From assembly GCA_030817875.1 (NCBI GenBank), contig JAUSZU010000001.1:2232001-2296000 (forward strand): a DNA stretch of 64,000 nt. Direction: 5' to 3'. Source of the DNA: Flavobacterium sp. W4I14 (GTDB lineage Bacteria > Bacteroidota > Bacteroidia > Sphingobacteriales > Sphingobacteriaceae). Below are positions 1 through 64,000 of the stretch, piece after piece; the first letter of the stretch is position 1, and the number at the start of each line of letters is the position of its first letter. The position numbers were made by a program, and so were the translations under genes. The notes below the pieces were generated by a model. It saw only the letters and a program-made list of their open reading frames with translations. It was not told the DNA's origin and did not search any database.

Positions 1-201
1 TACCCAGAGGTTTCCCAGATAAGGCAGATGCCTTACCTTAATAGTAAAATTTTGGTTCATAAAGTTTGGTTGGTTTTTATGTTTAGGTTATTTCAAAAAA
101 TGTTTGTCGGTATCACTCGGAGTAGTCAATTTCCATCTGTATCTGTCAAACAAGAGCGGTTAATAAATTAGCCGGGCCAAAAATGATCCGGCTAACACAT
201 C
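1..201. other. Window edge, no gene seen
   Basis: This stretch lies downstream of the fucosidase gene. No convincing reading frame was seen on either strand. It holds a short palindrome at 20-35 (TAAGGCA-GA-TGCCTTA) and the candidate terminator hairpin at 168-195. The rest is AT-rich spacer. Confidence 0.5.
168..195 (-). terminator. Candidate terminator of the GH29 gene
   Basis: An 8-bp perfect inverted repeat (TTAGCCGG / CCGGCTAA) with a 12-nt loop lies just past the stop codon of the leftward glycosidase gene. On the minus strand it is followed by a weakly T-rich stretch, so it is a plausible but not canonical intrinsic terminator. Confidence 0.45.
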
Positions 202-1611
202 TTATTTTCTTTCGTTAAACACCCCTAGTTCTGCAATAGCGGGCGGGCTATCGAAGTCTGTAATGGTTACCTTTATTTTTTCGCACCATATGCGCTCGAA
301 TCTAAAAATACTCACCTTTTTCTCTCCCTCTTTTTTTGCAGCTAAAGCATTCCATTTACCATTTGCATAGTACTGTAAACTGTAGGTAGCTTTTCTGTTA
401 TTGCCCGCGGTTAGTACCACCATATTACAGGGAACAGCTTTTTCGAAATTCAGTTCATACCATGGCGACTTTACGGTATGATTGGATGACCAGCTCGAAC
501 CGAAATCATCATCGTTGGCAAAATCCATGATATTCATATCATCACTCCAGCTGCTATTACTTTTTATGTGCTTGGCCAGGTTGCTCGAAATAATCGGTGC
601 AGCGTGCGCAGGAATACGTGGAAGATCTGTAGATTTTTTATAAATCTGGCCCATTTCTTTAAGTGCTGCCAAAGCGTTATCGTCTATTAAACCATTTTTA
701 CCGGGCGCTACATTGAGAATAAAATTGCAATAGGCACCGTTGTAAGGAATGATGAATTTGTTCACTAGTTCAGGTACGTTTTTTACCGGAGTTGTTGGAA
801 AAGACGTTTTCCAGAACCAGTTGGCCTGCAGCGGAAGACAGGCAAGTGCTGGAAGTTTGTTATTTTCTTTAGAAATAAACTGCCCCGCGCCCTGCTCATA
901 AGATTTGATATCTGTATAAAATAGCGCCTGCGTAGGATATTTTGCTGCATTTAAATCCATCACCAAACAGTTTGGTTGTAATGATTTAATCAGGTAATAG
1001 ATATCTTCAAAAGGTACCTGATCATAAGAAATCCTCGACCATGGCGCGTCCCATCCATCGATAATCAACGCTGTGATCTCGCCATAATTGGTGAGCAGTT
1101 CGGTAATCTGATCTTTGATCATTTTAACGTTAGCTGGAGTAATCTGGTTTGGACGGATGCCATGATGGGTATCCAATATGGAATAATACAACATTACCTT
1201 TAATCCGTTTTTGCGGAAAGCATCTGCATATTCCTTAACTACATCGCGCTTTAGCGGCGTATTCATTACGTTATACGCTGTAGTTTTGGTATTCCAGATC
1301 GGGAAACCACTGTGGTGTTTAGTGGTAAGGCAACCATAGGTCATGTTAGCAGATTTTGCGGCTTTTGCCCACTGGTCTGCATCCAATTTTGGCGATTGGA
1401 ACAATGAAAGGTCGGCATCAGGATCAGACCAGTCCTGATCCATAAAAGTTGGCATCCCATAGTGGATAAACATGCCCAACCCAAGGTCAACAAAATCCTG
1501 TTGAAGTTCGGGCAGTGGTTTATTGGCCGATTTTTGCTGGGCCATTGCCGGATAAATAGATATCGTTCCCGAAACGATAAGCAATAATGATAAAATCCTT
1601 TTAAAGGTCAT
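202..1611 (-). CDS. Secreted alpha-L-fucosidase (GH29) with C-terminal discoidin-like domain
   Basis: A glycoside hydrolase family 29 type enzyme, expected to release alpha-L-fucose from glycans in the periplasm or outside the cell. Residues 1-24 form a signal peptide ending in AMAQ. The catalytic barrel covers about residues 35-330; TTKHHSGF (His99, His100) is the family's substrate-binding motif, and Asp185 in LIIDGW sits where the GH29 nucleophile is expected. Residues about 345-469 resemble an F5/8 type C (CBM32-like) beta-sandwich, which would bind sugars. At 469 aa the length is normal for the family. The gene stands alone, divergent from the histidine kinase gene, with no SusCD pair beside it. 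Exact substrate linkage cannot be read from sequence. Confidence 0.9.
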   Translation of the reverse strand: MTFKRILSLLLIVSGTISIYPAMAQQKSANKPLPELQQDFVDLGLGMFIHYGMPTFMDQDWSDPDADLSLFQSPKLDADQWAKAAKSANMTYGCLTTKHHSGFPIWNTKTTAYNVMNTPLKRDVVKEYADAFRKNGLKVMLYYSILDTHHGIRPNQITPANVKMIKDQITELLTNYGEITALIIDGWDAPWSRISYDQVPFEDIYYLIKSLQPNCLVMDLNAAKYPTQALFYTDIKSYEQGAGQFISKENNKLPALACLPLQANWFWKTSFPTTPVKNVPELVNKFIIPYNGAYCNFILNVAPGKNGLIDDNALAALKEMGQIYKKSTDLPRIPAHAAPIISSNLAKHIKSNSSWSDDMNIMDFANDDDFGSSWSSNHTVKSPWYELNFEKAVPCNMVVLTAGNNRKATYSLQYYANGKWNALAAKKEGEKKVSIFRFERIWCEKIKVTITDFDSPPAIAELGVFNERK

Positions 1612-1733
1612 TTCTCTTTTTTTGTTAGGTAATTGGTGTTAGTTGTTTGAAAGCGTTATTGGGTTACAGATACTTATGAACCCCAATCGATCAACATTAA
1701 TCTGGTTTTTATTGCGGTCTGCTTTCCATTATT

Positions 1734-1741
1734 CAAAGCTA
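1734..1741 (-). promoter_or_regulatory. Possible -7 box for the GH29 gene
   Basis: The minus strand reads TAGCTTTG, an exact match to the Bacteroidota -7 consensus TAnnTTTG, about 120 bp upstream of the fucosidase start. No convincing -33 TTG was found at the usual spacing, so this is tentative. Confidence 0.3.
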
Positions 1742-1776
1742 CACCCGACATTGAAAGAATTTGTCGAACGAAAACG

Positions 1777-1802
1777 TAACAGAAACCTAACAAAAGCTTA
1801 AC
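1777..1802 (+). promoter_or_regulatory. Three TAAC direct repeats at 11-bp spacing upstream of the two-component genes
   Basis: TAAC occurs at 1777, 1788 and 1799, exactly 11 bp apart and on one face of the helix, ending 44 bp before the histidine kinase start. Response regulators of the OmpR/PhoB family typically bind direct repeats with about 11-bp periodicity. An autoregulatory site for the regulator at 3294-3998 is a reasonable inference, not shown by the sequence. Confidence 0.4.
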
Positions 1803-1846
1803 GGTATGGTATTTATGAAATAATACGGCTATTTTTAAAGGATAAA

Positions 1847-3280
1847 ATGAAAGATCGTATATATAAGTCAGTAGTGTTGGTCAGCTTTCTGATATTGCTT
1901 CTGGTACAGCTCAGGTTAACCTATAATTCTTACGTTCTGCGCGACAGGGATTATAGTTTGAAAGAAAAAACGCTGATTAACGATGAATATGGACGCAGTA
2001 TATCCGAAGACAAAGTTTATAAGGGCGGCGGAAAGATTATCGATTCGATCCTCTCAAGAAATATGCCCGCGCTCAAACAAGCATACTTAAGCAACAAGAA
2101 AGAATTTGTTAAACGCTCGCAAAGCGTTAGCAACACACTGTTAAAAGACCTGCAAAAGGAAAGCACTATGGACAGTGTTTTCCGCTCGATCGTTAAAAGG
2201 AATGGGTTAGATTCCAATCTTCAATATCTGCTCACTTTCCAGTCAATTGAGATTAACTTCGATACCAATATCGGCAACATTCCCATATTTGACACCAGTA
2301 CCGATACATTGTTCAAAGCATCCCAAAAAACACCGTTTGGAGTCATCATTGATGGCACATTAACTGATCCGAACGTTCAGAACAGGGTAACCAACCTTTC
2401 TGTTAGTGGTAAACTGGTTTACGATTATAGAATTACCTTTAATCTTTTTGTCGATCCTCCAGGCCGCACTTTAAAAGTTGCTTTTCAAATGCTGCCCACA
2501 TTTTTATTGGTTGCACTTTGTATCATTATTATTGTAGGCATTAATTATTACACCTATATCAGCTGGATGCAGCAGAAAAAAGAAACAGATATTAAATCTG
2601 ATTTCCTAAACAGTATTAAACATGAATTTAACACCCCCATTACGACTATATTAGTGGCAAGCAAAAGCCTGCACGAAGATGAGGTGCTCAATGACAGGAC
2701 ACGCGTAAATGCACTCGTAAATATTGTAGAGAGACAGGCACGGCGACTTCACTCCCACATTAACCAGATGCTGGAAATTTCCGAAATCAACAGCAACATT
2801 AACCTGGAGGAAACAGATCTTAATTATGCAATTCTTACTTTGGTTAACGATTATAAAATAAAAGTTCAAGAACCAAATAGCCTTACTTTTGATCCTCATG
2901 GTTCGGAAATAATGATCATGGTTGATCCTTTTGTGTTTACCACCATGTTACAAAACATCCTCGATAACTCCTTTAAGCACAATCATAGCGATATAAAAAT
3001 GACGGTGCTCTTTATTACCGGGCATAATGGCAGATATACCATCCATATTAAAGATAATGGGAAAGGAATTGAAGACGCAATGAAAGAAAAAATATTCGAT
3101 AAGTTCTTCCATGCAGGCAAAGATAATACCGTTTCGGGCCTGGGGCTGGGCTTATATTACGTTAAACAATGCATTGATATTCATGGCTGGGAAATCAGCG
3201 TAAAAACGGCGCTGGGAAAAGGGACCGAATTTCTGATTCATATCCCTGCGGAGCAGACCCTAATTAGTACAAATCCTTAA
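1847..3280 (+). CDS. Membrane sensor histidine kinase
   Basis: A two-component sensor kinase of 477 aa. Residues about 8-25 and 213-235 are membrane helices that enclose a periplasmic sensor region of roughly 190 residues, which matches no domain I can name. A HisKA dimerisation domain follows with the phosphoacceptor His259 in SIKHEFNTP. The ATPase domain shows an N box (NILDNSFKHN), a G1 box (DNGKGI) and a G2 box (GLGLGLYYV), so all the catalytic motifs look intact. The stop codon is 13 bp before the response regulator start, so the pair is almost certainly one operon. Signal unknown. The 11-bp TAAC repeats upstream suggest autoregulation. Confidence 0.93.
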   Translation: MKDRIYKSVVLVSFLILLLVQLRLTYNSYVLRDRDYSLKEKTLINDEYGRSISEDKVYKGGGKIIDSILSRNMPALKQAYLSNKKEFVKRSQSVSNTLLKDLQKESTMDSVFRSIVKRNGLDSNLQYLLTFQSIEINFDTNIGNIPIFDTSTDTLFKASQKTPFGVIIDGTLTDPNVQNRVTNLSVSGKLVYDYRITFNLFVDPPGRTLKVAFQMLPTFLLVALCIIIIVGINYYTYISWMQQKKETDIKSDFLNSIKHEFNTPITTILVASKSLHEDEVLNDRTRVNALVNIVERQARRLHSHINQMLEISEINSNINLEETDLNYAILTLVNDYKIKVQEPNSLTFDPHGSEIMIMVDPFVFTTMLQNILDNSFKHNHSDIKMTVLFITGHNGRYTIHIKDNGKGIEDAMKEKIFDKFFHAGKDNTVSGLGLGLYYVKQCIDIHGWEISVKTALGKGTEFLIHIPAEQTLISTNP

Positions 3281-3293
3281 TCTAGAGAATTTT

Positions 3294-3998
3294 ATGAGTT
3301 ATGATATCGTAATAATTGAAGATGAAATAGACCTGGGCAATGTAATTTCAGAATACCTGAAATTGAGGGGATTCAGTGTGCTATGGTTCAAAACTGCTTC
3401 AGAAGCGTTGGCGTATTATAGCGCAAACCAGCTTGATAACAAATTGGTTATTGTGGATGTACAGCTACCAGATATGAACGGCTTTGACCTGGCCTCAGAG
3501 ATGGTAATGATCAACTCCAATCAACCTTTTTTCTTTCTAACGGCACATAACGAAAAACAGGACCGCCTTCGCGGCCTCAAGATTGGTGCAATAGATTATA
3601 TTTCAAAGCCATTCGAAATTGAGGAGCTGGTACTTAGAATAGGAAATATCATCAATAAGTTTTCTAGCGCTCCAAACGTGCAGTTCCCATCCAGTTTAGG
3701 GTTTATCAACATAGGCGACATCAGGTACCAAAAAGATCAGCTGTTTCTGCGGATGCCCGACAGCAAAGAAGTTTCCTTAACCGTTAGAGAATCGGAAGTA
3801 TTAGATCGTTTGGCTGGCAATATTAATCAGGTAGTGAAAAAGAAAGATATCTTATTGGCGTTATGGGGAAACGATGATTACTTTAATGGAAAAAGCCTTG
3901 AAGTTTTTATTTCAAGGCTAAGACGGCTCTTCAAGGCCTCTGACCATGTTAGCATAGAAAACGTATATGGCCTGGGCTACATTCTAAAAGTTAAATAA
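3294..3998 (+). CDS. OmpR-family response regulator
   Basis: The cognate regulator of the preceding kinase, 234 aa. The receiver domain covers about residues 1-120, with acidic residues E9, D10 and E11 near the N-terminus, the phosphoacceptor Asp55 in IVDVQLPD, and the conserved lysine in the ISKPFE motif. The C-terminal winged-helix DNA-binding domain (about 130-234) has the typical Trans_reg_C ending LRRLFKASDHVSIENVYGLGY in spirit: recognition helix followed by a beta hairpin. Co-transcribed with the kinase. Targets are not evident; the TAAC repeats at 1777-1802 are one candidate site. Confidence 0.93.
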   Translation: MSYDIVIIEDEIDLGNVISEYLKLRGFSVLWFKTASEALAYYSANQLDNKLVIVDVQLPDMNGFDLASEMVMINSNQPFFFLTAHNEKQDRLRGLKIGAIDYISKPFEIEELVLRIGNIINKFSSAPNVQFPSSLGFINIGDIRYQKDQLFLRMPDSKEVSLTVRESEVLDRLAGNINQVVKKKDILLALWGNDDYFNGKSLEVFISRLRRLFKASDHVSIENVYGLGYILKVK

Positions 3999-4236
3999 TA
4001 GCATATTTATTGCCTGCAAAATCGGGTAGCTGATCTTTATAAAGATGCTCATTATTCCATGTAAAAATTGTTAAAACAAGTTCATCGGAAAGTATCTCAA
4101 AAACATATTCCACCAGAGCATCATATTTTTCAAGATCTTCGGCGCTAAAAGATGAATCAACAGATTATTTTCTACAAGAATACGCGAAATCATCTCTCCA
4201 AAAATAATTTGAATATTTGATTTACCATAGTATATA
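3991..4236 (-). pseudogene. Decayed short protein, frames broken
   Basis: On the minus strand a 57-codon open stretch (4164 down to 3991) reads as a plausible hydrophilic protein tail containing AEDLEKYDALVEYVFEILSD and ending in NKYAII. It has no start codon. The preceding segment continues as protein-like text in other frames (GEMISRILVENNLLIH, and before it TMVNQIFKLFLER), so at least two frame breaks separate them. The 3' end overlaps the response regulator stop by 8 bp. I do not recognise the family. It could also be chance, since the pieces are short. Confidence 0.3.
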
Positions 4237-4290
4237 AATCAACATTTACTTCTTAATCGTTCATACTAAGCTTCAAGTAGTGCTATCAGG

Positions 4291-4485
4291 TTATATTTTC
4301 TTCACATTGATCGCTACTAATCCTTTTCTGCCCTGCTCGGTTTCATACTCTACAATGTCACCCGCCTTGAGGTCGCGAACCAATAGTCCAGTTACGTGTA
4401 CAAAAATATCCTCCTGGTTTGCATCCGGCGTGATGAAGCCAAAACCCTTTTCGCCGTTATACATTTTAACCTTACCTTGTTCCAT
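4291..4485 (-). CDS. Cold-shock domain protein (CspA family)
   Basis: A 64-residue single cold-shock domain, the usual length for the family. It binds single-stranded nucleic acid and acts as an RNA chaperone in the cytoplasm. RNP1 is KGFGFI (residues 13-18) and RNP2 is DIFVHV (26-31), both intact and with the surface aromatic residues. It is a single-gene unit with no partner. The roughly 190 bp upstream are AT-rich, as expected for the long leaders of csp genes, but I could not identify a promoter with confidence. Confidence 0.93.
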   Translation of the reverse strand: MEQGKVKMYNGEKGFGFITPDANQEDIFVHVTGLLVRDLKAGDIVEYETEQGRKGLVAINVKKI

Positions 4486-4681
4486 ATATAGATTTTGTAA
4501 AAAGCTGGAAATTATTTCCCAAAGTGGAAGATAGTCGAAATATTCAGAAAAATGTATTATTAAGATACAACATTGCTGATAACATAGTTATACACAATCG
4601 CACCCAGATTAAAGTTCATTAGCTGATATTTTCAAAAACCAATTTTAGGTTTGTCCTCCTCTAGCAGCTAGGGTTCAAATT

Positions 4682-4879
4682 TCACTGAACGGTTATGGTA
4701 TATTCTACCGTTAGCACTTTAGCCTTAACTAAAGTTGTTTTATTTTTATAAACCTGTATATCCTGAATGTAAAGCGGATGTAACCATACCCCAGATTCAA
4801 TCGCAAGATTTCCGGTGGTATTGAGCATATAGAGACTGATCTTACCGTTTACTGCGGTGTATTCGGGAAAGCTGAAAGT
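4682..4879 (-). pseudogene. C-terminal fragment of an unidentified, probably secreted beta-sandwich protein
   Basis: Minus-strand codons 4879 to 4682 are open for 65 residues after an in-frame stop at 4880-4882. They read like the end of a secreted protein: alternating beta-strand text such as NGKISLYMLNTTGNL and WLHPLYIQDIQVYKN, then a stop. There is no start codon near the beginning. The fragment ends next to a transposase remnant, which suggests that an insertion and deletion removed the rest. The family was not recognised. Confidence 0.4.
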
Positions 4880-4921
4880 CTAAATAATATCATTACCGAC
4901 CGCATTATCTGCATATCCTTA

Positions 4922-5056
4922 ACTTTTTTTATCAATAGATCTACGAATGCCTCTGCAGAATCTCTCAATGCCAAGATCAAAGCTTTTAGAGCAATATCGA
5001 GAGGCATTATGGATATTAAGTTTTTCTTATTCAGATTATCGAAAATATATGCCTAA
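4922..5056 (+). pseudogene. C-terminal remnant of an ISAon1/ISL3-like transposase
   Basis: A 44-codon open stretch ending in TAA matches from memory the C-terminal end of Bacteroidota ISL3/ISAon1-type transposases: the STNASAESLNAKIKAFR motif carries the catalytic-site Glu region of the DDE domain, followed by a RGIMDIKFFLFRLSKIYA-type tail. No upstream part of the transposase is present. The following bases (5057-5160), rich in repeats of GATCC and with ACTACTCCACAAG, may be the old right end of the element. Confidence 0.6.
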
Positions 5057-5181
5057 AGGATCCCTCAACTTTTTTGCTTGATCCATTTTTTAAGCATATA
5101 GTTGAGTTAAAAAATGACTACTCCACAAGTTTTGGTATTGATCCCTTTTCCGCTTGATCCATAAAATATCAACGTTAAAAC

Positions 5182-5213
5182 AAAAAAGCCTTTAAATCTA
5201 ATGATCTAAAGGC
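5182..5213 (-). terminator. Intrinsic terminator of the tRNA operon
   Basis: On the minus strand an 11-bp stem (GCCTTTAGATC pairing with GATTTAAAGGC, one G-U pair) with a 4-nt loop is followed directly by TTTTTT. It lies 13 bp past the last tRNA-Pro gene. Confidence 0.8.
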
Positions 5214-5226
5214 TCTCTGTTTTGTG

Positions 5227-5300
5227 TCGGGATGGCAGGATTCGAACCTACGACCTCCTGCTCCCAAAGCAGGCGCGATACCGGGCTACGCTACATCCCG
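5227..5300 (-). tRNA. tRNA-Pro (TGG), second copy
   Basis: The minus strand folds as a full cloverleaf: acceptor CGGGATG/CATCCCG, anticodon stem CCTGC/GCAGG with loop TTTGGGA (anticodon TGG), and a GGTTCGAATCC T arm. The CCA end is not encoded. The sequence is identical to the tRNA-Pro at 5351-5424 and lies 124 bp downstream of it. Confidence 0.95.
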
Positions 5301-5350
5301 AACTTGGTATCGATCTTTTAATCCTGTTTTAAAAGTGGATCAACTTTTTG

Positions 5351-5424
5351 TCGGGATGGCAGGATTCGAACCTACGACCTCCTGCTCCCAAAGCAGGCGC
5401 GATACCGGGCTACGCTACATCCCG
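5351..5424 (-). tRNA. tRNA-Pro (TGG), first copy
   Basis: Same sequence as the copy at 5227-5300, anticodon TGG. The 11 bp flanking the 5' end (reading AACTTGGTATC on the plus strand) are also shared by both copies, which marks a recent tandem duplication of a unit of about 124 bp. Confidence 0.95.
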
Positions 5425-5524
5425 AACTTGGTATCTTCTTTTTAATTTCCCTTTTTCGAAGGGATTGCAAAGAAACGGTTTTAAATTGATAATTCCATTT
5501 TTATTTGCATTTTTTTTATTCTTT

Positions 5525-5612
<88 letters not shown>

Positions 5613-5657
5613 TTTTATCCTCTATTTTCTGCCCTACCGGCGTTGTTTTGAGGTCTG

Positions 5658-5686
5658 CAAATATAGTAAAACAAGTTATCCAACAA
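5658..5686 (-). promoter_or_regulatory. Promoter of the tRNA operon
   Basis: The minus strand has TTG (5684-5686), 18 bp, then TATATTTG (5658-5665), an exact TAnnTTTG -7 box. Both the boxes and the spacing fit the Bacteroidota sigma-ABfr promoter. Transcription would start about 40 bp before tRNA-Ser. Confidence 0.55.
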
Positions 5687-5693
5687 AAAAAAA

Positions 5694-7772
5694 TTACAAA
5701 ATTTGTTGATAATCTATACGCACATGATAGATGCTCATAAGCATCGTCTTGAATATCAATTTGATAGTCTCAATATCTTTTAATGTTAAATCGCAATCAT
5801 CTAACTGATTTTGCTCCAATTTGTAGTTAATTATCCGTTCAACGATGTCATTTATGTTCTGAGCATCGGGATTTTTCAGACTTCTAGAGGCAGCTTCGAC
5901 TGAATCTGCAAGCATTAACACACCAGTCTCTTTGCTAAAAGGTATTGGTCCGGGGTAGCGGAAAATGTTTTCGTCGACAAATTTTTCAGGCGTATTTTTC
6001 AAAAAAGACTGATAAAAATAATCAACCCGGGTATTTCCATGGTGTGTTCTGATAAAATCGATAATCGCTTCAGGAATCTGGTTCTTCCTTAAAATCTCAA
6101 TTCCTTTATGTACATGCTGAATAATAATCTGCGCACTTTGCTCATACGGCAGTTTATCGTGCGGGCTAACGGCAGTATTCTGGTTCTCTATAAAATATTG
6201 CGGATTATCTACCTTGCCAATATCATGATATAAAGCACCTGCCCTTACCAGCACCGAATTGCCTCCTATTTTAAATATCGCGGCCTCTGCAAGGTTTGCC
6301 ACCTGTAAAGAGTGCTGAAACGTTCCAGGCGCTTTAAAGGCAAGCTCCCTTAACAGTTTATTATTGGTATTGGTGAGTTCAATTAAGGCCACATCTGATG
6401 TGATACCAAAAATACGTTCGAACAGATAAATTAAGGGGTAAGCTAAAAGAGATAAGAGTACACTAAAAACAAAAGGAATAAAATTCATCCATTCTATTTC
6501 GCGGAAAGATCCTTCGCGAAGCAGGGCAATACCTATAAAAGAAACCAAATAAGCCAGAAGAATAAATAAGGCCGAAACCAGAAATCTTTCGCGCTTAACA
6601 AAGTTTTTTATACTAAATATGGCAACCATACCCGCAGTAACCTGATAAAACACAAACTCGAAACTATTGGCCACAAAAAATCCAGCAATTAAAATCACCA
6701 GCATATGAAGGTAAAGTGCCAAACGGGTATCAAACAGGATCCTAATGATAATGGGCACTACACAGAAAGGGATGTAGTACAAACTTGGAATTTCCATTTT
6801 AATGGCCCAGGTTAATGCCAGTAACATCCCCGTGGTAACAATCAGGATTAAGGAAAGCTGGCGGTTATCGGCAAAAATATCCTTCCGGAAAAGAAAAAGG
6901 AACGACATTAAAATGGCGAGTATAAAGCCAACCAATATTACCTGGCCCAAATAAACCAATGCCCTGCTCCCAATTGTTTTGCTTTGTGCATCGTAGGTTG
7001 CTTTATAAGATTCCAGTTTCTGATAAATTTCTTCATCAATAACATCATTCTTCGCTACAATAAGCTCCCCTTTTTGCACCATACCCTTAGTAGTAGAGAT
7101 ATTGTTAACCGTATTATCCTGTATGGTTTGGGTTAGCCGCTCATCAAATACAATGTTCGGCGTAATATGATCAATGGCAAGGTTCGCAACCAGATCGCCC
7201 ATAACCTGATTGGGGGCTTTAAAATTATCTTTAAAAAACTTCAGGGCCGATTCTGCCGTAAAAACATCCTGTGTATTCTTTTCCTGGGCAACATTGTTTT
7301 CAAGTAAAGAAAAGTCATAGTTCTTCCCTCCTGCCTGATGTTTCACATTTAAACCAATAATCCCTTTCCCGTAAATGTTCTGCAGCAATTTATAGGAAGC
7401 ACTTTTATATGCGTCCTTATCTTTTTCGTTAAGTTGCTTAGATTTCCATTTCACATCAAACTCGTTGGCAAACTCTTCCAAAGCATTCGCCGTAATGCCC
7501 CTATCGAATTGATAAACAGGTAAAATATCTTTTAGTGCATTCTTTTTATCGGCACTAACCTGCGGGTTGGTTTTTAAAATAGCAAAACTGAAGGGCGAAA
7601 TCAGGTCCTTGTTTTTCCATACTGCATTTTTTTCAAACTCATATCTAAACCGCGGCTGTTTGGGCAGAAATAACGTAATAATGAATACGGTAAATATCAT
7701 CATCACATATTTTAGGTTTGATGAATACTTCCGGTAAAGGATTTTGTGTGAATTTCTCTTGATTTTGGCCAA
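5694..7772 (-). CDS. 7TM receptor-type HD-domain phosphohydrolase (PgpH/YqfF-like)
   Basis: A membrane-bound HD-domain protein, 692 aa, the usual length for this Bacteroidota family. One N-terminal membrane helix (about 22-40) is followed by an extracytoplasmic 7TMR-HDED-like region (about 45-265), a block of membrane helices (about 270-460), and a cytoplasmic HD domain (about 475-640). The metal ligands are visible: FQHS (His487), ALYHDIGK (His516, Asp517) and RTHHGN (His577, His578). In Firmicutes the family degrades cyclic di-AMP; that substrate is inferred here, not shown. It is followed on the same strand by the tRNA operon, which has its own promoter inside the 81-bp gap. Confidence 0.9.
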   Translation of the reverse strand: MAKIKRNSHKILYRKYSSNLKYVMMIFTVFIITLFLPKQPRFRYEFEKNAVWKNKDLISPFSFAILKTNPQVSADKKNALKDILPVYQFDRGITANALEEFANEFDVKWKSKQLNEKDKDAYKSASYKLLQNIYGKGIIGLNVKHQAGGKNYDFSLLENNVAQEKNTQDVFTAESALKFFKDNFKAPNQVMGDLVANLAIDHITPNIVFDERLTQTIQDNTVNNISTTKGMVQKGELIVAKNDVIDEEIYQKLESYKATYDAQSKTIGSRALVYLGQVILVGFILAILMSFLFLFRKDIFADNRQLSLILIVTTGMLLALTWAIKMEIPSLYYIPFCVVPIIIRILFDTRLALYLHMLVILIAGFFVANSFEFVFYQVTAGMVAIFSIKNFVKRERFLVSALFILLAYLVSFIGIALLREGSFREIEWMNFIPFVFSVLLSLLAYPLIYLFERIFGITSDVALIELTNTNNKLLRELAFKAPGTFQHSLQVANLAEAAIFKIGGNSVLVRAGALYHDIGKVDNPQYFIENQNTAVSPHDKLPYEQSAQIIIQHVHKGIEILRKNQIPEAIIDFIRTHHGNTRVDYFYQSFLKNTPEKFVDENIFRYPGPIPFSKETGVLMLADSVEAASRSLKNPDAQNINDIVERIINYKLEQNQLDDCDLTLKDIETIKLIFKTMLMSIYHVRIDYQQIL

Positions 7773-7890
7773 AACGATGTAATTATTGTATTGTCAAAAA
7801 TAGCATTTTTATCTAATATACATTTTACAGGTTTTGTTTGCAATTACCAGATTTTATATTTTACTTTATGATATCAAATTAATATCAATT

Positions 7891-8748
7891 ATGTATCAGG
7901 AAAAAATTATTAATCCGCCATCGGGCTATCTAACATTCGCACTATGCATTGCATTGCTGGGCGCTTCTATTTTCTGTTTTTTTTCAGAAATTTTTCTCTG
8001 GGGAGGGATTTTACTGGCAATAGATATATTTTTAATATTCCCGGGCTTTTTAATCATCAACCCCAATCAATCAATGGTGCTCACCCTTTTCGGAAAATAT
8101 ATCGGTACGGTAAAAGCCGATGGATTTTTCTGGGTAAATCCCTTAACCGCTAAAAGACGTCTATCGTTAAAAGCGAACAATTTAAACGGGCAACAATTAA
8201 AGGTTAACGACAAACTGGGCAACCCGATCGAAATTGCGGCTGTGGTGGTTTGGAAAGTAAACGAAACTGCCAAAGCCGTGTTTTCTGTTGAGAATTATAT
8301 GCAATACGTAAACATACAAAGCGAAGCCGCTGTAAGGCATCTGGCTAACATTTTCCCATACGACCATGCTGAAGGGGAAGAAACCAGCATCACGTTAAAA
8401 GATGGTGCTGATAAAGTTAGTGAACTTTTAGAAAACGAACTGAACGAACGTTTATCGAGAGCAGGTATTGAAGTTTTAGAAGCCAGAATTTCGCATTTGG
8501 CCTATGCGCCAGAAATTGCCAGTGCGATGTTACAGCGTCAACAGGCCACTGCAGTTATTGCAGCCCGTAAATTAATTGTTGAAGGTGCTGTAGGCATGGT
8601 AGAGATGGCTTTAGAGAAATTATCGCAAAAAGGAATTGTTGAGCTGGATGAAGAGCGTAAAGCCGCTATGGTAAGCAATTTACTGGTGGTGCTTTGCGGC
8701 GATCGACATGTACAGCCTGTGGTAAACACCGGAACCTTATATAATTAG
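7891..8748 (+). CDS. SPFH-domain membrane protein
   Basis: A stomatin/prohibitin/flotillin/HflK-type protein of 285 aa. Two hydrophobic helices lie near residues 12-50, and the SPFH domain follows from [12 protein letters not shown] to a helical C-terminal part ([18 protein letters not shown]). Such proteins form membrane scaffolds; the client is unknown. I chose ATG at 7891 ([10 protein letters not shown]); the frame is open upstream to a TTG at 7834, but that would put the start almost against the divergent gene and add no recognisable sequence. It is followed after 5 bp by a membrane protein gene and then a ribbon-helix-helix gene, which looks like a three-gene operon. Confidence 0.88.
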
Positions 8749-8753
8749 ATAAA

Positions 8754-9275
8754 ATGGAATTTGAGGAAAAACATGGTTTGAAGATCTGGTGGCTATATCT
8801 GGTAACTGCAGCAACTATATTCCCAACAGCAGCCATACTTATTTTTCAGAATAATGGTTTGAGTTTCGATGAACTTAAAGCGATGTACTTTGCTCCGGTT
8901 TTAGCGCTTCTATCTCCGTTTTTTATCATTTTTTTCGTGCAACAAAATAAGCTCACACTAAAAATAACTACTGAAGGCGTTTCTTTCCGGTATCCTCCCT
9001 TTCACTTTACACCAAACCGTTTCCGTTGGGCGAGTATTGAAAAAGCTTATATAAGGAAGTATGATGCATTTTCTGAATACGGCGGCTATGGTGTAAAAAA
9101 CCGCCTTTGGTTTAAATTTAAAGACAAAGCTTACCTTTTAAACGATAAAAACAGGGGGTTACAATTGGAGTTTAAGAACGGTAAAAAGCTCCTGTTCAGC
9201 TCAAATAAAATAGAAGAACTCGAAATGTTCCTTATTAATTTAAAAACAAGGTATAATATACAAGCAATACAATAA
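8754..9275 (+). CDS. Two-helix membrane protein with PH-like C-terminal region
   Basis: A 173-residue protein of unnamed family. Residues about 12-31 and 45-65 are membrane helices. The rest reads as a beta-rich cytoplasmic domain (KLTLKITTEGVSFRYPPF, then WASIEKAYIRKYDAFSEYGGYG) with a short C-terminal helix, similar in pattern to bacterial PH-like domains. It sits between the SPFH gene (5 bp) and the ribbon-helix-helix gene (2 bp), so it is very probably translated from the same mRNA. The PH-like reading is a guess from strand pattern. Confidence 0.75.
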   Translation: MEFEEKHGLKIWWLYLVTAATIFPTAAILIFQNNGLSFDELKAMYFAPVLALLSPFFIIFFVQQNKLTLKITTEGVSFRYPPFHFTPNRFRWASIEKAYIRKYDAFSEYGGYGVKNRLWFKFKDKAYLLNDKNRGLQLEFKNGKKLLFSSNKIEELEMFLINLKTRYNIQAIQ

Positions 9276-9277
9276 GA

Positions 9278-9445
9278 ATGGCGGAGAAAGATAAAAAAGC
9301 TTTTGTATTAAGAATTAGTCCTGCTTTATTAAAAGAAGTAGAAACCTGGGCTGCCGATGAGTTTAGAAGTACTAACGGGCAGATTGAGTTTTTACTTACG
9401 CAGGCATTAAAATCCAGAAAGAAAGGCAAGGCGAAAGAGGAATAA
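9278..9445 (+). CDS. Arc-like ribbon-helix-helix protein
   Basis: A 55-residue protein, too short for most gene finders. The N-terminal strand KAFVLRISPALLKEVETWA followed by the FRSTNGQIEFLLTQAL helix is a classic Arc/CopG ribbon-helix-helix pattern; the strand would enter the DNA major groove and the helices dimerise. The tail is Lys/Glu-rich. The start codon is 2 bp after the stop of the preceding gene. No toxin gene lies beside it, so an antitoxin role is unlikely. It could regulate the operon or have a different, scaffold-linked role with the SPFH protein. Confidence 0.8.
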   Translation: MAEKDKKAFVLRISPALLKEVETWAADEFRSTNGQIEFLLTQALKSRKKGKAKEE

Positions 9446-9492
9446 CTGTAAATTGTTAACTGCCAATTGTTAACTTTTAACTGCTAAACTGA

Positions 9493-9600
9493 TTTGGGCG
9501 TTCCCCAAGCTGCGCAAGGGGCGGGCTTTTCAGGGCTGCGCTTCGCTCCGGTACCGATGAAAAAATCGGTACTGAACCCTTACAATCCCTAACGCGAACC
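9493..9600. repeat. GC-rich intergenic repeat-like element
   Basis: A segment much richer in GC than its surroundings, with two hairpins: around GCTGCGCTTCGCTCCGG and around GTACCGATGAAAAAATCGGT. The minus strand contains GCGTTAGGGATTGTAAGGGT. The pattern resembles dispersed elements common between genes in Sphingobacteriaceae and Flavobacteriaceae, by memory only. Confidence 0.45.
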
Positions 9601-9612
9601 CACAATTTAAAT

Positions 9613-9645
9613 AAACCTATCAGGTTTTCAAAACCTGATAGGTTT
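9613..9645. repeat. Perfect 16-bp palindrome with 1-nt loop
   Basis: AAACCTATCAGGTTTT, C, AAAACCTGATAGGTTT: 16 perfectly paired bases. A related copy lies at 9833-9865. Both contain the core CAGGTTT...AAACCTG. Confidence 0.85.
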
Positions 9646-9682
9646 CTAATACCCCCCAAGCACCACCAAACCCATTAATTTA

Positions 9683-9742
9683 AACCTGATGGCAGCGGCA
9701 GCCCCGAAGCATGAGGGCTACAGCGAACAGCAGGACTGAACA
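9683..9742. repeat. GC-rich repeat-like element
   Basis: AACCTGATGGCAGCGGCAGC then GGGCTACAGCGAACAGCAGG and ACTGAACAA. It has the layout of a dispersed Bacteroidota intergenic element (GGCAGC...AGCGAAnAGCAGGACTG). The call rests on remembered pattern, and only one copy is in this window. Confidence 0.4.
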
Positions 9743-9832
9743 AACCCAAGCATTACTACAGCACCTTTTCAAAAATCTATTAAAACTTATTATTTTCAAA
9801 TAGGCTAAAATCATTTTCTAAACGTTATTTTT

Positions 9833-9865
9833 AAACCTCGCAGGTTTTGGAAACCTGTGAGGTTT
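9833..9865. repeat. Diverged copy of the AAACCT palindrome
   Basis: AAACCTCGCAGGTTT, TGG, AAACCTGTGAGGTTT: 15-bp arms with one G-U type mismatch. It is the same family as 9613-9645, 220 bp away. Confidence 0.8.
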
Positions 9866-9910
9866 GACTAACTTAGCGGCCTAACCAAAAATTCATAAAA
9901 TTTAGTTTAC

Positions 9911-11086
9911 ATGAAAGAAGTTGTAATTGTTTCAGCTGTGCGAACACCCATTGGCAGTTTTGGAGGCTCATTAGCTCAATTTTCTGCTACTCAGCTTGGC
10001 GGCTTTGCCATTAAGGCTGCTATTGAAAAAGCCGGATTAAAACCAGAACAGATCCAGGAAGTTTATATGGGTAATGTTTTATCTGCAAACCTGGGACAAG
10101 CACCGGCTACACAAGCTGCAAAGTTTGCAGGTTTACCAGATTTACCTGCCACTACAATAAATAAGGTATGCGCTTCGGGTACAAAAGCAATTATGCTTGC
10201 CGCGCAAAGCATTGCAAATGGGGATAATGAAATTATTGTAGCCGGAGGCATGGAAAGCATGAGTAATGTTCCCTATTACCTGGATAAGGCAAGAAACGGC
10301 TATCGCTTAGGGCACGGACAAATTACAGATGGCTTGGTAAAAGATGGATTATGGGATGTTTATAACGACTATCATATGGGATCTGCCGCCGAGCTTTGCG
10401 CAACAGCATGCAACATCAGTCGCGAAGCGCAGGATGATTTTGCAATAGAATCGTACAAAAGAGCGCAGGCAGCACAAACTTCGGGCAAATTTGCTGGTGA
10501 AATTGTAGCTGTAGAAGTGAAAGACCGTAAAGGCGAAATTACCCTGATTGATACCGATGATGAGCCAACAGCCGTTAAATTTGATAAAATACCTTCATTA
10601 AAACCTGTTTTCAAAAAAGATGGAACAGTAACTGCAGCAAATGCATCAACCTTAAATGATGGCGCAGCGGCGTTGGTTTTAATGAGTGCCGATAAGGCAA
10701 AAGAACTGGGCTTAACACCATTGGCCAAAATATTAGGCTATGCTGATGCGCAACAGGCACCGGAGTGGTTTACAACTGCACCTTCAAAAGCAATTCCACT
10801 AGCTTTACACAAGGCCAATATCGATATTAAAAATGTTGACTTTTTCGAAATTAACGAAGCTTTTTCTGTCGTTTCCATTGCGAATAATCAACTTTTAGAA
10901 CTAAACGACAGTCAGGTTAACGTTAATGGAGGTGCCGTTTCACTGGGACACCCACTTGGTGCATCGGGCGCAAGGATTGTAGTTACCCTACTTTCGGTAT
11001 TGGCACAGAACGATGGAAAAATCGGCGTTGCCGGAATCTGTAATGGTGGTGGTGGCGCAAGTGCACTCGTTATCGAGAAATTATAA
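9911..11086 (+). CDS. Acetyl-CoA C-acetyltransferase (thiolase)
   Basis: A thiolase of 391 aa, full length. It condenses two acetyl-CoA to acetoacetyl-CoA, or cleaves 3-ketoacyl-CoA in the reverse direction. All catalytic residues are seen: the nucleophile Cys87 in NKVCASGTKAI, His347 in GHPLGASGAR, Cys377 in ICNGGGGASA, and the NEAF motif. The YMGNVLSANLGQAPATQAA stretch is typical of the biosynthetic AtoB/PhbA group. No other fatty-acid or butanoate gene lies beside it. The downstream gene starts 37 bp later and may be co-transcribed. Confidence 0.93.
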   Translation: MKEVVIVSAVRTPIGSFGGSLAQFSATQLGGFAIKAAIEKAGLKPEQIQEVYMGNVLSANLGQAPATQAAKFAGLPDLPATTINKVCASGTKAIMLAAQSIANGDNEIIVAGGMESMSNVPYYLDKARNGYRLGHGQITDGLVKDGLWDVYNDYHMGSAAELCATACNISREAQDDFAIESYKRAQAAQTSGKFAGEIVAVEVKDRKGEITLIDTDDEPTAVKFDKIPSLKPVFKKDGTVTAANASTLNDGAAALVLMSADKAKELGLTPLAKILGYADAQQAPEWFTTAPSKAIPLALHKANIDIKNVDFFEINEAFSVVSIANNQLLELNDSQVNVNGGAVSLGHPLGASGARIVVTLLSVLAQNDGKIGVAGICNGGGGASALVIEKL

Positions 11087-11123
11087 TTTTTTGGCTTTGC
11101 AGCATCTTTACGCATTTGATCGT

Positions 11124-12020
11124 ATGAAACTTATCAGATTTTATATCCTTTTAATCTTTGGAACGCTAAGCTTTAACTTAAAAGCACAGCAAGTGCCAAA
11201 TAATTTAGCGGTTTTTCAAGATACACTGGTTAAAATATCGACAAGGGTTATTGCTGCTCAAAGCGATGCACAAAAATTAGAAATAAATGGCAATTTTGTA
11301 AAAACTTTGGTAGAAGCTTTAAAAGCTCCCAATTCTTTTTCTTATCCATTCGATTCACTTAAAAACGTATCGGTAATTAAATCATCCGATCAGGCTTTTA
11401 GGATTTTGAGTTGGTATGTACTACTAGAAGACGGTACATACCGCTATTATGGCGCCATCCAGATGAATACCAAAAGTGGCCCGTTGAAACTTTATCCCCT
11501 GATCGATCAGACCGACAATTTAGCCGACCCGAACAGCATTACCAATAACCAAAAATGGTTCGGTGCGAGGTATTATGAAATTGTTCCGGTGACCAGCGGA
11601 AACCGCTTGCCCTATTATGTACTTTTAGGCTGGAAAGGAAATACACAATTTACCACTAAAAAGGTAATCGATATCCTTTCTTTCGATAAAGATAATCTCA
11701 CCTTTGGCGCCCCGGTTTTCGATGGAAAAGAACTAAAAGGAAAAAACAGGATAATATTTGAGTATGCCAAATCGAATGCAATGACTTTAAAAACGGATTT
11801 AAAAGCTGGGATGATCGTGTTCGACCATTTAGCATCCTTCAATCCCGAAATGAAAGATACCTTTGAATATCATGGATCAGACGGCACTTTTGATGGCTTT
11901 AAAATTATTGGCGGAAGGCTGAAATTACAAGAAGATTTAACGCTTAAAAACGATCCAAATTCGAGTGATGAGCTCTATGCAGATCCAAAGAAAAATGTTA
12001 AACCCATCAGAAAGTTTTAA
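11124..12020 (+). CDS. Conserved secreted protein of unknown function
   Basis: A 298-residue protein with a signal peptide (residues 1-19, cleavage after FNLKAQ). The frame is open further upstream into the thiolase gene, but the ATG at 11124 gives a clean signal peptide and no overlap. The mature protein is rich in Tyr/Leu/Gly strands (RILSWYVLLEDGTYRYYGAI, FGARYYEIVPV, YYVLLGWKGN), a pattern seen in uncharacterised Bacteroidota periplasmic proteins. No catalytic motif was recognised. The link to the thiolase is by position only. Confidence 0.75.
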   Translation: MKLIRFYILLIFGTLSFNLKAQQVPNNLAVFQDTLVKISTRVIAAQSDAQKLEINGNFVKTLVEALKAPNSFSYPFDSLKNVSVIKSSDQAFRILSWYVLLEDGTYRYYGAIQMNTKSGPLKLYPLIDQTDNLADPNSITNNQKWFGARYYEIVPVTSGNRLPYYVLLGWKGNTQFTTKKVIDILSFDKDNLTFGAPVFDGKELKGKNRIIFEYAKSNAMTLKTDLKAGMIVFDHLASFNPEMKDTFEYHGSDGTFDGFKIIGGRLKLQEDLTLKNDPNSSDELYADPKKNVKPIRKF

Positions 12021-12157
12021 ATCTTAACAAACCATTTACCTAACACATCATTTAAAAATTTGTGAGTTTGGCATTCGCTGACTATATTGCGCCCTGCTTA
12101 ACTGGCTTAAACAACACACAAATTCTGAATTCATAAACTAAAACCAACAAATGTTTT

Positions 12158-13747
12158 ATGCAAACATCTAATGAAACCATTAGTATTGACCATAGCAAGG
12201 AACTAGATCTCCACTTAGACAGTAACAATGTATCCAAAGAAAAATTATTTAGCCACCCAGTAGGCCTCTTCGTGCTATTTTTCACAGAAATGTGGGAAAG
12301 ATTTAGTTACTATGGAATGAGATCATTACTTGTTTTATTCTTAGTAAGCGAAATCAGTAAAGGTGGCTGGCACTGGACAAGGCCGGAGGCTTTACAACTC
12401 TATGCCTGGTATACAGGTTTAGTATATTTAACCCCAATAATTGGTGGCTTAATTGCGGATCGACTGACCGGATACAGGAAAGCCGTTATCTTAGGTGCCT
12501 TAATTATGACCATTGGCCACATATCAATGGCGTTAGAAGGTTCAAACACCAATTTCTTTTATCTGGGATTATTTTTATTAATTGTTGGAAACGGGTTATT
12601 CAAACCAAATATTTCTTCTATCGTAGGGAAACTTTACCCATCTACAAGTGATAAAAAGGATGCTGCTTACACTATCTTTTACATGGGCATTAACTCCGGA
12701 GCCTTTTTAGGCATGTTAATGTGCGGTTATATTGGCGAAAAAGTGGGCTGGCATTGGGGTTTTGGATTAGCGGGGGTATTTATGTTTTTTGGCATGCTTC
12801 AGTTTTACTTTGGACAAAAAATCTTTGGTGTTTTGGGTGCGGCTGTAAATAAAACAGAAAAAGTAATTGATCCAACTGATGAAATTTTACCGAAAAAAGT
12901 AAGCAATCAACGTTTAGCTGTAGTTGCTGTATTTTCAATTTTCACCATTTTCTTTTGGATGGTATTTGAACAGGCAGGCGGCTCAATGACAATTTTTGCT
13001 AAAGATTACACACTTAGAAATTTAACAGGAAATGCAAGTACAATTTTTAAATGGGTTGATGCCATCCTTACTATTTTCCCGCTCATTGCCGTAACCGTTG
13101 TTTTATTAAGCCTGGCGGCAAAAATCGCAAAAAAATATCCTGCAACAATAATTTTCACGGCAATAAGCTTCATTATTATCTGGGGATTAGCCATTTGGAA
13201 GGTAGAAAAAGAATTTACCGCTTTAAACACAGAAGTTCCTGCTTCATGGTTTGGGATTCTAAATTCATTCTTTATTGTTTCCCTTGCACCATTCGTGTCT
13301 AAAATATGGGAAACTAAATTTAACCCAAGTGGGCCTGTAAAATTTGGACTCGGTTTAATTTTTGTAGGTATAGGTTTTGCAGGATTGGCTTATGGAGGTA
13401 TGGATATTGCAAAAGGCGCAACATCTGCACAGGTAAGCATGTTTTGGTTAATTTTCGCTTACTTCTTCCATACCGTTGGAGAATTATGTGTTTCGCCTGT
13501 TGGATTATCTTACGTTAGTAAATTAGCTCCAGCCAAAGTGGTAGGTTTAATGTTTGGTGTATGGTTTACCTGTACAGCGATCGGTAACTGGTTGGCAGGT
13601 ACTACGGGCGGCCTGATTGACAAAATAAGTTCAGAATACTCCATTTCGATTTTCTTCTTAATTTTCACCATTATCCCTATTGTTGCAGGCTTAATTATGT
13701 TTGCAATAAGTCCGATATTGCGTAAATGGATGCATGGCGTTCACTAA
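12158..13747 (+). CDS. POT-family proton-coupled peptide transporter
   Basis: A 529-residue inner-membrane transporter of the MFS/POT (PTR2) family that imports di- and tripeptides with protons. The signature ExxER motif lies at EMWERFSYYG (Glu44 to Gly53). It has about 12-14 hydrophobic helices and the second family motif (GIGNGLFKPNISSIVG in outline, residues about 143-153). The 45-residue N-terminal tail is hydrophilic. It is followed after a terminator by a second, diverged POT gene in the same direction. Confidence 0.92.
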   Translation: MQTSNETISIDHSKELDLHLDSNNVSKEKLFSHPVGLFVLFFTEMWERFSYYGMRSLLVLFLVSEISKGGWHWTRPEALQLYAWYTGLVYLTPIIGGLIADRLTGYRKAVILGALIMTIGHISMALEGSNTNFFYLGLFLLIVGNGLFKPNISSIVGKLYPSTSDKKDAAYTIFYMGINSGAFLGMLMCGYIGEKVGWHWGFGLAGVFMFFGMLQFYFGQKIFGVLGAAVNKTEKVIDPTDEILPKKVSNQRLAVVAVFSIFTIFFWMVFEQAGGSMTIFAKDYTLRNLTGNASTIFKWVDAILTIFPLIAVTVVLLSLAAKIAKKYPATIIFTAISFIIIWGLAIWKVEKEFTALNTEVPASWFGILNSFFIVSLAPFVSKIWETKFNPSGPVKFGLGLIFVGIGFAGLAYGGMDIAKGATSAQVSMFWLIFAYFFHTVGELCVSPVGLSYVSKLAPAKVVGLMFGVWFTCTAIGNWLAGTTGGLIDKISSEYSISIFFLIFTIIPIVAGLIMFAISPILRKWMHGVH

Positions 13748-13770
13748 TCAAAAAAATAAATTTAACAAAA

Positions 13771-13794
13771 AGCCCGATCTCCATCGGGCTTTTA
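13771..13794 (+). terminator. Intrinsic terminator between the two POT genes
   Basis: AGCCCGAT, CTCC, ATCGGGCT followed by TTT. It is an 8-bp perfect stem with A-rich left and T-rich right flanks, so it may work in both directions. It lies 23 bp after the first transporter's stop, so the two genes are probably separate transcripts. Confidence 0.85.
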
Positions 13795-13811
13795 ATTTTT
13801 AAGCATATTTA

Positions 13812-15293
13812 ATGGAAAAAACAGTTTCAATAGAAGATATTCAAAATTTTGAGGGGAAATACCCGAAACAGCTCTGGCATTTATCATTAGTAGAAATGTG
13901 GGAACGTTTCTGTTTTTACGGAATGCGTGGGGTATTGGCTTTCTTTATGGTTGAGCAACTGGGTTTAAGCGACCAAAAATCGAACCTACAGTATGGTGCT
14001 ATACAAGCCTTTGTTTATGCCTTTACTTTTATAGGTGGTATTTTTGCCGATAAGATTTTAGGTTTCAGAAAATCTCTTTTTTGGGGCGGATCATTAATGA
14101 TTATCGGGAATTTAATCTTAGCCTTCTCTCCACACGATTTATTTTATGTAGGAATTACCTTATCAATCATTGGAACAGGTTTCTTTAAACCCAATGTTTC
14201 ATCAATGGTTGGCGAATTATACCACGAGAAAGACAACCGCAGAGATGCAGGTTACGGGCTTTTTTATGCAGGGATCAACGTAGGTGGATTATTGGGTGGT
14301 GCCCTGTGTATTTATCTGGGCAAGTATTACAGCTGGCACCTATGTTTCTTGTCTGCCGCACTGGTAATGATGTTCGGTTTGGGCACATTCATTTTCACAA
14401 AAAAACATTTAGGTCCGATCGGGAGTTCACCTTTACTGCATCTTAAAAAATCAAAACAGCAGCTATGGGAAATTGCCGTTTATGTGGGGTCGATACTTTG
14501 TATCCCACTGATTTATATCATGGTAAAAAACACGGCCTTTACCGATTATTTTATGTACACCATAGGTATTATTGCCCTGGTTTATTTCTTGTACGAAACG
14601 TTTAAAATAAAAGACAAAAAAGCACAATATAAACTACTGGCAGCTTTCGTTTTTATCTTCTGTTATTTTATTTTCATGGCCATATCCGAGCAGAGTGGCG
14701 GTTCATTATCGTTATTTGCGAAGGACAATCTTGATCATAAAATCCTCTTTTTCAATATTGATCCGAATGTAGTAAACAACAGTGTTAACTCGTTCTTTGT
14801 TATTGTTTTTAGTCCGATTGTTGGCATTTTGTGGTTGGGCTTATACAAACGTAAAATAGAACCTAACACGGTTGTAAAATTCGGAATTGGCTTCCTTTTA
14901 CTGGCTTTGAGTTTTTACGTTTTTTACGCCACCAGGTTCTTCGCCAATGTGCAGGGCATTAGCTCGTTAAATGTATTTACGTTAGCCTATTTATTGTTAA
15001 CCCTTGGCGAACTCTGTTTGGGCCCTATAGGTATGTCGATCATTACTAAACTTTCGCCAAAGAAAATGTTCGGGATGATGATGGGGCTTTGGTTTTTATC
15101 AAGTGCCTTTGGGCAATTGGCTGCCGGAAAATTAGGCGCAGAAATGTCGAGTATTGATAATGCATCATTAACCACAAAATTAATGGCTTATACCGAAGGT
15201 TATAAAGCATTGGCGTTATATTCATTAATTGCAGGCTTGGCGCTGATTATTTTCTCGCAATTGGTTAAAAAGTTAATGCAAGAGGTGAGGTAA
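13812..15293 (+). CDS. Second POT-family peptide transporter
   Basis: A 493-residue paralogue of the preceding transporter, in the same inner-membrane role. The ExxER motif is present as EMWERFCFYG (Glu28 to Gly37), followed by the usual FFKPNVSSMVGELY motif. The two proteins differ clearly in the loops and C-terminal half, so this is an old duplication, not a recent one. The start codon lies only 18 bp past the terminator hairpin, leaving little room for a separate promoter. Substrate preference cannot be told from sequence. Confidence 0.92.
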   Translation: MEKTVSIEDIQNFEGKYPKQLWHLSLVEMWERFCFYGMRGVLAFFMVEQLGLSDQKSNLQYGAIQAFVYAFTFIGGIFADKILGFRKSLFWGGSLMIIGNLILAFSPHDLFYVGITLSIIGTGFFKPNVSSMVGELYHEKDNRRDAGYGLFYAGINVGGLLGGALCIYLGKYYSWHLCFLSAALVMMFGLGTFIFTKKHLGPIGSSPLLHLKKSKQQLWEIAVYVGSILCIPLIYIMVKNTAFTDYFMYTIGIIALVYFLYETFKIKDKKAQYKLLAAFVFIFCYFIFMAISEQSGGSLSLFAKDNLDHKILFFNIDPNVVNNSVNSFFVIVFSPIVGILWLGLYKRKIEPNTVVKFGIGFLLLALSFYVFYATRFFANVQGISSLNVFTLAYLLLTLGELCLGPIGMSIITKLSPKKMFGMMMGLWFLSSAFGQLAAGKLGAEMSSIDNASLTTKLMAYTEGYKALALYSLIAGLALIIFSQLVKKLMQEVR

Positions 15294-15458
15294 GAAAGGG
15301 ATCGTCATTTCCGATCCCAGATGTTCGGAAAAAAACCTATAAAACGATTATTTATTGATATACTGAAGATTTGGAAAGGAACGGACTGGAGTTCTTGGCA
15401 TCTTCAGTCCCGCCATTCGCTATAGTCCCTTTTTTCAATCGGGAGCTGCCGCTGCTGT

Positions 15459-15627
15459 CGGGTTTAGGAACAATGGTCTGTGCCGCAAAAGCTAAAAATA
15501 ATCTAGATAACAAATCCGGACCAACAGGAGTTCCTCGGTGGTAATCTGCGAATAAGCTGGAAATGTTTGGGTAAGGTCTTCGACTACGCTCTCCACAGGA
15601 GCCCTTTGGACAGACTGACAACGCTTT
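15459..15627. repeat. Copy A of an about 169-bp direct repeat
   Basis: The segment from CGGGTTTAGGAACAA to GACAGACTGACAACGCTTT recurs at 15766-15935 with scattered substitutions and a few one-base differences. It includes GGTCTTCGACTACGCTC, a motif found elsewhere in the window. Confidence 0.85.
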
Positions 15628-15765
15628 TGCTTCCGCGTTTCAAAAAGGGAGGCATATTCATTAAGATTTGCAAATGAAAGAAAAGTAGTTCTTGGAGGCC
15701 TGCTGCCCCGCTCTTGTTTCAAGTCCTTGCTCTCATGCTTCGGTCTACGGGCTTTACACGCCTAT

Positions 15766-15935
15766 CGGGTTTAGGAACAAAGGTTTGTGACGTAAAAGCT
15801 AAAAACAATCTAGATAACAAATCCGGAACAACAGAAGTTCCTCGGCGGTGATCTGCGAAATCAGCGGGAAATATTTGGGTAAGGTCTTCGACTACGCTCT
15901 CCACAGGAGTCCTTTGGACAGACTGACATTGCTTT
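15766..15935. repeat. Copy B of the about 169-bp direct repeat
   Basis: Same element as 15459-15627, starting 307 bp downstream in the same orientation. The spacer between the copies is itself GC-rich and hairpin-prone (GGCCTGCTGCCCCGCTCTTG). Confidence 0.85.
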
Positions 15936-16101
15936 AAAAACAATAAATACTACTAACAAAACAAGCTCGGGAATATGAATTATTGGTTATTAATGAAAAT
16001 TAATAAAGGTTTCATATTAAATATTTACTTTCGCAGTCTAAAAGTAAAGTGTAATAAATATATAAACACAGAAGCTTACATTATTAAAAACCACAACAAA
16101 C

Positions 16102-16878
16102 GTGTCAGATAGTTTAGTCATCATTCCCACCTACAACGAGAAGGAAAATATCGAAAAGATCATTAGAAAGGTTTTTTCTTTAACGCAGCCTTTTCATGTT
16201 TTAATTATTGATGATGGTTCTCCTGATGGAACTGCTGAAATTGTAAAATCGTTACAAGACGAATACGAAGGACATTTATTTATTGAAGAGCGTGCAGGGA
16301 AACAAGGATTGGGTACAGCCTATATTTATGGCTTCAATTGGGCGCTACAACACGATTATGCCTACATTTTTGAAATGGATGCCGATTTCTCGCACAACCC
16401 GAATGACCTATCCCGCTTACGCGAGGCCTGTGTAAACGGTGCTGATGTAGCCATTGGTTCCAGGTATGTTAAAGGGGTAAATGTGGTAAACTGGCCAATG
16501 GGCAGGGTTTTAATGTCGTATTTTGCTTCAATGTATGTGCGTATGATTACCCGGATAAACATTCAGGATGCTACTGCCGGCTTTAAATGTTATCGCAAAA
16601 TTGTGCTGGAAACCATTCCATTAAATAAAATTAAATTTGTTGGTTATGCGTTTCAGATCGAAATGAAATTCACCGCCATTAAATTTGGCTTTAAAGTGGT
16701 CGAAGTTCCAATCATTTTCACTGACCGTACCGAAGGAACATCAAAAATGAGCACCCGTATCTTTAGGGAGGCTTTTTTAGGTGTAATCCAGATGAAGGTT
16801 TCGAGTTGGTTTAGGAATTATAACAGGGAGTCCGAAGTCCAGAGTCCGAAGTCCAGAGTCCGAAGTCCAGAATCTTAA
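16102..16878 (+). CDS. GT2 glycosyltransferase, polyprenol-phosphate mannosyltransferase-like
   Basis: A 258-residue family 2 glycosyltransferase that starts with GTG. It resembles dolichyl/polyprenol monophosphate mannose synthase, which transfers a sugar from a nucleotide donor to a lipid phosphate at the cytoplasmic face. The donor-binding N-terminus (VIIPTYNEKENI, DDGSPDGT) and the metal-binding DAD motif (Asp93, Asp95 in EMDADFSHNP) are intact. There are no C-terminal membrane helices. The last 16 residues (ESEVQSPKSRVRSPES) are encoded by three copies of a 14-bp repeat and are probably not part of the fold. The upstream frame gives no better start. Confidence 0.88.
   Translation: MSDSLVIIPTYNEKENIEKIIRKVFSLTQPFHVLIIDDGSPDGTAEIVKSLQDEYEGHLFIEERAGKQGLGTAYIYGFNWALQHDYAYIFEMDADFSHNPNDLSRLREACVNGADVAIGSRYVKGVNVVNWPMGRVLMSYFASMYVRMITRINIQDATAGFKCYRKIVLETIPLNKIKFVGYAFQIEMKFTAIKFGFKVVEVPIIFTDRTEGTSKMSTRIFREAFLGVIQMKVSSWFRNYNRESEVQSPKSRVRSPES
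16829..16870 (+). repeat. Three tandem copies of a 14-bp repeat inside a gene end
   Basis: AGTCCGAAGTCCAG is repeated three times without a mismatch, starting at 16829, 16843 and 16857. It encodes the C-terminal tail of the glycosyltransferase. Related text follows outside the gene (GACTTCCGACTAAAGACT near 16900). Confidence 0.9.
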
Positions 16879-16937
16879 ATTCAAATCGCCCAGTTCTATT
16901 GACTTCCGACTAAAGACTACAGACTTAGGACTATAAG

Positions 16938-17447
16938 TCAAGACTTTCCCTGCGATTCCCTGATCATTGCACCGAAATCTTGCCCTTTATCCATGGCTTT
17001 AATGGTCATTACGATTCTTTTGGTACGTGTAGGTTCGGTTTTAGCTTGATTGATCCAGTTGATGTAGTAGTTTTGGTGCGATTTAGGCTGTTTTAAAAAA
17101 TTCCGAATTAAATGTTCTTCTTCTGATAAGCAGATTTCGAGGTCTTCGGGCATTTCAATTTTAAAATCTTTATCTTCTTCTAAATAGAGTTCGACACTTG
17201 CTCCGGCTTCTTTCCTTAGTTTTTTACGGACTTCGCCCTTTAAGGCAACAATAAAATCGCCCTCTCCCATTGGGATGGTTGCCATACCGCTAATCTCCAA
17301 CTGATCTATCTTTCCTTTTACCCTGAAACTTTTTTTACAATCTGGTTTAATTTCGTTGGCCAAAGCTGCCGGAATAAACACATAACTCCAGCCGGTTTTT
17401 TCGCCCATGGTTTCGAAACGCTCTATTTCTGCTTTAAAGTGGATCAT
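16938..17447 (-). CDS. YdeI/OmdA-like protein with DUF1905 domain
   Basis: A 169-residue cytoplasmic protein with two known but poorly understood domains. Residues about 1-95 form a DUF1905 beta-barrel-like domain (SYVFIPAALANEIKP, GEGDFIVALKGEVRKKL). Residues about 100-165 form the helical YdeI/OmpD-associated domain (PEDLEICL, NYYINWINQAKTEPTRTKRI). The order and length are typical for Bacteroidota. It is alone and convergent with the glycosyltransferase gene. The biochemical function is unknown. Confidence 0.88.
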   Translation of the reverse strand: MIHFKAEIERFETMGEKTGWSYVFIPAALANEIKPDCKKSFRVKGKIDQLEISGMATIPMGEGDFIVALKGEVRKKLRKEAGASVELYLEEDKDFKIEMPEDLEICLSEEEHLIRNFLKQPKSHQNYYINWINQAKTEPTRTKRIVMTIKAMDKGQDFGAMIRESQGKS

Positions 17448-18173
17448 GGTTTAAAAATATGAAAATTATGTTTAAACAAGTAAACGATTAAATGGTTAAG
17501 CTATTTGTGCACTCGTTATAAATGAGTCTCAGTTTTCTTTACCATATAAGGCATTTAAGGAACATATAAGCTTAAATGAATTTCTATTCCTTATATGGTA
17601 AATGAGTTTTAAATATCGATGTAGAAAAGATTCTTCGCTGTGCTCAGAATGACAGATCCCCACAGCTTGGTCGTCTTTCCCGTGCAGGCAGGAATCTTAA
17701 AGCGCTTGCATTACGATTATTCATAGGCTTTCTTCTCTTCAACGGCATTCATGAGCACTGCGTGGTTCCCAATCAAGTTGGGAATGACAAACCGCCAAAA
17801 CGTGTCATCAACACTCCCATGTATTAGAAAAATTCTAACCTCTACCATTGACGTTATTTTACAAGCTGCTATTAATCAGCATTTGATCGATTTTGTATTT
17901 CCGCCCAACTAGAGCCCCTCGGCGGCGGCGAGCCGAGCCAAGACATCGCCGAGGGCAAAAGAAATCAATTAAACGTCACTCATATTGATTTTTAAACTAT
18001 TAATTACCCCTCAGAATGACAGATTTTAATAAAAAGGCCATTATTCGACTACACTCGAAATGGTGATTCAGCCCCCCATTGCCCTGGCAGTATATCTAAA
18101 AGGCAATTCTTCAGAAACAATAAAATATAAAATAATTCCTAAAAGATTAATCGGCTCATGATCTAATACAAAT
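17448..18173. other. Spacer with several repeat elements, no gene
   Basis: A 726-bp gap. It holds the nested palindrome at 17538-17602, a TTCTTCGCTGTGCTCAGAATG element near 17630-17654, TTCCCAATCAAGTTGGGAATG near 17766-17787 (a short hairpin), a GC-rich stretch near 17913-17950, and another ...ACTACACTCGAAATGG fragment near 18048-18064. No reading frame looks like a gene. Confidence 0.5.
17538..17602. repeat. Nested palindromic element
   Basis: The outer arms TTTACCATATAAGG (17538-17551) and CCTTATATGGTAAA (17589-17602) pair perfectly. Inside them CATTTAAG (17552-17559) and CTTAAATG (17571-17578) also pair. The related element at 23404-23464 keeps the order ACTATATAAG, AAAATATAAGCTTA, CTTATAT, TATGTGGT. 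Confidence 0.75.
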
Positions 18174-18753
18174 TTATGAAAACAAAGAATATTGATGATA
18201 ATTTAAAGGGCTCCCTGTCAATTTAAACTCATTAATTACCACGAATTGTTTTTTAATTTCATCAAGTTTACGAATGGCAATCGTATCACAATTAAATGTA
18301 ATGTCGATACTACCATACAAATTTTCTGTCTGATCAATTTGAGCCGAACTCAGTTCACGCCCTATTGAAATATGGGCATTACTACCGCTTATGGCATTTT
18401 TAGATTTAAGTCTTTTCCGAAATATTTTTAAAAGATCATTCAGGTATAATTTGGATAGGGCATTAGGAAGTAAAACAATAGCCTGACTGAAATTTTGATA
18501 AACTTAAATCATCAAAAGTTACTTCTTGTGGCCTTTGTGAACTACAAATTTTCTCAATACATTTTTTGTAAAAAACCAGCTCGTAATAATCTGCTGAAAA
18601 TTCAATGATGGTAACATGAGCCTCTGAGTTTCTACTGCTATACCAACCAATTTTTTCTGCGAGTGTATTTTTTAAAACACTTACTTCATTAATACTTTTT
18701 CTTTGAGGGTAAACAACTATTGAATACCTGTCTTTTTTTAATTTTAAATCCAT
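18174..18753 (-). pseudogene. 2H phosphoesterase (2'-5' RNA ligase-like), frameshifted
   Basis: The first part (18753 to 18463) is a 96-residue frame carrying the first catalytic motif, His-x-Thr in EAHVTIIEF. The frame is then lost. In the next frame the protein continues (QAIVLLPNALSKLYLN) and carries the second motif, His-x-Ser in NAHISIGRE, before a stop at 18174. Removing one base from the T4 run at 18493-18496 restores a single frame of about 193 residues, normal for the family. The start lies 11 bp after dnaE, so it is the third gene of the polymerase operon. A sequencing error would explain it as well as a real mutation. Confidence 0.75.
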
Positions 18754-18764
18754 ATCAATTTATT

Positions 18765-21700
18765 TTAATCAATCGCCACGGGGTTCATCTGGATATCTAA
18801 TTTGGCGAACTTTAGCACCTCGATGCTCTGAAAGCCGAAATCTTCTACTACTTTACCTAAAATAAGGTAACAACCCTTTCCTTTAAAAGGATACATGGGG
18901 GTGCTATTTGGGAAATGAGTTGTATCAAAAAAATCGCCGTTGGCATCTAAAAAAGTACCGAACCACATTTTGGTATTTTTAATGGTGTGTACCGTTTTTT
19001 CGCAAACATAGTTCCCTACCATTCTTACCGTTTTACCCAAATGTTTGTGCAGATCGACCGCCATAACATCACCACGATAAGGCGTTTTTAAAAAATCGAA
19101 CATTTTATAATTAAGCGGATAACCCAATAACTCCAATTCTGTGTAAGCATTTTCGAGTTCGGAATCGGCCAGTGCAGGGAGCTGATAGGTTTTGTAACTC
19201 AACTTAAATAGCTCGGCATGGTTCACTTTCTTCTGTTTAAACCCAAGGTAGTTATGCACATCCCAGAGCAGGGTTTTCCGATCTTTCCCGGTAAAGCGCA
19301 AGGCGCCCAAACGGATTAAAATAATGGCCTGTTCTAATGAGATGCAGGTCCGCCTTACAAAATCTTCGAGATCGATATACAAACCATTTGCATTCCGTTC
19401 TTGTGGAATAATTTTAATGATTTTTTCTTCTAAACCCTGAACGGAAATGAAGCCCAGATAAGCATTTTCGCCTTTTATATTTACCACATCATCGCTACAG
19501 TTAACGCAGGGTAAATGCACCCTTGCTCCTGTTTTCTGCAGCTCGTGAACGTAAACCCAGCGACTGTAAAAACCGCCATAATTATTCAGTACCGCTACCA
19601 TAAATTCCATAGGGTAATAAGTTTTAAGGTAAAGGCTCTGGTAGCTTTCGACTGCAAAGGAAGCTGAATGTGCTTTTGAAAAACTGTAACCGGCAAAAGA
19701 TGAAATCTGTCGCCAAACTTCGGTAATGAGTTCTTCTGAGTGCCCTTCCTTTCTGGCTGATACAAAAAACTTATTCACCAGTTCATCAAAAGCCAGTTTA
19801 GACCGGTATTTACCACTCATCGCTTTGCGCAGGATATCGGCATCGGCAAGATCCAGACCTGCAAAATAATGACATACTTTGATCACATCTTCCTGATAAA
19901 CCATTACGCCATAGGTTTCACTAAGCCGCTCTTTCATCACTTCGCATAGGTATACTACTTTATCGGGTGCATGATAGCGTTCGATATAGGATTTCATCAT
20001 GCCTGAGCTGGCCACGCCCGGACGGATAATGGAACTGGCAGCTACAAGGGTAAGGTAATTATCGCATTTAAGTTTTTTGAGCAGTTGCCGCATAGCCGGC
20101 GATTCGATATAGAAACACCCAATGGGCTGCCCTTCTTTAAGGATACCATTTAACTTTTGATCCTCCTTAAAGGTTTTAAAATCGTGGATATCGATTTCCC
20201 GACCCTGATTTTTTTTAATGAGCTGCACGGCTTCGCGGATATGCCCGATACCCCGCTGACTTAAAATATCGAATTTTTCATAACCTATGGCTTCGGCCTC
20301 ATACATATCCCATTGTACGGTTGGGAAACCTTTTGGCGGCATATCCAACGCTGTATAATAGGTAATCGGTTCTTCAGAAATCAAAATCCCTCCGGCATGG
20401 ATAGAACGCTGGTTGGGCATACTTTTCATATAGGCATGCACAGCCATTAATTTCTGATAAGTTGTATTTTCCGAATTTTCGCGTTCTTTGGTGGGATCTG
20501 TAAAACTATCGATTTCATCTTTGGATAAACCCAGCACTTTACCGATTTCCCTGATAATTGCACGATCTTTAAAAGTGCTCATGGTGCCTAAAAAAGCAAC
20601 ATGCCATTTGGGATAGCGTTCAAAGATATAACGTTGTATCACCTCTCTTTCGTCCCAGGAGAAATCGATGTCAAAATCTGGTGGACTTGTCCGTTTTTCA
20701 TGTAGGAAACGTTCGAAATACAGGTCGAGATCGATTGGATCTACATCGGTAATGCGCAAACAATAAGCTACAATACTATTGGCACCCGAGCCACGTCCAA
20801 CGTGGTAAAAACCACATTTATTCATGGCATAGCTTACAATATCGAAGGTGATGAGAAAATAGGCGCAGAAATTTTTAAGTTCGATGATCCGGAGTTCTTT
20901 CTCTAAACGCTCAATGGCTTCTGTATTATTTTCACCATAACGGTATTTAAGCCCTTCTTCGGCCAACTCCCGAAGCATTTTTTTATCCCCTTCGAAATCT
21001 CCGGTATAAAAAAACTTGTTTTTAGAAGTCGGTGTAGGGCCGTTCTCAAAATAAACACTTAAATCGCAGCTATTTATCAGTTTCTGTGTATTTTGAACAA
21101 TGAAGGGATACTGTTCAAATTGCTGGGTTAGTTCTACTTCTGGAATCAGGAACTCATCCGGATCACATTTTTGCTCATCGGACACTTTACTTAAAAGGGT
21201 ATTAAGTTCAATGGCTCTAAAATATTCGTGCAGGCGGTAGGTGATCTTATCGCTAACAGTAACAGGATGCCACACCAACAATTTTTCTTTCTGTTTTAAA
21301 AGTGGGTGTTTGTACAAAAGATTGAGCTGTTTAGCACGGATACCTACAAATTCATTTGCTTTTAGTACTGGGTTAAAAGATTTTTGAAAGGGGTAAATGA
21401 TATAAACATGCTCCATTTCGGGTGGAATATTAGGTAACGGGATATGGTTGATGTTGTGGTGGCTTAAAAATTCATTCAGCTCACGCATCCCCTCTTTATT
21501 CCTCGCAATGCCCACATACAACAGCCTGTTATCGATCCGGAATTCGATCCCCGCTACCGGTTTAATCTGATAGGGAATATTGCCTTTATGTATTTCATCG
21601 GCTTCTTTGGCAATGCCTTGTTTATAACACTCGCGAATAAACTCTACCGCTCCAGTTGAGTTATTGATATCAGTAAGTACCATTTGGTGAATACCCAAAC

Positions 21701-21779
21701 GCCGGGCAGTAGCAATTAACTGGTCAATGCGCTGCGTGCCATACTTTAGGCTATAAGAAGAATGCACATTTAAAAACAT
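18765..21779 (-). CDS. dnaE: DnaE-family DNA polymerase III alpha subunit, short error-prone type
   Basis: A 1,004-residue C-family DNA polymerase, shorter than replicative DnaE (about 1,150-1,400). A PHP domain comes first (residues 1-about 260), where the usual TDHGN motif reads TDINN, so a metal-binding His is missing. The polymerase core follows with YHVGRGSGANS and the catalytic aspartates Asp370 and Asp372 in PDFDIDF. A helix-hairpin-helix part and an OB-like domain end the protein. The dinB gene is 2 bp upstream. The pairing and size fit the DnaE2-like partner of damage-induced mutagenesis cassettes rather than the chromosomal replicase. Confidence 0.9.
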   Translation of the reverse strand: MFLNVHSSYSLKYGTQRIDQLIATARRLGIHQMVLTDINNSTGAVEFIRECYKQGIAKEADEIHKGNIPYQIKPVAGIEFRIDNRLLYVGIARNKEGMRELNEFLSHHNINHIPLPNIPPEMEHVYIIYPFQKSFNPVLKANEFVGIRAKQLNLLYKHPLLKQKEKLLVWHPVTVSDKITYRLHEYFRAIELNTLLSKVSDEQKCDPDEFLIPEVELTQQFEQYPFIVQNTQKLINSCDLSVYFENGPTPTSKNKFFYTGDFEGDKKMLRELAEEGLKYRYGENNTEAIERLEKELRIIELKNFCAYFLITFDIVSYAMNKCGFYHVGRGSGANSIVAYCLRITDVDPIDLDLYFERFLHEKRTSPPDFDIDFSWDEREVIQRYIFERYPKWHVAFLGTMSTFKDRAIIREIGKVLGLSKDEIDSFTDPTKERENSENTTYQKLMAVHAYMKSMPNQRSIHAGGILISEEPITYYTALDMPPKGFPTVQWDMYEAEAIGYEKFDILSQRGIGHIREAVQLIKKNQGREIDIHDFKTFKEDQKLNGILKEGQPIGCFYIESPAMRQLLKKLKCDNYLTLVAASSIIRPGVASSGMMKSYIERYHAPDKVVYLCEVMKERLSETYGVMVYQEDVIKVCHYFAGLDLADADILRKAMSGKYRSKLAFDELVNKFFVSARKEGHSEELITEVWRQISSFAGYSFSKAHSASFAVESYQSLYLKTYYPMEFMVAVLNNYGGFYSRWVYVHELQKTGARVHLPCVNCSDDVVNIKGENAYLGFISVQGLEEKIIKIIPQERNANGLYIDLEDFVRRTCISLEQAIILIRLGALRFTGKDRKTLLWDVHNYLGFKQKKVNHAELFKLSYKTYQLPALADSELENAYTELELLGYPLNYKMFDFLKTPYRGDVMAVDLHKHLGKTVRMVGNYVCEKTVHTIKNTKMWFGTFLDANGDFFDTTHFPNSTPMYPFKGKGCYLILGKVVEDFGFQSIEVLKFAKLDIQMNPVAID

Positions 21780-21781
21780 CG

Positions 21782-23095
21782 CTAATCATAAGATTTAGTA
21801 CCTATTGTTCCTTTTTCACTCATAAAACTTCTAATTTTCGATCGTTTCCTTACTTCCTGCTGTTCTTCCTCTGTTTGGTTTTCGATCAATATTTTCTTTT
21901 TGCGGGGATTGTACTTGATTATTTTCCCCGTTTCATCGCGGGGTGGCTGGGTAACAATACAGGCTTTTACCACTGCTTCGGCACCATAATGATTGCGTAC
22001 TTTATCCATGGCTTGGTAAAGGCTATATTCTTCTTCGGCAATATCATATAAACCAATCTGCTCGTAACCGCTCACCAGATGCGAAAGCTTTACACCTATC
22101 AGCCGTAACAGCATCCGTTTGGCATACACTTTTTCGAACAGGCTATGTGCTTTACTGATTAAAAAAGAATCGAGCGAGGTATAGGGAATACGTTCTTGCT
22201 GGGTTACAGTTTCGAAATTGGTATAACGCACGGTTACGGTAATGCAGGCAGTTAATTTTTTCTGGTTGCGCAGCTGAAAGGTTAAACCAGTAACCATTCC
22301 GGTTATAATGGCCTTTAGTTTGGCCATATCCATGGTATCGCTTTCGAAGGTAGCCTGTGTACCGATTGATTTCCTTTCGCGGTAAGGTACAACTGGCGAA
22401 AGATCGATCCCGTTTGCTTTTTGCCACAAACTTAAGCCATGCTGCCCCAGTATTTTAAACATAAGCTGTTGTGGGATCTGCGTAAGCGTAAGGATTTCAC
22501 GAACACCCATTTCGCTTAATTTTTTATAAGTAGCGTGGCCGATGCCCGGAATTTTGTGGATAGCCAAAGGATCGAGGAAGGGCCGCAATTCAGGAAAAGT
22601 AACCTGTCGTTCGCCATCAGGCTTAGATTCGTTCGTAGCTATTTTGGCTACGGTTTTATTGATCGACAGGCCGAAGGAAATCGGTAAACCCATTTCTTTG
22701 ATAATGTATTGCCTGAGCTCTGACGCGAATTTCATGCAACCAAAAAAGCGGTCCATACCTGTCATATCGATATAGTGCTCGTCAATACTGGCCTTCTCAA
22801 AAAGGGGAACTTTATCGGCAATAACTTCGGTAATCTCGTGCGAAGCTTTGGAATATTCTTCCATATCCCCTTTTAAAAATACAGCCTGGGGGCAGAGCAA
22901 TTTTGCCGTTCTACCGGGCATTGCAGAATGTATGCCGTACTGGCGTGCTTCGTAACTACAGGAGGCTACCACACCCCTATCGCCACCGCCACCGATAATT
23001 ACGGGTTTACCCAATAACTTTGGATTTTTTCTGATTTCTACCGACACAAAAAATGCATCCTGATCCATATGAATAATCTGCCTTTCTTTATCCAT
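21782..23095 (-). CDS. dinB: Y-family DNA polymerase IV
   Basis: A 437-residue translesion polymerase. The catalytic acids are intact: Asp11 in HMDQDAFF and Asp105/Glu106 in SIDEHYID, unlike ImuB proteins, where these are lost. The palm, fingers, thumb (HKIPGIGHATYKKL helix-hairpin-helix) and little-finger domains are in the normal order. About 60 extra C-terminal residues are basic and rich in Lys/Glu (NPRKKKILIENQTEEEQQ) and do not end in a clear beta-clamp motif. It leads the operon dinB-dnaE-2H phosphoesterase and has an operator-like dyad overlapping its -7 box (23122-23187). It makes short, error-prone patches across damaged DNA. Confidence 0.92.
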   Translation of the reverse strand: MDKERQIIHMDQDAFFVSVEIRKNPKLLGKPVIIGGGGDRGVVASCSYEARQYGIHSAMPGRTAKLLCPQAVFLKGDMEEYSKASHEITEVIADKVPLFEKASIDEHYIDMTGMDRFFGCMKFASELRQYIIKEMGLPISFGLSINKTVAKIATNESKPDGERQVTFPELRPFLDPLAIHKIPGIGHATYKKLSEMGVREILTLTQIPQQLMFKILGQHGLSLWQKANGIDLSPVVPYRERKSIGTQATFESDTMDMAKLKAIITGMVTGLTFQLRNQKKLTACITVTVRYTNFETVTQQERIPYTSLDSFLISKAHSLFEKVYAKRMLLRLIGVKLSHLVSGYEQIGLYDIAEEEYSLYQAMDKVRNHYGAEAVVKACIVTQPPRDETGKIIKYNPRKKKILIENQTEEEQQEVRKRSKIRSFMSEKGTIGTKSYD

Positions 23096-23121
23096 TCTCG
23101 TATTATAAGGATGATTGAGAT

Positions 23122-23187
23122 CAAAAATACTAATATTTTTAGTTTTAAAGAAAATTAGTATTAATTAATTTTAAACAAAATACTAAC
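23122..23187 (-). promoter_or_regulatory. dinB promoter with overlapping operator-like dyad
   Basis: The minus strand reads TATTTTTG at 23122-23129, an exact TAnnTTTG -7 box, 27 bp upstream of the dinB start. Overlapping it is AATACTAAT (23126-23134), which is repeated in inverted form as ATTAGTATT (23154-23162). A third near-copy, AATACTAAC, lies at 23179-23187. A repressor bound here would block RNA polymerase, which fits DNA-damage control. The regulator gene is not in the window. Confidence 0.55.
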
Positions 23188-23342
23188 AAATTTAGTCTCT
23201 ATTTTAATACATTTATTATGCTGACTTGCTTGAAGGGTTTGCCACGGAAACACGGAAAGCACGGAATTAAACTTCCAATCCCTTAGATTGATTCACATGA
23301 ACTTATATGATAGGAATGAGGCAGCGAACGAATAAACGATTG

Positions 23343-23366
23343 ATGGTTGGTGAGGACACCAACCAT
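23343..23366. repeat. 10-bp perfect hairpin
   Basis: ATGGTTGGTG, AGGA, CACCAACCAT. There is no T-run beside it, so it is not an obvious terminator. It looks like a dispersed Bacteroidota intergenic palindrome. Confidence 0.6.
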
Positions 23367-23403
23367 GGGGCGAGTTGCTTGTGCCGTAACGCAGCCATTT
23401 TTA

Positions 23404-23464
23404 ACTATATAAGTTATTGAAGAAAATATAAGCTTATACGGTCTTATATTTCTTTATGTGGTGA
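23404..23464. repeat. Relative of the 17538-17602 palindrome
   Basis: Keeps the same order of blocks as 17538-17602 (ACTATATAAG, ATATAAGCTTA, CTTATAT, TATGTGGT), but the outer arms no longer pair perfectly. Confidence 0.5.
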
Positions 23465-23565
23465 AAAAGGTCTTCGACTACGCTCAGGCTGACCAACCGA
23501 TTGACAGCTAATGAGATATTAGTACAAGTGTCAGTGAAATAATCCGAAGATTAACGACCATGGAA

Positions 23566-23594
23566 CAAAAATGCCCCCGATTTTCATCGGAGGC
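23566..23594 (-). terminator. Intrinsic terminator of the adhesin/PorP/OmpA operon
   Basis: On the minus strand GCCTCCGAT, GAAA, ATCGGGGGC (one G-U pair) is followed by ATTTTTG. It lies about 40 bp after the OmpA gene's stop and closes the leftward operon. Confidence 0.75.
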
Positions 23595-23634
23595 AGGCAA
23601 AAAAATTAAAATATATTGTAAATCTTAATTGTGC

Positions 23635-24534
23635 TTATTGTTTTACGATTTTGAATTCTGTTCTTCTATTTAACTGATGTTCTTCTTCGCTACATGTTAC
23701 ACCATTGCTGCATTTGTTTAAAAGTTGTGTTTCGCCATATCCTTTTGCGGTGATGCGGTTTTTATCGATACCCCTCGAAATGATATATTCCACAGCAGAT
23801 TCGGCTCTTTTTTGCGATAAATCTAGGTTGTAACCGTCCTTACCCCTACTATCGGTATGCGAGCTTAATTCGATCCAGATGGTCGGGTTATCGGCCATGA
23901 TTTTAACCAGTTTATCCAGCTCTACTGCAGCATCCGGGCGGATGTTCCATTTATCGAAATCGTAATAGATATTTTCCAGCTTAATTGCTTTATTCACTAC
24001 AATAGCTTCTAAATATAGGTTTTGCGTAAGTACGCTCGAAGTTGTTAAGCCAATAGTTGCCAGATTTTCTACATCAGATCGGTAGTTTGTTTTCTCTGCC
24101 GAAACATTGTATTCAGATTCTTTGGCTAAATTAAATCTATAACCGCCATTTTCATCAGTTTCGGTTTTTAAAACAACACCGTTTACTTTTGCTAATGTTA
24201 CCAATGCACCTGCAATGGGTTGGTTGCTACCCTTATCAAGCACCCTGCCTTCTAATTTGAAAGCCAGGATCATTTTCTGATCAATGGTATAAATATCATC
24301 GCTGCCTAAACCACCCTCTCGATTGGAAGAAAGATAAACAATACCACCTTTTTCGTTTAAACTAAAACCAAAATCATCCTGTGGAGAATTAAAAGGATAA
24401 CCCATATTTTCGATCTGGCTAATCTTGCCTTTTTCTCTTAAAGCCTGAAAAACGTCTAATCCCCCCATCCCGACTCTACCATCGCTGGAAAAAATAGAAA
24501 TTATTCCTTTCATCAAAAACCGGACTTCGTTCAT
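23635..24534 (-). CDS. Frameshifted OmpA-family protein, C-terminal part
   Basis: This frame carries the back half of one broken gene; the authentic sequence begins near codon 16 (SSDGRVGMGGLDVF), and the codons before it are out of frame. It contains the end of a PD40/TolB-type beta-propeller (FGFSLNEKGGIVYLSSNREG), a carboxypeptidase-regulatory-like domain (KLEGRVLDKGSNQPIAGALV) and a C-terminal OmpA domain with the peptidoglycan-binding motif (SSHTDSRGKDGYNLDLSQKR). Such proteins anchor outer-membrane assemblies to the cell wall. Joined with 24476-25597 it would be about 653 residues, the normal length for the PorP-linked OmpA protein. Confidence 0.85.
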   Translation of the reverse strand: MNEVRFLMKGIISIFSSDGRVGMGGLDVFQALREKGKISQIENMGYPFNSPQDDFGFSLNEKGGIVYLSSNREGGLGSDDIYTIDQKMILAFKLEGRVLDKGSNQPIAGALVTLAKVNGVVLKTETDENGGYRFNLAKESEYNVSAEKTNYRSDVENLATIGLTTSSVLTQNLYLEAIVVNKAIKLENIYYDFDKWNIRPDAAVELDKLVKIMADNPTIWIELSSHTDSRGKDGYNLDLSQKRAESAVEYIISRGIDKNRITAKGYGETQLLNKCSNGVTCSEEEHQLNRRTEFKIVKQ

Positions 24535-25597
24535 TGCCTTCGGTATTTACTTCTTTCAGGTTAACGGGCTTGCCCCATTCACCAGCATCTGTTTTCAGGC
24601 AAACATAAATATCGGTACCGCCTAAGCCACCTGGCATATTTGAAGCGAAATAAAGGCTATTTCCATCGGCAGTAATAAAAGGATCGCCCACGGAGTAACC
24701 GTTTACATTATTATATGCAAATGAAACCGGTTCGCCCCAAACACCATTGGCATCTTTTGTACTGCTAAAAATTTCTACGTTAACGGTTGTTGGCTGTTTT
24801 TTTAAGCGTTCCAGTTCGTTAGTGATACGGGTTAGCGTAAAATACATGATTTTGCCATCGGCTGTAAAGCTTGCAGAACCTACATGATAGCTTGTACCTG
24901 CTTTTATGGGAAATAACTGAAGGCTATCGTTTGGCGATGGTTTAATATATAGTTTCAGGTATCCGTTACCGGTCCAGCCGTATATTTTTTTATCGGGTTC
25001 TTTTGCCCCATCAAATCTTAAAAAGGGCCTGCTTTCCTTAGTTTTTAATCCATTGTTTGATCTGTCGGAAGTAAATACAACTCCTCCCTGATAGTTAACG
25101 GCACCCCAATCGGACTGTTCGCTATTTAGCGTTTTTTGATTAATGAGTTCGATTTTCTTCGGATTTCTGATCCATTTCAAAGCCGAATCGCAAGAGGCAA
25201 GCCAAACAGCCTGCTGCTTTTCTGATACATTTTTCTTTTTACCAATGTAATTCAGGTACTGAACTTTTGCTTCGCTGTATTTCGAATTGCGCTGTAGAGC
25301 TTTGGCATAGCCCAACATATTCTCAGGGCTACTCCCTGGCATTTTAGCTGCAATAGCATACCAACTTTCGGCCTGTTTATAATTATAAACAAAGGTGTAA
25401 GCATTTGCTAAACGCGCTGCGGCGTGTAAAGTTTCTTTCTTTTTATAGGCTTGTTCGTATAAATCTATTGCCTTGATGTAATTGAACAATTCGTAAGCTT
25501 TATCGGCATCTTTTAATGCATACTGGGCACTTGCCGAAAAACTGAATATAAATAAACAATATGCAGAAAGGCAAGTGCCTATTAAAATTTTCTTCAT
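24476..25597 (-). CDS. Frameshifted OmpA-family protein, N-terminal part
   Basis: The front half of the broken OmpA-family gene. It has a signal peptide (residues 1-24, ending FSASA), TPR-like helices (about 30-135: AYELFNYIKAIDLYEQAYKK) and PD40-type propeller strands (GGVVFTSDRSNNGL, GNSLYFASNMPGGLGGTDIY). The frame ends in FYFFQRW and a stop, because the A6 run at 24489-24494 (plus strand) holds one base too many; with five it would read FYFSSDG and continue into the next frame. Either the gene is broken or the base is an error. The start is 44 bp after the PorP/SprF gene. Confidence 0.85.
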   Translation of the reverse strand: MKKILIGTCLSAYCLFIFSFSASAQYALKDADKAYELFNYIKAIDLYEQAYKKKETLHAAARLANAYTFVYNYKQAESWYAIAAKMPGSSPENMLGYAKALQRNSKYSEAKVQYLNYIGKKKNVSEKQQAVWLASCDSALKWIRNPKKIELINQKTLNSEQSDWGAVNYQGGVVFTSDRSNNGLKTKESRPFLRFDGAKEPDKKIYGWTGNGYLKLYIKPSPNDSLQLFPIKAGTSYHVGSASFTADGKIMYFTLTRITNELERLKKQPTTVNVEIFSSTKDANGVWGEPVSFAYNNVNGYSVGDPFITADGNSLYFASNMPGGLGGTDIYVCLKTDAGEWGKPVNLKEVNTEGNERSPVFDERNNFYFFQRW

Positions 25598-25641
25598 TAT
25601 GTTGTTGGGATAGTTGGTCTAAAATACAGAATATAGTTAGT

Positions 25642-26616
25642 TTAAAATACCCTTGGGGTTGCCAATCTTAGGTTTTGTCTGATAAAGGAGTAAGCGATAG
25701 AAATTTCATGTGTACCACCGCTGTAGCCCTGTAATGGACCGATTGAGAAATCGTAACCATAGCCGATCCTGAGTTTTTCTGATGGAAAAATCTGTATCGC
25801 TGCTACCGCAGAGTTCCGAGGTGTAAGATCACGCTGCAAATAGCTTTTATCATACAGCTTCACACCTGTACGGTACGAACCGCCAACCCAGATAAAATCC
25901 CTGATCATCAAAAATGCATTCAAATCCAAACTCGTTGGACCTCCCCTGTCGTCCTTTAACAGGAAAGAAGGTTTAACCTGAAAATCTTCCGAAAGCGGAA
26001 ACAAGGCACCAGCGGTAAGGTAATAATGCGGTTTTGGCTGTGGGATAAAGGCATAACGGTCGATATTGATGTAAGTGGCAATCAGGTTATCGGCCGAGAA
26101 ACCTGCATAAAACTTATCGTTGGCAAAATAAACCCCTGCCCTTGCATCAGGCACAATGGTACTCTGCATACCAACTGGCTGGTTAGGCTCCGGGTTGTTC
26201 GGGTTTAGCAGCGAACCATCTATTCCCAACTGCACCATTCCAACGCCAAGGCCCAGCGCCAATCTCGAACTGCCATCATTATTCATCCTGATGCGGTAAG
26301 AATAGTTACCATAAATGCTCAGGTTGGTCTGTGCACCCAGTTTATCGCTCGCCACCTGAAGGGCCAAACCTACATTACCGCTGTTTGCAATGGCATCTAC
26401 CGCAAGCGACATGCTTCTTGGTGCCCCGGTTATGCCTGTCCACTGGCTCCGGTAAAAACTATGCACATTCAGCACTTCTTTATAACCGGCGTAAGCGGGA
26501 TTGATATAGATCCCATTGAACATGTACTGGCTATACTGGGCATCCTGTTGTGCAGATGCCTGTCGCGAAAGCAACAAAAACGAACCTGCTATTAACCATA
26601 TTAATTTCTTCATCAT
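25642..26616 (-). CDS. PorP/SprF-family type IX secretion membrane protein
   Basis: A 324-residue outer-membrane beta-barrel with a signal peptide (cleavage near LLSRQASA). It has the family start QDAQYSQYMFNGIYINPAYA and the QWTGITGAPRSMSLA motif, and it ends with an aromatic-poor barrel strand, ATPRVF. In Flavobacterium johnsoniae, SprF is needed to export the giant adhesin SprB, and genes of this family typically follow the genes of T9SS type B substrates. Here it lies 55 bp after the giant gene's stop, so the same pairing is very likely. A decayed second copy lies at 48589-48966. Confidence 0.92.
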   Translation of the reverse strand: MMKKLIWLIAGSFLLLSRQASAQQDAQYSQYMFNGIYINPAYAGYKEVLNVHSFYRSQWTGITGAPRSMSLAVDAIANSGNVGLALQVASDKLGAQTNLSIYGNYSYRIRMNNDGSSRLALGLGVGMVQLGIDGSLLNPNNPEPNQPVGMQSTIVPDARAGVYFANDKFYAGFSADNLIATYINIDRYAFIPQPKPHYYLTAGALFPLSEDFQVKPSFLLKDDRGGPTSLDLNAFLMIRDFIWVGGSYRTGVKLYDKSYLQRDLTPRNSAVAAIQIFPSEKLRIGYGYDFSIGPLQGYSGGTHEISIAYSFIRQNLRLATPRVF

Positions 26617-26671
26617 CTTAATATCTTAAAGTACAGCCTAGTTTTTAAACCAGACTGTACAAAGTCATATC

Positions 26672-29600
26672 TTATTTTTTAAATGCTCTGATTAATGTAA
26701 TGTAACCTTTAAACACTTCGTACTGATCGCTTCCTGCCTTTTTAACACGCAGTAAATAGTAATAAGTGCCTTCATTCAAGCCCTCGCCTGTCCAGTTATT
26801 CTGGTAGCCTTTTGCTCGGAATACCTCATTACCCCAACGGTTAACAATCTGCAGTTCGTTAACCTGGTATTGGTTAATGCCCAAGATTTCGAAGGTGTCG
26901 TTTATACCATCACCGTTTGGCGTAAACAGGTTAGGTATGGTAAGGCCAGCGAAGTTAGCCGTTAAGGTTACCGCTGCCACATTGGTATAATAACCAAAGG
27001 CATCTTTCACCCTATAAATAAAGGCATCATCACCTGTATAACCCGGGTTAGGTGTATAAGTAATCGTACCATCAGGATTCACCGTTACTTTACCATGTTG
27101 AGGCTGACCTACAATTTCTACCGTTAATTTATCAAGGGTAGAATTTCCAGGATCATCATTTGCCAATACATTGATGGTAACCGGTTTATTTGCCACTGTA
27201 CCAGCCACATCATCAACCGCTTTTGGCGATTTAGGGAAGGTGATAACAGTTGCGGTATTGTTGTTTTCGGAAGTCCCTGAAACATCGCTTACATTAACAC
27301 CACCAAGTGTTTTGGCATTTACCGTAGCCGTATTGGTTGCTGTTCCCAGATCTTTATCGGCCTGTGTTAAGGTATATATTTCAACATCGGTTATGGCGGC
27401 TCCAGGGGCCAAACCACCAGGTACTGCAATTGCCTTATTGCTTAAGCCAAGTTTGGCATCAGTTAAGGTAACAGTATTTAAAGTGTTGGTTCCTGTGTTC
27501 TTGATTGTAAACGTATAGGTTACCTGGTTGCCACTAAACGCCGCTGTTTTAACCAAAGCTATAGCACCCATAATCGGAATCTGTGTTACGGTTGGCGTAT
27601 TATTATTTTCGGCTGTACCAGAGATATCGCTAACGGAAACATTTGCTGGTGTTTGACCTGTAATGGTTGCACTGTTGGTTACGCTTGCGGCATCTCTATC
27701 TGCTTGTGTTAACTGGTAAACATAGCTATCGGTTATGGTAGCACCCGGAGCAAGTGTACCAGGTATTACCCTGTTCAACCCAAGTTTGGCATCTACCAGC
27801 GTAATAATGTGCAGGGTTACATTTCCAGTGTTTTTAATACTAAAATTATAAGTGATACTATTTCCATCGGCACTTATCGTACCTGTTTTAACCAGGGCAA
27901 TGGTAGAAGCCGGAGCAATTAATGTTACTGTAGCATCATCAATAGCCGATGTACCCGGATCGTCAGACCGTGGCTTGGTCACCGTACCACCTCCTGGTGT
28001 TTGCGCGGTTGCAGAAGCCTGATTGCTAAACGAACCTGCATTCACCTCGGTTAAGGTAATGGTATGCCTTGCGGTTATCGTAACACTTACACCTGGTGCC
28101 AGACTTGCAATACTAACCGGAATGATTGATCCCGCATCGGCACCGGCATCTGTAACCGCCACATTTGTTAGGGTTACGTTGCCTGTATTGGTTACCACAA
28201 TGTTATAATTAATTACATCGCCAACCTTGCTCACCGTATTGGTAGCTACTTTGGTTAAACTCATCGCTGGTGCTGCCACCAAGGTTACCGTTACCGGAAC
28301 AGTTACGGTAGTGATACCTCCTTTGCCATCGCTTACGGTTATAGTGAAAGTATCATTACCTACATAGCCTGCAGTTGGTGTATAGGTGTATGTACCATCG
28401 GCGTTTACGACTACTGTACCATGTGCTGGCGGAGTGCTAACCGTAAAGTTAAGCGGATCGCCATCTATATCGCTTGCAGTTATTGTTCCGTTGGCTGCTG
28501 TATTTTGCGGCGTGGTAATGGCTGACGAAGTTGCTACTGGCGCATTGTTAACCGGACTTACGGTTATAGGAACAGCTACTGTAGTGGTACCACCTTTGCC
28601 ATCGCTAACAGTTACGGTGAAAGTATCAGTACCGTTATAGTTTGTTGCCGGAGTATAGGTATAAGTACCATCAGCATTTACTACCACTGTTCCATGTGCC
28701 GGAGGTGTGCTTACCGTGAAAGTAAGTGGATCACCATCGGCATCGGTCGCCGTAATTGTTCCGTTAATTGGAGTATCTTCAGGAGTAGTAATGGCAGGTG
28801 CACTTGCAACAGGTGCACGGTTATCTCTAATGTTAACAGTAGCAGGCATTGTGCTTGCCGTGATTAATGCATTGTTTGTTGTTGCATTCATCGTTAAGAT
28901 TACCGTTTCTGTCCCTTCAGCAATATTATCATCTAATACAGGCACATTTACCGTGGCGGTAGTTTGTCCTGCAGGTATGGTTACCGTTGTACCAATTGAA
29001 GTATAATCCAATCCGCTGGTAGCGGTTCCACCTACCGAATAGGTGATCTGCGTATCGGTTGCAGATACATTGCTCAAAGTAAAAGTGAACAAACCTGGCG
29101 TGGTTGGCTCTGCCCCATCGTTCGTTGCAGCCACTGTTACCGTGGCCGTTGTATTATCAAGAATGTTGATGCTTGCAGGTGTATTGCTTACACTTACCAA
29201 TGGATTACCAGAAGTAGTTAAAGTAGCAATAACGGTTTCAGTACCCTCAACCAGGTTATCGGTTGATACCGGAATGGTAATGGTTCCCGTGGTCTGGCCA
29301 GCAGGAATAGTAATGGTTTTGGTTACAATAGTGCTATAATCGTTGCCTTCGGTAGCTGTTCCTGTTAAGGTATAAGTTAAAGTTGTTGGCTGCGATGATG
29401 GATTGTTTAATGTTACCGTAAAAGTACCGTTTGCAGGTCCGTTTTCATTACCCGGTGTACCAGATGTTATGGTTGCTATCGAAGCATCGTTATCGTTAAT
29501 ATTAACGGTTGCCGGAGTGGTACCCGCGGTAATCGAAGAATTGCTTGTTGTCGCAATCATGGTTAAAATAACCGTTTCTGTCCCTTCAGCAATATTATCA

Positions 29601-32600
29601 TCTAATACAGGCACATTTACCGTGGCGGTAGTTTGTCCTGCAGGTATGGTTACCGTTGTACCTATTGAGGTATAATCTGTACCACTTGTTGCCGTACCCG
29701 TTACAGTATAAGTAATTTGGGTATCGGTTGTTGAGACATTACTTAAAGTAAAGGTAAACTGACCAGGTGTTGAAGGTTCTGCACCATCTGCTGTTGCAGC
29801 TACTGTTACCGTGGCCGTTGTATTATCAAGAATGTTGATGCTTGCAGGCGTATTGCTTACACTTACCAATGGATTACCAGAAGTAGTTAAAGTAGCAATA
29901 ACGGTTTCAGTACCCTCAACCAGGTTATCGGTTAATACCGGAATGGTAATGGTTCCCGTGGTCTGACCAGCAGGAATAGTAATGGTTTTGGTTACAATAG
30001 TGCTATAATCGTTGCCTTCGGTAGCTGTTCCTGTTAAGGTATAAGTTAAAGTTGTTGGCTGCGATGATGGATTGTTTAATGTTACCGTAAAAGTACCGTT
30101 TGCAGGTCCGTTTTCATTACCCGGTGTACCAGATGTTATGGTTGCTATCGAAGCATCGTTATCGTTAATATTAACGGTTGCCGGAGTGGTACCTGCGGTA
30201 ATCGAAGAATTGCTTGTTGTCGCAATCATGGTTAAAATAACCGTTTCTGTCCCTTCAGCAATATTATCATCTAATACAGGCACATTTACCGTGGCGGTAG
30301 TTTGTCCTGCAGGTATGGTTACCGTTGTACCAATTGAAGTATAATCCAATCCGCTGGTAGCGGTTCCACCTACCGAATAGGTGATCTGCGTATCGGTTGC
30401 AGATACATTGCTCAAAGTAAAAGTGAACAAACCTGGCGTGGTTGGCTCTGCCCCATCGTTCGTTGCAGCTACTGTTACCGTGGCCGTTGTATTATCAAGA
30501 ATGTTGATGCTTGCAGGCGTATTGCTTACACTTACCAATGGATTACCAGAAGTAGTTAAAGTAGCAATAACGGTTTCAGTACCCTCAACCAGGTTATCGG
30601 TTGATACCGGAATGGTAATGGTTCCCGTGGTCTGACCAGCAGGAATAGTAATGGTTTTGGTTACAATAGTGCTATAATCGTTGCCTTCGGTAGCTGTTCC
30701 TGTTAAGGTATAAGTTAAAGTTGTTGGCTGCGATGATGGATTGCTTAATGTTACCGTAAAAGTACCGTTTGCAGGTCCGTTTTCATTACCCGGTGTACCA
30801 GATGTTATGGTTGCTATCGAAGCATCGTTATCGCTAATATTAACGGTTGCCGGAGTGGTACCCGCGGTAATCGAAGAATTGCTTGTTGTCGCAATCATGG
30901 TTAAAATAACCGTTTCTGTCCCTTCAGCAATATTATCATCTAATACAGGCACATTTACCGTGGCGGTAGTTTGTCCTGCAGGTATGGTTACCGTTGTACC
31001 AATTGAAGTATAATCCAATCCGCTGGTAGCGGTTCCACCTACCGAATAGGTGATCTGCGTATCGGTTGCAGATACATTGCTCAAAGTAAAAGTGAACAAA
31101 CCTGGCGTGGTTGGCTCTGCCCCATCGTTCGTTGCAGCTACTGTTACCGTGGCCGTTGTATTATCAAGAACGTTGATGCTTGCAGGTGTATTGCTTACAC
31201 TTACCAATGGATTACCAGAAGTAGTTAAAGTAGCAATAACGGTTTCAGTACCCTCAACCAGGTTATCGGTTGATACCGGAATGGTAATGGTTCCCGTGGT
31301 CTGACCAGCAGGAATAGTAATGGTTTTGGTTACAATAGTGCTATAATCGTTGCCTTCGGTAGCTGTTCCTGTTAAGGTATAAGTTAAAGTTGTTGGCTGC
31401 GATGATGGATTGCTTAATGTTACCGTAAAAGTACCGTTTGCAGGTCCGTTTTCATTACCCGGTGTACCAGATGTTATGGTTGCTATCGAAGCATCGTTAT
31501 CGCTAATATTAACGGTTGCCGGAGTGGTACCCGCGGTAATTGAAGAATTGCTTGTTGTCGCAATCATGGTTAAAATAACCGTTTCTGTCCCTTCAGCAAT
31601 ATTATCATCTAATACAGGCACATTTACCGTGGCGGTAGTTTGTCCTGCAGGTATGGTTACCGTTGTACCAATTGAAGTATAATCCAATCCGCTGGTAGCG
31701 GTTCCACCTACCGAATAGGTGATCTGCGTATCGGTTGCAGATACATTGCTCAAAGTAAAAGTGAACAAACCTGGCGTGGTTGGCTCTGCCCCATCGTTCG
31801 TTGCAGCTACTGTTACCGTGGCCGTTGTATTATCAAGAACGTTGATGCTTGCAGGTGTATTGCTTACACTTACCAATGGATTACCAGAAGTAGTTAAAGT
31901 AGCAATAACGGTTTCAGTACCCTCAACCAGGTTATCGGTTGATACCGGAATGGTAATGGTTCCCGTGGTCTGGCCAGCAGGAATAGTAATGGTTTTGGTT
32001 ACAATGGTCGAGTAATCACTTCCTTCGGTAGCTGTTCCTGTTAAGGTATAACTTAAAGTTGTTGACTGCGATGATGGATTGCTTAGTGTTACCGTAAAAG
32101 TACCGTTTGCAGGTCCGTTTTCATTACCCGGTGTACCAGATGTTATGGTTGCTATCGAAGCATCGTTATCTATAATGGTTGCTGTAGCTGTTGCGTTGCT
32201 GATGATTACTACTCCACCGGTTAGGCCGCTCAATGTTGCAGTGAAAGTTTCAGATGGCTCTGCAATATTATCATCAATAATCGGAACAGTGAAAGTTATT
32301 GTAGATCCGGCTGCAGCATTTGCAGGGAAGTTTAACGTTCCGCTTGTTGTGGTATAATCTGATCCTGAAACTGCGGTTCCGCTTGCAGTTATATAATTAA
32401 CACTGAATGCATCCTGAACAGCATTATTCAAAGTTACTGTAAATGTAGCCGTTCCAGCACCTTCGTCAACCGTTGGTGTGGTAGAAATACTTACACTCGC
32501 TGTATTAGCATCAATAATGTTGATGCTTGAAGGTGTTGTGCTAATGGTAACAGATGGATTGCTTGAAGTACCCAATGTCGCAATAACGGCTTCTGTACTT

Positions 32601-35600
32601 TCGGCAATGGCATCAGTTAATACCGGAATGGTAATGGTTCCCGAGGTCTGACCAGCAGGAATAGTAATGGTTTTGGTTACAATAGTTGAGTAATCACTTC
32701 CTTCGGTAGCCGTTCCGCCTAAAGTATAGGTGATCTGTGTATCGGTGGCAGATGGATTACTTAAGGTTACAATAAATGTTCCATTCACCGGACCTGTTTC
32801 GTTTCCGTTTATTCCAGCTGTGATGGTTGCAACTGAAGTATCGTTATCAACAATTGATGTGTTCACACTTGCATTGCCTAAAGATGCCGGACCTGTAATC
32901 GACCCGATAGAAACCGCATAATCTTCGGTATTTTCAAGGATATTATCATCAACTATGGCAACAGGGAAAGTAATGGTACCACTTGCCGCCCCAACAACCG
33001 ATCCTGCCGGGAAAGTAATGGTCGAGCTGCTAAAGTTATAATCTGCAGCATTGGTGGTATTCGGCGTTATTCCGGTTACCACCGTTACTGGCGATGCCAA
33101 GGTAGTTCCGGCTGTTCCTGTAAGGGTAACCGTATAATTAACTACACCTGCATTTTCGTTAACTGATGATGGTCCTGATAATACTACGGTTGGATAAATG
33201 TTCACATTCACCGTAATCGGATCGCTCACTACCCCATCAGCTGTTGTTAAGGTATAGGTATAGCTATCCGTTCCGGTATAACCTGCATTTGGTGTATAAG
33301 TAACTTTTCCGGTTGCATCAACGCTTGTTGTCCCATGTGCACCATTCCCTGCTAATACAGTTGTATTGGTAGCTGTTACACCGTCATTGGCTTTAACATC
33401 GGTAGTAACCGGTGTGTTTATTAATGTATTTGCGTTATCGGTTACTCCTACAGGTTTAATTGAAATGATAAAAGTTTGTGTTGCACTATGGTCTACACCG
33501 CCATTCGCTGTGCCTCCGTTATCGTTTAATACCACAGTTACCGTAACCTTGCCTGCAAAGTTTCCTAAAGGCGTATAGGTTAGATTTCCGGAAGCATCTA
33601 TAGCAGGCTGTACCGTAAATGAGGTGCTGCTGTTGTTGCTTACCACAAAATTTACTGTTTGGGCTGCAACTTCATCAGCCGGACCAGCCACAATCGCTGT
33701 AGCCCAGTTGTTTACCGTTTGTGCACCAGCGTTTGCGTTCACTAGCTGATCTGCTCCTTTTATAAATGAAGGGGCGTCGTTTATTGGAGCTACCGTTAGG
33801 GTTAAAGTACTGCTTACTGCACCTCCGTTCCCGTCACTTACGGTATACATAATGGCTGGAACTGTACCATTATAATTGGCTGCAGGCACAAAAACATAAC
33901 TTCCATCTGCATTAAGCGTAATGGTACCAACACCCGTAATCAGGTTTGAAGATCCTGGAGTATAATCAACCCCTGAAATACTGTATTTAGTTATGGTTAA
34001 AGTATTATTATCGATATCGCTATCGTTGCTCAATACGCCATTTGCAGCTGTAACGGTTAATGTTACATCCTCGTTAGTTGTTTTAGTATCCGCAGCTAAA
34101 ACCGGATCGCTATTTACAGCAATTATTCCGGCTGATGCTTTATTGTTACTGGTAATAGGATCACTTTGTGCTCCAGAAATAGTGGCCGTTGTATTATAAT
34201 CAATTCCTAATTTTAGGGTTGCAGTAATGGTCAATACACTACTTGCGCCACTGTTTAAGTTACCAACCGTCCATGCACCTGTAGATTGATTATAGGTTCC
34301 TTGTGTTGCCGAAGCAGATACGAACTGATATCCAGCTGGTAATAAATCGGCAACGCTTACTCCTGTTGCATCACTTGGGCCATTGTTACCTGCCGTTATG
34401 GTAAATACCGCATTTTGACCAACTTTTAAGAAGGCATTAGCAACCGTGTTGGTTACATAGAGATCGGTACTGGTTTGGATTGTTGTTGTTACCGTTGCCG
34501 ATGTTGCAGCGCTGGTTCCTGCTTCAAGAGGTGTAGCTACAGCGGCATTGGCTAAACTTCCTGTTGCACCTGAAGGGATAATACCTTTTACAGAAATGCT
34601 TACGGCATTGGTTGATCCGGCAGGAATATTAGCCGTTAATGAAACCGAATTACCTGTTCCGGTACTTCCCGAAGTTACAGTTGCAGTTCCCGCAACACTT
34701 GTTGTCCAACTTACATTTTGGATTCCTGATGGTACAGCATCTGTTATCACCGATGCCAGGGCATCGCTTGTGCTGGTGTTTCGTACGGTAACAATATATT
34801 CTATCGCAGCACCTGCATTTGCAGTCGCAGGTCCGGTTTTAATAATTTCGAGCACTGGCAATCTGCTTACTACTGTATTTGCAATAGCAGATGACGCTAC
34901 TGCTCCAGCCTCTGAAGGTGTAGCTGTTGCTGTATTCGCCAATGTACCTGTATAATTTGCCGGAACTTTTCCACTCACCAAAATGGTAAAACCATTGCCA
35001 TTACCTGCATTAATATCGCCCGTTACCGAAACGGTATTTCCTGTAACGCTGCTATTAACGATAGTAGCATTCCCAGTAGTGCTTACGGTAATCGCAACGT
35101 TTGTAATCGCCGCAGGTACAACATCAGCTACACTTAAATTTACAGCATTACCCGTTCCTTCGTTGCTTACATTAATCAGGTAATTAATGTTATTGCCTGC
35201 CGTTAAAGTTGCGGGCCCCACTTTACTAATTTTTAATATTGGTTTTCTGCTTACTGTAGTTACCACTGCTGCAGAAGTAACTGGTGTGCTACCAGCTTCT
35301 GATGGAGTAATTGTAGCGGAGTTCGAAATGGTACCCGAGAATGAGCTGGCTATTATTCCTTTAATATTGATGATGATCACATCATTTGTACCTGCCGGGA
35401 TGTTGGCATTTATACTGATCGAATTGGTGCTTCCTGAATTTCCTGAGTTAATGATCGCATTACCTTGAGCCACAGCCGTCCACTGAACATTGGTTAAGTT
35501 GTTCGAAAGCGCATCTGTAATTACGGCATTCAATGCTGTACTTGGACCATTATTGCGAACTCGGATCTGATAGTTGATTTCCTCACCAGCCAAAGCAGTT

Positions 35601-38600
35601 GTTGGACCGCTTTTCGTGATAACCGGACTAACCATCGCCGAAATAATAGTTGTAGCACTGGCCGTTTTAGCCGCAACACCAGGTTCTGATGGAGTTGCAG
35701 AAGCGTTATTTACAATGGTGCCAACATAAGTTGGATTAATGGTTCCGGTTATAACAACGTTGATTACGCCATTTACAGGAACATTTACTGATGCAGATAC
35801 ATTGTTTGTTGCGCCTGAAGCCGTTCCGTTAACTATAGCGCCATTGCTTGCTGTTGCTGTCCATTGTACGTTGCTGATATCAGCTGGAACCACATCAGCA
35901 ATAGTGGTATTTACGGCATCAGATGGCCCGGTATTGGTTAATTTTAAAGTGTAAGTAATCTGCTGCCCACTTGATGCTGTACCAGGTGCCGATTTAGAAA
36001 GGGCTAAACCTGGCGTTTTCTGCAGCACCGTAGTTACCGGCGTAGAAACTACAGGTGGGTTGCCTGGTTCTGCAGGAGTAGCTGTAGCACTATTTACAAT
36101 ATTCGCAGTTGCATTAGAGGCAACGAAACCATTTATTGTAATTAATATTTTTGAGTTTCCGCCTGCTAAAATATTTCCGGTTACAGATAGTGCATTTCCG
36201 GTTCCGGTTGCTCCTGCACTTACAGTTGCACCATTGGTAACTGTTGTACTCCAGATTACATTTTGTATTGCCACAGGAACTGCATCGGTAATTATTGTAC
36301 CTGTTGCGTTACTTGGGCCTGCATTGCTTACTTCAATGGTGTAACTTATCGGTAAACCAGCACTTAAAGTTGCAGGCCCCGATTTAATTACGCTCAAGTT
36401 CGTCTGTTTAGCCACTACGGTAGTCACCGTTGGCGAATTTACCGGAGTTCCGGCCGCACCGATTTTGGCCGATGCTGTATTCAATATGTTTCCAGCAAAA
36501 GCAGGATTTATGGTTCCAACAACATTGATGGTAATGGAATTGCCCGAAGCAAAAGGAATATTTCCAACTACTGCTACGGTATTTCCGCTTCCGGTTGCAC
36601 CTGAGCTAATAGAAGTTGTACCATTTGCTACCGCTGACCAGCTTACATTGGTAATATCTGCAGGTATTGCATCGGCAATATTTACTGCTGTTGCATCACT
36701 AGGGCCATTATTACTAACCGTAAGGGTATAATTAATCTGTGTTCCAGAAGCTGCAGTGCTTGGTCCACTTTTCTGTACCACTAAACCAGCTGAATTGATT
36801 ACAGTTGTATTTACTGTTGCTGAATTGTTTGTGGTATTAAAATCTGTTATTCCAGCCTGTAAAGTTACTGTCGCAGTGTTAGTCAGGGTTGATGCAGCAG
36901 TGTTCGATGGCACTTTTCCGCTCACCAAAATGGTAATGAAATTTGTACTTCCAGCATTTATGTCCCCACCTACAGAAATGTTATTTCCGTTGCCTGTTGT
37001 GGGTCCGGTTATGATAGCAGTTCCGTTGGCAGATGCCGACCAGCTTACATTTGTAATGCCTGCTGGCACCACATCTGCTATAGTTAATCCGCTAACATCA
37101 ACAGGGCCATTATTAACAACTTTAATAGCATAGCTGATATTTTCTCCTGCAGATATGGTTTGAGGACCAGTTTTGCTGATTGCAATATCTGTTGATTTAT
37201 TGATGCTTGTGGTAACAGAACTTTGTTTAATATCACTGGCGGTTACTTCAACCGTATTGGTAAACACCGCCCTTGCGGTTTGTTTAATAATACCATTCAC
37301 AGTAACAGTAATCGTTCCTGTACCTGAATTAATATTTCCTTTTGTTGATATTGAGTTTGATGACCCTGAAGCTGTACCTGTAACTGTAGCACCTACGGTA
37401 GCTACTGCAGTCCAGCTGTTTACCTGTACATCTACCGGTACGTTATCGGTTATAAAGGCATCGGTAATGTTTCCTGCTCCTGTGTTATTAATCACAATAG
37501 TGTAGGTTATCGGATCGCCAATATTCGCATTTGCCGGACCAGATTTTGAAACCCTGAATACTGGATCGTTATCTACAGTTGTTACTTTTGTTGAAGTATT
37601 ATCAGATAGATCGGGATCGGTAATACCAGCACTTACGGTAGCTGTTGCCGTATTTAAAATCGTTTCCCCCTGAGTTAATGCCGGAGATACCGTTCCGGTG
37701 ATGTTAACCAGAACAAGCCCTGTTGTTGGTATGGTTGCGTTGAAACTAATACTGTTTGTTGTTCCACTCGCCAAAGTTGAGGTTGCTCCCCCAGAATTAA
37801 GCACACTCCAGTTCACCCCCGTTATGGTACTTGGTATATTATCAAGTATTGCGGTTGTTGTAGCTGTACTCGGTCCGTCGTTTACAATACGTAAGGTATA
37901 AGAAATTACTTCTCCTGCCCCAACATTTGCCGGACCAGATTTTGTAATGCGCACATTTGCTTTTCTTGTAGTTGTGGTGGTAACGGTACTGCTTGCCGGT
38001 GTTAAATCGGTTACACCTGCAGGAGGAGTTGCCGTTGCGGTATTAGAAATACTAGTGGTTAGCGTTGGCGAAATCCTGCCCGTAACCGTAATGATAATTT
38101 TATCGGCTGCGTTTGCCGTAAGGTTACCTGTAATATCAATATTTCCTGAACCATTACCTACACTAGCCGTTGCTGCGCCTTGTGTAGCCACTGTCCAGGT
38201 TGGTGTTAAAAGGTTTGTATCAAAGGTATCCTGAATTCTAGCTGCTGTAACATCACCTGGCCCGGCATTGGTTACGGTGATAGTATAACTTACCTGCTCT
38301 CCTGCAACTGCTGCAGTAGGTCCGGTTTTTTCTATTCTTATATCAGCCTGTTTTGTTACTGCTGAGGTAACCGTATTCGAGGTCACTATCGCATTACCTG
38401 CCTCTGATGGTGTTACAGTAGCCGAGTTTGATAAAGAGCTACCTGCAAATGCAGCATTTACCTTACCGGTAATGGTTACATTAATTGCATTCGCAGCCCC
38501 AGCCGGTATATTACCAGTAATGCTTAGATTGTTTCCTTTTCCAGATGCGCCTAAAATAATATTTGCAGTACCTGTAACAGCCGCTGACCAGCTCACATTG

Positions 38601-41600
38601 GTAATTCCACTTGGAATATTATCAGCAATTACTGCAGCTACTGCATTACTAGGGCCTGCATTTTTAATGCTTAATGTATAGGTTATATTTTCGCCAGCAT
38701 TAACTGATGATGGTCCTGCTTTAACGATAGTAATTGCACTTTTATTAGAAATAGTAGTACTTACAGCATTTGAATTAACTGGTACCACACCCGCCTCTGT
38801 TGGTGTTGCCACCGCCTGGTTCGTAATGGTTACATTACTTTGGCCAGCAGCAATTGTTCCCGTGGCAGTTATGGTAACTTTATTTGCAGTGCCTACCTTT
38901 AAGTTGCTGGTCAAACTTACATTTCCGGCACCTGAAGCTACACTTACAGTAGATGTTCCCGAAGCCACCGAAGTCCAGGTTACACCTGTTAATTGTGTTG
39001 GAATAGCATCTGTAATACTTAAATTGCTGGCATTAGAAGGTCCGTTATTAACGGCTTCAATAATATAAGTAACGGTTTCACCCGATTTAGCCGTTGCTGG
39101 TCCGGTTTTAGTTAAGCTTATTGAGGGTAATTTACCTACCGAGGTGGTTACGGTATTAGATGTTTTAGCTGTTGCCCCACTCTCTGCCGGTGTAACGGTA
39201 GCATTATTTGCAATACTTGTTGCAGCAGTACCCGCATCAACAGTTCCTGTTACAGTAATTACAATTTTATTTGCTGCTCCTGCCGGAATATTACCAGTTA
39301 TACTTACTGCATTTGTACTTCCTGTAGCACCTGCTGTAACTACTGCTGCTCCTGAAACCGAGGTAGTCCACGATGGGTTTAAAATACTTGCCGGAATGGC
39401 ATCGGTAATTACCGATGCATTTGCATTGGCCGTGCCTTGGTTGGTTATGGTAATGGTATAACTGATCTGTTCGCCAGCATTAATAGATGCTGGCCCACTT
39501 TTTTGTATAGCTAAAACCGGAATTTTGCTTACAGTTGTATTAATGGTCGATGTTGCTGGTGTTGTTCCGCTTTCTGATGGCGTAGCGGCTGCAGTATTAG
39601 CTAAATTACCGTTTAATGCAGCACTTACTTTACCTGTAATGGTTACGGTGATGTGGTTTACACTTCCTGCAGGTATATTACCCGTAATTGTAACGGTATT
39701 TCCAGTACCTGTTGCACCCGTTAATACCTGCGCAGCACCTGTGGTAGTAGCGGTCCAGGTTACATTGCTAATCTGATTGGAAACCGCATCAGCTATGCTT
39801 AAATTTTGAGCATCAGCGGTGCTGGTATTAAATACATCCAATGTATAAGTGATGTTCTCACCTGCTACTAATGCTGTAGGGCCATTTTTAGTAATGGCTA
39901 CAGTTGGTGTTCTATTAACTGTTGTATTGGTTGTTGATGATGGAGAAGGACTTCCGCTTTCAGTTGCCGTAACTGTTGCAGTATTGCTTAACGCACCGTT
40001 AAATGCAGGGTTTACTTTTCCGCTAACGGTTACAATTACTTTATTTGCTGCTCCTGCCGGAATCGTTACTCCTGTTTGCAGGCTATTGCCGCTGCCCGTT
40101 GCGCCAGCGTTAATTACTGCGGTTCCTTGAACGGTTGATGTCCAGATAGGATTTAAAACCTGTGCTGAAATCGCATCATTCAAAGTTGCATTGATGGCAT
40201 CGCTTGGCCCGTCATTTCCTATTTCTATGGTATAACTAATGTTAGCACCAGAAGTGATAGTTGAAGGAGCACTCTTTAATACCGTTAAACCAGACCTGGT
40301 AGTTAACGAAGTGTTAACCGGGTTTGAACTGATTGGAGATACACCACTTTCCACTGGTGTAACGGTAGCTGTATTGGTAATATTGCCCGATGCATTGCTT
40401 GCTATTTTTCCAGATATAGTAATCTGAACTGTACTGTTGGCCTGGAAACTCCCGGTTAAACTTAGGTTATTACCTGTACCTGTTGCTCCAGCAGATATCG
40501 CCGCTGTTCCTCCCGTTACAGCGCTTGTCCAACTTGCATTGGTTATCGATGCTGGTATGGCATCTGTAATTATTGTATTTAAACTATTCGATGGCCCTGT
40601 ATTTTTTATGGTTATCGAATAAACAATGTTGTTACCTGCAATGGCGGTACTTGGCCCACTCTTTGTAATGGTAAATACTGGTTTTCTACTTACTGAAGTT
40701 ACGGCCTGTGCACTTACAGGAGCACTTCCACTTTCCTGTGGCGTTGCAGTAGCGCTATTGGTAATGCTGCCTTCAAAATCTGTTTTAATGGTACCGGTAA
40801 CATTGATGATAATTTTATTAGCTGCCCCTGCCGGAATATTACCAGTAAGGTTAATATTATTTCCAGTACCAGTTGCACCTGTAGTAACAGTGGCTGTACC
40901 CAATACCTGACTCGTATAGGTAACATTCGTTAAAGAAGCCGGCACAACATCAGCCAATTGTACACCTGTTGCATTACTTGGCCCATTGTTGGCAACTTGA
41001 ATCTGGTAGCTAAGCGCATTTCCGGCAGTTTCTGATGATACTGCAGTTTTGGAAATTGTAACACCAGATGTACTGGTAATGTTCGAATTTACACTTGAAG
41101 TACTTCCCGTTCCCTGTGGTTCTGCCGGAGTTACCGTTGCAATATTAGTAATGCTACCTGCGGCACCTGGATTTACCGTACCCTGGATGGTTACATTTAT
41201 GGCATTTGCACTTCCTGCCGGGATATTAACTTTTAAATTAACGGCATTTCCACTACCCGATGCTCCAGTGGTAACAGCAGCAGTACCTTCAGTGGTGCTG
41301 GTCCAGGTTACACCTTGTATGCTAGTAGGTACGGCATCGGTAATATCGGCATTTATGGCATTACTGCTTCCGTTATTTACAATCCTTAAAGTATAAGTTA
41401 CTGCAGAACCAGCTGTTAAACCAGAAGATCCTGTTTTGGTAATGGCAAGTACAGGTTTGGCATTTACAGTGGTATTGTTGGTAGCTGTATTATTTGTAGT
41501 ATTCGGATCGGTTATACCCGCTGGAGGGGTTAAAGTTACCGTATTACTTAAACTTCCTGTTGCAGCAGCAGCTACTGTTCCGGCTATAGTTAAGGTTGCC

Positions 41601-44600
41601 GATTGTCCATTACTTAAAGTTAAGCCCGTCCAGTTTCCATTCGTGCTGGTATAGGTTCCTGATGAAGTGTTATAACTCGTTGCAGTAAAACCAGCAGGCA
41701 AAGCATCTATAACTTTAACTATATCTGTGTTTAATAACTGGCTGGTTCCATTATTGGTAAGTGTAATGGTGTAAGTTAGCGCTTCGCCTGCAATTACCGG
41801 ATTTGGCGTTGAGGTTTTTGCAATGGCAAAATCTATTGAACGATTTATGGTTGTTGCATCTGTTGCGGTATTATTACCGACATTAGTATCGGTTGTTCCT
41901 GTTGGTGCGTTAACTGTTGCCGAGTTGTTTAAAGTTCCGCTAGCATTCGCAGCCACAGTTCCAGCGATAGTTAATGTAGTAGATTGACCATTGCTTAAAG
42001 TCAAACCAGTCCAATTTCCGTTAGTTTGATTATAAGTTCCTGCAGCAGCGGTAAAAGTTGTTGCGGTAAATCCTACCGGAAGATTGTCCACTACATTTAC
42101 AATATCAGTTGAAAGTAACGCACTGCTTCCGTTATTGGTTAAGGTAATGGTATAGGTTAATGTTCCACCTGCTACAACTGGTTTTGGTGATGCTGTTTTT
42201 GCAAGCACTAAATCAACCTGTCTGTTTATGGTCGTATTATCTGTTTGGCTATTGTTGGTCAGATTCGGATCAACTGTGCCGGTTGGTGCAGTTACACTTG
42301 CGCTGTTACTAATGCTACCAGTTGCTGTTGCAGCTAATGTACCCACAATAGTTAAGGTTGCATTTTGTCCGGTTGCTAAAGTTAATCCCGTCCAGTCGCC
42401 GCTTGCACTTGTAAAAGTACCCGTTGAAGCAGTAAAGGTATTTGCAGTAAATCCGGCAGGAAGATTATCAGTAATCTTCACTATATCTGTAGATCTTAAA
42501 GTGCTTGGACCGTTATTGGTTAAAGTGATGGTATAGGTTAAAGCATTACCTGCAATAGCTGGTTTTGGTGACGCTGTTTTAGTTAAGGATAAATCGATTG
42601 AAGGAACCGGAACTATATTGGTTATAGAAGTCGAATTATTTGCAGGTGTTGGGTCTGTTTCTGTACCTGTAATATTCGCATCGTTACCATAGTTGACCAC
42701 GGTTGCATTGGCATTAACCGTAGCAACAATGCTTAATGTTTGTGATGATACACTATTTAAAGCACCAATGGTCCAAATACCTGTGGTGGCATTATAGGTT
42801 CCAATTCCTGGTGTTGCACTTACAAAAGTATAGCCTGATTTTAATAGGTCATTTACTTGTACACCCGTTGCATTACTTGGTCCGTTATTGGTTGCAGTAA
42901 TGGTAAAGGTTACATTTTCGCCAATTGTAGGGTTTGTTTTATTTACTGCTTTAACAATTTGTAAATCTGTACTTTCAGTATAAGTAATTACTACATCGTC
43001 GGAAGAAGCTGCACAAGGTGAGCTTGTGATCGTCCAACGTAAAGTAGCAGATGTATTTTTTGCAATAGTTACGGTAGTGTTGCGGTTTGTAGGGGTAGCA
43101 ATGTTAGCCGATCCGGTAACAAGTGTCCAAACACCAGTGCCCGAAGTTGGCGCATTTCCCTGTAAAGTAAATGTTCCGGAATTGTATTGTGTCTGATCGG
43201 CACCTGCATTAGCTGCTGTAGGCAATGCACTTACACCTATTGTTACCGGAGATGATGGTACCGACGAACATGCTGTTGTAGCAGTAGAAACAGTTGTTCT
43301 TCGATATAAAGTAGTGGTAATTAAAACAGGAGGCTGAAAAGTTGGTGCATTTGCACCGGCAATAGCCGCCCATGTTGTTCCATTGGTTGAGTTTTCCCAA
43401 ACATAACTAATGGTACCCGAGCCTGTTCCATTAGTTACAGAAGTTAAAGGAGCTGGTTGAGTATTGGTGCAAATCGTTTGATTACTACCAATAGATCCCG
43501 CAGTTACAATTCCTTGAACGGTTACTGTAAAGGTAAATGTATTGCCCGAACATCCATTGGCAATTGGTGTTACTGTAAAGGTAACCACTTGTGCTGTACC
43601 AGTTGTATTGGTTAAAGTTCCGGTAACGCTTGCGCCTGAACCGCTACTTACAATTCCTGTTACATTAGTATTATTATCCCTTACCCACGTATAACTTGTT
43701 GCCCCGCTAAAATTAACGGTAGCTATAGCTGCACCGCTACAAATATTCTGACTGGTCGGTGTTGCCGATCCAGCTGGCAATGCATTTACTGTAACCGTAA
43801 CAGCAGATGTTATGGCTTCGGCACAGGCACCACTTTTAACCCTAACCCTGTAATAAGTGGTTGCAGTTAAAATACCAGGTGTTATCGAAGTTAAATTTTC
43901 CGTTCCGGCAATATCCGTCCAAGTACTGTTATTTGGAGAGGATTGCCAAAAAACAACATTACCTGTTTGCCCACTTATAGACAATGCGGTAGGTGCAGTA
44001 TTAAAACAAATGCTTTGCGCCCCGCTTACTGTACCTGCAACTGTTGTTGGACTCTGGCTAAGCACGACTGTTCCGGAAGCAGTTCCAGAACAAGTTGCAT
44101 TTCTAACAGAAACTAAAGAGTAGGTACCTGCCTCAGATGGTGTAATGGTAACACTGGCTGTTGCACTACTCTGCTCTGTAGAAACCAAACCAGAAGGATC
44201 TCTATAAGTGTAAAACCATGGACCAGTTCCCGTAAACGCAATATTCAGCGTTGGCAAAGCTGTCCCGTTACAAACTGTTGCCGAACTCCCAACAGTACCA
44301 TTAATACTTAAAGTACCCGTTGGTAATACACTGTTATTTGTTAATACCAAATCTGAAGTACTGGTACAAGTACCATTGGTAATCGTCCAACGGGCAGTTA
44401 CAGGTGAGCCATTTCTTACGCCCACAACAGTTGCATTTGACTGGTTCGGATTATTAAGCGTAGCAAAGCCACCTGTATTTACAATAAGGCTCCATTGTCC
44501 GGTACCCACTGTTGGGGTATTACCAGTAATAAAAAACGTACCATCGTTACAGGCCGTACCACCAGAAGTAATTGATGAACTGGCTGTAGTGGGATTGGCA

Positions 44601-47101
44601 TAAAGCAAAACAGTCGAATTACTTCCTCCACTTACCGATGCCGTATTAGACCAGTTGCCAGAAGGCTGTACCGTTGTTGCGGTTGCTGTTATGGTAAAAG
44701 AGGCAGTTTGTCCGGTGGTAAGGCCAGTACCCGAGTTATAAGCAAAGGTATAAGTTGTACCTACATTCGAACGTGTCCATGGAGCAGCTGTTCCGGTTGA
44801 ACTTACAAAAGTCATTCCCGTAGGAATTACATCTATTACCGAAAATGTATTTAAGGTTGTAGTACCTTCATTTTTAACCGTAATGGTATAAGTAGCATTA
44901 GCACCAGTAGTTATACACGTTGGACTAACTGTTTTTAAGATTGATATATTAGGTTTGGTTAACAGTAAATCTTCATCTGTTAATGCAGGATTGTAATTGC
45001 TTCCACCAACTGTTCCACCAGTTTCGTAAGTAGTATTGGTACCTGCTATTGCAAAGGATGCAGGAGAAATTAACCGCTCAGGATTAGCGGCAGTACGTGT
45101 TGGATCTAAATAAGTTACCTGGGCCGGATTACTGTAAGTACCTGCGGCTGTTGCAGCCGGAATGGTAACCGTTAGTTGAATTGTTGCCGACGTTCCAGCT
45201 GGAATATTAAAATTCCCCAATATCGGGGCAGTAGCTGTTCCACTATTTGTTACCGTAACAACGGTTGATGGACTAGTAGAATAAACGATTGTAGCTGATA
45301 AAAATGTTAAACCTGCAGGTAGTTGATCATTTACCCGAACACCTTCTGCACCGCCACCTGTATTGTTAATATTAATGGTATAAACCGTGGTAGAACCAGC
45401 GGGTACCGAAACTGTTGGGTTGGTTCGAGACTTAGTAATAACCAGATTTGGTAAACAGGTTGAACTTACGCCTTGCAACTCAGGAGGTAAATCATTAAAA
45501 GTGAACTGATTCACCACGCCTGGAGTCGAACCATCTGTTGCACCATAAGGGACATTGGAATTTGCATTTCCGGCCTGTGTAACGCCATTATTTGTTCTTC
45601 CGCTTAAGCCTGCAGCACTAGTTGCCGTTATTGTAGCATTTGGAATTTTATAGTGAATTACACCACCACCGCCACCGCCACCAGGACCATGTGCGGTTGT
45701 GGTAAAAGAATTTCCTCCATTACCACCTTTTGCCTGGATGGTTAAGTTGGCTGTTGGGCTTGGGTTAGCCGCACTAATAAATATTGTACCTCCGGCACCA
45801 CCCCCACCTGCGCCATCTGCAGCATTACCCAAACCACCTGCTTCACCTCTTCCTCCATTGGCCAGAATAGTTCCTGTTCCTTCAATTTTATTAGCTGTAA
45901 TGAGGATAATACCTCCACCAACACCACCTCTTACGCCATTAGTTGCATTATTGGCATCTCCGGCACCACCTCCACCACCAAGAAATAATCTGTTCAATGC
46001 ATAAGGAACTGTAGAACCTTGCCGGCCACCCGTAAGTGTATTGTCTCCAGTTGCACCAACCCAAGCCCATCCACCTAACCCACCAGCAGAGCCGTTACCA
46101 CCACCGCCTCCGCCTGCATTGTGCACGTTACCCCCACCACCGGCATTACCCGGTGCGCCACGACCATAATCTCCACTTGGATATCCCTGAACACCATTGT
46201 CTACCTGATTATAACCATCCCACATAAAACGGGGCGTACCCACAATACCCTCCCCCTTAGTACTTGCCAAGGCCGAATTAGTGGTAACGTATAAACTTTC
46301 CTGGGCACTTGCAATGGTCCGGGGCAATAAATAACCACCACGAAATCCAGTTGCACTTGCATCAATTACACGACCGTTCATGGTTAACGTCCCAGCAACA
46401 TCAATCGCAATTAAACCGCCGGCCTTACCATTCCAGGGAATAGTTTTAATATCAGTAGTCATGGTTAAATTCGAATATTGCATTAAACGTACAATCTGGA
46501 AACGTCTTTGTCCCTTTGTAGCGGTTGCATCCGAATTCACATAACTATTTACCAATCCTCCACCAGTACCAGCACCTTTAAATTGTAATGTTCCACCAGC
46601 TGTAGTGATGTCATTAAGCGCTACCACATATTCGTAACGGCCAGCAGTAACTGTTCCGGTATAACCAGAGCCATTATTGGCAGCCACTCCCGATCCATAT
46701 GATGAAGTATTAGTTGTATTGGCATCCGCGCCCTGCATCTGTATAATCAACAACAAATTGCCTTTGGTTATTTGTGTATTACCGAATGAAAACACGGTAC
46801 TTCCTACCGTGAATGAACCAGGTACAGGATCCAATTCTAAGGAGGTACTGCCAGAATTCAAGGTTATACTTCCTGACTTAGATGGATAAAACGTATTTGC
46901 TGCAGTACTTAAATTTCCAGCTCCGTCTGCACCGGGAGTAGCACATACCGGTGTTTGTGCATTGGAAACAGCGGTACAAAAAAGCAAAGCTGTAACAACA
47001 AACAATGCGCAGCTAATGCAATTAAATTGTGTTGTTAAATTAATTTTTTTACCAAAAAAAATACGCAGATAGCGGGATAGAGAGTGTAAATTTTTATTCA
47101 T
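26672..47101 (-). CDS. Giant T9SS type B surface protein with DUF11 and Calx-beta repeats
   Basis: A 6,809-residue secreted protein, counted from ATG at 47101 (MNKNLHSL); an in-frame ATG at 47128 would add 9 residues without helping the signal peptide, which ends at TAVSNAQ. Order of parts: an N-terminal domain with [11 protein letters not shown]; a Gly-rich stretch (about 305-490); two DUF11-like repeats (from about 553); Ig/PKD-like repeats; a block of 23 DUF11-like repeats (about 1370-4330), each beginning like TKSGPATxxAGxxxxYT; a cadherin-like unit; Calx-beta repeats (about 4640-6090) including five near-identical 223-residue units; two VCBS/cadherin-like units; three more DUF11 repeats; and a C-terminal T9SS type B domain ([15 protein letters not shown], then NRWGNEVF). 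It is probably a surface adhesin exported with the adjacent PorP/SprF protein. Confidence 0.93.
28819..32163 (-). repeat. Five tandem 669-bp repeats inside the giant gene
   Basis: Plus-strand landmarks such as GCTATCGAAGCATCGTTATC recur at about 29474, 30143, 30812, 31481 and 32150, exactly 669 bp apart. Each unit encodes 223 residues, a pair of Calx-beta domains beginning [19 protein letters not shown]. The copies are nearly identical at the DNA level; the most divergent are the two outer copies and the fourth unit in protein order. Confidence 0.92.
34110..42990 (-). repeat. Block of 23 diverged DUF11-like protein repeats
   Basis: Twenty-three units of about 115-135 residues can be counted by their start motif (K-x-GP/T-x-x-AG-x-x-I-x-YT) followed by N-x-GPS(N/D)A, a VP-x-x-I-x-NV-x-W strand and an ITN-x-ATVTP ending. 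Unlike the 669-bp units they are diverged at the DNA level. Confidence 0.85.
45640..46190 (-). other. Gly-rich segment of the giant protein
   Basis: Codons here give runs of Gly such as [19 protein letters not shown] and [18 protein letters not shown], unlike the Thr/Ser-rich remainder of the protein. It follows the N-terminal domain and may be a flexible or adhesive linker. Confidence 0.7.
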
Positions 47102-47259
47102 AAGAGGGATGACATGTAATCGTATCACTAGGGGGAATGATACTGGTCTAAAGCTTTTTATTCAAGAAGTATTTACGTAATCTTAGAACCTATGGTTTTA
47201 AGCACTGAAGTTCTGTGAGCAATTAATTCTTATTCGTTCATTCTATTCATTTTTCTGCA

Positions 47260-47267
47260 CAAAGATA
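47260..47267 (-). promoter_or_regulatory. Possible -7 box of the giant gene
   Basis: The minus strand reads TATCTTTG, an exact TAnnTTTG match, about 160 bp upstream of the start codon. A TTG lies only 13 bp further up, too close for the usual -33 spacing. It implies a leader of about 150 nt. Confidence 0.4.
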
Positions 47268-47411
47268 TATAATTTAGTATCAATGTTTTTACGATTGACT
47301 CAAAATACGTATAATTAATTATACAAATAAATATAAATTTGATTTTTAAAAAATAGAATAGCGGTTTAAAGCATGAATTTGGGTGTTTTGTAAATATCTA
47401 TATAACAGACA

Positions 47412-47429
47412 TGTTGATCCATATCAACA
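47412..47429. promoter_or_regulatory. 7-bp dyad, possible operator
   Basis: TGTTGAT, CCAT, ATCAACA is a perfect inverted repeat with the size of a dimer-binding site, between the giant gene and the divergent small gene. The protein that would bind it is unknown. Confidence 0.35.
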
Positions 47430-47617
47430 AAATAAATACAACTTAAAGCTATACCAATACGATTTTAATGCGATGCGTTATTAAAAATTACTTTACACGA
47501 GCTGTTCATTTTAAAAATCAGGAATTATTTCATAAAGAATTTCAGTCCTAGCGGAAAAGAATTAAATAAAACTTTGCCTGTTTTAAAATGTTGAGATAGT
47601 AATCAATCATTTATCAT

Positions 47618-47803
47618 ATGAAAACTAAAGACAATAAAGACGCAGTGGAAAAAGAGCGTAAAAATAAAGGAAGCTCAAAGGGAAAGGCCTCCTTCGATCA
47701 AAACGGAAAGGGTTCTTCAGATAAATTTGGTCAGGCTGGTTCTACACCTAACGAATCAGGAGAGAGTGGGCTTGGTACTGTAGATAAAAACAAAAAGACT
47801 TAG
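47618..47803 (+). CDS. Small hydrophilic protein of unknown function
   Basis: A 61-residue protein rich in Lys, Gly, Ser, Asp and Asn, without hydrophobic segments (KERKNKGSSKGKASFDQNGK, ESGLGTVDKNKKT). It is probably disordered. The composition is like that of small stress-type proteins in Bacteroidota, but I recognise no family. Support comes from a clean ATG, an AT-rich upstream region, and a terminator hairpin right after the stop. It is convergent with the LuxR-type regulator gene. Confidence 0.6.
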   Translation: MKTKDNKDAVEKERKNKGSSKGKASFDQNGKGSSDKFGQAGSTPNESGESGLGTVDKNKKT

Positions 47804-47805
47804 AA

Positions 47806-47834
47806 GATAAAAAGAGTAAAATACTCTTTTTATC
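47806..47834. terminator. Bidirectional terminator
   Basis: GATAAAAAGAGTA, AAA, TACTCTTTTTATC: a 13-bp perfect stem with T-rich arms on both strands, between two convergent genes. It overlaps the stop codon of the LuxR-type regulator (47830-47832). Confidence 0.7.
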
Positions 47835-48477
47835 TTTCATAGATACTCATCTTTTCAGCAAGTTCTATAATGCTTTTTATTTTCAGCTTTTGAAAAAGTC
47901 TCAACTTATAAGTACTTACTGTACCCATCTGAAGATTTAGCTGATTAGAAATTTCTAATACCCCAATTCCCTTTGTTAGTAATTCTGCTACTTCTAATTC
48001 TCTACCCGAAAGTTTGGTAAAAGGATTATCAGCATCATTGCCTAATATACTGTTGAACATGTTTTCCTTAACATTTCTGCTCGAATAGCGACTGCCTGCT
48101 AAAATCGTAGTAATAGCGGTTACAATTTCTGATTCTTCTGCATTTTTGGTTAAGTACCCCGATGCACCCGATTTTAAATACGGAACAGCATAAATATTCT
48201 CATTCAAAGATGAAAATACTAAGATTTTTGCGTTTGGCTGAACTAGTTTAATCTGATCGATTACCTTAAGGTTGTTACCCCCTGGCAAGTTTACATCAAT
48301 GATGATTAAACTCGGCGATTTTTCTGTTTCGACGAGCGCCTGCTCCAGTGTAGATGCATGAATGATTTCAACCCCAGGCCAAAAGTCTGATATTAAACCT
48401 TTTAATCCACGGCGGATGATCTCATGATCATCAGCGATGAGCACAGTAAAAGTACTTACGGCATTTTTTGTTTTCAT
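47830..48477 (-). CDS. LuxR/NarL-family response regulator
   Basis: A two-component response regulator, 215 aa from ATG at 48477 (MKTKNAVSTF); an ATG 21 bp upstream is also in frame. The receiver domain has the acidic pair in VLIADDHE, the phosphoacceptor Asp61 in IIIDVNLPGG, and the conserved Lys in YLTKNAEE. The C-terminal GerE-type HTH follows (LSGRELEVAELLTKGIGVLE, then MGTVSTYKLRLFQKL). No kinase is adjacent, so it is an orphan here. Its position next to the giant gene makes it a candidate regulator of the surface cassette, by location only. Confidence 0.9.
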   Translation of the reverse strand: MKTKNAVSTFTVLIADDHEIIRRGLKGLISDFWPGVEIIHASTLEQALVETEKSPSLIIIDVNLPGGNNLKVIDQIKLVQPNAKILVFSSLNENIYAVPYLKSGASGYLTKNAEESEIVTAITTILAGSRYSSRNVKENMFNSILGNDADNPFTKLSGRELEVAELLTKGIGVLEISNQLNLQMGTVSTYKLRLFQKLKIKSIIELAEKMSIYER

Positions 48478-48588
48478 TATTTTAAGAATATTGTGCAAGT
48501 TAATAAAAAGTTATTTTTTTGTACGCAATTGTAGTTAATTTTTCGCTTAAATGTGTAAATATTATAATACACAAGTTTACAGTTTTGC

Positions 48589-48966
48589 TTAAAACACCCT
48601 TAGGGTTGCCAATCTTACATTTTGCTTAATGAAGGAATATGATAAGGAAATCCATATATACCGTTGCTGTAGCCCTGTAGCGGACCAATTGAAAAATTGT
48701 AACCATAGCGGAAAAATCTGTATCGCCGCTACGGCCGGGTTCTTAGGTGCAAGATCACGCTATAAATAGTTTTTATCATACAGCTTTATTCCTGTACAGT
48801 ACGAACGGCCTACCCAGATAAAATCTTTGATCGTCAAAAATGCACTCAGATCCAAACTCGCCGGGCCTCCGCGGTCATCTTTTAACAGGAACGAAGCTTT
48901 AACCTGACAATCTTCCAAAAGAAAAAAAAAGTCGTGGTAAAGTAATAATGCGATTTTGACTGTATA
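48589..48966 (-). pseudogene. Decayed C-terminal copy of the PorP/SprF gene
   Basis: Reads as a diverged copy of 25642-26030 on the same strand, starting at the same stop codon context (CCCTTAGGGTTGCCAATCTT here, CCCTTGGGGTTGCCAATCTT there) and continuing through CGCTGTAGCCCTGTA and GATCACGCT. It has deletions, in-frame stops and no 5' half, so it cannot make a barrel. With the intact copy at 25642 it brackets the giant gene in direct orientation. Confidence 0.85.
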
Positions 48967-49044
48967 AACTGTTTGCTCAGTGTATTATTTCCTTTTCACT
49001 AAAGGTTTTACCGCTTACTTAAAAAACAGGAAAATAATATAGAA

Positions 49045-49659
49045 TTAAATTTTAGCCCTAATTCTACTCAATGTTTCGAGCCTGATGGCTAAAAAAGAAG
49101 CAATGTATTTTAAAGAAACCCGATTAATTAAATCAGGGAATGAGAGCAAAAACCGTTTGTATCTTTTTTCGGCTGATGAAATCCGGCACAGGTAAGCACG
49201 TTCCTCTGCCGAACGGTAATATAATTCCATCATCTTTCTGCCAACAATATTGGCTTCAGGAAAATTTTCGTAAAGATATTCTGACAATACATGTGGGATA
49301 GCGACTAAATCTACATCTTCCAATGCCTGTAAATACTCATCCGAATCGCCATCTATCCACAAATTACGTATGGTACCTACAATTTCATTCTCTTTGGCAA
49401 TCCATGTGGTAATCTCGTTATCCCCGTCCTTAATAAAACCCCTAACTACACCTTTAAGAATTAAAAAAAGGAATTTGTTACGATCTACAGGTGAAACAAG
49501 GTATTTATTTTTTTTGTAGCTGATCGGAAAGGTATGCTGGTTAATCCGCTTTTCTATTTCATCATTAAGCGGGTGGAATTTCTTAAAAATTGAGACTAGA
49601 GGAGAAAAATTATTATATTTCTTCCACCTATCTTCATCAGATAAATTAACTGCGATCAT
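49045..49659 (-). CDS. Crp/Fnr-family transcriptional regulator
   Basis: A 204-residue protein with an N-terminal cyclic-nucleotide-binding-like fold (about 30-130: YLVSPVDRNKFLFLILKGVV, DGDNEITTWI) and a short C-terminal helix-turn-helix (RVSLKYIASFLAIRLETLSRIR). The ligand-pocket residues of true CRP are not evident, as is common in this Bacteroidota subgroup, so the signal is unknown. The gene stands alone, with the PorP remnant downstream. Confidence 0.88.
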   Translation of the reverse strand: MIAVNLSDEDRWKKYNNFSPLVSIFKKFHPLNDEIEKRINQHTFPISYKKNKYLVSPVDRNKFLFLILKGVVRGFIKDGDNEITTWIAKENEIVGTIRNLWIDGDSDEYLQALEDVDLVAIPHVLSEYLYENFPEANIVGRKMMELYYRSAEERAYLCRISSAEKRYKRFLLSFPDLINRVSLKYIASFLAIRLETLSRIRAKI

Positions 49660-49775
49660 AGCGAAACATTGGGATAGACATAATCCTGCTCAACCAAAGC
49701 AGGATCACTACGTAAGTATAGGAAGATTGAATTGAAAAAAGAACTTTTTTTTGACTTTTCTCAATTTTTCAAACT

Positions 49776-50627
49776 TTAAAGCAATTTTTCTACACCAAGT
49801 CCAAATAATGCAAAATCATACTTAACCGGATCTGAGGGGTCGAACTGCTTCAAATTGTCGGTTAATTCAATTGCAGTTAACCAATCAGTCTGCTTTCTAT
49901 TAATCAGTCCAAGCAAGCGTCCTACCCGATCAACATGCACATCACAGGGACAGATCAGATCTTTTGGCTGAAGTGTATTCCAAATACCAAAATCGACACC
50001 TTTTTGATCTGCCCTAACCATCCACCGCAAAAACATATTTAACCGTTTACAGGTAGATTTTTGCTTTGGTGAGGAGATATGTTTCTTCGTGCGGTGGGGA
50101 AAATCTTCTAAGGAGAAAAAATATTGTCTGAAATGATTCAATGCCTGCTCTATTGAAAAGTTAAGCTCAGCAGCATAACATACTTCAGAGGCATAGGCGA
50201 TCTCCAGTTTTACCGATGAAACTTCTAAATAATCAGGTCGAAAAACATCTTGCTTTGGTACAAATGCCTGCTCTAAACTATCGAAGTTTTGATAATGCTG
50301 CTTAAAAAAAGATATAAAATATAGTAAGTCGGTATCGTTAAATGTGCGGTGTTTAAAGTTCAGCAAGCGTTTTAAATCGTTATCGGTATGATTAACAACA
50401 AAATCATAAGGCGCATTATCCATACGCACCAACAGTTCCTTACATTTATTAATAATTGTTTTCCGCTGGCCCCAGGCTAAAACCGCAGCGAAAAAGCCCG
50501 CAATTTCTATATCCTGTTTTTTTTCGAAAAGATGTGGAATACAAACCGGATCGTTTGCTATAAAATTTGGCTGATTGTATTGTTCGACCTTACTATCAAG
50601 GAAATTTTTTAGCTCTAAAAACTGCAT
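49776..50627 (-). CDS. TIGR02757/DUF2400 family protein
   Basis: A 283-residue protein of the TIGR02757 (DUF2400) family, conserved through Bacteroidota but not characterised in detail that I know of. Recognisable stretches are FFAAVLAWGQRKTIINK, RTFNDTDLLYFISF, KRLNMFLRWMVR, GIWNTLQPKDLICPCDVHV and the C-terminal PVKYDFALFGLGVE. The helical pattern and the HVxRxxRxLGL stretch recall helix-hairpin-helix DNA glycosylases, so a nucleic-acid role is possible. It is probably a single-gene unit. Confidence 0.88.
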   Translation of the reverse strand: MQFLELKNFLDSKVEQYNQPNFIANDPVCIPHLFEKKQDIEIAGFFAAVLAWGQRKTIINKCKELLVRMDNAPYDFVVNHTDNDLKRLLNFKHRTFNDTDLLYFISFFKQHYQNFDSLEQAFVPKQDVFRPDYLEVSSVKLEIAYASEVCYAAELNFSIEQALNHFRQYFFSLEDFPHRTKKHISSPKQKSTCKRLNMFLRWMVRADQKGVDFGIWNTLQPKDLICPCDVHVDRVGRLLGLINRKQTDWLTAIELTDNLKQFDPSDPVKYDFALFGLGVEKLL

Positions 50628-50670
50628 ATATGTGATGATTAAACGAAAATAGCATTACCATCTATCAGAT

Positions 50671-50735
50671 TGTCATGCTGAGGGTACGAAGCATCTGCAA
50701 CCGATGAAAAAGATGCTTCGTGCCTCAGCATGACA
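50671..50735. repeat. Nested perfect hairpin repeat
   Basis: TGTCATGCTGAGG (50671-50683) pairs with CCTCAGCATGACA (50723-50735), and inside it CGAAGCATCT (50687-50696) pairs with AGATGCTTCG (50711-50720). It contains the TCATnCTGAG...CGAAG text that is common in Bacteroidota intergenic repeats, here as two facing copies. Confidence 0.8.
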
Positions 50736-50757
50736 GCAACATTTAATACAGTACCTT

Positions 50758-50790
50758 ACAAAAAAAACGGGCAAATATTTTATCTGCCCG
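50758..50790 (-). terminator. Intrinsic terminator of the cystathionine gamma-synthase gene
   Basis: On the minus strand CGGGCA pairs with TGCCCG around an AT-rich loop and is followed by a run of eight T. It begins 9 bp past the stop codon. Confidence 0.8.
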
Positions 50791-50799
50791 CTCGAAATG

Positions 50800-51939
50800 T
50801 TATGCTAATGCATTTGCCAGATCCTCTAAAAGATCATCGATATCTTCAACTCCAACACTTAAACGAAGTAGGTTATCGGTAACACCTACTTTCTCTCTTT
50901 CTTCTTTCGGAATAGAACCATGTGTCATCGTTGCAGGGTGATTAATTAATGATTCTACCCCACCCAATGATTCAGCTAATGTGAATACTTTAAAATTAGA
51001 CGAGATTCTAAAAGTTTCTTCCAGATCAGCACCTTTTAAGGTAATCGAAATCATCCCGCCAAATCCGCGCATTTGTTTTTTAGCCACATCGTGATTAGGG
51101 TGATCTTCAAAACCAGGCCAATAAATTTTATCAACCTTTGGATGTGTTTTTAAATAATGTGCAATGCGCGCTCCGTTTTCGCAATGTGCTTTCATCCGAA
51201 GGTGAAGTGTTTTAATTCCCCTCAATACTAAAAAAGCATCCTGCGGGCCTGGTGTTGCACCACAGGCATTATAAATAAACCACAGGTCTTTATACAATTG
51301 CTCGTCATTTGTTACCAAAGCACCCATTACCACATCAGAGTGGCCACCAATGTATTTGGTTACCGAGTGCATCACAATATCTGCGCCCAGATCAATCGGG
51401 TTTTGTAAATAAGGCGATGCGAATGTATTATCAACGGTAAGGATTAAATTTTTCTCTTTTGTAATTTTTGACACCCCTTCAATATCGATAATCTGCATGG
51501 TAGGATTAGTAGGTGTTTCTATCCAAACCAATTTGGTTTTATCATTAATATAGGGCAATATATTCTCTGGCTTAGATAGATCCAGAAAATGAAATTTGAT
51601 TCCGTATTTAGTGTATATTTTGGTAAAGATCCGGTATGAGCCACCATACAGATCATTTCCCGTAATCACTTCATCTCCAGGCTGCAATAATTTCAATACG
51701 GCATCTGTTGCCCCCATTCCGCTCGAAAAAGCCAGACCATATTTGGCATTTTCTAAAGCAGCTAAACAATCTTCCAAAGCTTTACGTGTTGGGTTTGTTC
51801 CCCTCGAATACTCGTAGCCTTTATTGTCTCCCGGAGATTTCTGCCAATAAGTAGAAGTTTGATATATCGGTGTCATTACAGCACCTGTAGTTGGATCAGG
51901 CTCTTGACCTGCATGTATAGCTTTAGTTGCGAATTTCAT
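50800..51939 (-). CDS. Cystathionine gamma-synthase family PLP enzyme
   Basis: A 379-residue trans-sulfuration enzyme from ATG at 51939 (MKFATKAIHAGQEPD); the frame is open 10 codons further up but that part is not conserved-looking. PLP binds Lys195 in MHSVTKYIGGHSD. Other family motifs are YEYSRGTNPTRKALE, SSGMGATDA and IETPTNPT. It joins activated homoserine and cysteine to cystathionine, or catalyses the related gamma-lyase or homocysteine reactions; sequence alone does not separate these. It is a single gene with its own terminator. Confidence 0.9.
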   Translation of the reverse strand: MKFATKAIHAGQEPDPTTGAVMTPIYQTSTYWQKSPGDNKGYEYSRGTNPTRKALEDCLAALENAKYGLAFSSGMGATDAVLKLLQPGDEVITGNDLYGGSYRIFTKIYTKYGIKFHFLDLSKPENILPYINDKTKLVWIETPTNPTMQIIDIEGVSKITKEKNLILTVDNTFASPYLQNPIDLGADIVMHSVTKYIGGHSDVVMGALVTNDEQLYKDLWFIYNACGATPGPQDAFLVLRGIKTLHLRMKAHCENGARIAHYLKTHPKVDKIYWPGFEDHPNHDVAKKQMRGFGGMISITLKGADLEETFRISSNFKVFTLAESLGGVESLINHPATMTHGSIPKEEREKVGVTDNLLRLSVGVEDIDDLLEDLANALA

Positions 51940-52084
51940 TTTTATAGTATCAAGATTGATGAGTACCAAGTATCGAGATAAGATTCTAAAACACCTATAC
52001 CTCCGATACTATCTTACATTAATATTTAAATCGTTTACCAGAAGATCTGTGCTTCTAAAAACGATCTTAAACTTATTTTTAAAG

Positions 52085-52104
52085 CGAGAGCAAGGAGACT
52101 CTCG
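52085..52104 (-). terminator. Possible terminator of proS
   Basis: CGAGAG, 8-nt loop, CTCTCG, then CTTTAAAAA on the minus strand, about 27 bp past the proS stop. The neighbouring ACTCCGAACTCCCGACTCAG belongs to the same loose repeat family as the 16829-16870 units. Confidence 0.4.
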
Positions 52105-52130
52105 ACTCCGAACTCCCGACTCAGGACTGT

Positions 52131-53603
52131 CTAATATGCTCTTGCAAACAGTACCCTTTGGATAGATGGTTTTCCTGAATAAATACAAATACCATCTTCT
52201 AATTTATTATCTAAAGGAATACAACGAATGGTTGCTTTTGTTTCTTCTTTTATCTTTTGTTCTGTTTCTGGTGTTCCATCCCAGTGTGCTGATATAAAAC
52301 CAGCTTTGGTATCTAACAATTCCTGAAACTCTTCGTAACTATTGGCTTCTGTAATATGCGCATCGCGATAAGCCAAAGCTTTATTGAACATGCTTTGCTG
52401 AATATCTTCCAATAATTTGATGATGTAAATATCCAATCCTTCCTGAGGTACAGTTTGTTTCACCTTGGTATCCCTACGGGCAATTTCTACTGTTTTATTT
52501 TCTAAATCGCGACCACCAATGGCAATACGGATCGGCACACCTTTCAACTCATAATCAGCGAACTTAAATCCAGGGCGCTGTGTATCCCTGTCATCATATT
52601 TCACCGAAACGCCTAAACCTTTTAAACGCATGGTTAATTCATTAACATATGAAGAAATTCTTGCCAGATCCTCATCACCTTTATAAATCGGAACAATTAC
52701 CACTTGTATTGGCGCTAATTTCGGTGGAATAATCAATCCTGAATCATCACTGTGCGCCATAATCAAGGCACCCATTAAACGTGTAGAAACACCCCATGAA
52801 GTAGCCCATACATGGTCTAATTTCCCATCTTTACCGGTAAACTTAACATCAAAAGCTTTAGCAAAATTCTGACCTAAAAAGTGAGATGTACCTGCTTGTA
52901 AAGCTTTACCATCCTGCATTAAGGCCTCAATACAATAAGTATCCAAAGCACCTGCAAAGCGCTCATTCGGCGATTTACGACCTCTGATTACCGGAACTGC
53001 CAACCAATTTTCGGCAAAATCGGCATAGATATGCAGCATGCGTTCTGTTTCCTCAATTGCCTCTTCTGCAGTAGCATGTGCAGTATGGCCTTCCTGCCAC
53101 AAAAATTCGGCTGTGCGTAGAAACAACCTGGTACGCATTTCCCATCTTACCACATTCGCCCACTGATTGATCAATATCGGCAAATCACGGTACGATTGGA
53201 TCCATCCTTTATAGGTATTCCAAATAATGGTTTCGGATGTAGGACGAACAATTAATTCCTCCTCTAATTTGGCTGTTTCATCAACAACAATATTTCCGTT
53301 ACCGTCATTTTTTAACCGGTAATGTGTTACTACTGCACATTCTGTCGCAAAACCCTCAACGTGAGAAGCTTCCTTAGAGAAAAATGACTTTGGGATGAAT
53401 AATGGAAAATAGGCATTTTGATGGCCTGTATCCTTAAACATTTTATCTAAAACAGCCTGCATTTTTTCCCATATAGCATAGCCATTAGGCTTTATAACCA
53501 TACAACCACGCACAGCAGAGTGCTCTGCTAAATCTGCTTTTAACACAATATCATTATACCACTGGGAATAATCTGCTTCTCTACTTGTAATTTCTTTGCT
53601 CAT
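52131..53603 (-). CDS. proS: Prolyl-tRNA synthetase, archaeal/eukaryote-like type
   Basis: A class II aminoacyl-tRNA synthetase of 490 aa from ATG at 53603 ([17 protein letters not shown]); the extra 29 codons upstream do not look coding. It charges tRNA-Pro, whose two genes lie at 5.2-5.4 kb. Motif-like stretches are [46 protein letters not shown] and the C-terminal anticodon-binding part ([13 protein letters not shown]), with a CIPLDN and FARAY end. The length and lack of a large insertion place it in the shorter ProRS type common in Bacteroidota. Confidence 0.95.
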
Positions 53604-53654
53604 CTTATGTATTTGGAACGTAATTTGTATGTTAAAAAGTGTAAAATCCGACGG

Positions 53655-53687
53655 CAAATTTATAAATTTATGCCTACAAAAGATCAA
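53655..53687 (-). promoter_or_regulatory. Promoter of proS
   Basis: The minus strand has TTG (53685-53687), 22 bp, then TAAATTTG (53655-53662), an exact TAnnTTTG box, about 52 bp before the start codon. Confidence 0.5.
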
Positions 53688-53745
53688 CAATTAATGTCAA
53701 TTGTGATTTAACATTTTTAGACTAAGTAAATAGTTAGGAATTAAC

Positions 53746-53753
53746 TACTTTTG
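53746..53753 (+). promoter_or_regulatory. -7 box for the lipoprotein/FadL operon
   Basis: TACTTTTG is an exact TAnnTTTG match, 48 bp before the ATG at 53802. No clear -33 TTG was found at the standard distance. Confidence 0.4.
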
Positions 53754-53801
53754 GAACTTGTTTATTACATTCGTGAACACACACAACTAAATATAAACAC
53801 A

Positions 53802-54806
53802 ATGAAACCAATTAAATTTTTACCCATTGTTATGATTGCCGCCGCAGGGTTGGTGGCATCATGCGCTACATCAAAATTGGCTCAAACTAAGCCAGCTGAT
53901 GATGTTTATAATTCTGTGGCGAAAGCCCGGGAGGTTGAAATAGCACCTCAACCTCAGAACCGACAAGGCCAGCAATATCAGGCCCAAGGGCAGGAAGAAT
54001 ATGATGAATATTACGGAACCAGTAATCCTTATTACGATATGGATTACTCATCTAGAATAAACCGTTTTTATAATGGTTACAGCTTTCAAGGCTATTACGA
54101 CCCATATTTTGACAATTATTACTATGGAAGCAGTTATGGTCCTTCAAACTACCTGGGTTATGGCCTGGGTTGGAACAGCGGATATGGTTTAGGTGGCTGG
54201 GGCGGGAGCTTTGGTTATGGCAGCATCTGGAGCAATCCCTTCTATTATGGTAATTTTGGCTACGGATGGAACAATCCTTATGGATGGAACTCTTGGGGAC
54301 CTAATTCTTACTATGATCGTTTCGGTTGGGGTGGCGGATATTACGGCGGAGGCTGGGGTATTGGTGGCGGATACTATGGTGGCGGTGTGTATACCAATAG
54401 AGGTTACAGCAGACCAAGACCAGGAAGCAACGATAGAGGCACGCCAAGGTATGGAAACGGCAATGCCGGAAATGCGGGCAGACCGAGTAGATCTGGTGTT
54501 GCAAATCCTAATGGTATAGGTTATGCTCCAAATATTAATGCTGGAAGACCAAGCAGAAACCAAGGTAATGGCAGCTATGCACAACCTCAGGGCTCGCAAG
54601 CTGGCAGACCTACAAGGAATGATAATTATAGTCCTCAAGGTACACAAAGTAGCAGGCCTACCAGAAACGAAACCTATACTCCACCTACCAGAACCGAAAG
54701 CAGACCTAGTTATTCACCACCACCATCAAATGGCGGCGGCGGCGGTGGTTCAACCGGTGGTGGCGGTGGTGGCGGTTCAAGACCATCAAGAGCAGGAAGA
54801 GGTTAA
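53802..54806 (+). CDS. Gly/Tyr-rich lipoprotein
   Basis: A 334-residue lipoprotein from ATG at 53802 (MKPIKFLPIV); an upstream in-frame ATG would hide the signal peptide. The lipobox LVASC gives the lipidated Cys. The mature part has little regular fold: a QNRQGQQYQAQGQEEYDEYY linker, a Tyr/Gly/Trp-rich centre with many YGxxW-like units (about 90-210), and an Arg/Ser/Pro/Gln-rich tail with repeated GRPSR and SRPTRNE units that ends in poly-Gly. The composition suggests a disordered or aggregating cell-surface or periplasmic protein. The FadL-like gene follows after 19 bp, so the two are probably one operon. Confidence 0.85.
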   Translation: MKPIKFLPIVMIAAAGLVASCATSKLAQTKPADDVYNSVAKAREVEIAPQPQNRQGQQYQAQGQEEYDEYYGTSNPYYDMDYSSRINRFYNGYSFQGYYDPYFDNYYYGSSYGPSNYLGYGLGWNSGYGLGGWGGSFGYGSIWSNPFYYGNFGYGWNNPYGWNSWGPNSYYDRFGWGGGYYGGGWGIGGGYYGGGVYTNRGYSRPRPGSNDRGTPRYGNGNAGNAGRPSRSGVANPNGIGYAPNINAGRPSRNQGNGSYAQPQGSQAGRPTRNDNYSPQGTQSSRPTRNETYTPPTRTESRPSYSPPPSNGGGGGGSTGGGGGGGSRPSRAGRG

Positions 54807-54825
54807 TTTAATTTAAACACACAAC

Positions 54826-56355
54826 ATGAAAAAATATATTTTAGCTTCACTAGTAGCTACAGTAGCTGCTATGGGATCAACGTACGCCCAAAGTTACGCC
54901 CCTGATGCGTTCCGCTTTTCTCAAACCAATTATGGTAGTTCTGCCCGATTTAAGGGAATGGGCGGTGCACAAATCGGAGTTGGAGGTGATATTGGTTCAA
55001 TTAACGCGAACCCTGCCGGATTGGGTTTATTTACCAAATCTGAGTTTAGTTTAACTCCTGAATTTAATTCTGTCTCAAACAATAGCGCATATCTGGGCAA
55101 CAATACCAAAGCTGATAAAAACCAGATTAACCTAAATAATATTGGTGTGGTTTTTTACAGTCCAGCGGCAAGAATAAAGGGTGCTGACGTAAATAAAGGA
55201 TTGGTAAGTACGGTATTCGGTTTAAGCTATACGAGAAATAACGATTTTTTAAATAACATTAACTATAGCGGCACTAATACAAACAGCTCGATTAGAGATT
55301 CTTATGTAGATCAGGCTAATAATTTTGGCGTAACAAACAGCATCGCAGGTGATGCTTACAACAGTTTTCTGATCAATAAAAACACGCCTACCTTTCCTAA
55401 CAAATATTCTGCAGAACCCTATAACAATGCCAATTTTACACAAAACTGGGATGAGGCACGTTTAGGCTCCACTTCAGAATTTAATGTGGCTGGTGCCCTA
55501 AATTTTGGCAATAAGGTATACATTGGTGCTACTGCTAGTTTTGTCAATGTTAAATATACCAGCGATGCTACTTTTACAGAATCAGGTATTGTTAACTCAT
55601 ATAATGATGGTGATGTCATACCTACATACAACGGAAATGAAAATTACAGCCTTAACCACTTTAGAAATCAAGAAACTAAAGGCGGTGGATTCAATTTGAA
55701 ATTAGGTGCTATTTTCAGACCGGTTAATGAGTTAAGAATCGGTTTGAATTTCCAAACACCAACCTGGATGAACATTGAAGACAATACCAGTGAGACTTTA
55801 CAGGCTACTACTGCAGGAAATGCTAATAGTGGGCCAACTAAATCGAACAATCCAACTCAATATTATTCATTTACTTATAATTTGCGTACACCACTAAAAG
55901 CTTCGGCAGGTATTAGCTACGTAATCGCTGGTACAGCATTAATCTCAGCCGATGTTGATTATGTAGATTATGCCTCAATGCGTTTTTCTGATTCTAACGG
56001 TTCTGATCTTTCAACAATAAACGACAATAACGCCTTTATCAAAGCGTCATATAAAGAAGCTGTTAACTATAGATTTGGTGCAGAAGTAAAAGTAACCAAC
56101 GAAATTAGTTTACGCGGTGGTTACGGCGTAAATGGAAATGGTGTTAAAGGCGGCGACAATAAATTTTACCAAGGTCAATATTACACTGGTGGAATTGGAT
56201 ACCGGGTAGATAACTATTATTTCGATTTAGCGTATCAGAACTACAAAACAAACTTTAGTTCAAGTCCTTATTTGCTAGACGATTATACAGAACCTGTTGC
56301 AGATGTTAAAAGCAATAGAAACAATGTATTCTTAACCTTTGGGGTAAGATTTTAA
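54826..56355 (+). CDS. OmpP1/FadL-like outer-membrane protein
   Basis: A 509-residue outer-membrane barrel with a signal peptide (cleavage near TYAQ). The family start motif is FRFSQTNYGSSARFKGMGGA, then GDIGSINANPAGLGL. In model FadL proteins this carries hydrophobic compounds across the outer membrane; Bacteroidota relatives are often labelled hemin receptors without proof. The last residues (NVFLTFGVRF) form a typical barrel end strand with a C-terminal Phe. It is coupled to the lipoprotein gene and closed by a terminator. Confidence 0.88.
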   Translation: MKKYILASLVATVAAMGSTYAQSYAPDAFRFSQTNYGSSARFKGMGGAQIGVGGDIGSINANPAGLGLFTKSEFSLTPEFNSVSNNSAYLGNNTKADKNQINLNNIGVVFYSPAARIKGADVNKGLVSTVFGLSYTRNNDFLNNINYSGTNTNSSIRDSYVDQANNFGVTNSIAGDAYNSFLINKNTPTFPNKYSAEPYNNANFTQNWDEARLGSTSEFNVAGALNFGNKVYIGATASFVNVKYTSDATFTESGIVNSYNDGDVIPTYNGNENYSLNHFRNQETKGGGFNLKLGAIFRPVNELRIGLNFQTPTWMNIEDNTSETLQATTAGNANSGPTKSNNPTQYYSFTYNLRTPLKASAGISYVIAGTALISADVDYVDYASMRFSDSNGSDLSTINDNNAFIKASYKEAVNYRFGAEVKVTNEISLRGGYGVNGNGVKGGDNKFYQGQYYTGGIGYRVDNYYFDLAYQNYKTNFSSSPYLLDDYTEPVADVKSNRNNVFLTFGVRF

Positions 56356-56379
56356 TAATAACTGTCTTACATAATTAAG

Positions 56380-56418
56380 AAGCGTCAGTTTTTCAACTAG
56401 AGAACTGCCGCTTTTTTT
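56380..56418 (+). terminator. Intrinsic terminator after the FadL-like gene
   Basis: AAGCGTCAGTT pairs with AACTGCCGCTT (one G-T mismatch) and is followed by TTTTTT. Confidence 0.8.
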
Positions 56419-56423
56419 ACCAT

Positions 56424-56455
56424 AAAAAAGGATACCCAATCGGGTATCCTCAAAC
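56424..56455 (-). terminator. Intrinsic terminator after the susD-like gene
   Basis: AGGATACCC, AATC, GGGTATCCT, with an A-run on its left that gives a T-tract on the minus strand. It lies back to back with the plus-strand terminator at 56380-56418. Confidence 0.8.
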
Positions 56456-56478
56456 ATTATCAACTAAAAAGAACCTAT

Positions 56479-57876
56479 TTAATTAACATCCCACCATAAC
56501 CTGTCGGTAATTTTAGCCTTTTGTTGCGGTTGTGGGTTTGCTGTAATTTCGCTATTTGGGTAAAGTACCCTTCTCGGAATTTCAGAGAGTGCATTTTTAA
56601 CTTTGGTTAAAGCCGGGAATCCGGTACGACGCCAATCTGTATAATTTTCAGCATTAAGAAAGTTTGAAACCGACTTTTCTTCCATAATTAAACGAAGTGC
56701 ATTTGTACTGTTGAGTGTTCCCCGCGAAGCAATGTAGGTATCCATATCAATTGTGCTCACCCCTACCTTAGTCATGTGCTGTTTAATACCATCCTGATAA
56801 ATAGGTTGTGCAGCTGCAAAACCCGATACCACCAGCGTAGCTTCGGCCTTTATGAATAATGCTTCGGTATAATTTACCAGGTAATTATTGGCATTGGCAC
56901 CCGCGTAAAAATCGGCAGGGATTGAGTAAGCCTCCAGACTTCCAATTTCGTCTAAACCGATCTGCCGGCCGGTATATAAACCGGTTTGTTTGGCAGGTTT
57001 AACCATTTTGCTTAATCTTGGATCGTTTCTGGTAGTAAAAGCATCAACAAAGGTGTTGGCAAGCACAAATGTAGTGCCTGGTAGAAAATTCTGTTGCCAT
57101 GGATTTTCTGCCCCCGCTGCACCACTGAAAGCAATTTTAGCATCATCATCATTGCTTTGCATACCATTAGTTAGTGCAGTCAAAGCCAACTGTGCCTGGG
57201 CAGAAGCAGTATTTCCGGGTGCTTTACTCAGGTGCATATAATAACGTGCTTTTAAAGTATAAGCCAATTTTCTCCACTTTGCCATATCGCCAGAATATAT
57301 CAGATCGTCACTACCAGGCGCTACACCAGCATTACGACCGATATCCGCAATCCCATCATCTAACAACCGCTGTAGCTGGGTGTATATCTGTTGCTGAGTA
57401 TCGTAAGTAGGATTGGCTACATCAATTCCCTTGAAAGCCTGACTGTAGGGGATATCTCCCCATACATCGGTTGCGTAGCCCAAAGTATACGCAGTGAGTA
57501 TTTTAGAAATCGCAGTATAATTAAAATTGCCGTTTGCAGCTGCTTTTACATTTAGGAGGCTTAAGTTGTTCAGCGTGCGCACGTATACATTGCTCCAGTC
57601 GCCGTCCATATCAATATTGTACATCTGATAAGTGCCAAAATTTGGGGCTACCTGGTTCAGTGCCATTACCTGCAGGTATTGCTGTAGCACTACACTTAAA
57701 TTCCCATCACCGGATGCATTGATATTTTGCGAAATCAGCATTTGTATAGGTGGTAACATGAGCGATTCTTTAACATCTATCGGTCTGTTGGGGTCATAGT
57801 TAACATCTATGTATTTTTTGCACCCGGCAAAAGCCATCATAAATGCAAAACTTAAAATGAAATATATCTTTTTCAT
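56479..57876 (-). CDS. SusD/RagB-like lipoprotein
   Basis: A 465-residue surface lipoprotein with lipobox FAGC (Cys19) and the KKYIDVNYDPNRP start typical of the SusD-like 2 group. It has TPR-like helices and the GYATDVWGDIPYSQAF motif. SusD proteins form the lid of a SusC barrel and bind glycans, peptides or other nutrients. The susC gene is 24 bp upstream, so they form one operon. No hydrolase or sensor gene is attached, so the substrate cannot be inferred. The C-terminal ending (KITDRLWWDVN) is normal for the group. Confidence 0.92.
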   Translation of the reverse strand: MKKIYFILSFAFMMAFAGCKKYIDVNYDPNRPIDVKESLMLPPIQMLISQNINASGDGNLSVVLQQYLQVMALNQVAPNFGTYQMYNIDMDGDWSNVYVRTLNNLSLLNVKAAANGNFNYTAISKILTAYTLGYATDVWGDIPYSQAFKGIDVANPTYDTQQQIYTQLQRLLDDGIADIGRNAGVAPGSDDLIYSGDMAKWRKLAYTLKARYYMHLSKAPGNTASAQAQLALTALTNGMQSNDDDAKIAFSGAAGAENPWQQNFLPGTTFVLANTFVDAFTTRNDPRLSKMVKPAKQTGLYTGRQIGLDEIGSLEAYSIPADFYAGANANNYLVNYTEALFIKAEATLVVSGFAAAQPIYQDGIKQHMTKVGVSTIDMDTYIASRGTLNSTNALRLIMEEKSVSNFLNAENYTDWRRTGFPALTKVKNALSEIPRRVLYPNSEITANPQPQQKAKITDRLWWDVN

Positions 57877-57900
57877 GTTGATTTTTTTTATGTATTGGGC

Positions 57901-60900
57901 CTATAATATTAATCTTAAACTGAAATCTACCGAGCGGGATGTTGGGGTTGAGAAAGAATAGATCCCCTGAGATCCGTTTGAAGAACCAAAAGAACTTACT
58001 TCTGGATCGCCACCTGTAAAGTGTGGTGCATATATCCATAAATTTCTACCCGTAACCTGCAAACCAATAGTTTTGAACGGTGTTTTTTGAAGCCATGTTG
58101 GTTTTAGGTTATAGCCTATGCTCACATTTCTCAATTTTACATAAGTACCATCCTGGATGACCGATTCCAATACACCATTGGCCCTCTGATAATAGGCCTG
58201 CCCTGAAACAGACACCGTATTGGGTAAACCTGTAGTCGCATTTACACCTTCAACAATACGTGGGCCACGGTCTTCGGTAACTTTTGGTGTACCATAAAAA
58301 TAGCCGTAGCCATCAACATTGTTTTGGATATCGCCTCCCTTTTTCATGTCAAAAGAAAAACTCAAAGTAAACTGCTTATACTTGAGGTTATTAACAATTC
58401 CTGCCATCCAATCAGGATTGATATCACCAATTATGCCCTGTTCGTCTGCAGCAAATGGCAACCCATCGTTACCGATTAACAGTTTTCCTTCACTATTTCT
58501 GGCATAACGGGTACCATAAATTACCCCGTATGGCTGGTTTGGAAAAATAGTGGTAAACCCGTTGCCAACCTGTTTCAGGTCTTTGTAGATCGAAAAAACC
58601 TTATTTCTGATCCTGCTATAATTCAGGGTCAAATCCCAGCTAAAATTCTCCGTTTTTATGGGTTTTGCATTTAAAAGCAGCTCGACACCCCGGTTACGCA
58701 TTAGCGCTGTATTTACACTGGTAGTGTTAAAGCCGCTTGATGGTGCCAGTGCTACGGTGGGAATGATCCCGTTTTTTGTCTTTTTATAGAAATAGGTAAC
58801 CTCCAGGCTTAAACGGTTTTTAAAGAAACCTGTTTCTAAACCAATTTCAAATTCGTTGATCCGCTCATTTTTTAAGTTCGGATCGCTTAGGTTTTGACTG
58901 ATTAAAAAGCCCGACTGCCCTTGATAGGGAAAGGCAATGTTTCTTACCGTCTGCGATTCGTATGGCGTAAGCAGGTTATATGGTCCAATGCTGGCATTCC
59001 CCACTGTACTATAGGATAATCTTAATTTTCCAAAGCTCATGATATCAGAAAGTTCTTTCGAAAAGAAATTGGAAAAGATAAAACTCGTAGCAGCAGAGCC
59101 ATAAGGATAAAAACTGTTGTTTTTGGACAGTACTGAAGTGCCATCGTACCTTCCTGTAAGAGAGAGAATTAAGAACTTTTTATAATCTATATTAGACTGT
59201 AAATAGAATCCTATTTTTCTGGAGAGATAACTTGTTTCCGTAAATTGTACGGTTGATGTGGATCCGATGTTACCAAATCCCGGAACGGTTATGCCTAGGC
59301 CGTTGGCGTTACCAGCTTCAGTATAGGTTGATAATATGTTGTTACCCAATAGTGCATCGATGGTAAAATCGCCAAAACTTTTGTTGGCACCGATGATCAG
59401 GTCATTATTATATTGTCTGAAATTGCTGTTTCTGTTTACAATCCGGCCATTAGGGTTCGAAACCGAGAGTAACGATTCATGATATTTGCCCTGTTCAACA
59501 TAAACATCGGCACCAAAACGTTCAGTAATGGTTAACCAGCTCAATACTTTGTAATCAGCATTAAAAGTTGGTAAAAACCTGTTTACTACTGAGGTATTGC
59601 TGATGTTATCCAATACCCAATATGGGTTGTTCCTGGAAAAACGGAACAGCCTCTGCGTTCCGTCTGGGTTGAGGGCTGGCTGTAGATTATAGGAAACTGG
59701 AGCCGTAAAAATAGTCCATACGGGGCTTTCAAGAGCATATCCTTCAGGTAGCCTGTTGTTTTTGGTATTGGCATAATTGAGGGAAAAAGTAATATTAAGA
59801 TCCTTTAATATCTCGGTGCTGAATTTTCCAAAAACGGTATTCCTGTCAAACGAAGTTGTGGGTACAGTGCCATCCTGTGAAAGATTGGTATAGGAGAGGA
59901 AATATGAGCTATATGCTCCACCACCATTTAACCCTATTGTATTGGTATAGGTTTTGCCAGTTTTAAAAAATAAGTCAGATTGATCGTATACATGTGCAGG
60001 CTGGCCGTTAATTTTTAAGGTATCCATTCTTGCCCCCCACGATGTACTCGTTTTTTGGTTCACACCATCAAAATATACGCCATTCGAGCCAAGAGAATAT
60101 TTATTCTGAATTTCTGGCAACAGCGGTTTCTCCATTGAAAAAGATGAAGAAAAGCTAATACTAGGCTTTTTATTCAGGCTACCTGCTTTTGTAGTGATAA
60201 TAATCACTCCTTTGGCACCATCAGATCCATATAGCGCCGTTGCAGCACCACCTTTTAACACATTAATGCTTTCAATAATATTAGGATCAAGATCGGCAAT
60301 ACGGTTGGTACCTGGACCAGAGTTGAGGTTACCGGTTTCATCATTGTTAACCGGAATACCATCAATTACCATCAAAGCTTCGTTGTTTCCGTAAAGGGAA
60401 TTGGCTCCCCTGATTACAATCCTGGATGAACTGCCTGGAGTGCCTGAAGAACTTGTAATCTGAACACCCGAAACCTTACCGGCCAGAGCATTCACCAAAT
60501 TAGGCTCTTTGGTCTGGGTCAATTGCTCACCTTTTACCTCTTGAGAGCTATAGGTGAGATTACGTTTTTCCCGCTTTACACCTAGTGCAGTAACTACAAT
60601 CTCATTCAGGCTTTGCTGGTCTTCACTTAATATTATAGTTATGTTGCTTTGCCCGCTGTAAGCAAATTCTTTGGTTGTATAACCAATTCCACTAAAAACC
60701 AGTGTAGCTGGATTTGCACTTTTGATTGAAAAGATCCCTTTCGCATCGGAAGAAGTGCCAATAGCAGTTCCTTTAATTTTTACCGATATGCCTGGGATTG
60801 GCAGCCCCGATGCATCGGTAATTTTGCCGTTAATCAGCGACGTTTGACCATAAATCTGCATGCAACAGAGCATAGTCAAAATGAACAAAGTAATCTTTAA

Positions 60901-60909
60901 TCTGGTCAT
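57901..60909 (-). CDS. SusC/RagA TonB-linked outer-membrane protein
   Basis: A 1,002-residue TonB-dependent importer from ATG at 60909 (MTRLKITLFI); the 10 codons upstream in frame are not needed. A signal peptide ends near MQIYGQ. A carboxypeptidase-D-like domain follows (GKITDASGLPIPGISVKIKG), then the plug domain (NEIVVTALGVKREKRNL, RIVIRGANSLYGNNEALMVI DGIPVN in outline) and a 22-stranded barrel, ending in a hydrophobic strand with a terminal Leu. It works with the SusD-like lipoprotein encoded 24 bp downstream. The possible promoter lies at 60937-60944. Confidence 0.93.
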   Translation of the reverse strand: MTRLKITLFILTMLCCMQIYGQTSLINGKITDASGLPIPGISVKIKGTAIGTSSDAKGIFSIKSANPATLVFSGIGYTTKEFAYSGQSNITIILSEDQQSLNEIVVTALGVKREKRNLTYSSQEVKGEQLTQTKEPNLVNALAGKVSGVQITSSSGTPGSSSRIVIRGANSLYGNNEALMVIDGIPVNNDETGNLNSGPGTNRIADLDPNIIESINVLKGGAATALYGSDGAKGVIIITTKAGSLNKKPSISFSSSFSMEKPLLPEIQNKYSLGSNGVYFDGVNQKTSTSWGARMDTLKINGQPAHVYDQSDLFFKTGKTYTNTIGLNGGGAYSSYFLSYTNLSQDGTVPTTSFDRNTVFGKFSTEILKDLNITFSLNYANTKNNRLPEGYALESPVWTIFTAPVSYNLQPALNPDGTQRLFRFSRNNPYWVLDNISNTSVVNRFLPTFNADYKVLSWLTITERFGADVYVEQGKYHESLLSVSNPNGRIVNRNSNFRQYNNDLIIGANKSFGDFTIDALLGNNILSTYTEAGNANGLGITVPGFGNIGSTSTVQFTETSYLSRKIGFYLQSNIDYKKFLILSLTGRYDGTSVLSKNNSFYPYGSAATSFIFSNFFSKELSDIMSFGKLRLSYSTVGNASIGPYNLLTPYESQTVRNIAFPYQGQSGFLISQNLSDPNLKNERINEFEIGLETGFFKNRLSLEVTYFYKKTKNGIIPTVALAPSSGFNTTSVNTALMRNRGVELLLNAKPIKTENFSWDLTLNYSRIRNKVFSIYKDLKQVGNGFTTIFPNQPYGVIYGTRYARNSEGKLLIGNDGLPFAADEQGIIGDINPDWMAGIVNNLKYKQFTLSFSFDMKKGGDIQNNVDGYGYFYGTPKVTEDRGPRIVEGVNATTGLPNTVSVSGQAYYQRANGVLESVIQDGTYVKLRNVSIGYNLKPTWLQKTPFKTIGLQVTGRNLWIYAPHFTGGDPEVSSFGSSNGSQGIYSFSTPTSRSVDFSLRLIL

Positions 60910-60936
60910 TGTATTCAGTTTAGTTAGTAGTATGAC

Positions 60937-60944
60937 CAAAATTA
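60937..60944 (-). promoter_or_regulatory. -7 box of the susCD operon
   Basis: The minus strand reads TAATTTTG, an exact TAnnTTTG match, 27 bp before the susC start, so the leader would be about 20 nt. A -33 TTG at the usual distance was not evident, which would fit an activator-dependent promoter. Confidence 0.4.
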
Positions 60945-61008
60945 GGCTTATAAAAAGCCAGATAGAACGATGATTTTAACACGTATTAACCAGAAATTAA
61001 CACAAATG

Positions 61009-61023
61009 TTACAATCGTTGTAA
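61009..61023. promoter_or_regulatory. Dyad upstream of susC, possible operator
   Basis: TTACAA, TCG, TTGTAA is a perfect inverted repeat about 65 bp upstream of the -7 box. The position suits a regulator site; the protein is unknown. Confidence 0.35.
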
Positions 61024-61278
61024 ATACGCTAATAAACTTTGATTTGTTTAACCGATCAAACAAAATTTTGAACCGCTGAGCAGATGTTGAAGTAATTTAT
61101 TGGGTGTTTAGGCGTTCAGCCCTTACTGATTGTTTGCACAATAATCAGATTTTTAGCACGTTGGTTGAAACTAAGCGATTGCAGGGGCACAAGTAGTACC
61201 ATAAAAAAATATTAATCCGGAAGTTGAAAGCATAGCCTATGCATGCTTAAAAATCAGTTTTTTTTTTATTTTAATTAT

Positions 61279-63117
61279 TTAGCTAATTATTCCATATAGG
61301 CTTCCACCCTCCTGAGCCAGAACATCCAGCTTTTTTTCTACAGCTTCATCTTTGATCAATTCAGGTGCATGGTGAGGCTTTTTCCTCGCATCAATAATCA
61401 TTGAGCCTTTACATCCCCAATGTTTAGTAATGGTAAAATCGTTAATACCGTAAATATCAGCCGCCGGATTGCTCCTTGTAAATGCGACCCAAACTAAATT
61501 ATCAATATTGGCAGCCGTAAACTCTGCATCATCAGCCAATATAATTAAAGGTAAGCCTGATAAATTCTGATCCATCAAAGCCATATTCAACAAGGCAATT
61601 TCTGCGGCTGTTTTCTCAGGGTTTAAATATTTGTCACTTCCTAAAACTAAAACCCCTGGAATGGCTATTTTCGGCTGATAGAATCCATCGCTCAGTTTCA
61701 GTCCTTCAGGAATTTTATTCCAAAGTTCACGCTGCTTATCCCCTGCTGCTGCAATTACTACCTTCGATCCGCTGTTTAATCCATCGCCGCTATAATCTAG
61801 CGTATCAATTGTAGTATTGGTATAAAAATGAACATCCCTCGTTAAATCGATCCGTTCTAAAATATGCGTAAGAAATGCTTCAATATGGTGCGTGCTTAAA
61901 TGCTGATCATCTTCTTTGGCTGCGATAAACAGATATTTGGCTAAACTCAATTGGTTTTTTCCCAGTATATGGTTTGCTATGGTTAAAATTTCCTGAGGTC
62001 TGCGCGCTTTTAAATAAGGCGTATAACGCTCACTACCGATGGCAAAAAGCAAAGGGTGAACGCCAGCCGCATCAACCGCATGAACTTCTTTTAAACCATG
62101 AATTTCCTGTGGTATAGCTGAGCCTGTAATTTCATGGATCAAAGCCCCAAAACTGGTATCCTCCTGTGGCGGACGGCCAACAACCGTAAACGACCAAATG
62201 GCATCCTTTTTATGATACACGTTATGCACCTTCATCAGAGGAAAAGGATGCGTTAAACTGTAGTAACCCAGGTGATCGCCAAAAGGCCCTTCTGGTTTAT
62301 TTTCATTTGGATAAACCGTTCCGGTAATAATAAAATCGGCATCTGCAGAGATGCAAAAACCTTCATCATCATAAAAATAACGGAAACGCCTATCGCCCAA
62401 TGCACCAGCAAATGTCATTTCCGATAATCCTTCTGGTAAAGGCATTACTGCTGCTAAAGGATGTGATGGGGGTCCGCCGACAAAAATGCTCACTTTTAAG
62501 GATTGGCCCAGTGCATTGGCTTTAGATTGATGTACGCCAATCCCCCTATGGATCTGATAGTGCAACCCGATCTCCTGATCCTGAATATAATCATTCCCAC
62601 CTAATTGGATGCGGTACATGCCCAGATTTGCATTTAAAACACCTGGTTTATCTATATCTTCTGTATAAACCTGCGGCATGGTAACAAAAGGGCCACCATC
62701 CATAGGCCAGTTTACAATTTGTGGTAACTGACTGATAGTTGTTTTTAAAAATTTGTTTTTCGCCGAAGGTGTTTTAAGTGGCAAGGCTGATAAAGCCGAC
62801 ATTGCAGAACCCGCATATTTAAATGGATTTTTTAATGCTTTTATAGGATCATTCCTTAACGATACCAGTTGCTGTACCTTTGGCAAGGTATCTCGAAAAA
62901 TAAACTTCGATCTTTCTAAGGTTCCAAACAAGTTTGAAACAGCAGGAAAAGGACTTCCCTTAACTTTTTCAAATAAAATAGCTGGCCCCTTATTTTCGTA
63001 AACCCTTAAATGGATGGCTGCCATTTCTAAATAGGGGTCTACTTCTTCTTTTATTCTGATTAAATGACCGTGCTTTTCGAGATCGGATACACATTCTGCT
63101 AAACTTTTGTATGCCAT
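61279..63117 (-). CDS. UbiD-family prenylated-FMN decarboxylase
   Basis: A 612-residue decarboxylase from ATG at 63117 (MAYKSLAECV). UbiD enzymes remove aromatic or unsaturated carboxyl groups with prenylated FMN made by UbiX. The catalytic region reads ENKPEGPFGDHLGYYS, with the acidic residues expected in the family, preceded by a metal/cofactor site (NDYIQDQEIGLHYQIHRGIG). The long version is typical of Bacteroidota enzymes that may act on quinone precursors; the substrate is not certain. No ubiX is nearby. A TATCTTTG box lies only 3 bp before the start codon. Confidence 0.9.
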   Translation of the reverse strand: MAYKSLAECVSDLEKHGHLIRIKEEVDPYLEMAAIHLRVYENKGPAILFEKVKGSPFPAVSNLFGTLERSKFIFRDTLPKVQQLVSLRNDPIKALKNPFKYAGSAMSALSALPLKTPSAKNKFLKTTISQLPQIVNWPMDGGPFVTMPQVYTEDIDKPGVLNANLGMYRIQLGGNDYIQDQEIGLHYQIHRGIGVHQSKANALGQSLKVSIFVGGPPSHPLAAVMPLPEGLSEMTFAGALGDRRFRYFYDDEGFCISADADFIITGTVYPNENKPEGPFGDHLGYYSLTHPFPLMKVHNVYHKKDAIWSFTVVGRPPQEDTSFGALIHEITGSAIPQEIHGLKEVHAVDAAGVHPLLFAIGSERYTPYLKARRPQEILTIANHILGKNQLSLAKYLFIAAKEDDQHLSTHHIEAFLTHILERIDLTRDVHFYTNTTIDTLDYSGDGLNSGSKVVIAAAGDKQRELWNKIPEGLKLSDGFYQPKIAIPGVLVLGSDKYLNPEKTAAEIALLNMALMDQNLSGLPLIILADDAEFTAANIDNLVWVAFTRSNPAADIYGINDFTITKHWGCKGSMIIDARKKPHHAPELIKDEAVEKKLDVLAQEGGSLYGIIS

Positions 63118-63120
63118 GCC

Positions 63121-63153
63121 CAAAGATAAATAATTAGATTTTCTTCGAAACAA
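63121..63153 (-). promoter_or_regulatory. Candidate promoter abutting the ubiD-family start
   Basis: The minus strand has TTG (63151-63153), 22 bp, then TATCTTTG (63121-63128). The -7 box ends 3 bp before the ATG, so a transcript from it would be leaderless or nearly so. The -33 part overlaps the dps terminator. Confidence 0.4.
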
Positions 63154-63201
63154 AAAAGCCTCATATAAGCAGATTTTACAATAAAGCTACTTACATGAGG
63201 C
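63151..63201 (-). terminator. Intrinsic terminator of dps
   Basis: On the minus strand a 15-bp stem (GCCTCATGTAAGTAG with CTGCTTATATGAGGC, two G-U type pairs) is followed by TTTTTTG. It starts about 20 bp past the dps stop. Confidence 0.8.
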
Positions 63202-63222
63202 GCTTAACCCACCTAAATTATA

Positions 63223-63702
63223 TTATTTCTTTCCTGCGAAAGAGCGCAACATCCAGGTATTTTTCTCTTTAAACTGCATAAAACGGTTAACCATATCGTT
63301 AGAACCATCGTCTCCGGCCGCATCTGTAGCTTCTAAAAGTTCTCTTTCCAACTCGATCAATGCAGCCATATCATCCAAAATGGCATCAACCATATCAAGG
63401 TCTTTTAAACCAATGGTATCAATCTCTTTAATTTTAGATTCTTTTATATAATCGGCAAAACGGCTATGCGGTGCTTTGCCCAATGTTAATACACGCTCGG
63501 CTATCTCATCAATAGTTAATTGTGCATTAGTATATAATTCTTCAAACTTAACATGTAAAGTAAAAAAGTTCTGCCCTTTAATATTCCAGTGGCAACCTCT
63601 TAGTTTTTGATAATGAATATGATAATTAGCCAAATAATCGTTTAAAAGATCTACAACTGGTTTAACTTCTTTTTCGTTTAAGCTTATTTCTTTAGCGTCC
63701 AT
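63223..63702 (-). CDS. dps: Dps-family DNA starvation/iron-storage protein
   Basis: A 159-residue mini-ferritin that assembles as a 12-mer, oxidises and stores iron, and protects DNA from peroxide. The ferroxidase ligands are at the expected spacing: His38 in CHWNIKG, His50 in TLHVKFEE, Asp65 in LTIDEIAE, and Glu69. The N-terminal tail is short and weakly charged, so direct DNA binding is uncertain. It is a single gene with its own terminator and promoter-like box. Confidence 0.93.
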   Translation of the reverse strand: MDAKEISLNEKEVKPVVDLLNDYLANYHIHYQKLRGCHWNIKGQNFFTLHVKFEELYTNAQLTIDEIAERVLTLGKAPHSRFADYIKESKIKEIDTIGLKDLDMVDAILDDMAALIELERELLEATDAAGDDGSNDMVNRFMQFKEKNTWMLRSFAGKK

Positions 63703-64000
63703 TTTTTTTATTATTTATGATGTTTTTGATGTCTACGTAACAACCCAAATTTATAAAAGTTTTGCTCAATTTTGTCTTTTGAACAATACGTTATTTATTA
63801 GATCGTTTAATATTCAATATTACAGGGACCAACAATTTTACAAACATTTGTTAATGAATGGCATATCGATTTTAAGATATTAAAGTCATCTTATTTTTAC
63901 TTAAAAACGAATAGCTGAACATAGACTGGTTAATAATATTATTCGTATAATTGCTCCCTTTGACTTAGAAATTTACATAAAATAAATGCATAAAATATAT
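63703..64000. other. AT-rich region upstream of dps, no gene
   Basis: 298 bp to the window edge. A TAnnTTTG box on the minus strand at 63746-63753 probably drives dps. The remainder is AT-rich with no reading frame that looks like a gene. Confidence 0.5.
63746..63753 (-). promoter_or_regulatory. -7 box of dps
   Basis: The minus strand reads TAAATTTG, an exact TAnnTTTG match, 44 bp upstream of the dps start codon. A clear -33 element was not found at the usual spacing; dps genes are often activator-controlled. Confidence 0.4.

Follow-up and report, generated by a model that had tools for sequence, protein, structure and literature searches.

A giant T9SS type B protein of Pedobacter, probably a static adhesin, with a fixed DUF11 rod and a Calx-beta array of variable length

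Introduction

The T9SS type B proteins that are encoded next to a PorP/SprF carrier include both moving and apparently immobile members. Flavobacterium johnsoniae SprB, a repetitive protein of 669 kDa with a type B C-terminal domain (CTD) and a downstream carrier, SprF, moves on the gliding track; SprF has a Cys-X-Cys motif and no PorE-like gene accompanies the pair (PMC12635249, PMC12618676). SprF of the gliding type needs this Cys-X-Cys tail (PMC12635249). In Fjoh_3952-3951-3950 and in Porphyromonas gingivalis PG1035-PorP-PorE, a type B substrate and PorP are joined by a PorE-like protein, and and models of both sets show a complex that stays immobile on the cell wall. Type B proteins linked to PorE are modelled as non-mobile (PMC12618676, PMC9143113).

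Parallels to a repetitive stalk come from other surface proteins. Periscope Proteins (PMC8201768, PMC9704523) are single-chain surface rods with near-identical repeats of varying number and a tip at the far end; the Gram-negative cases known to the review belong to the inverse autotransporters. DUF11/CLIPPER fibrillar adhesins combine a stalk of DUF11 and DUF7507 units, a Lys-Asp-Asn triad (PDB 9IFR) and CHU_C (PMC12617251). Their survey used AlphaFold DB entries of up to 1,280 aa (PMC12617251), so giant proteins were invisible to it. Thousands of surface-exposed Ig-like or repeat residues are also found in the 7,651-aa adhesin of Mobiluncus mulieris, which has intramolecular cross-links (PMC10619420), and in Apilactobacillus Giant1-5 (PMC12863079); these are Gram-positive proteins and not T9SS substrates.

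Here, a giant gene of a soil bacterium, Pedobacter, is described from a 64,000-nucleotide stretch of its genome (the window). Its product belongs to a known kind, the T9SS type B fibrillar adhesins, while its two-part stalk is less ordinary. We regard it as probable that this protein is a static fibrillar adhesin with a PorE-tied carrier, an isopeptide-locked rod and a recombining Calx-beta array that sets its reach.

The giant gene and its product

The gene occupies positions 26672..47101 of the window on the minus strand, as do all features whose coordinates are written in this notation below. It begins with ATG and continues through 6,809 codons without a stop; an alternative GTG start at 47128 would lengthen the product by nine residues. 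The 6,809-aa protein has a computed mass of 677 kDa and a pI of 4.3. Residues 1-48 (46958..47101) resemble a signal peptide ending in CTAVSNA, with cleavage placed by eye, from the translation, before QT. At the other end, the type B sorting domain (26687..26941) matches CHU_C (1.9e-25, 89.2 bits against a cut-off of 27) and TIGR04131 (3.4e-14, 52.7 bits against a cut-off of 35).

Between these ends, the domain search places a Gly-rich N-terminal domain (residues 52-498; 45608..46948), DUF11 units 1-2 (residues 553-850; 44552..45445), an Ig-like/PKD_5/Ig_7 stretch (residues ~855-1375; 42977..44539), 23 tandem DUF11 (CLIPPER) units (residues 1380-4343; 34073..42964), cadherin-like/Big_9 units (33182..34072), 13 Calx-beta units (28814..33181), two further Big_9/cadherin-like units (28265..28813) and three DUF7507 (CLIPPER_2) units (27230..28264). 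An earlier sequence-only reading of the same DNA had described a single 20.4-kb frame of about 6,809 residues, which is exactly what the translation gives, with a signal peptide and a type B sorting domain at opposite ends, both of which were recovered. Its count of 28 DUF11-like units agrees with the present total (25 DUF11 and 3 DUF7507), and the Ig, cadherin-like and Calx-beta units that it listed correspond to the Ig/PKD_5/Ig_7 stretch, several cadherin-like/Big_9 units and the 13 Calx-beta units.

An intact ortholog of 10,060 aa is present in an independent assembly of P. psychrodurus and one of 6,949 aa in that of P. soli; the ortholog in the genome G009 has frame breaks. Along the non-repeat parts, dN/dS is about 0.08-0.10, indicating purifying selection. 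Other Pedobacter giants reach 8,027 and 10,597 aa, and sizes of 4,500-10,600 aa recur in the genus; such a length is therefore typical of Pedobacter.

The carrier and the PorE-like neighbor

Directly behind the giant gene lies that of its cognate PorP/SprF carrier (25642..26616), a 324-aa protein with no cysteine that matches PF11751 (3e-70) and exceeds the TIGR03519 cut-off. This pairing is the rule: in nine Pedobacter genomes, 62 of 66 PorP genes stand right behind a type B gene, as do all nine PorP genes of the present genome. The sequence-only reading had argued from size and a single PorP neighbor to a dedicated system. Homology lends good support to its identification of a T9SS type B surface adhesin, but the argument for a dedicated system does not survive the commonness of giants in Pedobacter and the genome-wide pairing, on which a lone PorP neighbor was dropped as the mark of anything special. 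The same reading missed the two-part stalk, a PorE-like anchor gene and a second PorP, a broken remnant at about 48592-48930 that lies upstream of the giant gene and upstream of a regulator.

The PorE-like gene, a more informative neighbor than the carrier gene, follows the latter in two pieces. Its 5' frame (24476..25597) encodes a PD40 propeller and, over its N-terminal half, can be aligned with intact PorE-like proteins; the 3' frame (23635..24534), which in this assembly is shifted out of the reading frame of the 5' piece, encodes a carboxypeptidase-regulatory-like domain and an OmpA peptidoglycan-binding domain. Most relatives have intact copies (TPR/PD40/OmpA) of about 660 aa, and the order type B-PorP-PorE is kept across Pedobacter and Chitinophaga. 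Whereas the PG1035-PorP-PorE complex was shown biochemically, the counterpart here is recognized by gene order and homology, and its PorE-like gene is broken; anchoring may thus be impaired in this strain, or the break, located within a short run of Ts, may reflect an error in sequencing.

The PorE-bearing type B loci of this genome encode exactly its three largest type B proteins. Across the nine genomes, the median type B protein measures 4,491 aa where PorE is present versus 1,582 aa where PorP stands alone (P = 1.3e-6, with orthologs entered as points that are not independent). This size bias offers a testable connection of anchoring with protein length, which we did not find stated in the cited literature. 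SprB is equally large without PorE, so large size alone does not demand it.

A fixed rod and a variable array

The Lys-Asp-Asn triad is present in 27 of the 28 DUF11-like units, i.e., in 22 of the 23 tandem DUF11 units and in all three DUF7507 units among others, with a spacing that resembles PDB 9IFR (PMC12617251); so many triads in one chain distinguish this protein from the surveyed CLIPPER adhesins. The outer DUF11 rod is predicted from these residues to be covalently locked by intramolecular Lys-Asn isopeptide bonds in nearly all units. A comparison with PDB sequences returned only a weak profile match for DUF11, to the fimbrial subunit 3qdh (E 0.0056). The rod is conserved as a whole: G009 and P. 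psychrodurus have the tandem array with the same 23 units in the same sequence, all 25 DUF11 units keep their order across three orthologs, and each unit is 88-97% identical to its positional counterpart yet at most 65% identical to any other unit.

The cell-proximal Calx-beta array behaves differently. It comprises 13 units here, 24 in G009 and 40 in P. psychrodurus, counts that come from three orthologs in separate species and therefore describe variation between species rather than strains; all four orthologs have at least 13. Five near-identical pairs of 669 nt (223 aa) fill 28811..32155, with 89-99% nucleotide identity within the genome versus 79-81% to G009. A periscope protein is recognized by tandem repeats longer than 50 aa with high DNA identity, as in the 669-nt Calx units, and by a repeat number that differs between closely related strains, where the comparison here covers separate species. 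The array evolves in concert and varies in length like a periscope protein, while the rod is fixed. A search of PDB sequences with a Calx pair found nothing, and an AlphaFold model of two pairs reached a pLDDT of 45.5. Unlike the reviewed Gram-negative Periscope Proteins, which are inverse autotransporters, the giant would be anchored through T9SS and PorP and has a second rod that is fixed, and its repeat variation was observed only between species.

Because the C-terminus would be held at the outer membrane, the Gly-rich N-terminal domain would form the far tip and is likely the binding end. It resembles gliding_AgmC_N (NF047640, E 4.7e-39) at 134.5 bits, short of the curated cut-off of 275 bits. 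The domain recurs in 77 of the 149 class genomes sampled, where its relatives likewise stay under the cut-off and belong for the most part to proteins of normal length. With a score half of the cut-off and a presence in half of the sampled class genomes, the gliding role implied by the NCBIfam name was dropped; among the matches listed in a literature search, no paper bore the AgmC name. The tip has no relative among PDB sequences, and AlphaFold models of three sequences (pLDDT 33) did not identify a ligand-binding fold.

Static or gliding?

In the proposed mechanism, Sec would take the giant protein to the periplasm, and its type B CTD would be threaded through SprA, the T9SS translocon, which the genome encodes (2,002 bits), and then be collected by the PorP/SprF carrier, which would keep the C-terminal end at the outer membrane. 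Through the PorE-like protein, the carrier would be linked to peptidoglycan, so that the fiber could withstand pulling and would not glide. The Gly-rich tip would stand on the rod of 25 DUF11/CLIPPER domains, with the Calx-beta array between the rod and the cell. Recombination between near-identical 669-bp pairs may change the number of Calx-beta units and, periscope-like, the distance of the tip from the cell.

An SprB-like gliding adhesin, moved by its carrier along a GldJ/K/N track, would share the CTD type and the mass (669 kDa for SprB, PMC9143113; 677 kDa here), and the genome encodes both SprA and a GldJ homologue. The latter, however, reaches 319.6 bits where the cut-off is 458.2, the carrier is without the Cys-X-Cys tail for bonding to GldK (PMC12635249), none of the PorP proteins of this genome has two cysteines in its last 30 residues, and mobile SprB-like substrates are without the PorE-like gene found in this operon (PMC12618676, PMC9143113). 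The cysteine-free carrier and the PorE-like neighbor thus predict a peptidoglycan-anchored, static adhesin, and the gliding role, which we consider very improbable, was dropped. The broken PorE-like frame and the PorP remnant upstream of the regulator could also belong to a decaying locus, from which an upstream adhesin was deleted and whose giant product, in this strain, is exported but weakly held at the surface or has lost its use. Such decay is unlikely given a giant frame that is intact over 20.4 kb and under purifying selection, and a PorE break that may be a sequencing error.

The sequence-only reading had also allowed for a collapsed or chimeric assembly. Repeats do assemble badly: at 19 of 39 close PorP loci a contig stops no more than 10 kb away on the side of the adhesin, versus 6 on the other side, and frame breaks mark the G009 copy. 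Yet the present genome is a single 6.45-Mb contig, units of the array differ at 1-11% of positions, and the low dN/dS and the intact orthologs in two other species, on which a chimera was dropped, make an artefact exceedingly improbable. A weightier alternative concerns length alone: unequal recombination yields concerted evolution and copy-number change by default, and with a comparison that covers only different species, the number of Calx-beta units may well drift neutrally, with no functional effect and no role as a length regulator. The unit frame and fold are kept despite large copy-number changes and no ortholog falls below 13 units, which speaks somewhat against drift but is compatible with neutrality; we give drift considerable weight, albeit clearly short of even. 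The view of the giant as a T9SS periscope protein in Pedobacter, with a constant isopeptide rod, a variable Calx-beta array and PorE as the mark of long, load-bearing fibers, is offered tentatively, as a proposal not quite as likely to be right as wrong.

Implications

By this comparison, the giant of Pedobacter probably belongs among the T9SS adhesins that are static and anchored through PorE. A static fiber would be expected to appear as immobile foci of tagged protein, and loss of PorE would weaken attachment while secretion is kept. Since short-read contigs often stop inside giant genes, the number and size of such genes are probably under-recorded. The orthologs of 13, 24 and 40 Calx-beta units, in which a constant rod with predicted isopeptide bonds and an array of changing length share a chain, form a natural series in which one may ask whether bacteria tune the reach of their adhesins.

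An intact giant gene and its relatives

The giant gene lies at 26672-47101 on the minus strand and stays open for 6,809 codons from its ATG, encoding a protein with a computed mass of 677 kDa and pI of 4.3. The signal peptide and a 450-residue Gly-rich N-terminal domain, the tip, are followed by 2 DUF11 units, an Ig/PKD stretch, 23 DUF11 units, cadherin-like/Big_9 units, 13 Calx-beta units, 2 Big_9 units, 3 DUF7507 units, a Big_9-like unit and the type B sorting domain. The sequence-only reading had counted 28 DUF11-like units, and domain and profile searches of the protein return exactly that number, 25 DUF11 plus 3 DUF7507.

The host genome is a single 6.45-Mb contig, and the closest relatives of the adjacent PorP gene are all Pedobacter, with Chitinophaga more distant. 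P. psychrodurus and P. soli have intact orthologous frames of 10,060 and 6,949 aa, respectively; between the giant and the P. psychrodurus protein, dS is 0.34-0.41 and dN/dS 0.08-0.10 over the tip, DUF11 rod and C-terminus. Judged from these comparisons, the gene is real. A third ortholog of about 8,200 residues, in the single-contig genome of a relative (G009:C1:1629000-1660000), is broken into pieces by frame changes, yet its Calx-beta array is long; the frame changes are likely sequencing indels of a long-read assembly.

The size of the giant is not unique. A survey of 40 Pedobacter genomes found other type B frames of 10,597, 8,027, 6,305, 5,778 and 5,184 aa, and this genome encodes two further type B proteins of about 4,500 aa; SprB of F. 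johnsoniae, a comparator of known function, has a mass of 669 kDa (PMC9143113) against 677 kDa for the giant. Contig breaks are frequent within these genes in draft assemblies: of 39 PorP loci that share at least 85% identity with the giant's, 19 have a contig end no more than 10 kb away on the adhesin side and 6 have one that near on the opposite side. The 10,597-aa frame (G008:C1:858698-890469, in another relative) carries 35 Calx-beta units, is followed by PorP and PorE, and contains 0 DUF11 units by the DUF11 profile built in this analysis. In P. psychrodurus and P. soli, giant type B genes stand two or three in a row, and every one of them has a separate PorP.

Carrier and predicted anchoring

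The single PorP/SprF neighbour had been taken as one of several signs of a dedicated system, but this pairing is ordinary, since PorP/SprF directly follows the type B gene in 9/9 cases in this genome and 62/66 across nine genomes. Downstream of this carrier lies a PorE-like gene with PD40, carboxypeptidase-regulatory-like and OmpA domains, conserved in Pedobacter and Chitinophaga as a frame of ~660 aa. In this assembly the gene breaks into two frames at a short run of T (24480-24560, minus strand), where aligned relatives show a gap and a single intact frame; the break may be a real mutation or an error of sequencing. Only three PorP loci of this genome have the PorE-like gene, those of the three largest type B proteins. 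Across nine genomes, the median type B length is 4,491 aa with PorE (n = 15) versus 1,582 aa with PorP alone (n = 48; Mann-Whitney P = 1.3e-6, which overstates the evidence because many data points are orthologs); the test spans roughly five PorE operon families by a by-eye estimate, one of them small (403 aa).

Two published models sort type B proteins by gene order: those lacking PorE, SprB among them, travel on the gliding track, whereas those accompanied by PorE are tethered to peptidoglycan (PMC9143113, PMC12618676). A Cys-X-Cys tail bonds the gliding carrier SprF to GldK (PMC12635249); the giant's carrier, by contrast, has zero cysteines, and a pair of cysteines within the final 30 residues is absent from every carrier that this genome encodes. 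The GldJ homologue scores below its curated cut-off. The giant is probably secreted and anchored, and the best prediction from sequence is a static fibre rather than a gliding one.

PDB sequence searches found no known fold for the tip. A gliding function suggested by its NCBIfam name, AgmC_N, was rejected: the score reaches half of the cut-off, and 77/149 genomes of the class have domains like it, so the name is not evidence of gliding.

The upstream region

Directly upstream of the giant gene is a LuxR-type response regulator (47830-48498, minus strand), which may control the adhesin. A similar-sized frame lies between two tandem giants at several other Pedobacter loci, its identity checked in P. 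psychrodurus and G009. The interval between regulator and giant holds a 61-aa Lys/Gly/Ser-rich frame on the strand opposite to both (47618-47803, plus strand), and G009 has a similar frame in the same place. At 48592-48930 (minus strand) there is a remnant of a second PorP/SprF, its C-terminal 120 residues, with stops and frame changes; it shares 67% identity with the PorP that lies before the same regulator in P. psychrodurus, and G009 has a like remnant. P. psychrodurus and others carry a second giant adhesin with its PorP at this place, a pair that this lineage seems to have lost.

A conserved rod and a variable array

The 28 DUF11-like units share about 25-50% mutual identity. The Lys-Asp-Asn triad behind the intramolecular isopeptide bond in a solved DUF11 structure (PDB 9IFR, Lys715, Asp748 and Asn806; PMC12617251) is complete in 27/28; its columns (Lys 27/28, Asp 28/28, Asn 27/28) all rank in the top five for conservation, and its spacing is matched, e.g., at 1889, 1922 and 1986. 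A cruder mapping, which gives 25/27 for the giant itself, shows nearly all triads kept in the orthologs (G009 26/27, P. psychrodurus 25/27). The survey naming DUF11 'CLIPPER' took structures of up to 1,280 aa (PMC12617251), so giants of such length fell outside it.

DUF11 units are 88-97% identical to the same-position unit in P. psychrodurus and at most 65% identical to any other unit within the giant, and so are orthologous position by position; their count is 25 in this genome, G009 and P. psychrodurus alike. Among the 669-nt Calx-beta pairs of this genome, identity is 89-99%; it falls to 79-81% against the G009 pairs and to 74-77% against the P. psychrodurus pairs. Unit counts differ too, with 13 here, 24 in G009 and 40 in P. 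psychrodurus. The array evolves in concert, through recombination. The P. soli ortholog keeps the tip (87%) and has a 30-unit Calx array without the 23-unit DUF11 rod.

Periscope proteins are single-chain rods of near-identical repeats in variable number (PMC9704523). The giant resembles them, but that class is defined by variation among strains of one species, and the giant, whose variation is known between species, is therefore filed not as a member but as a T9SS type B fibrillar adhesin. Since the outer membrane is predicted to hold the C-terminus, the variable Calx array would adjoin the cell, with the fixed rod and tip beyond. If the figure of about 200 nm for the 669-kDa SprB (PMC12635249) holds, the reach of the giant would be similar, and an array longer by 27 Calx units of some 4 nm would extend it by about 110 nm.
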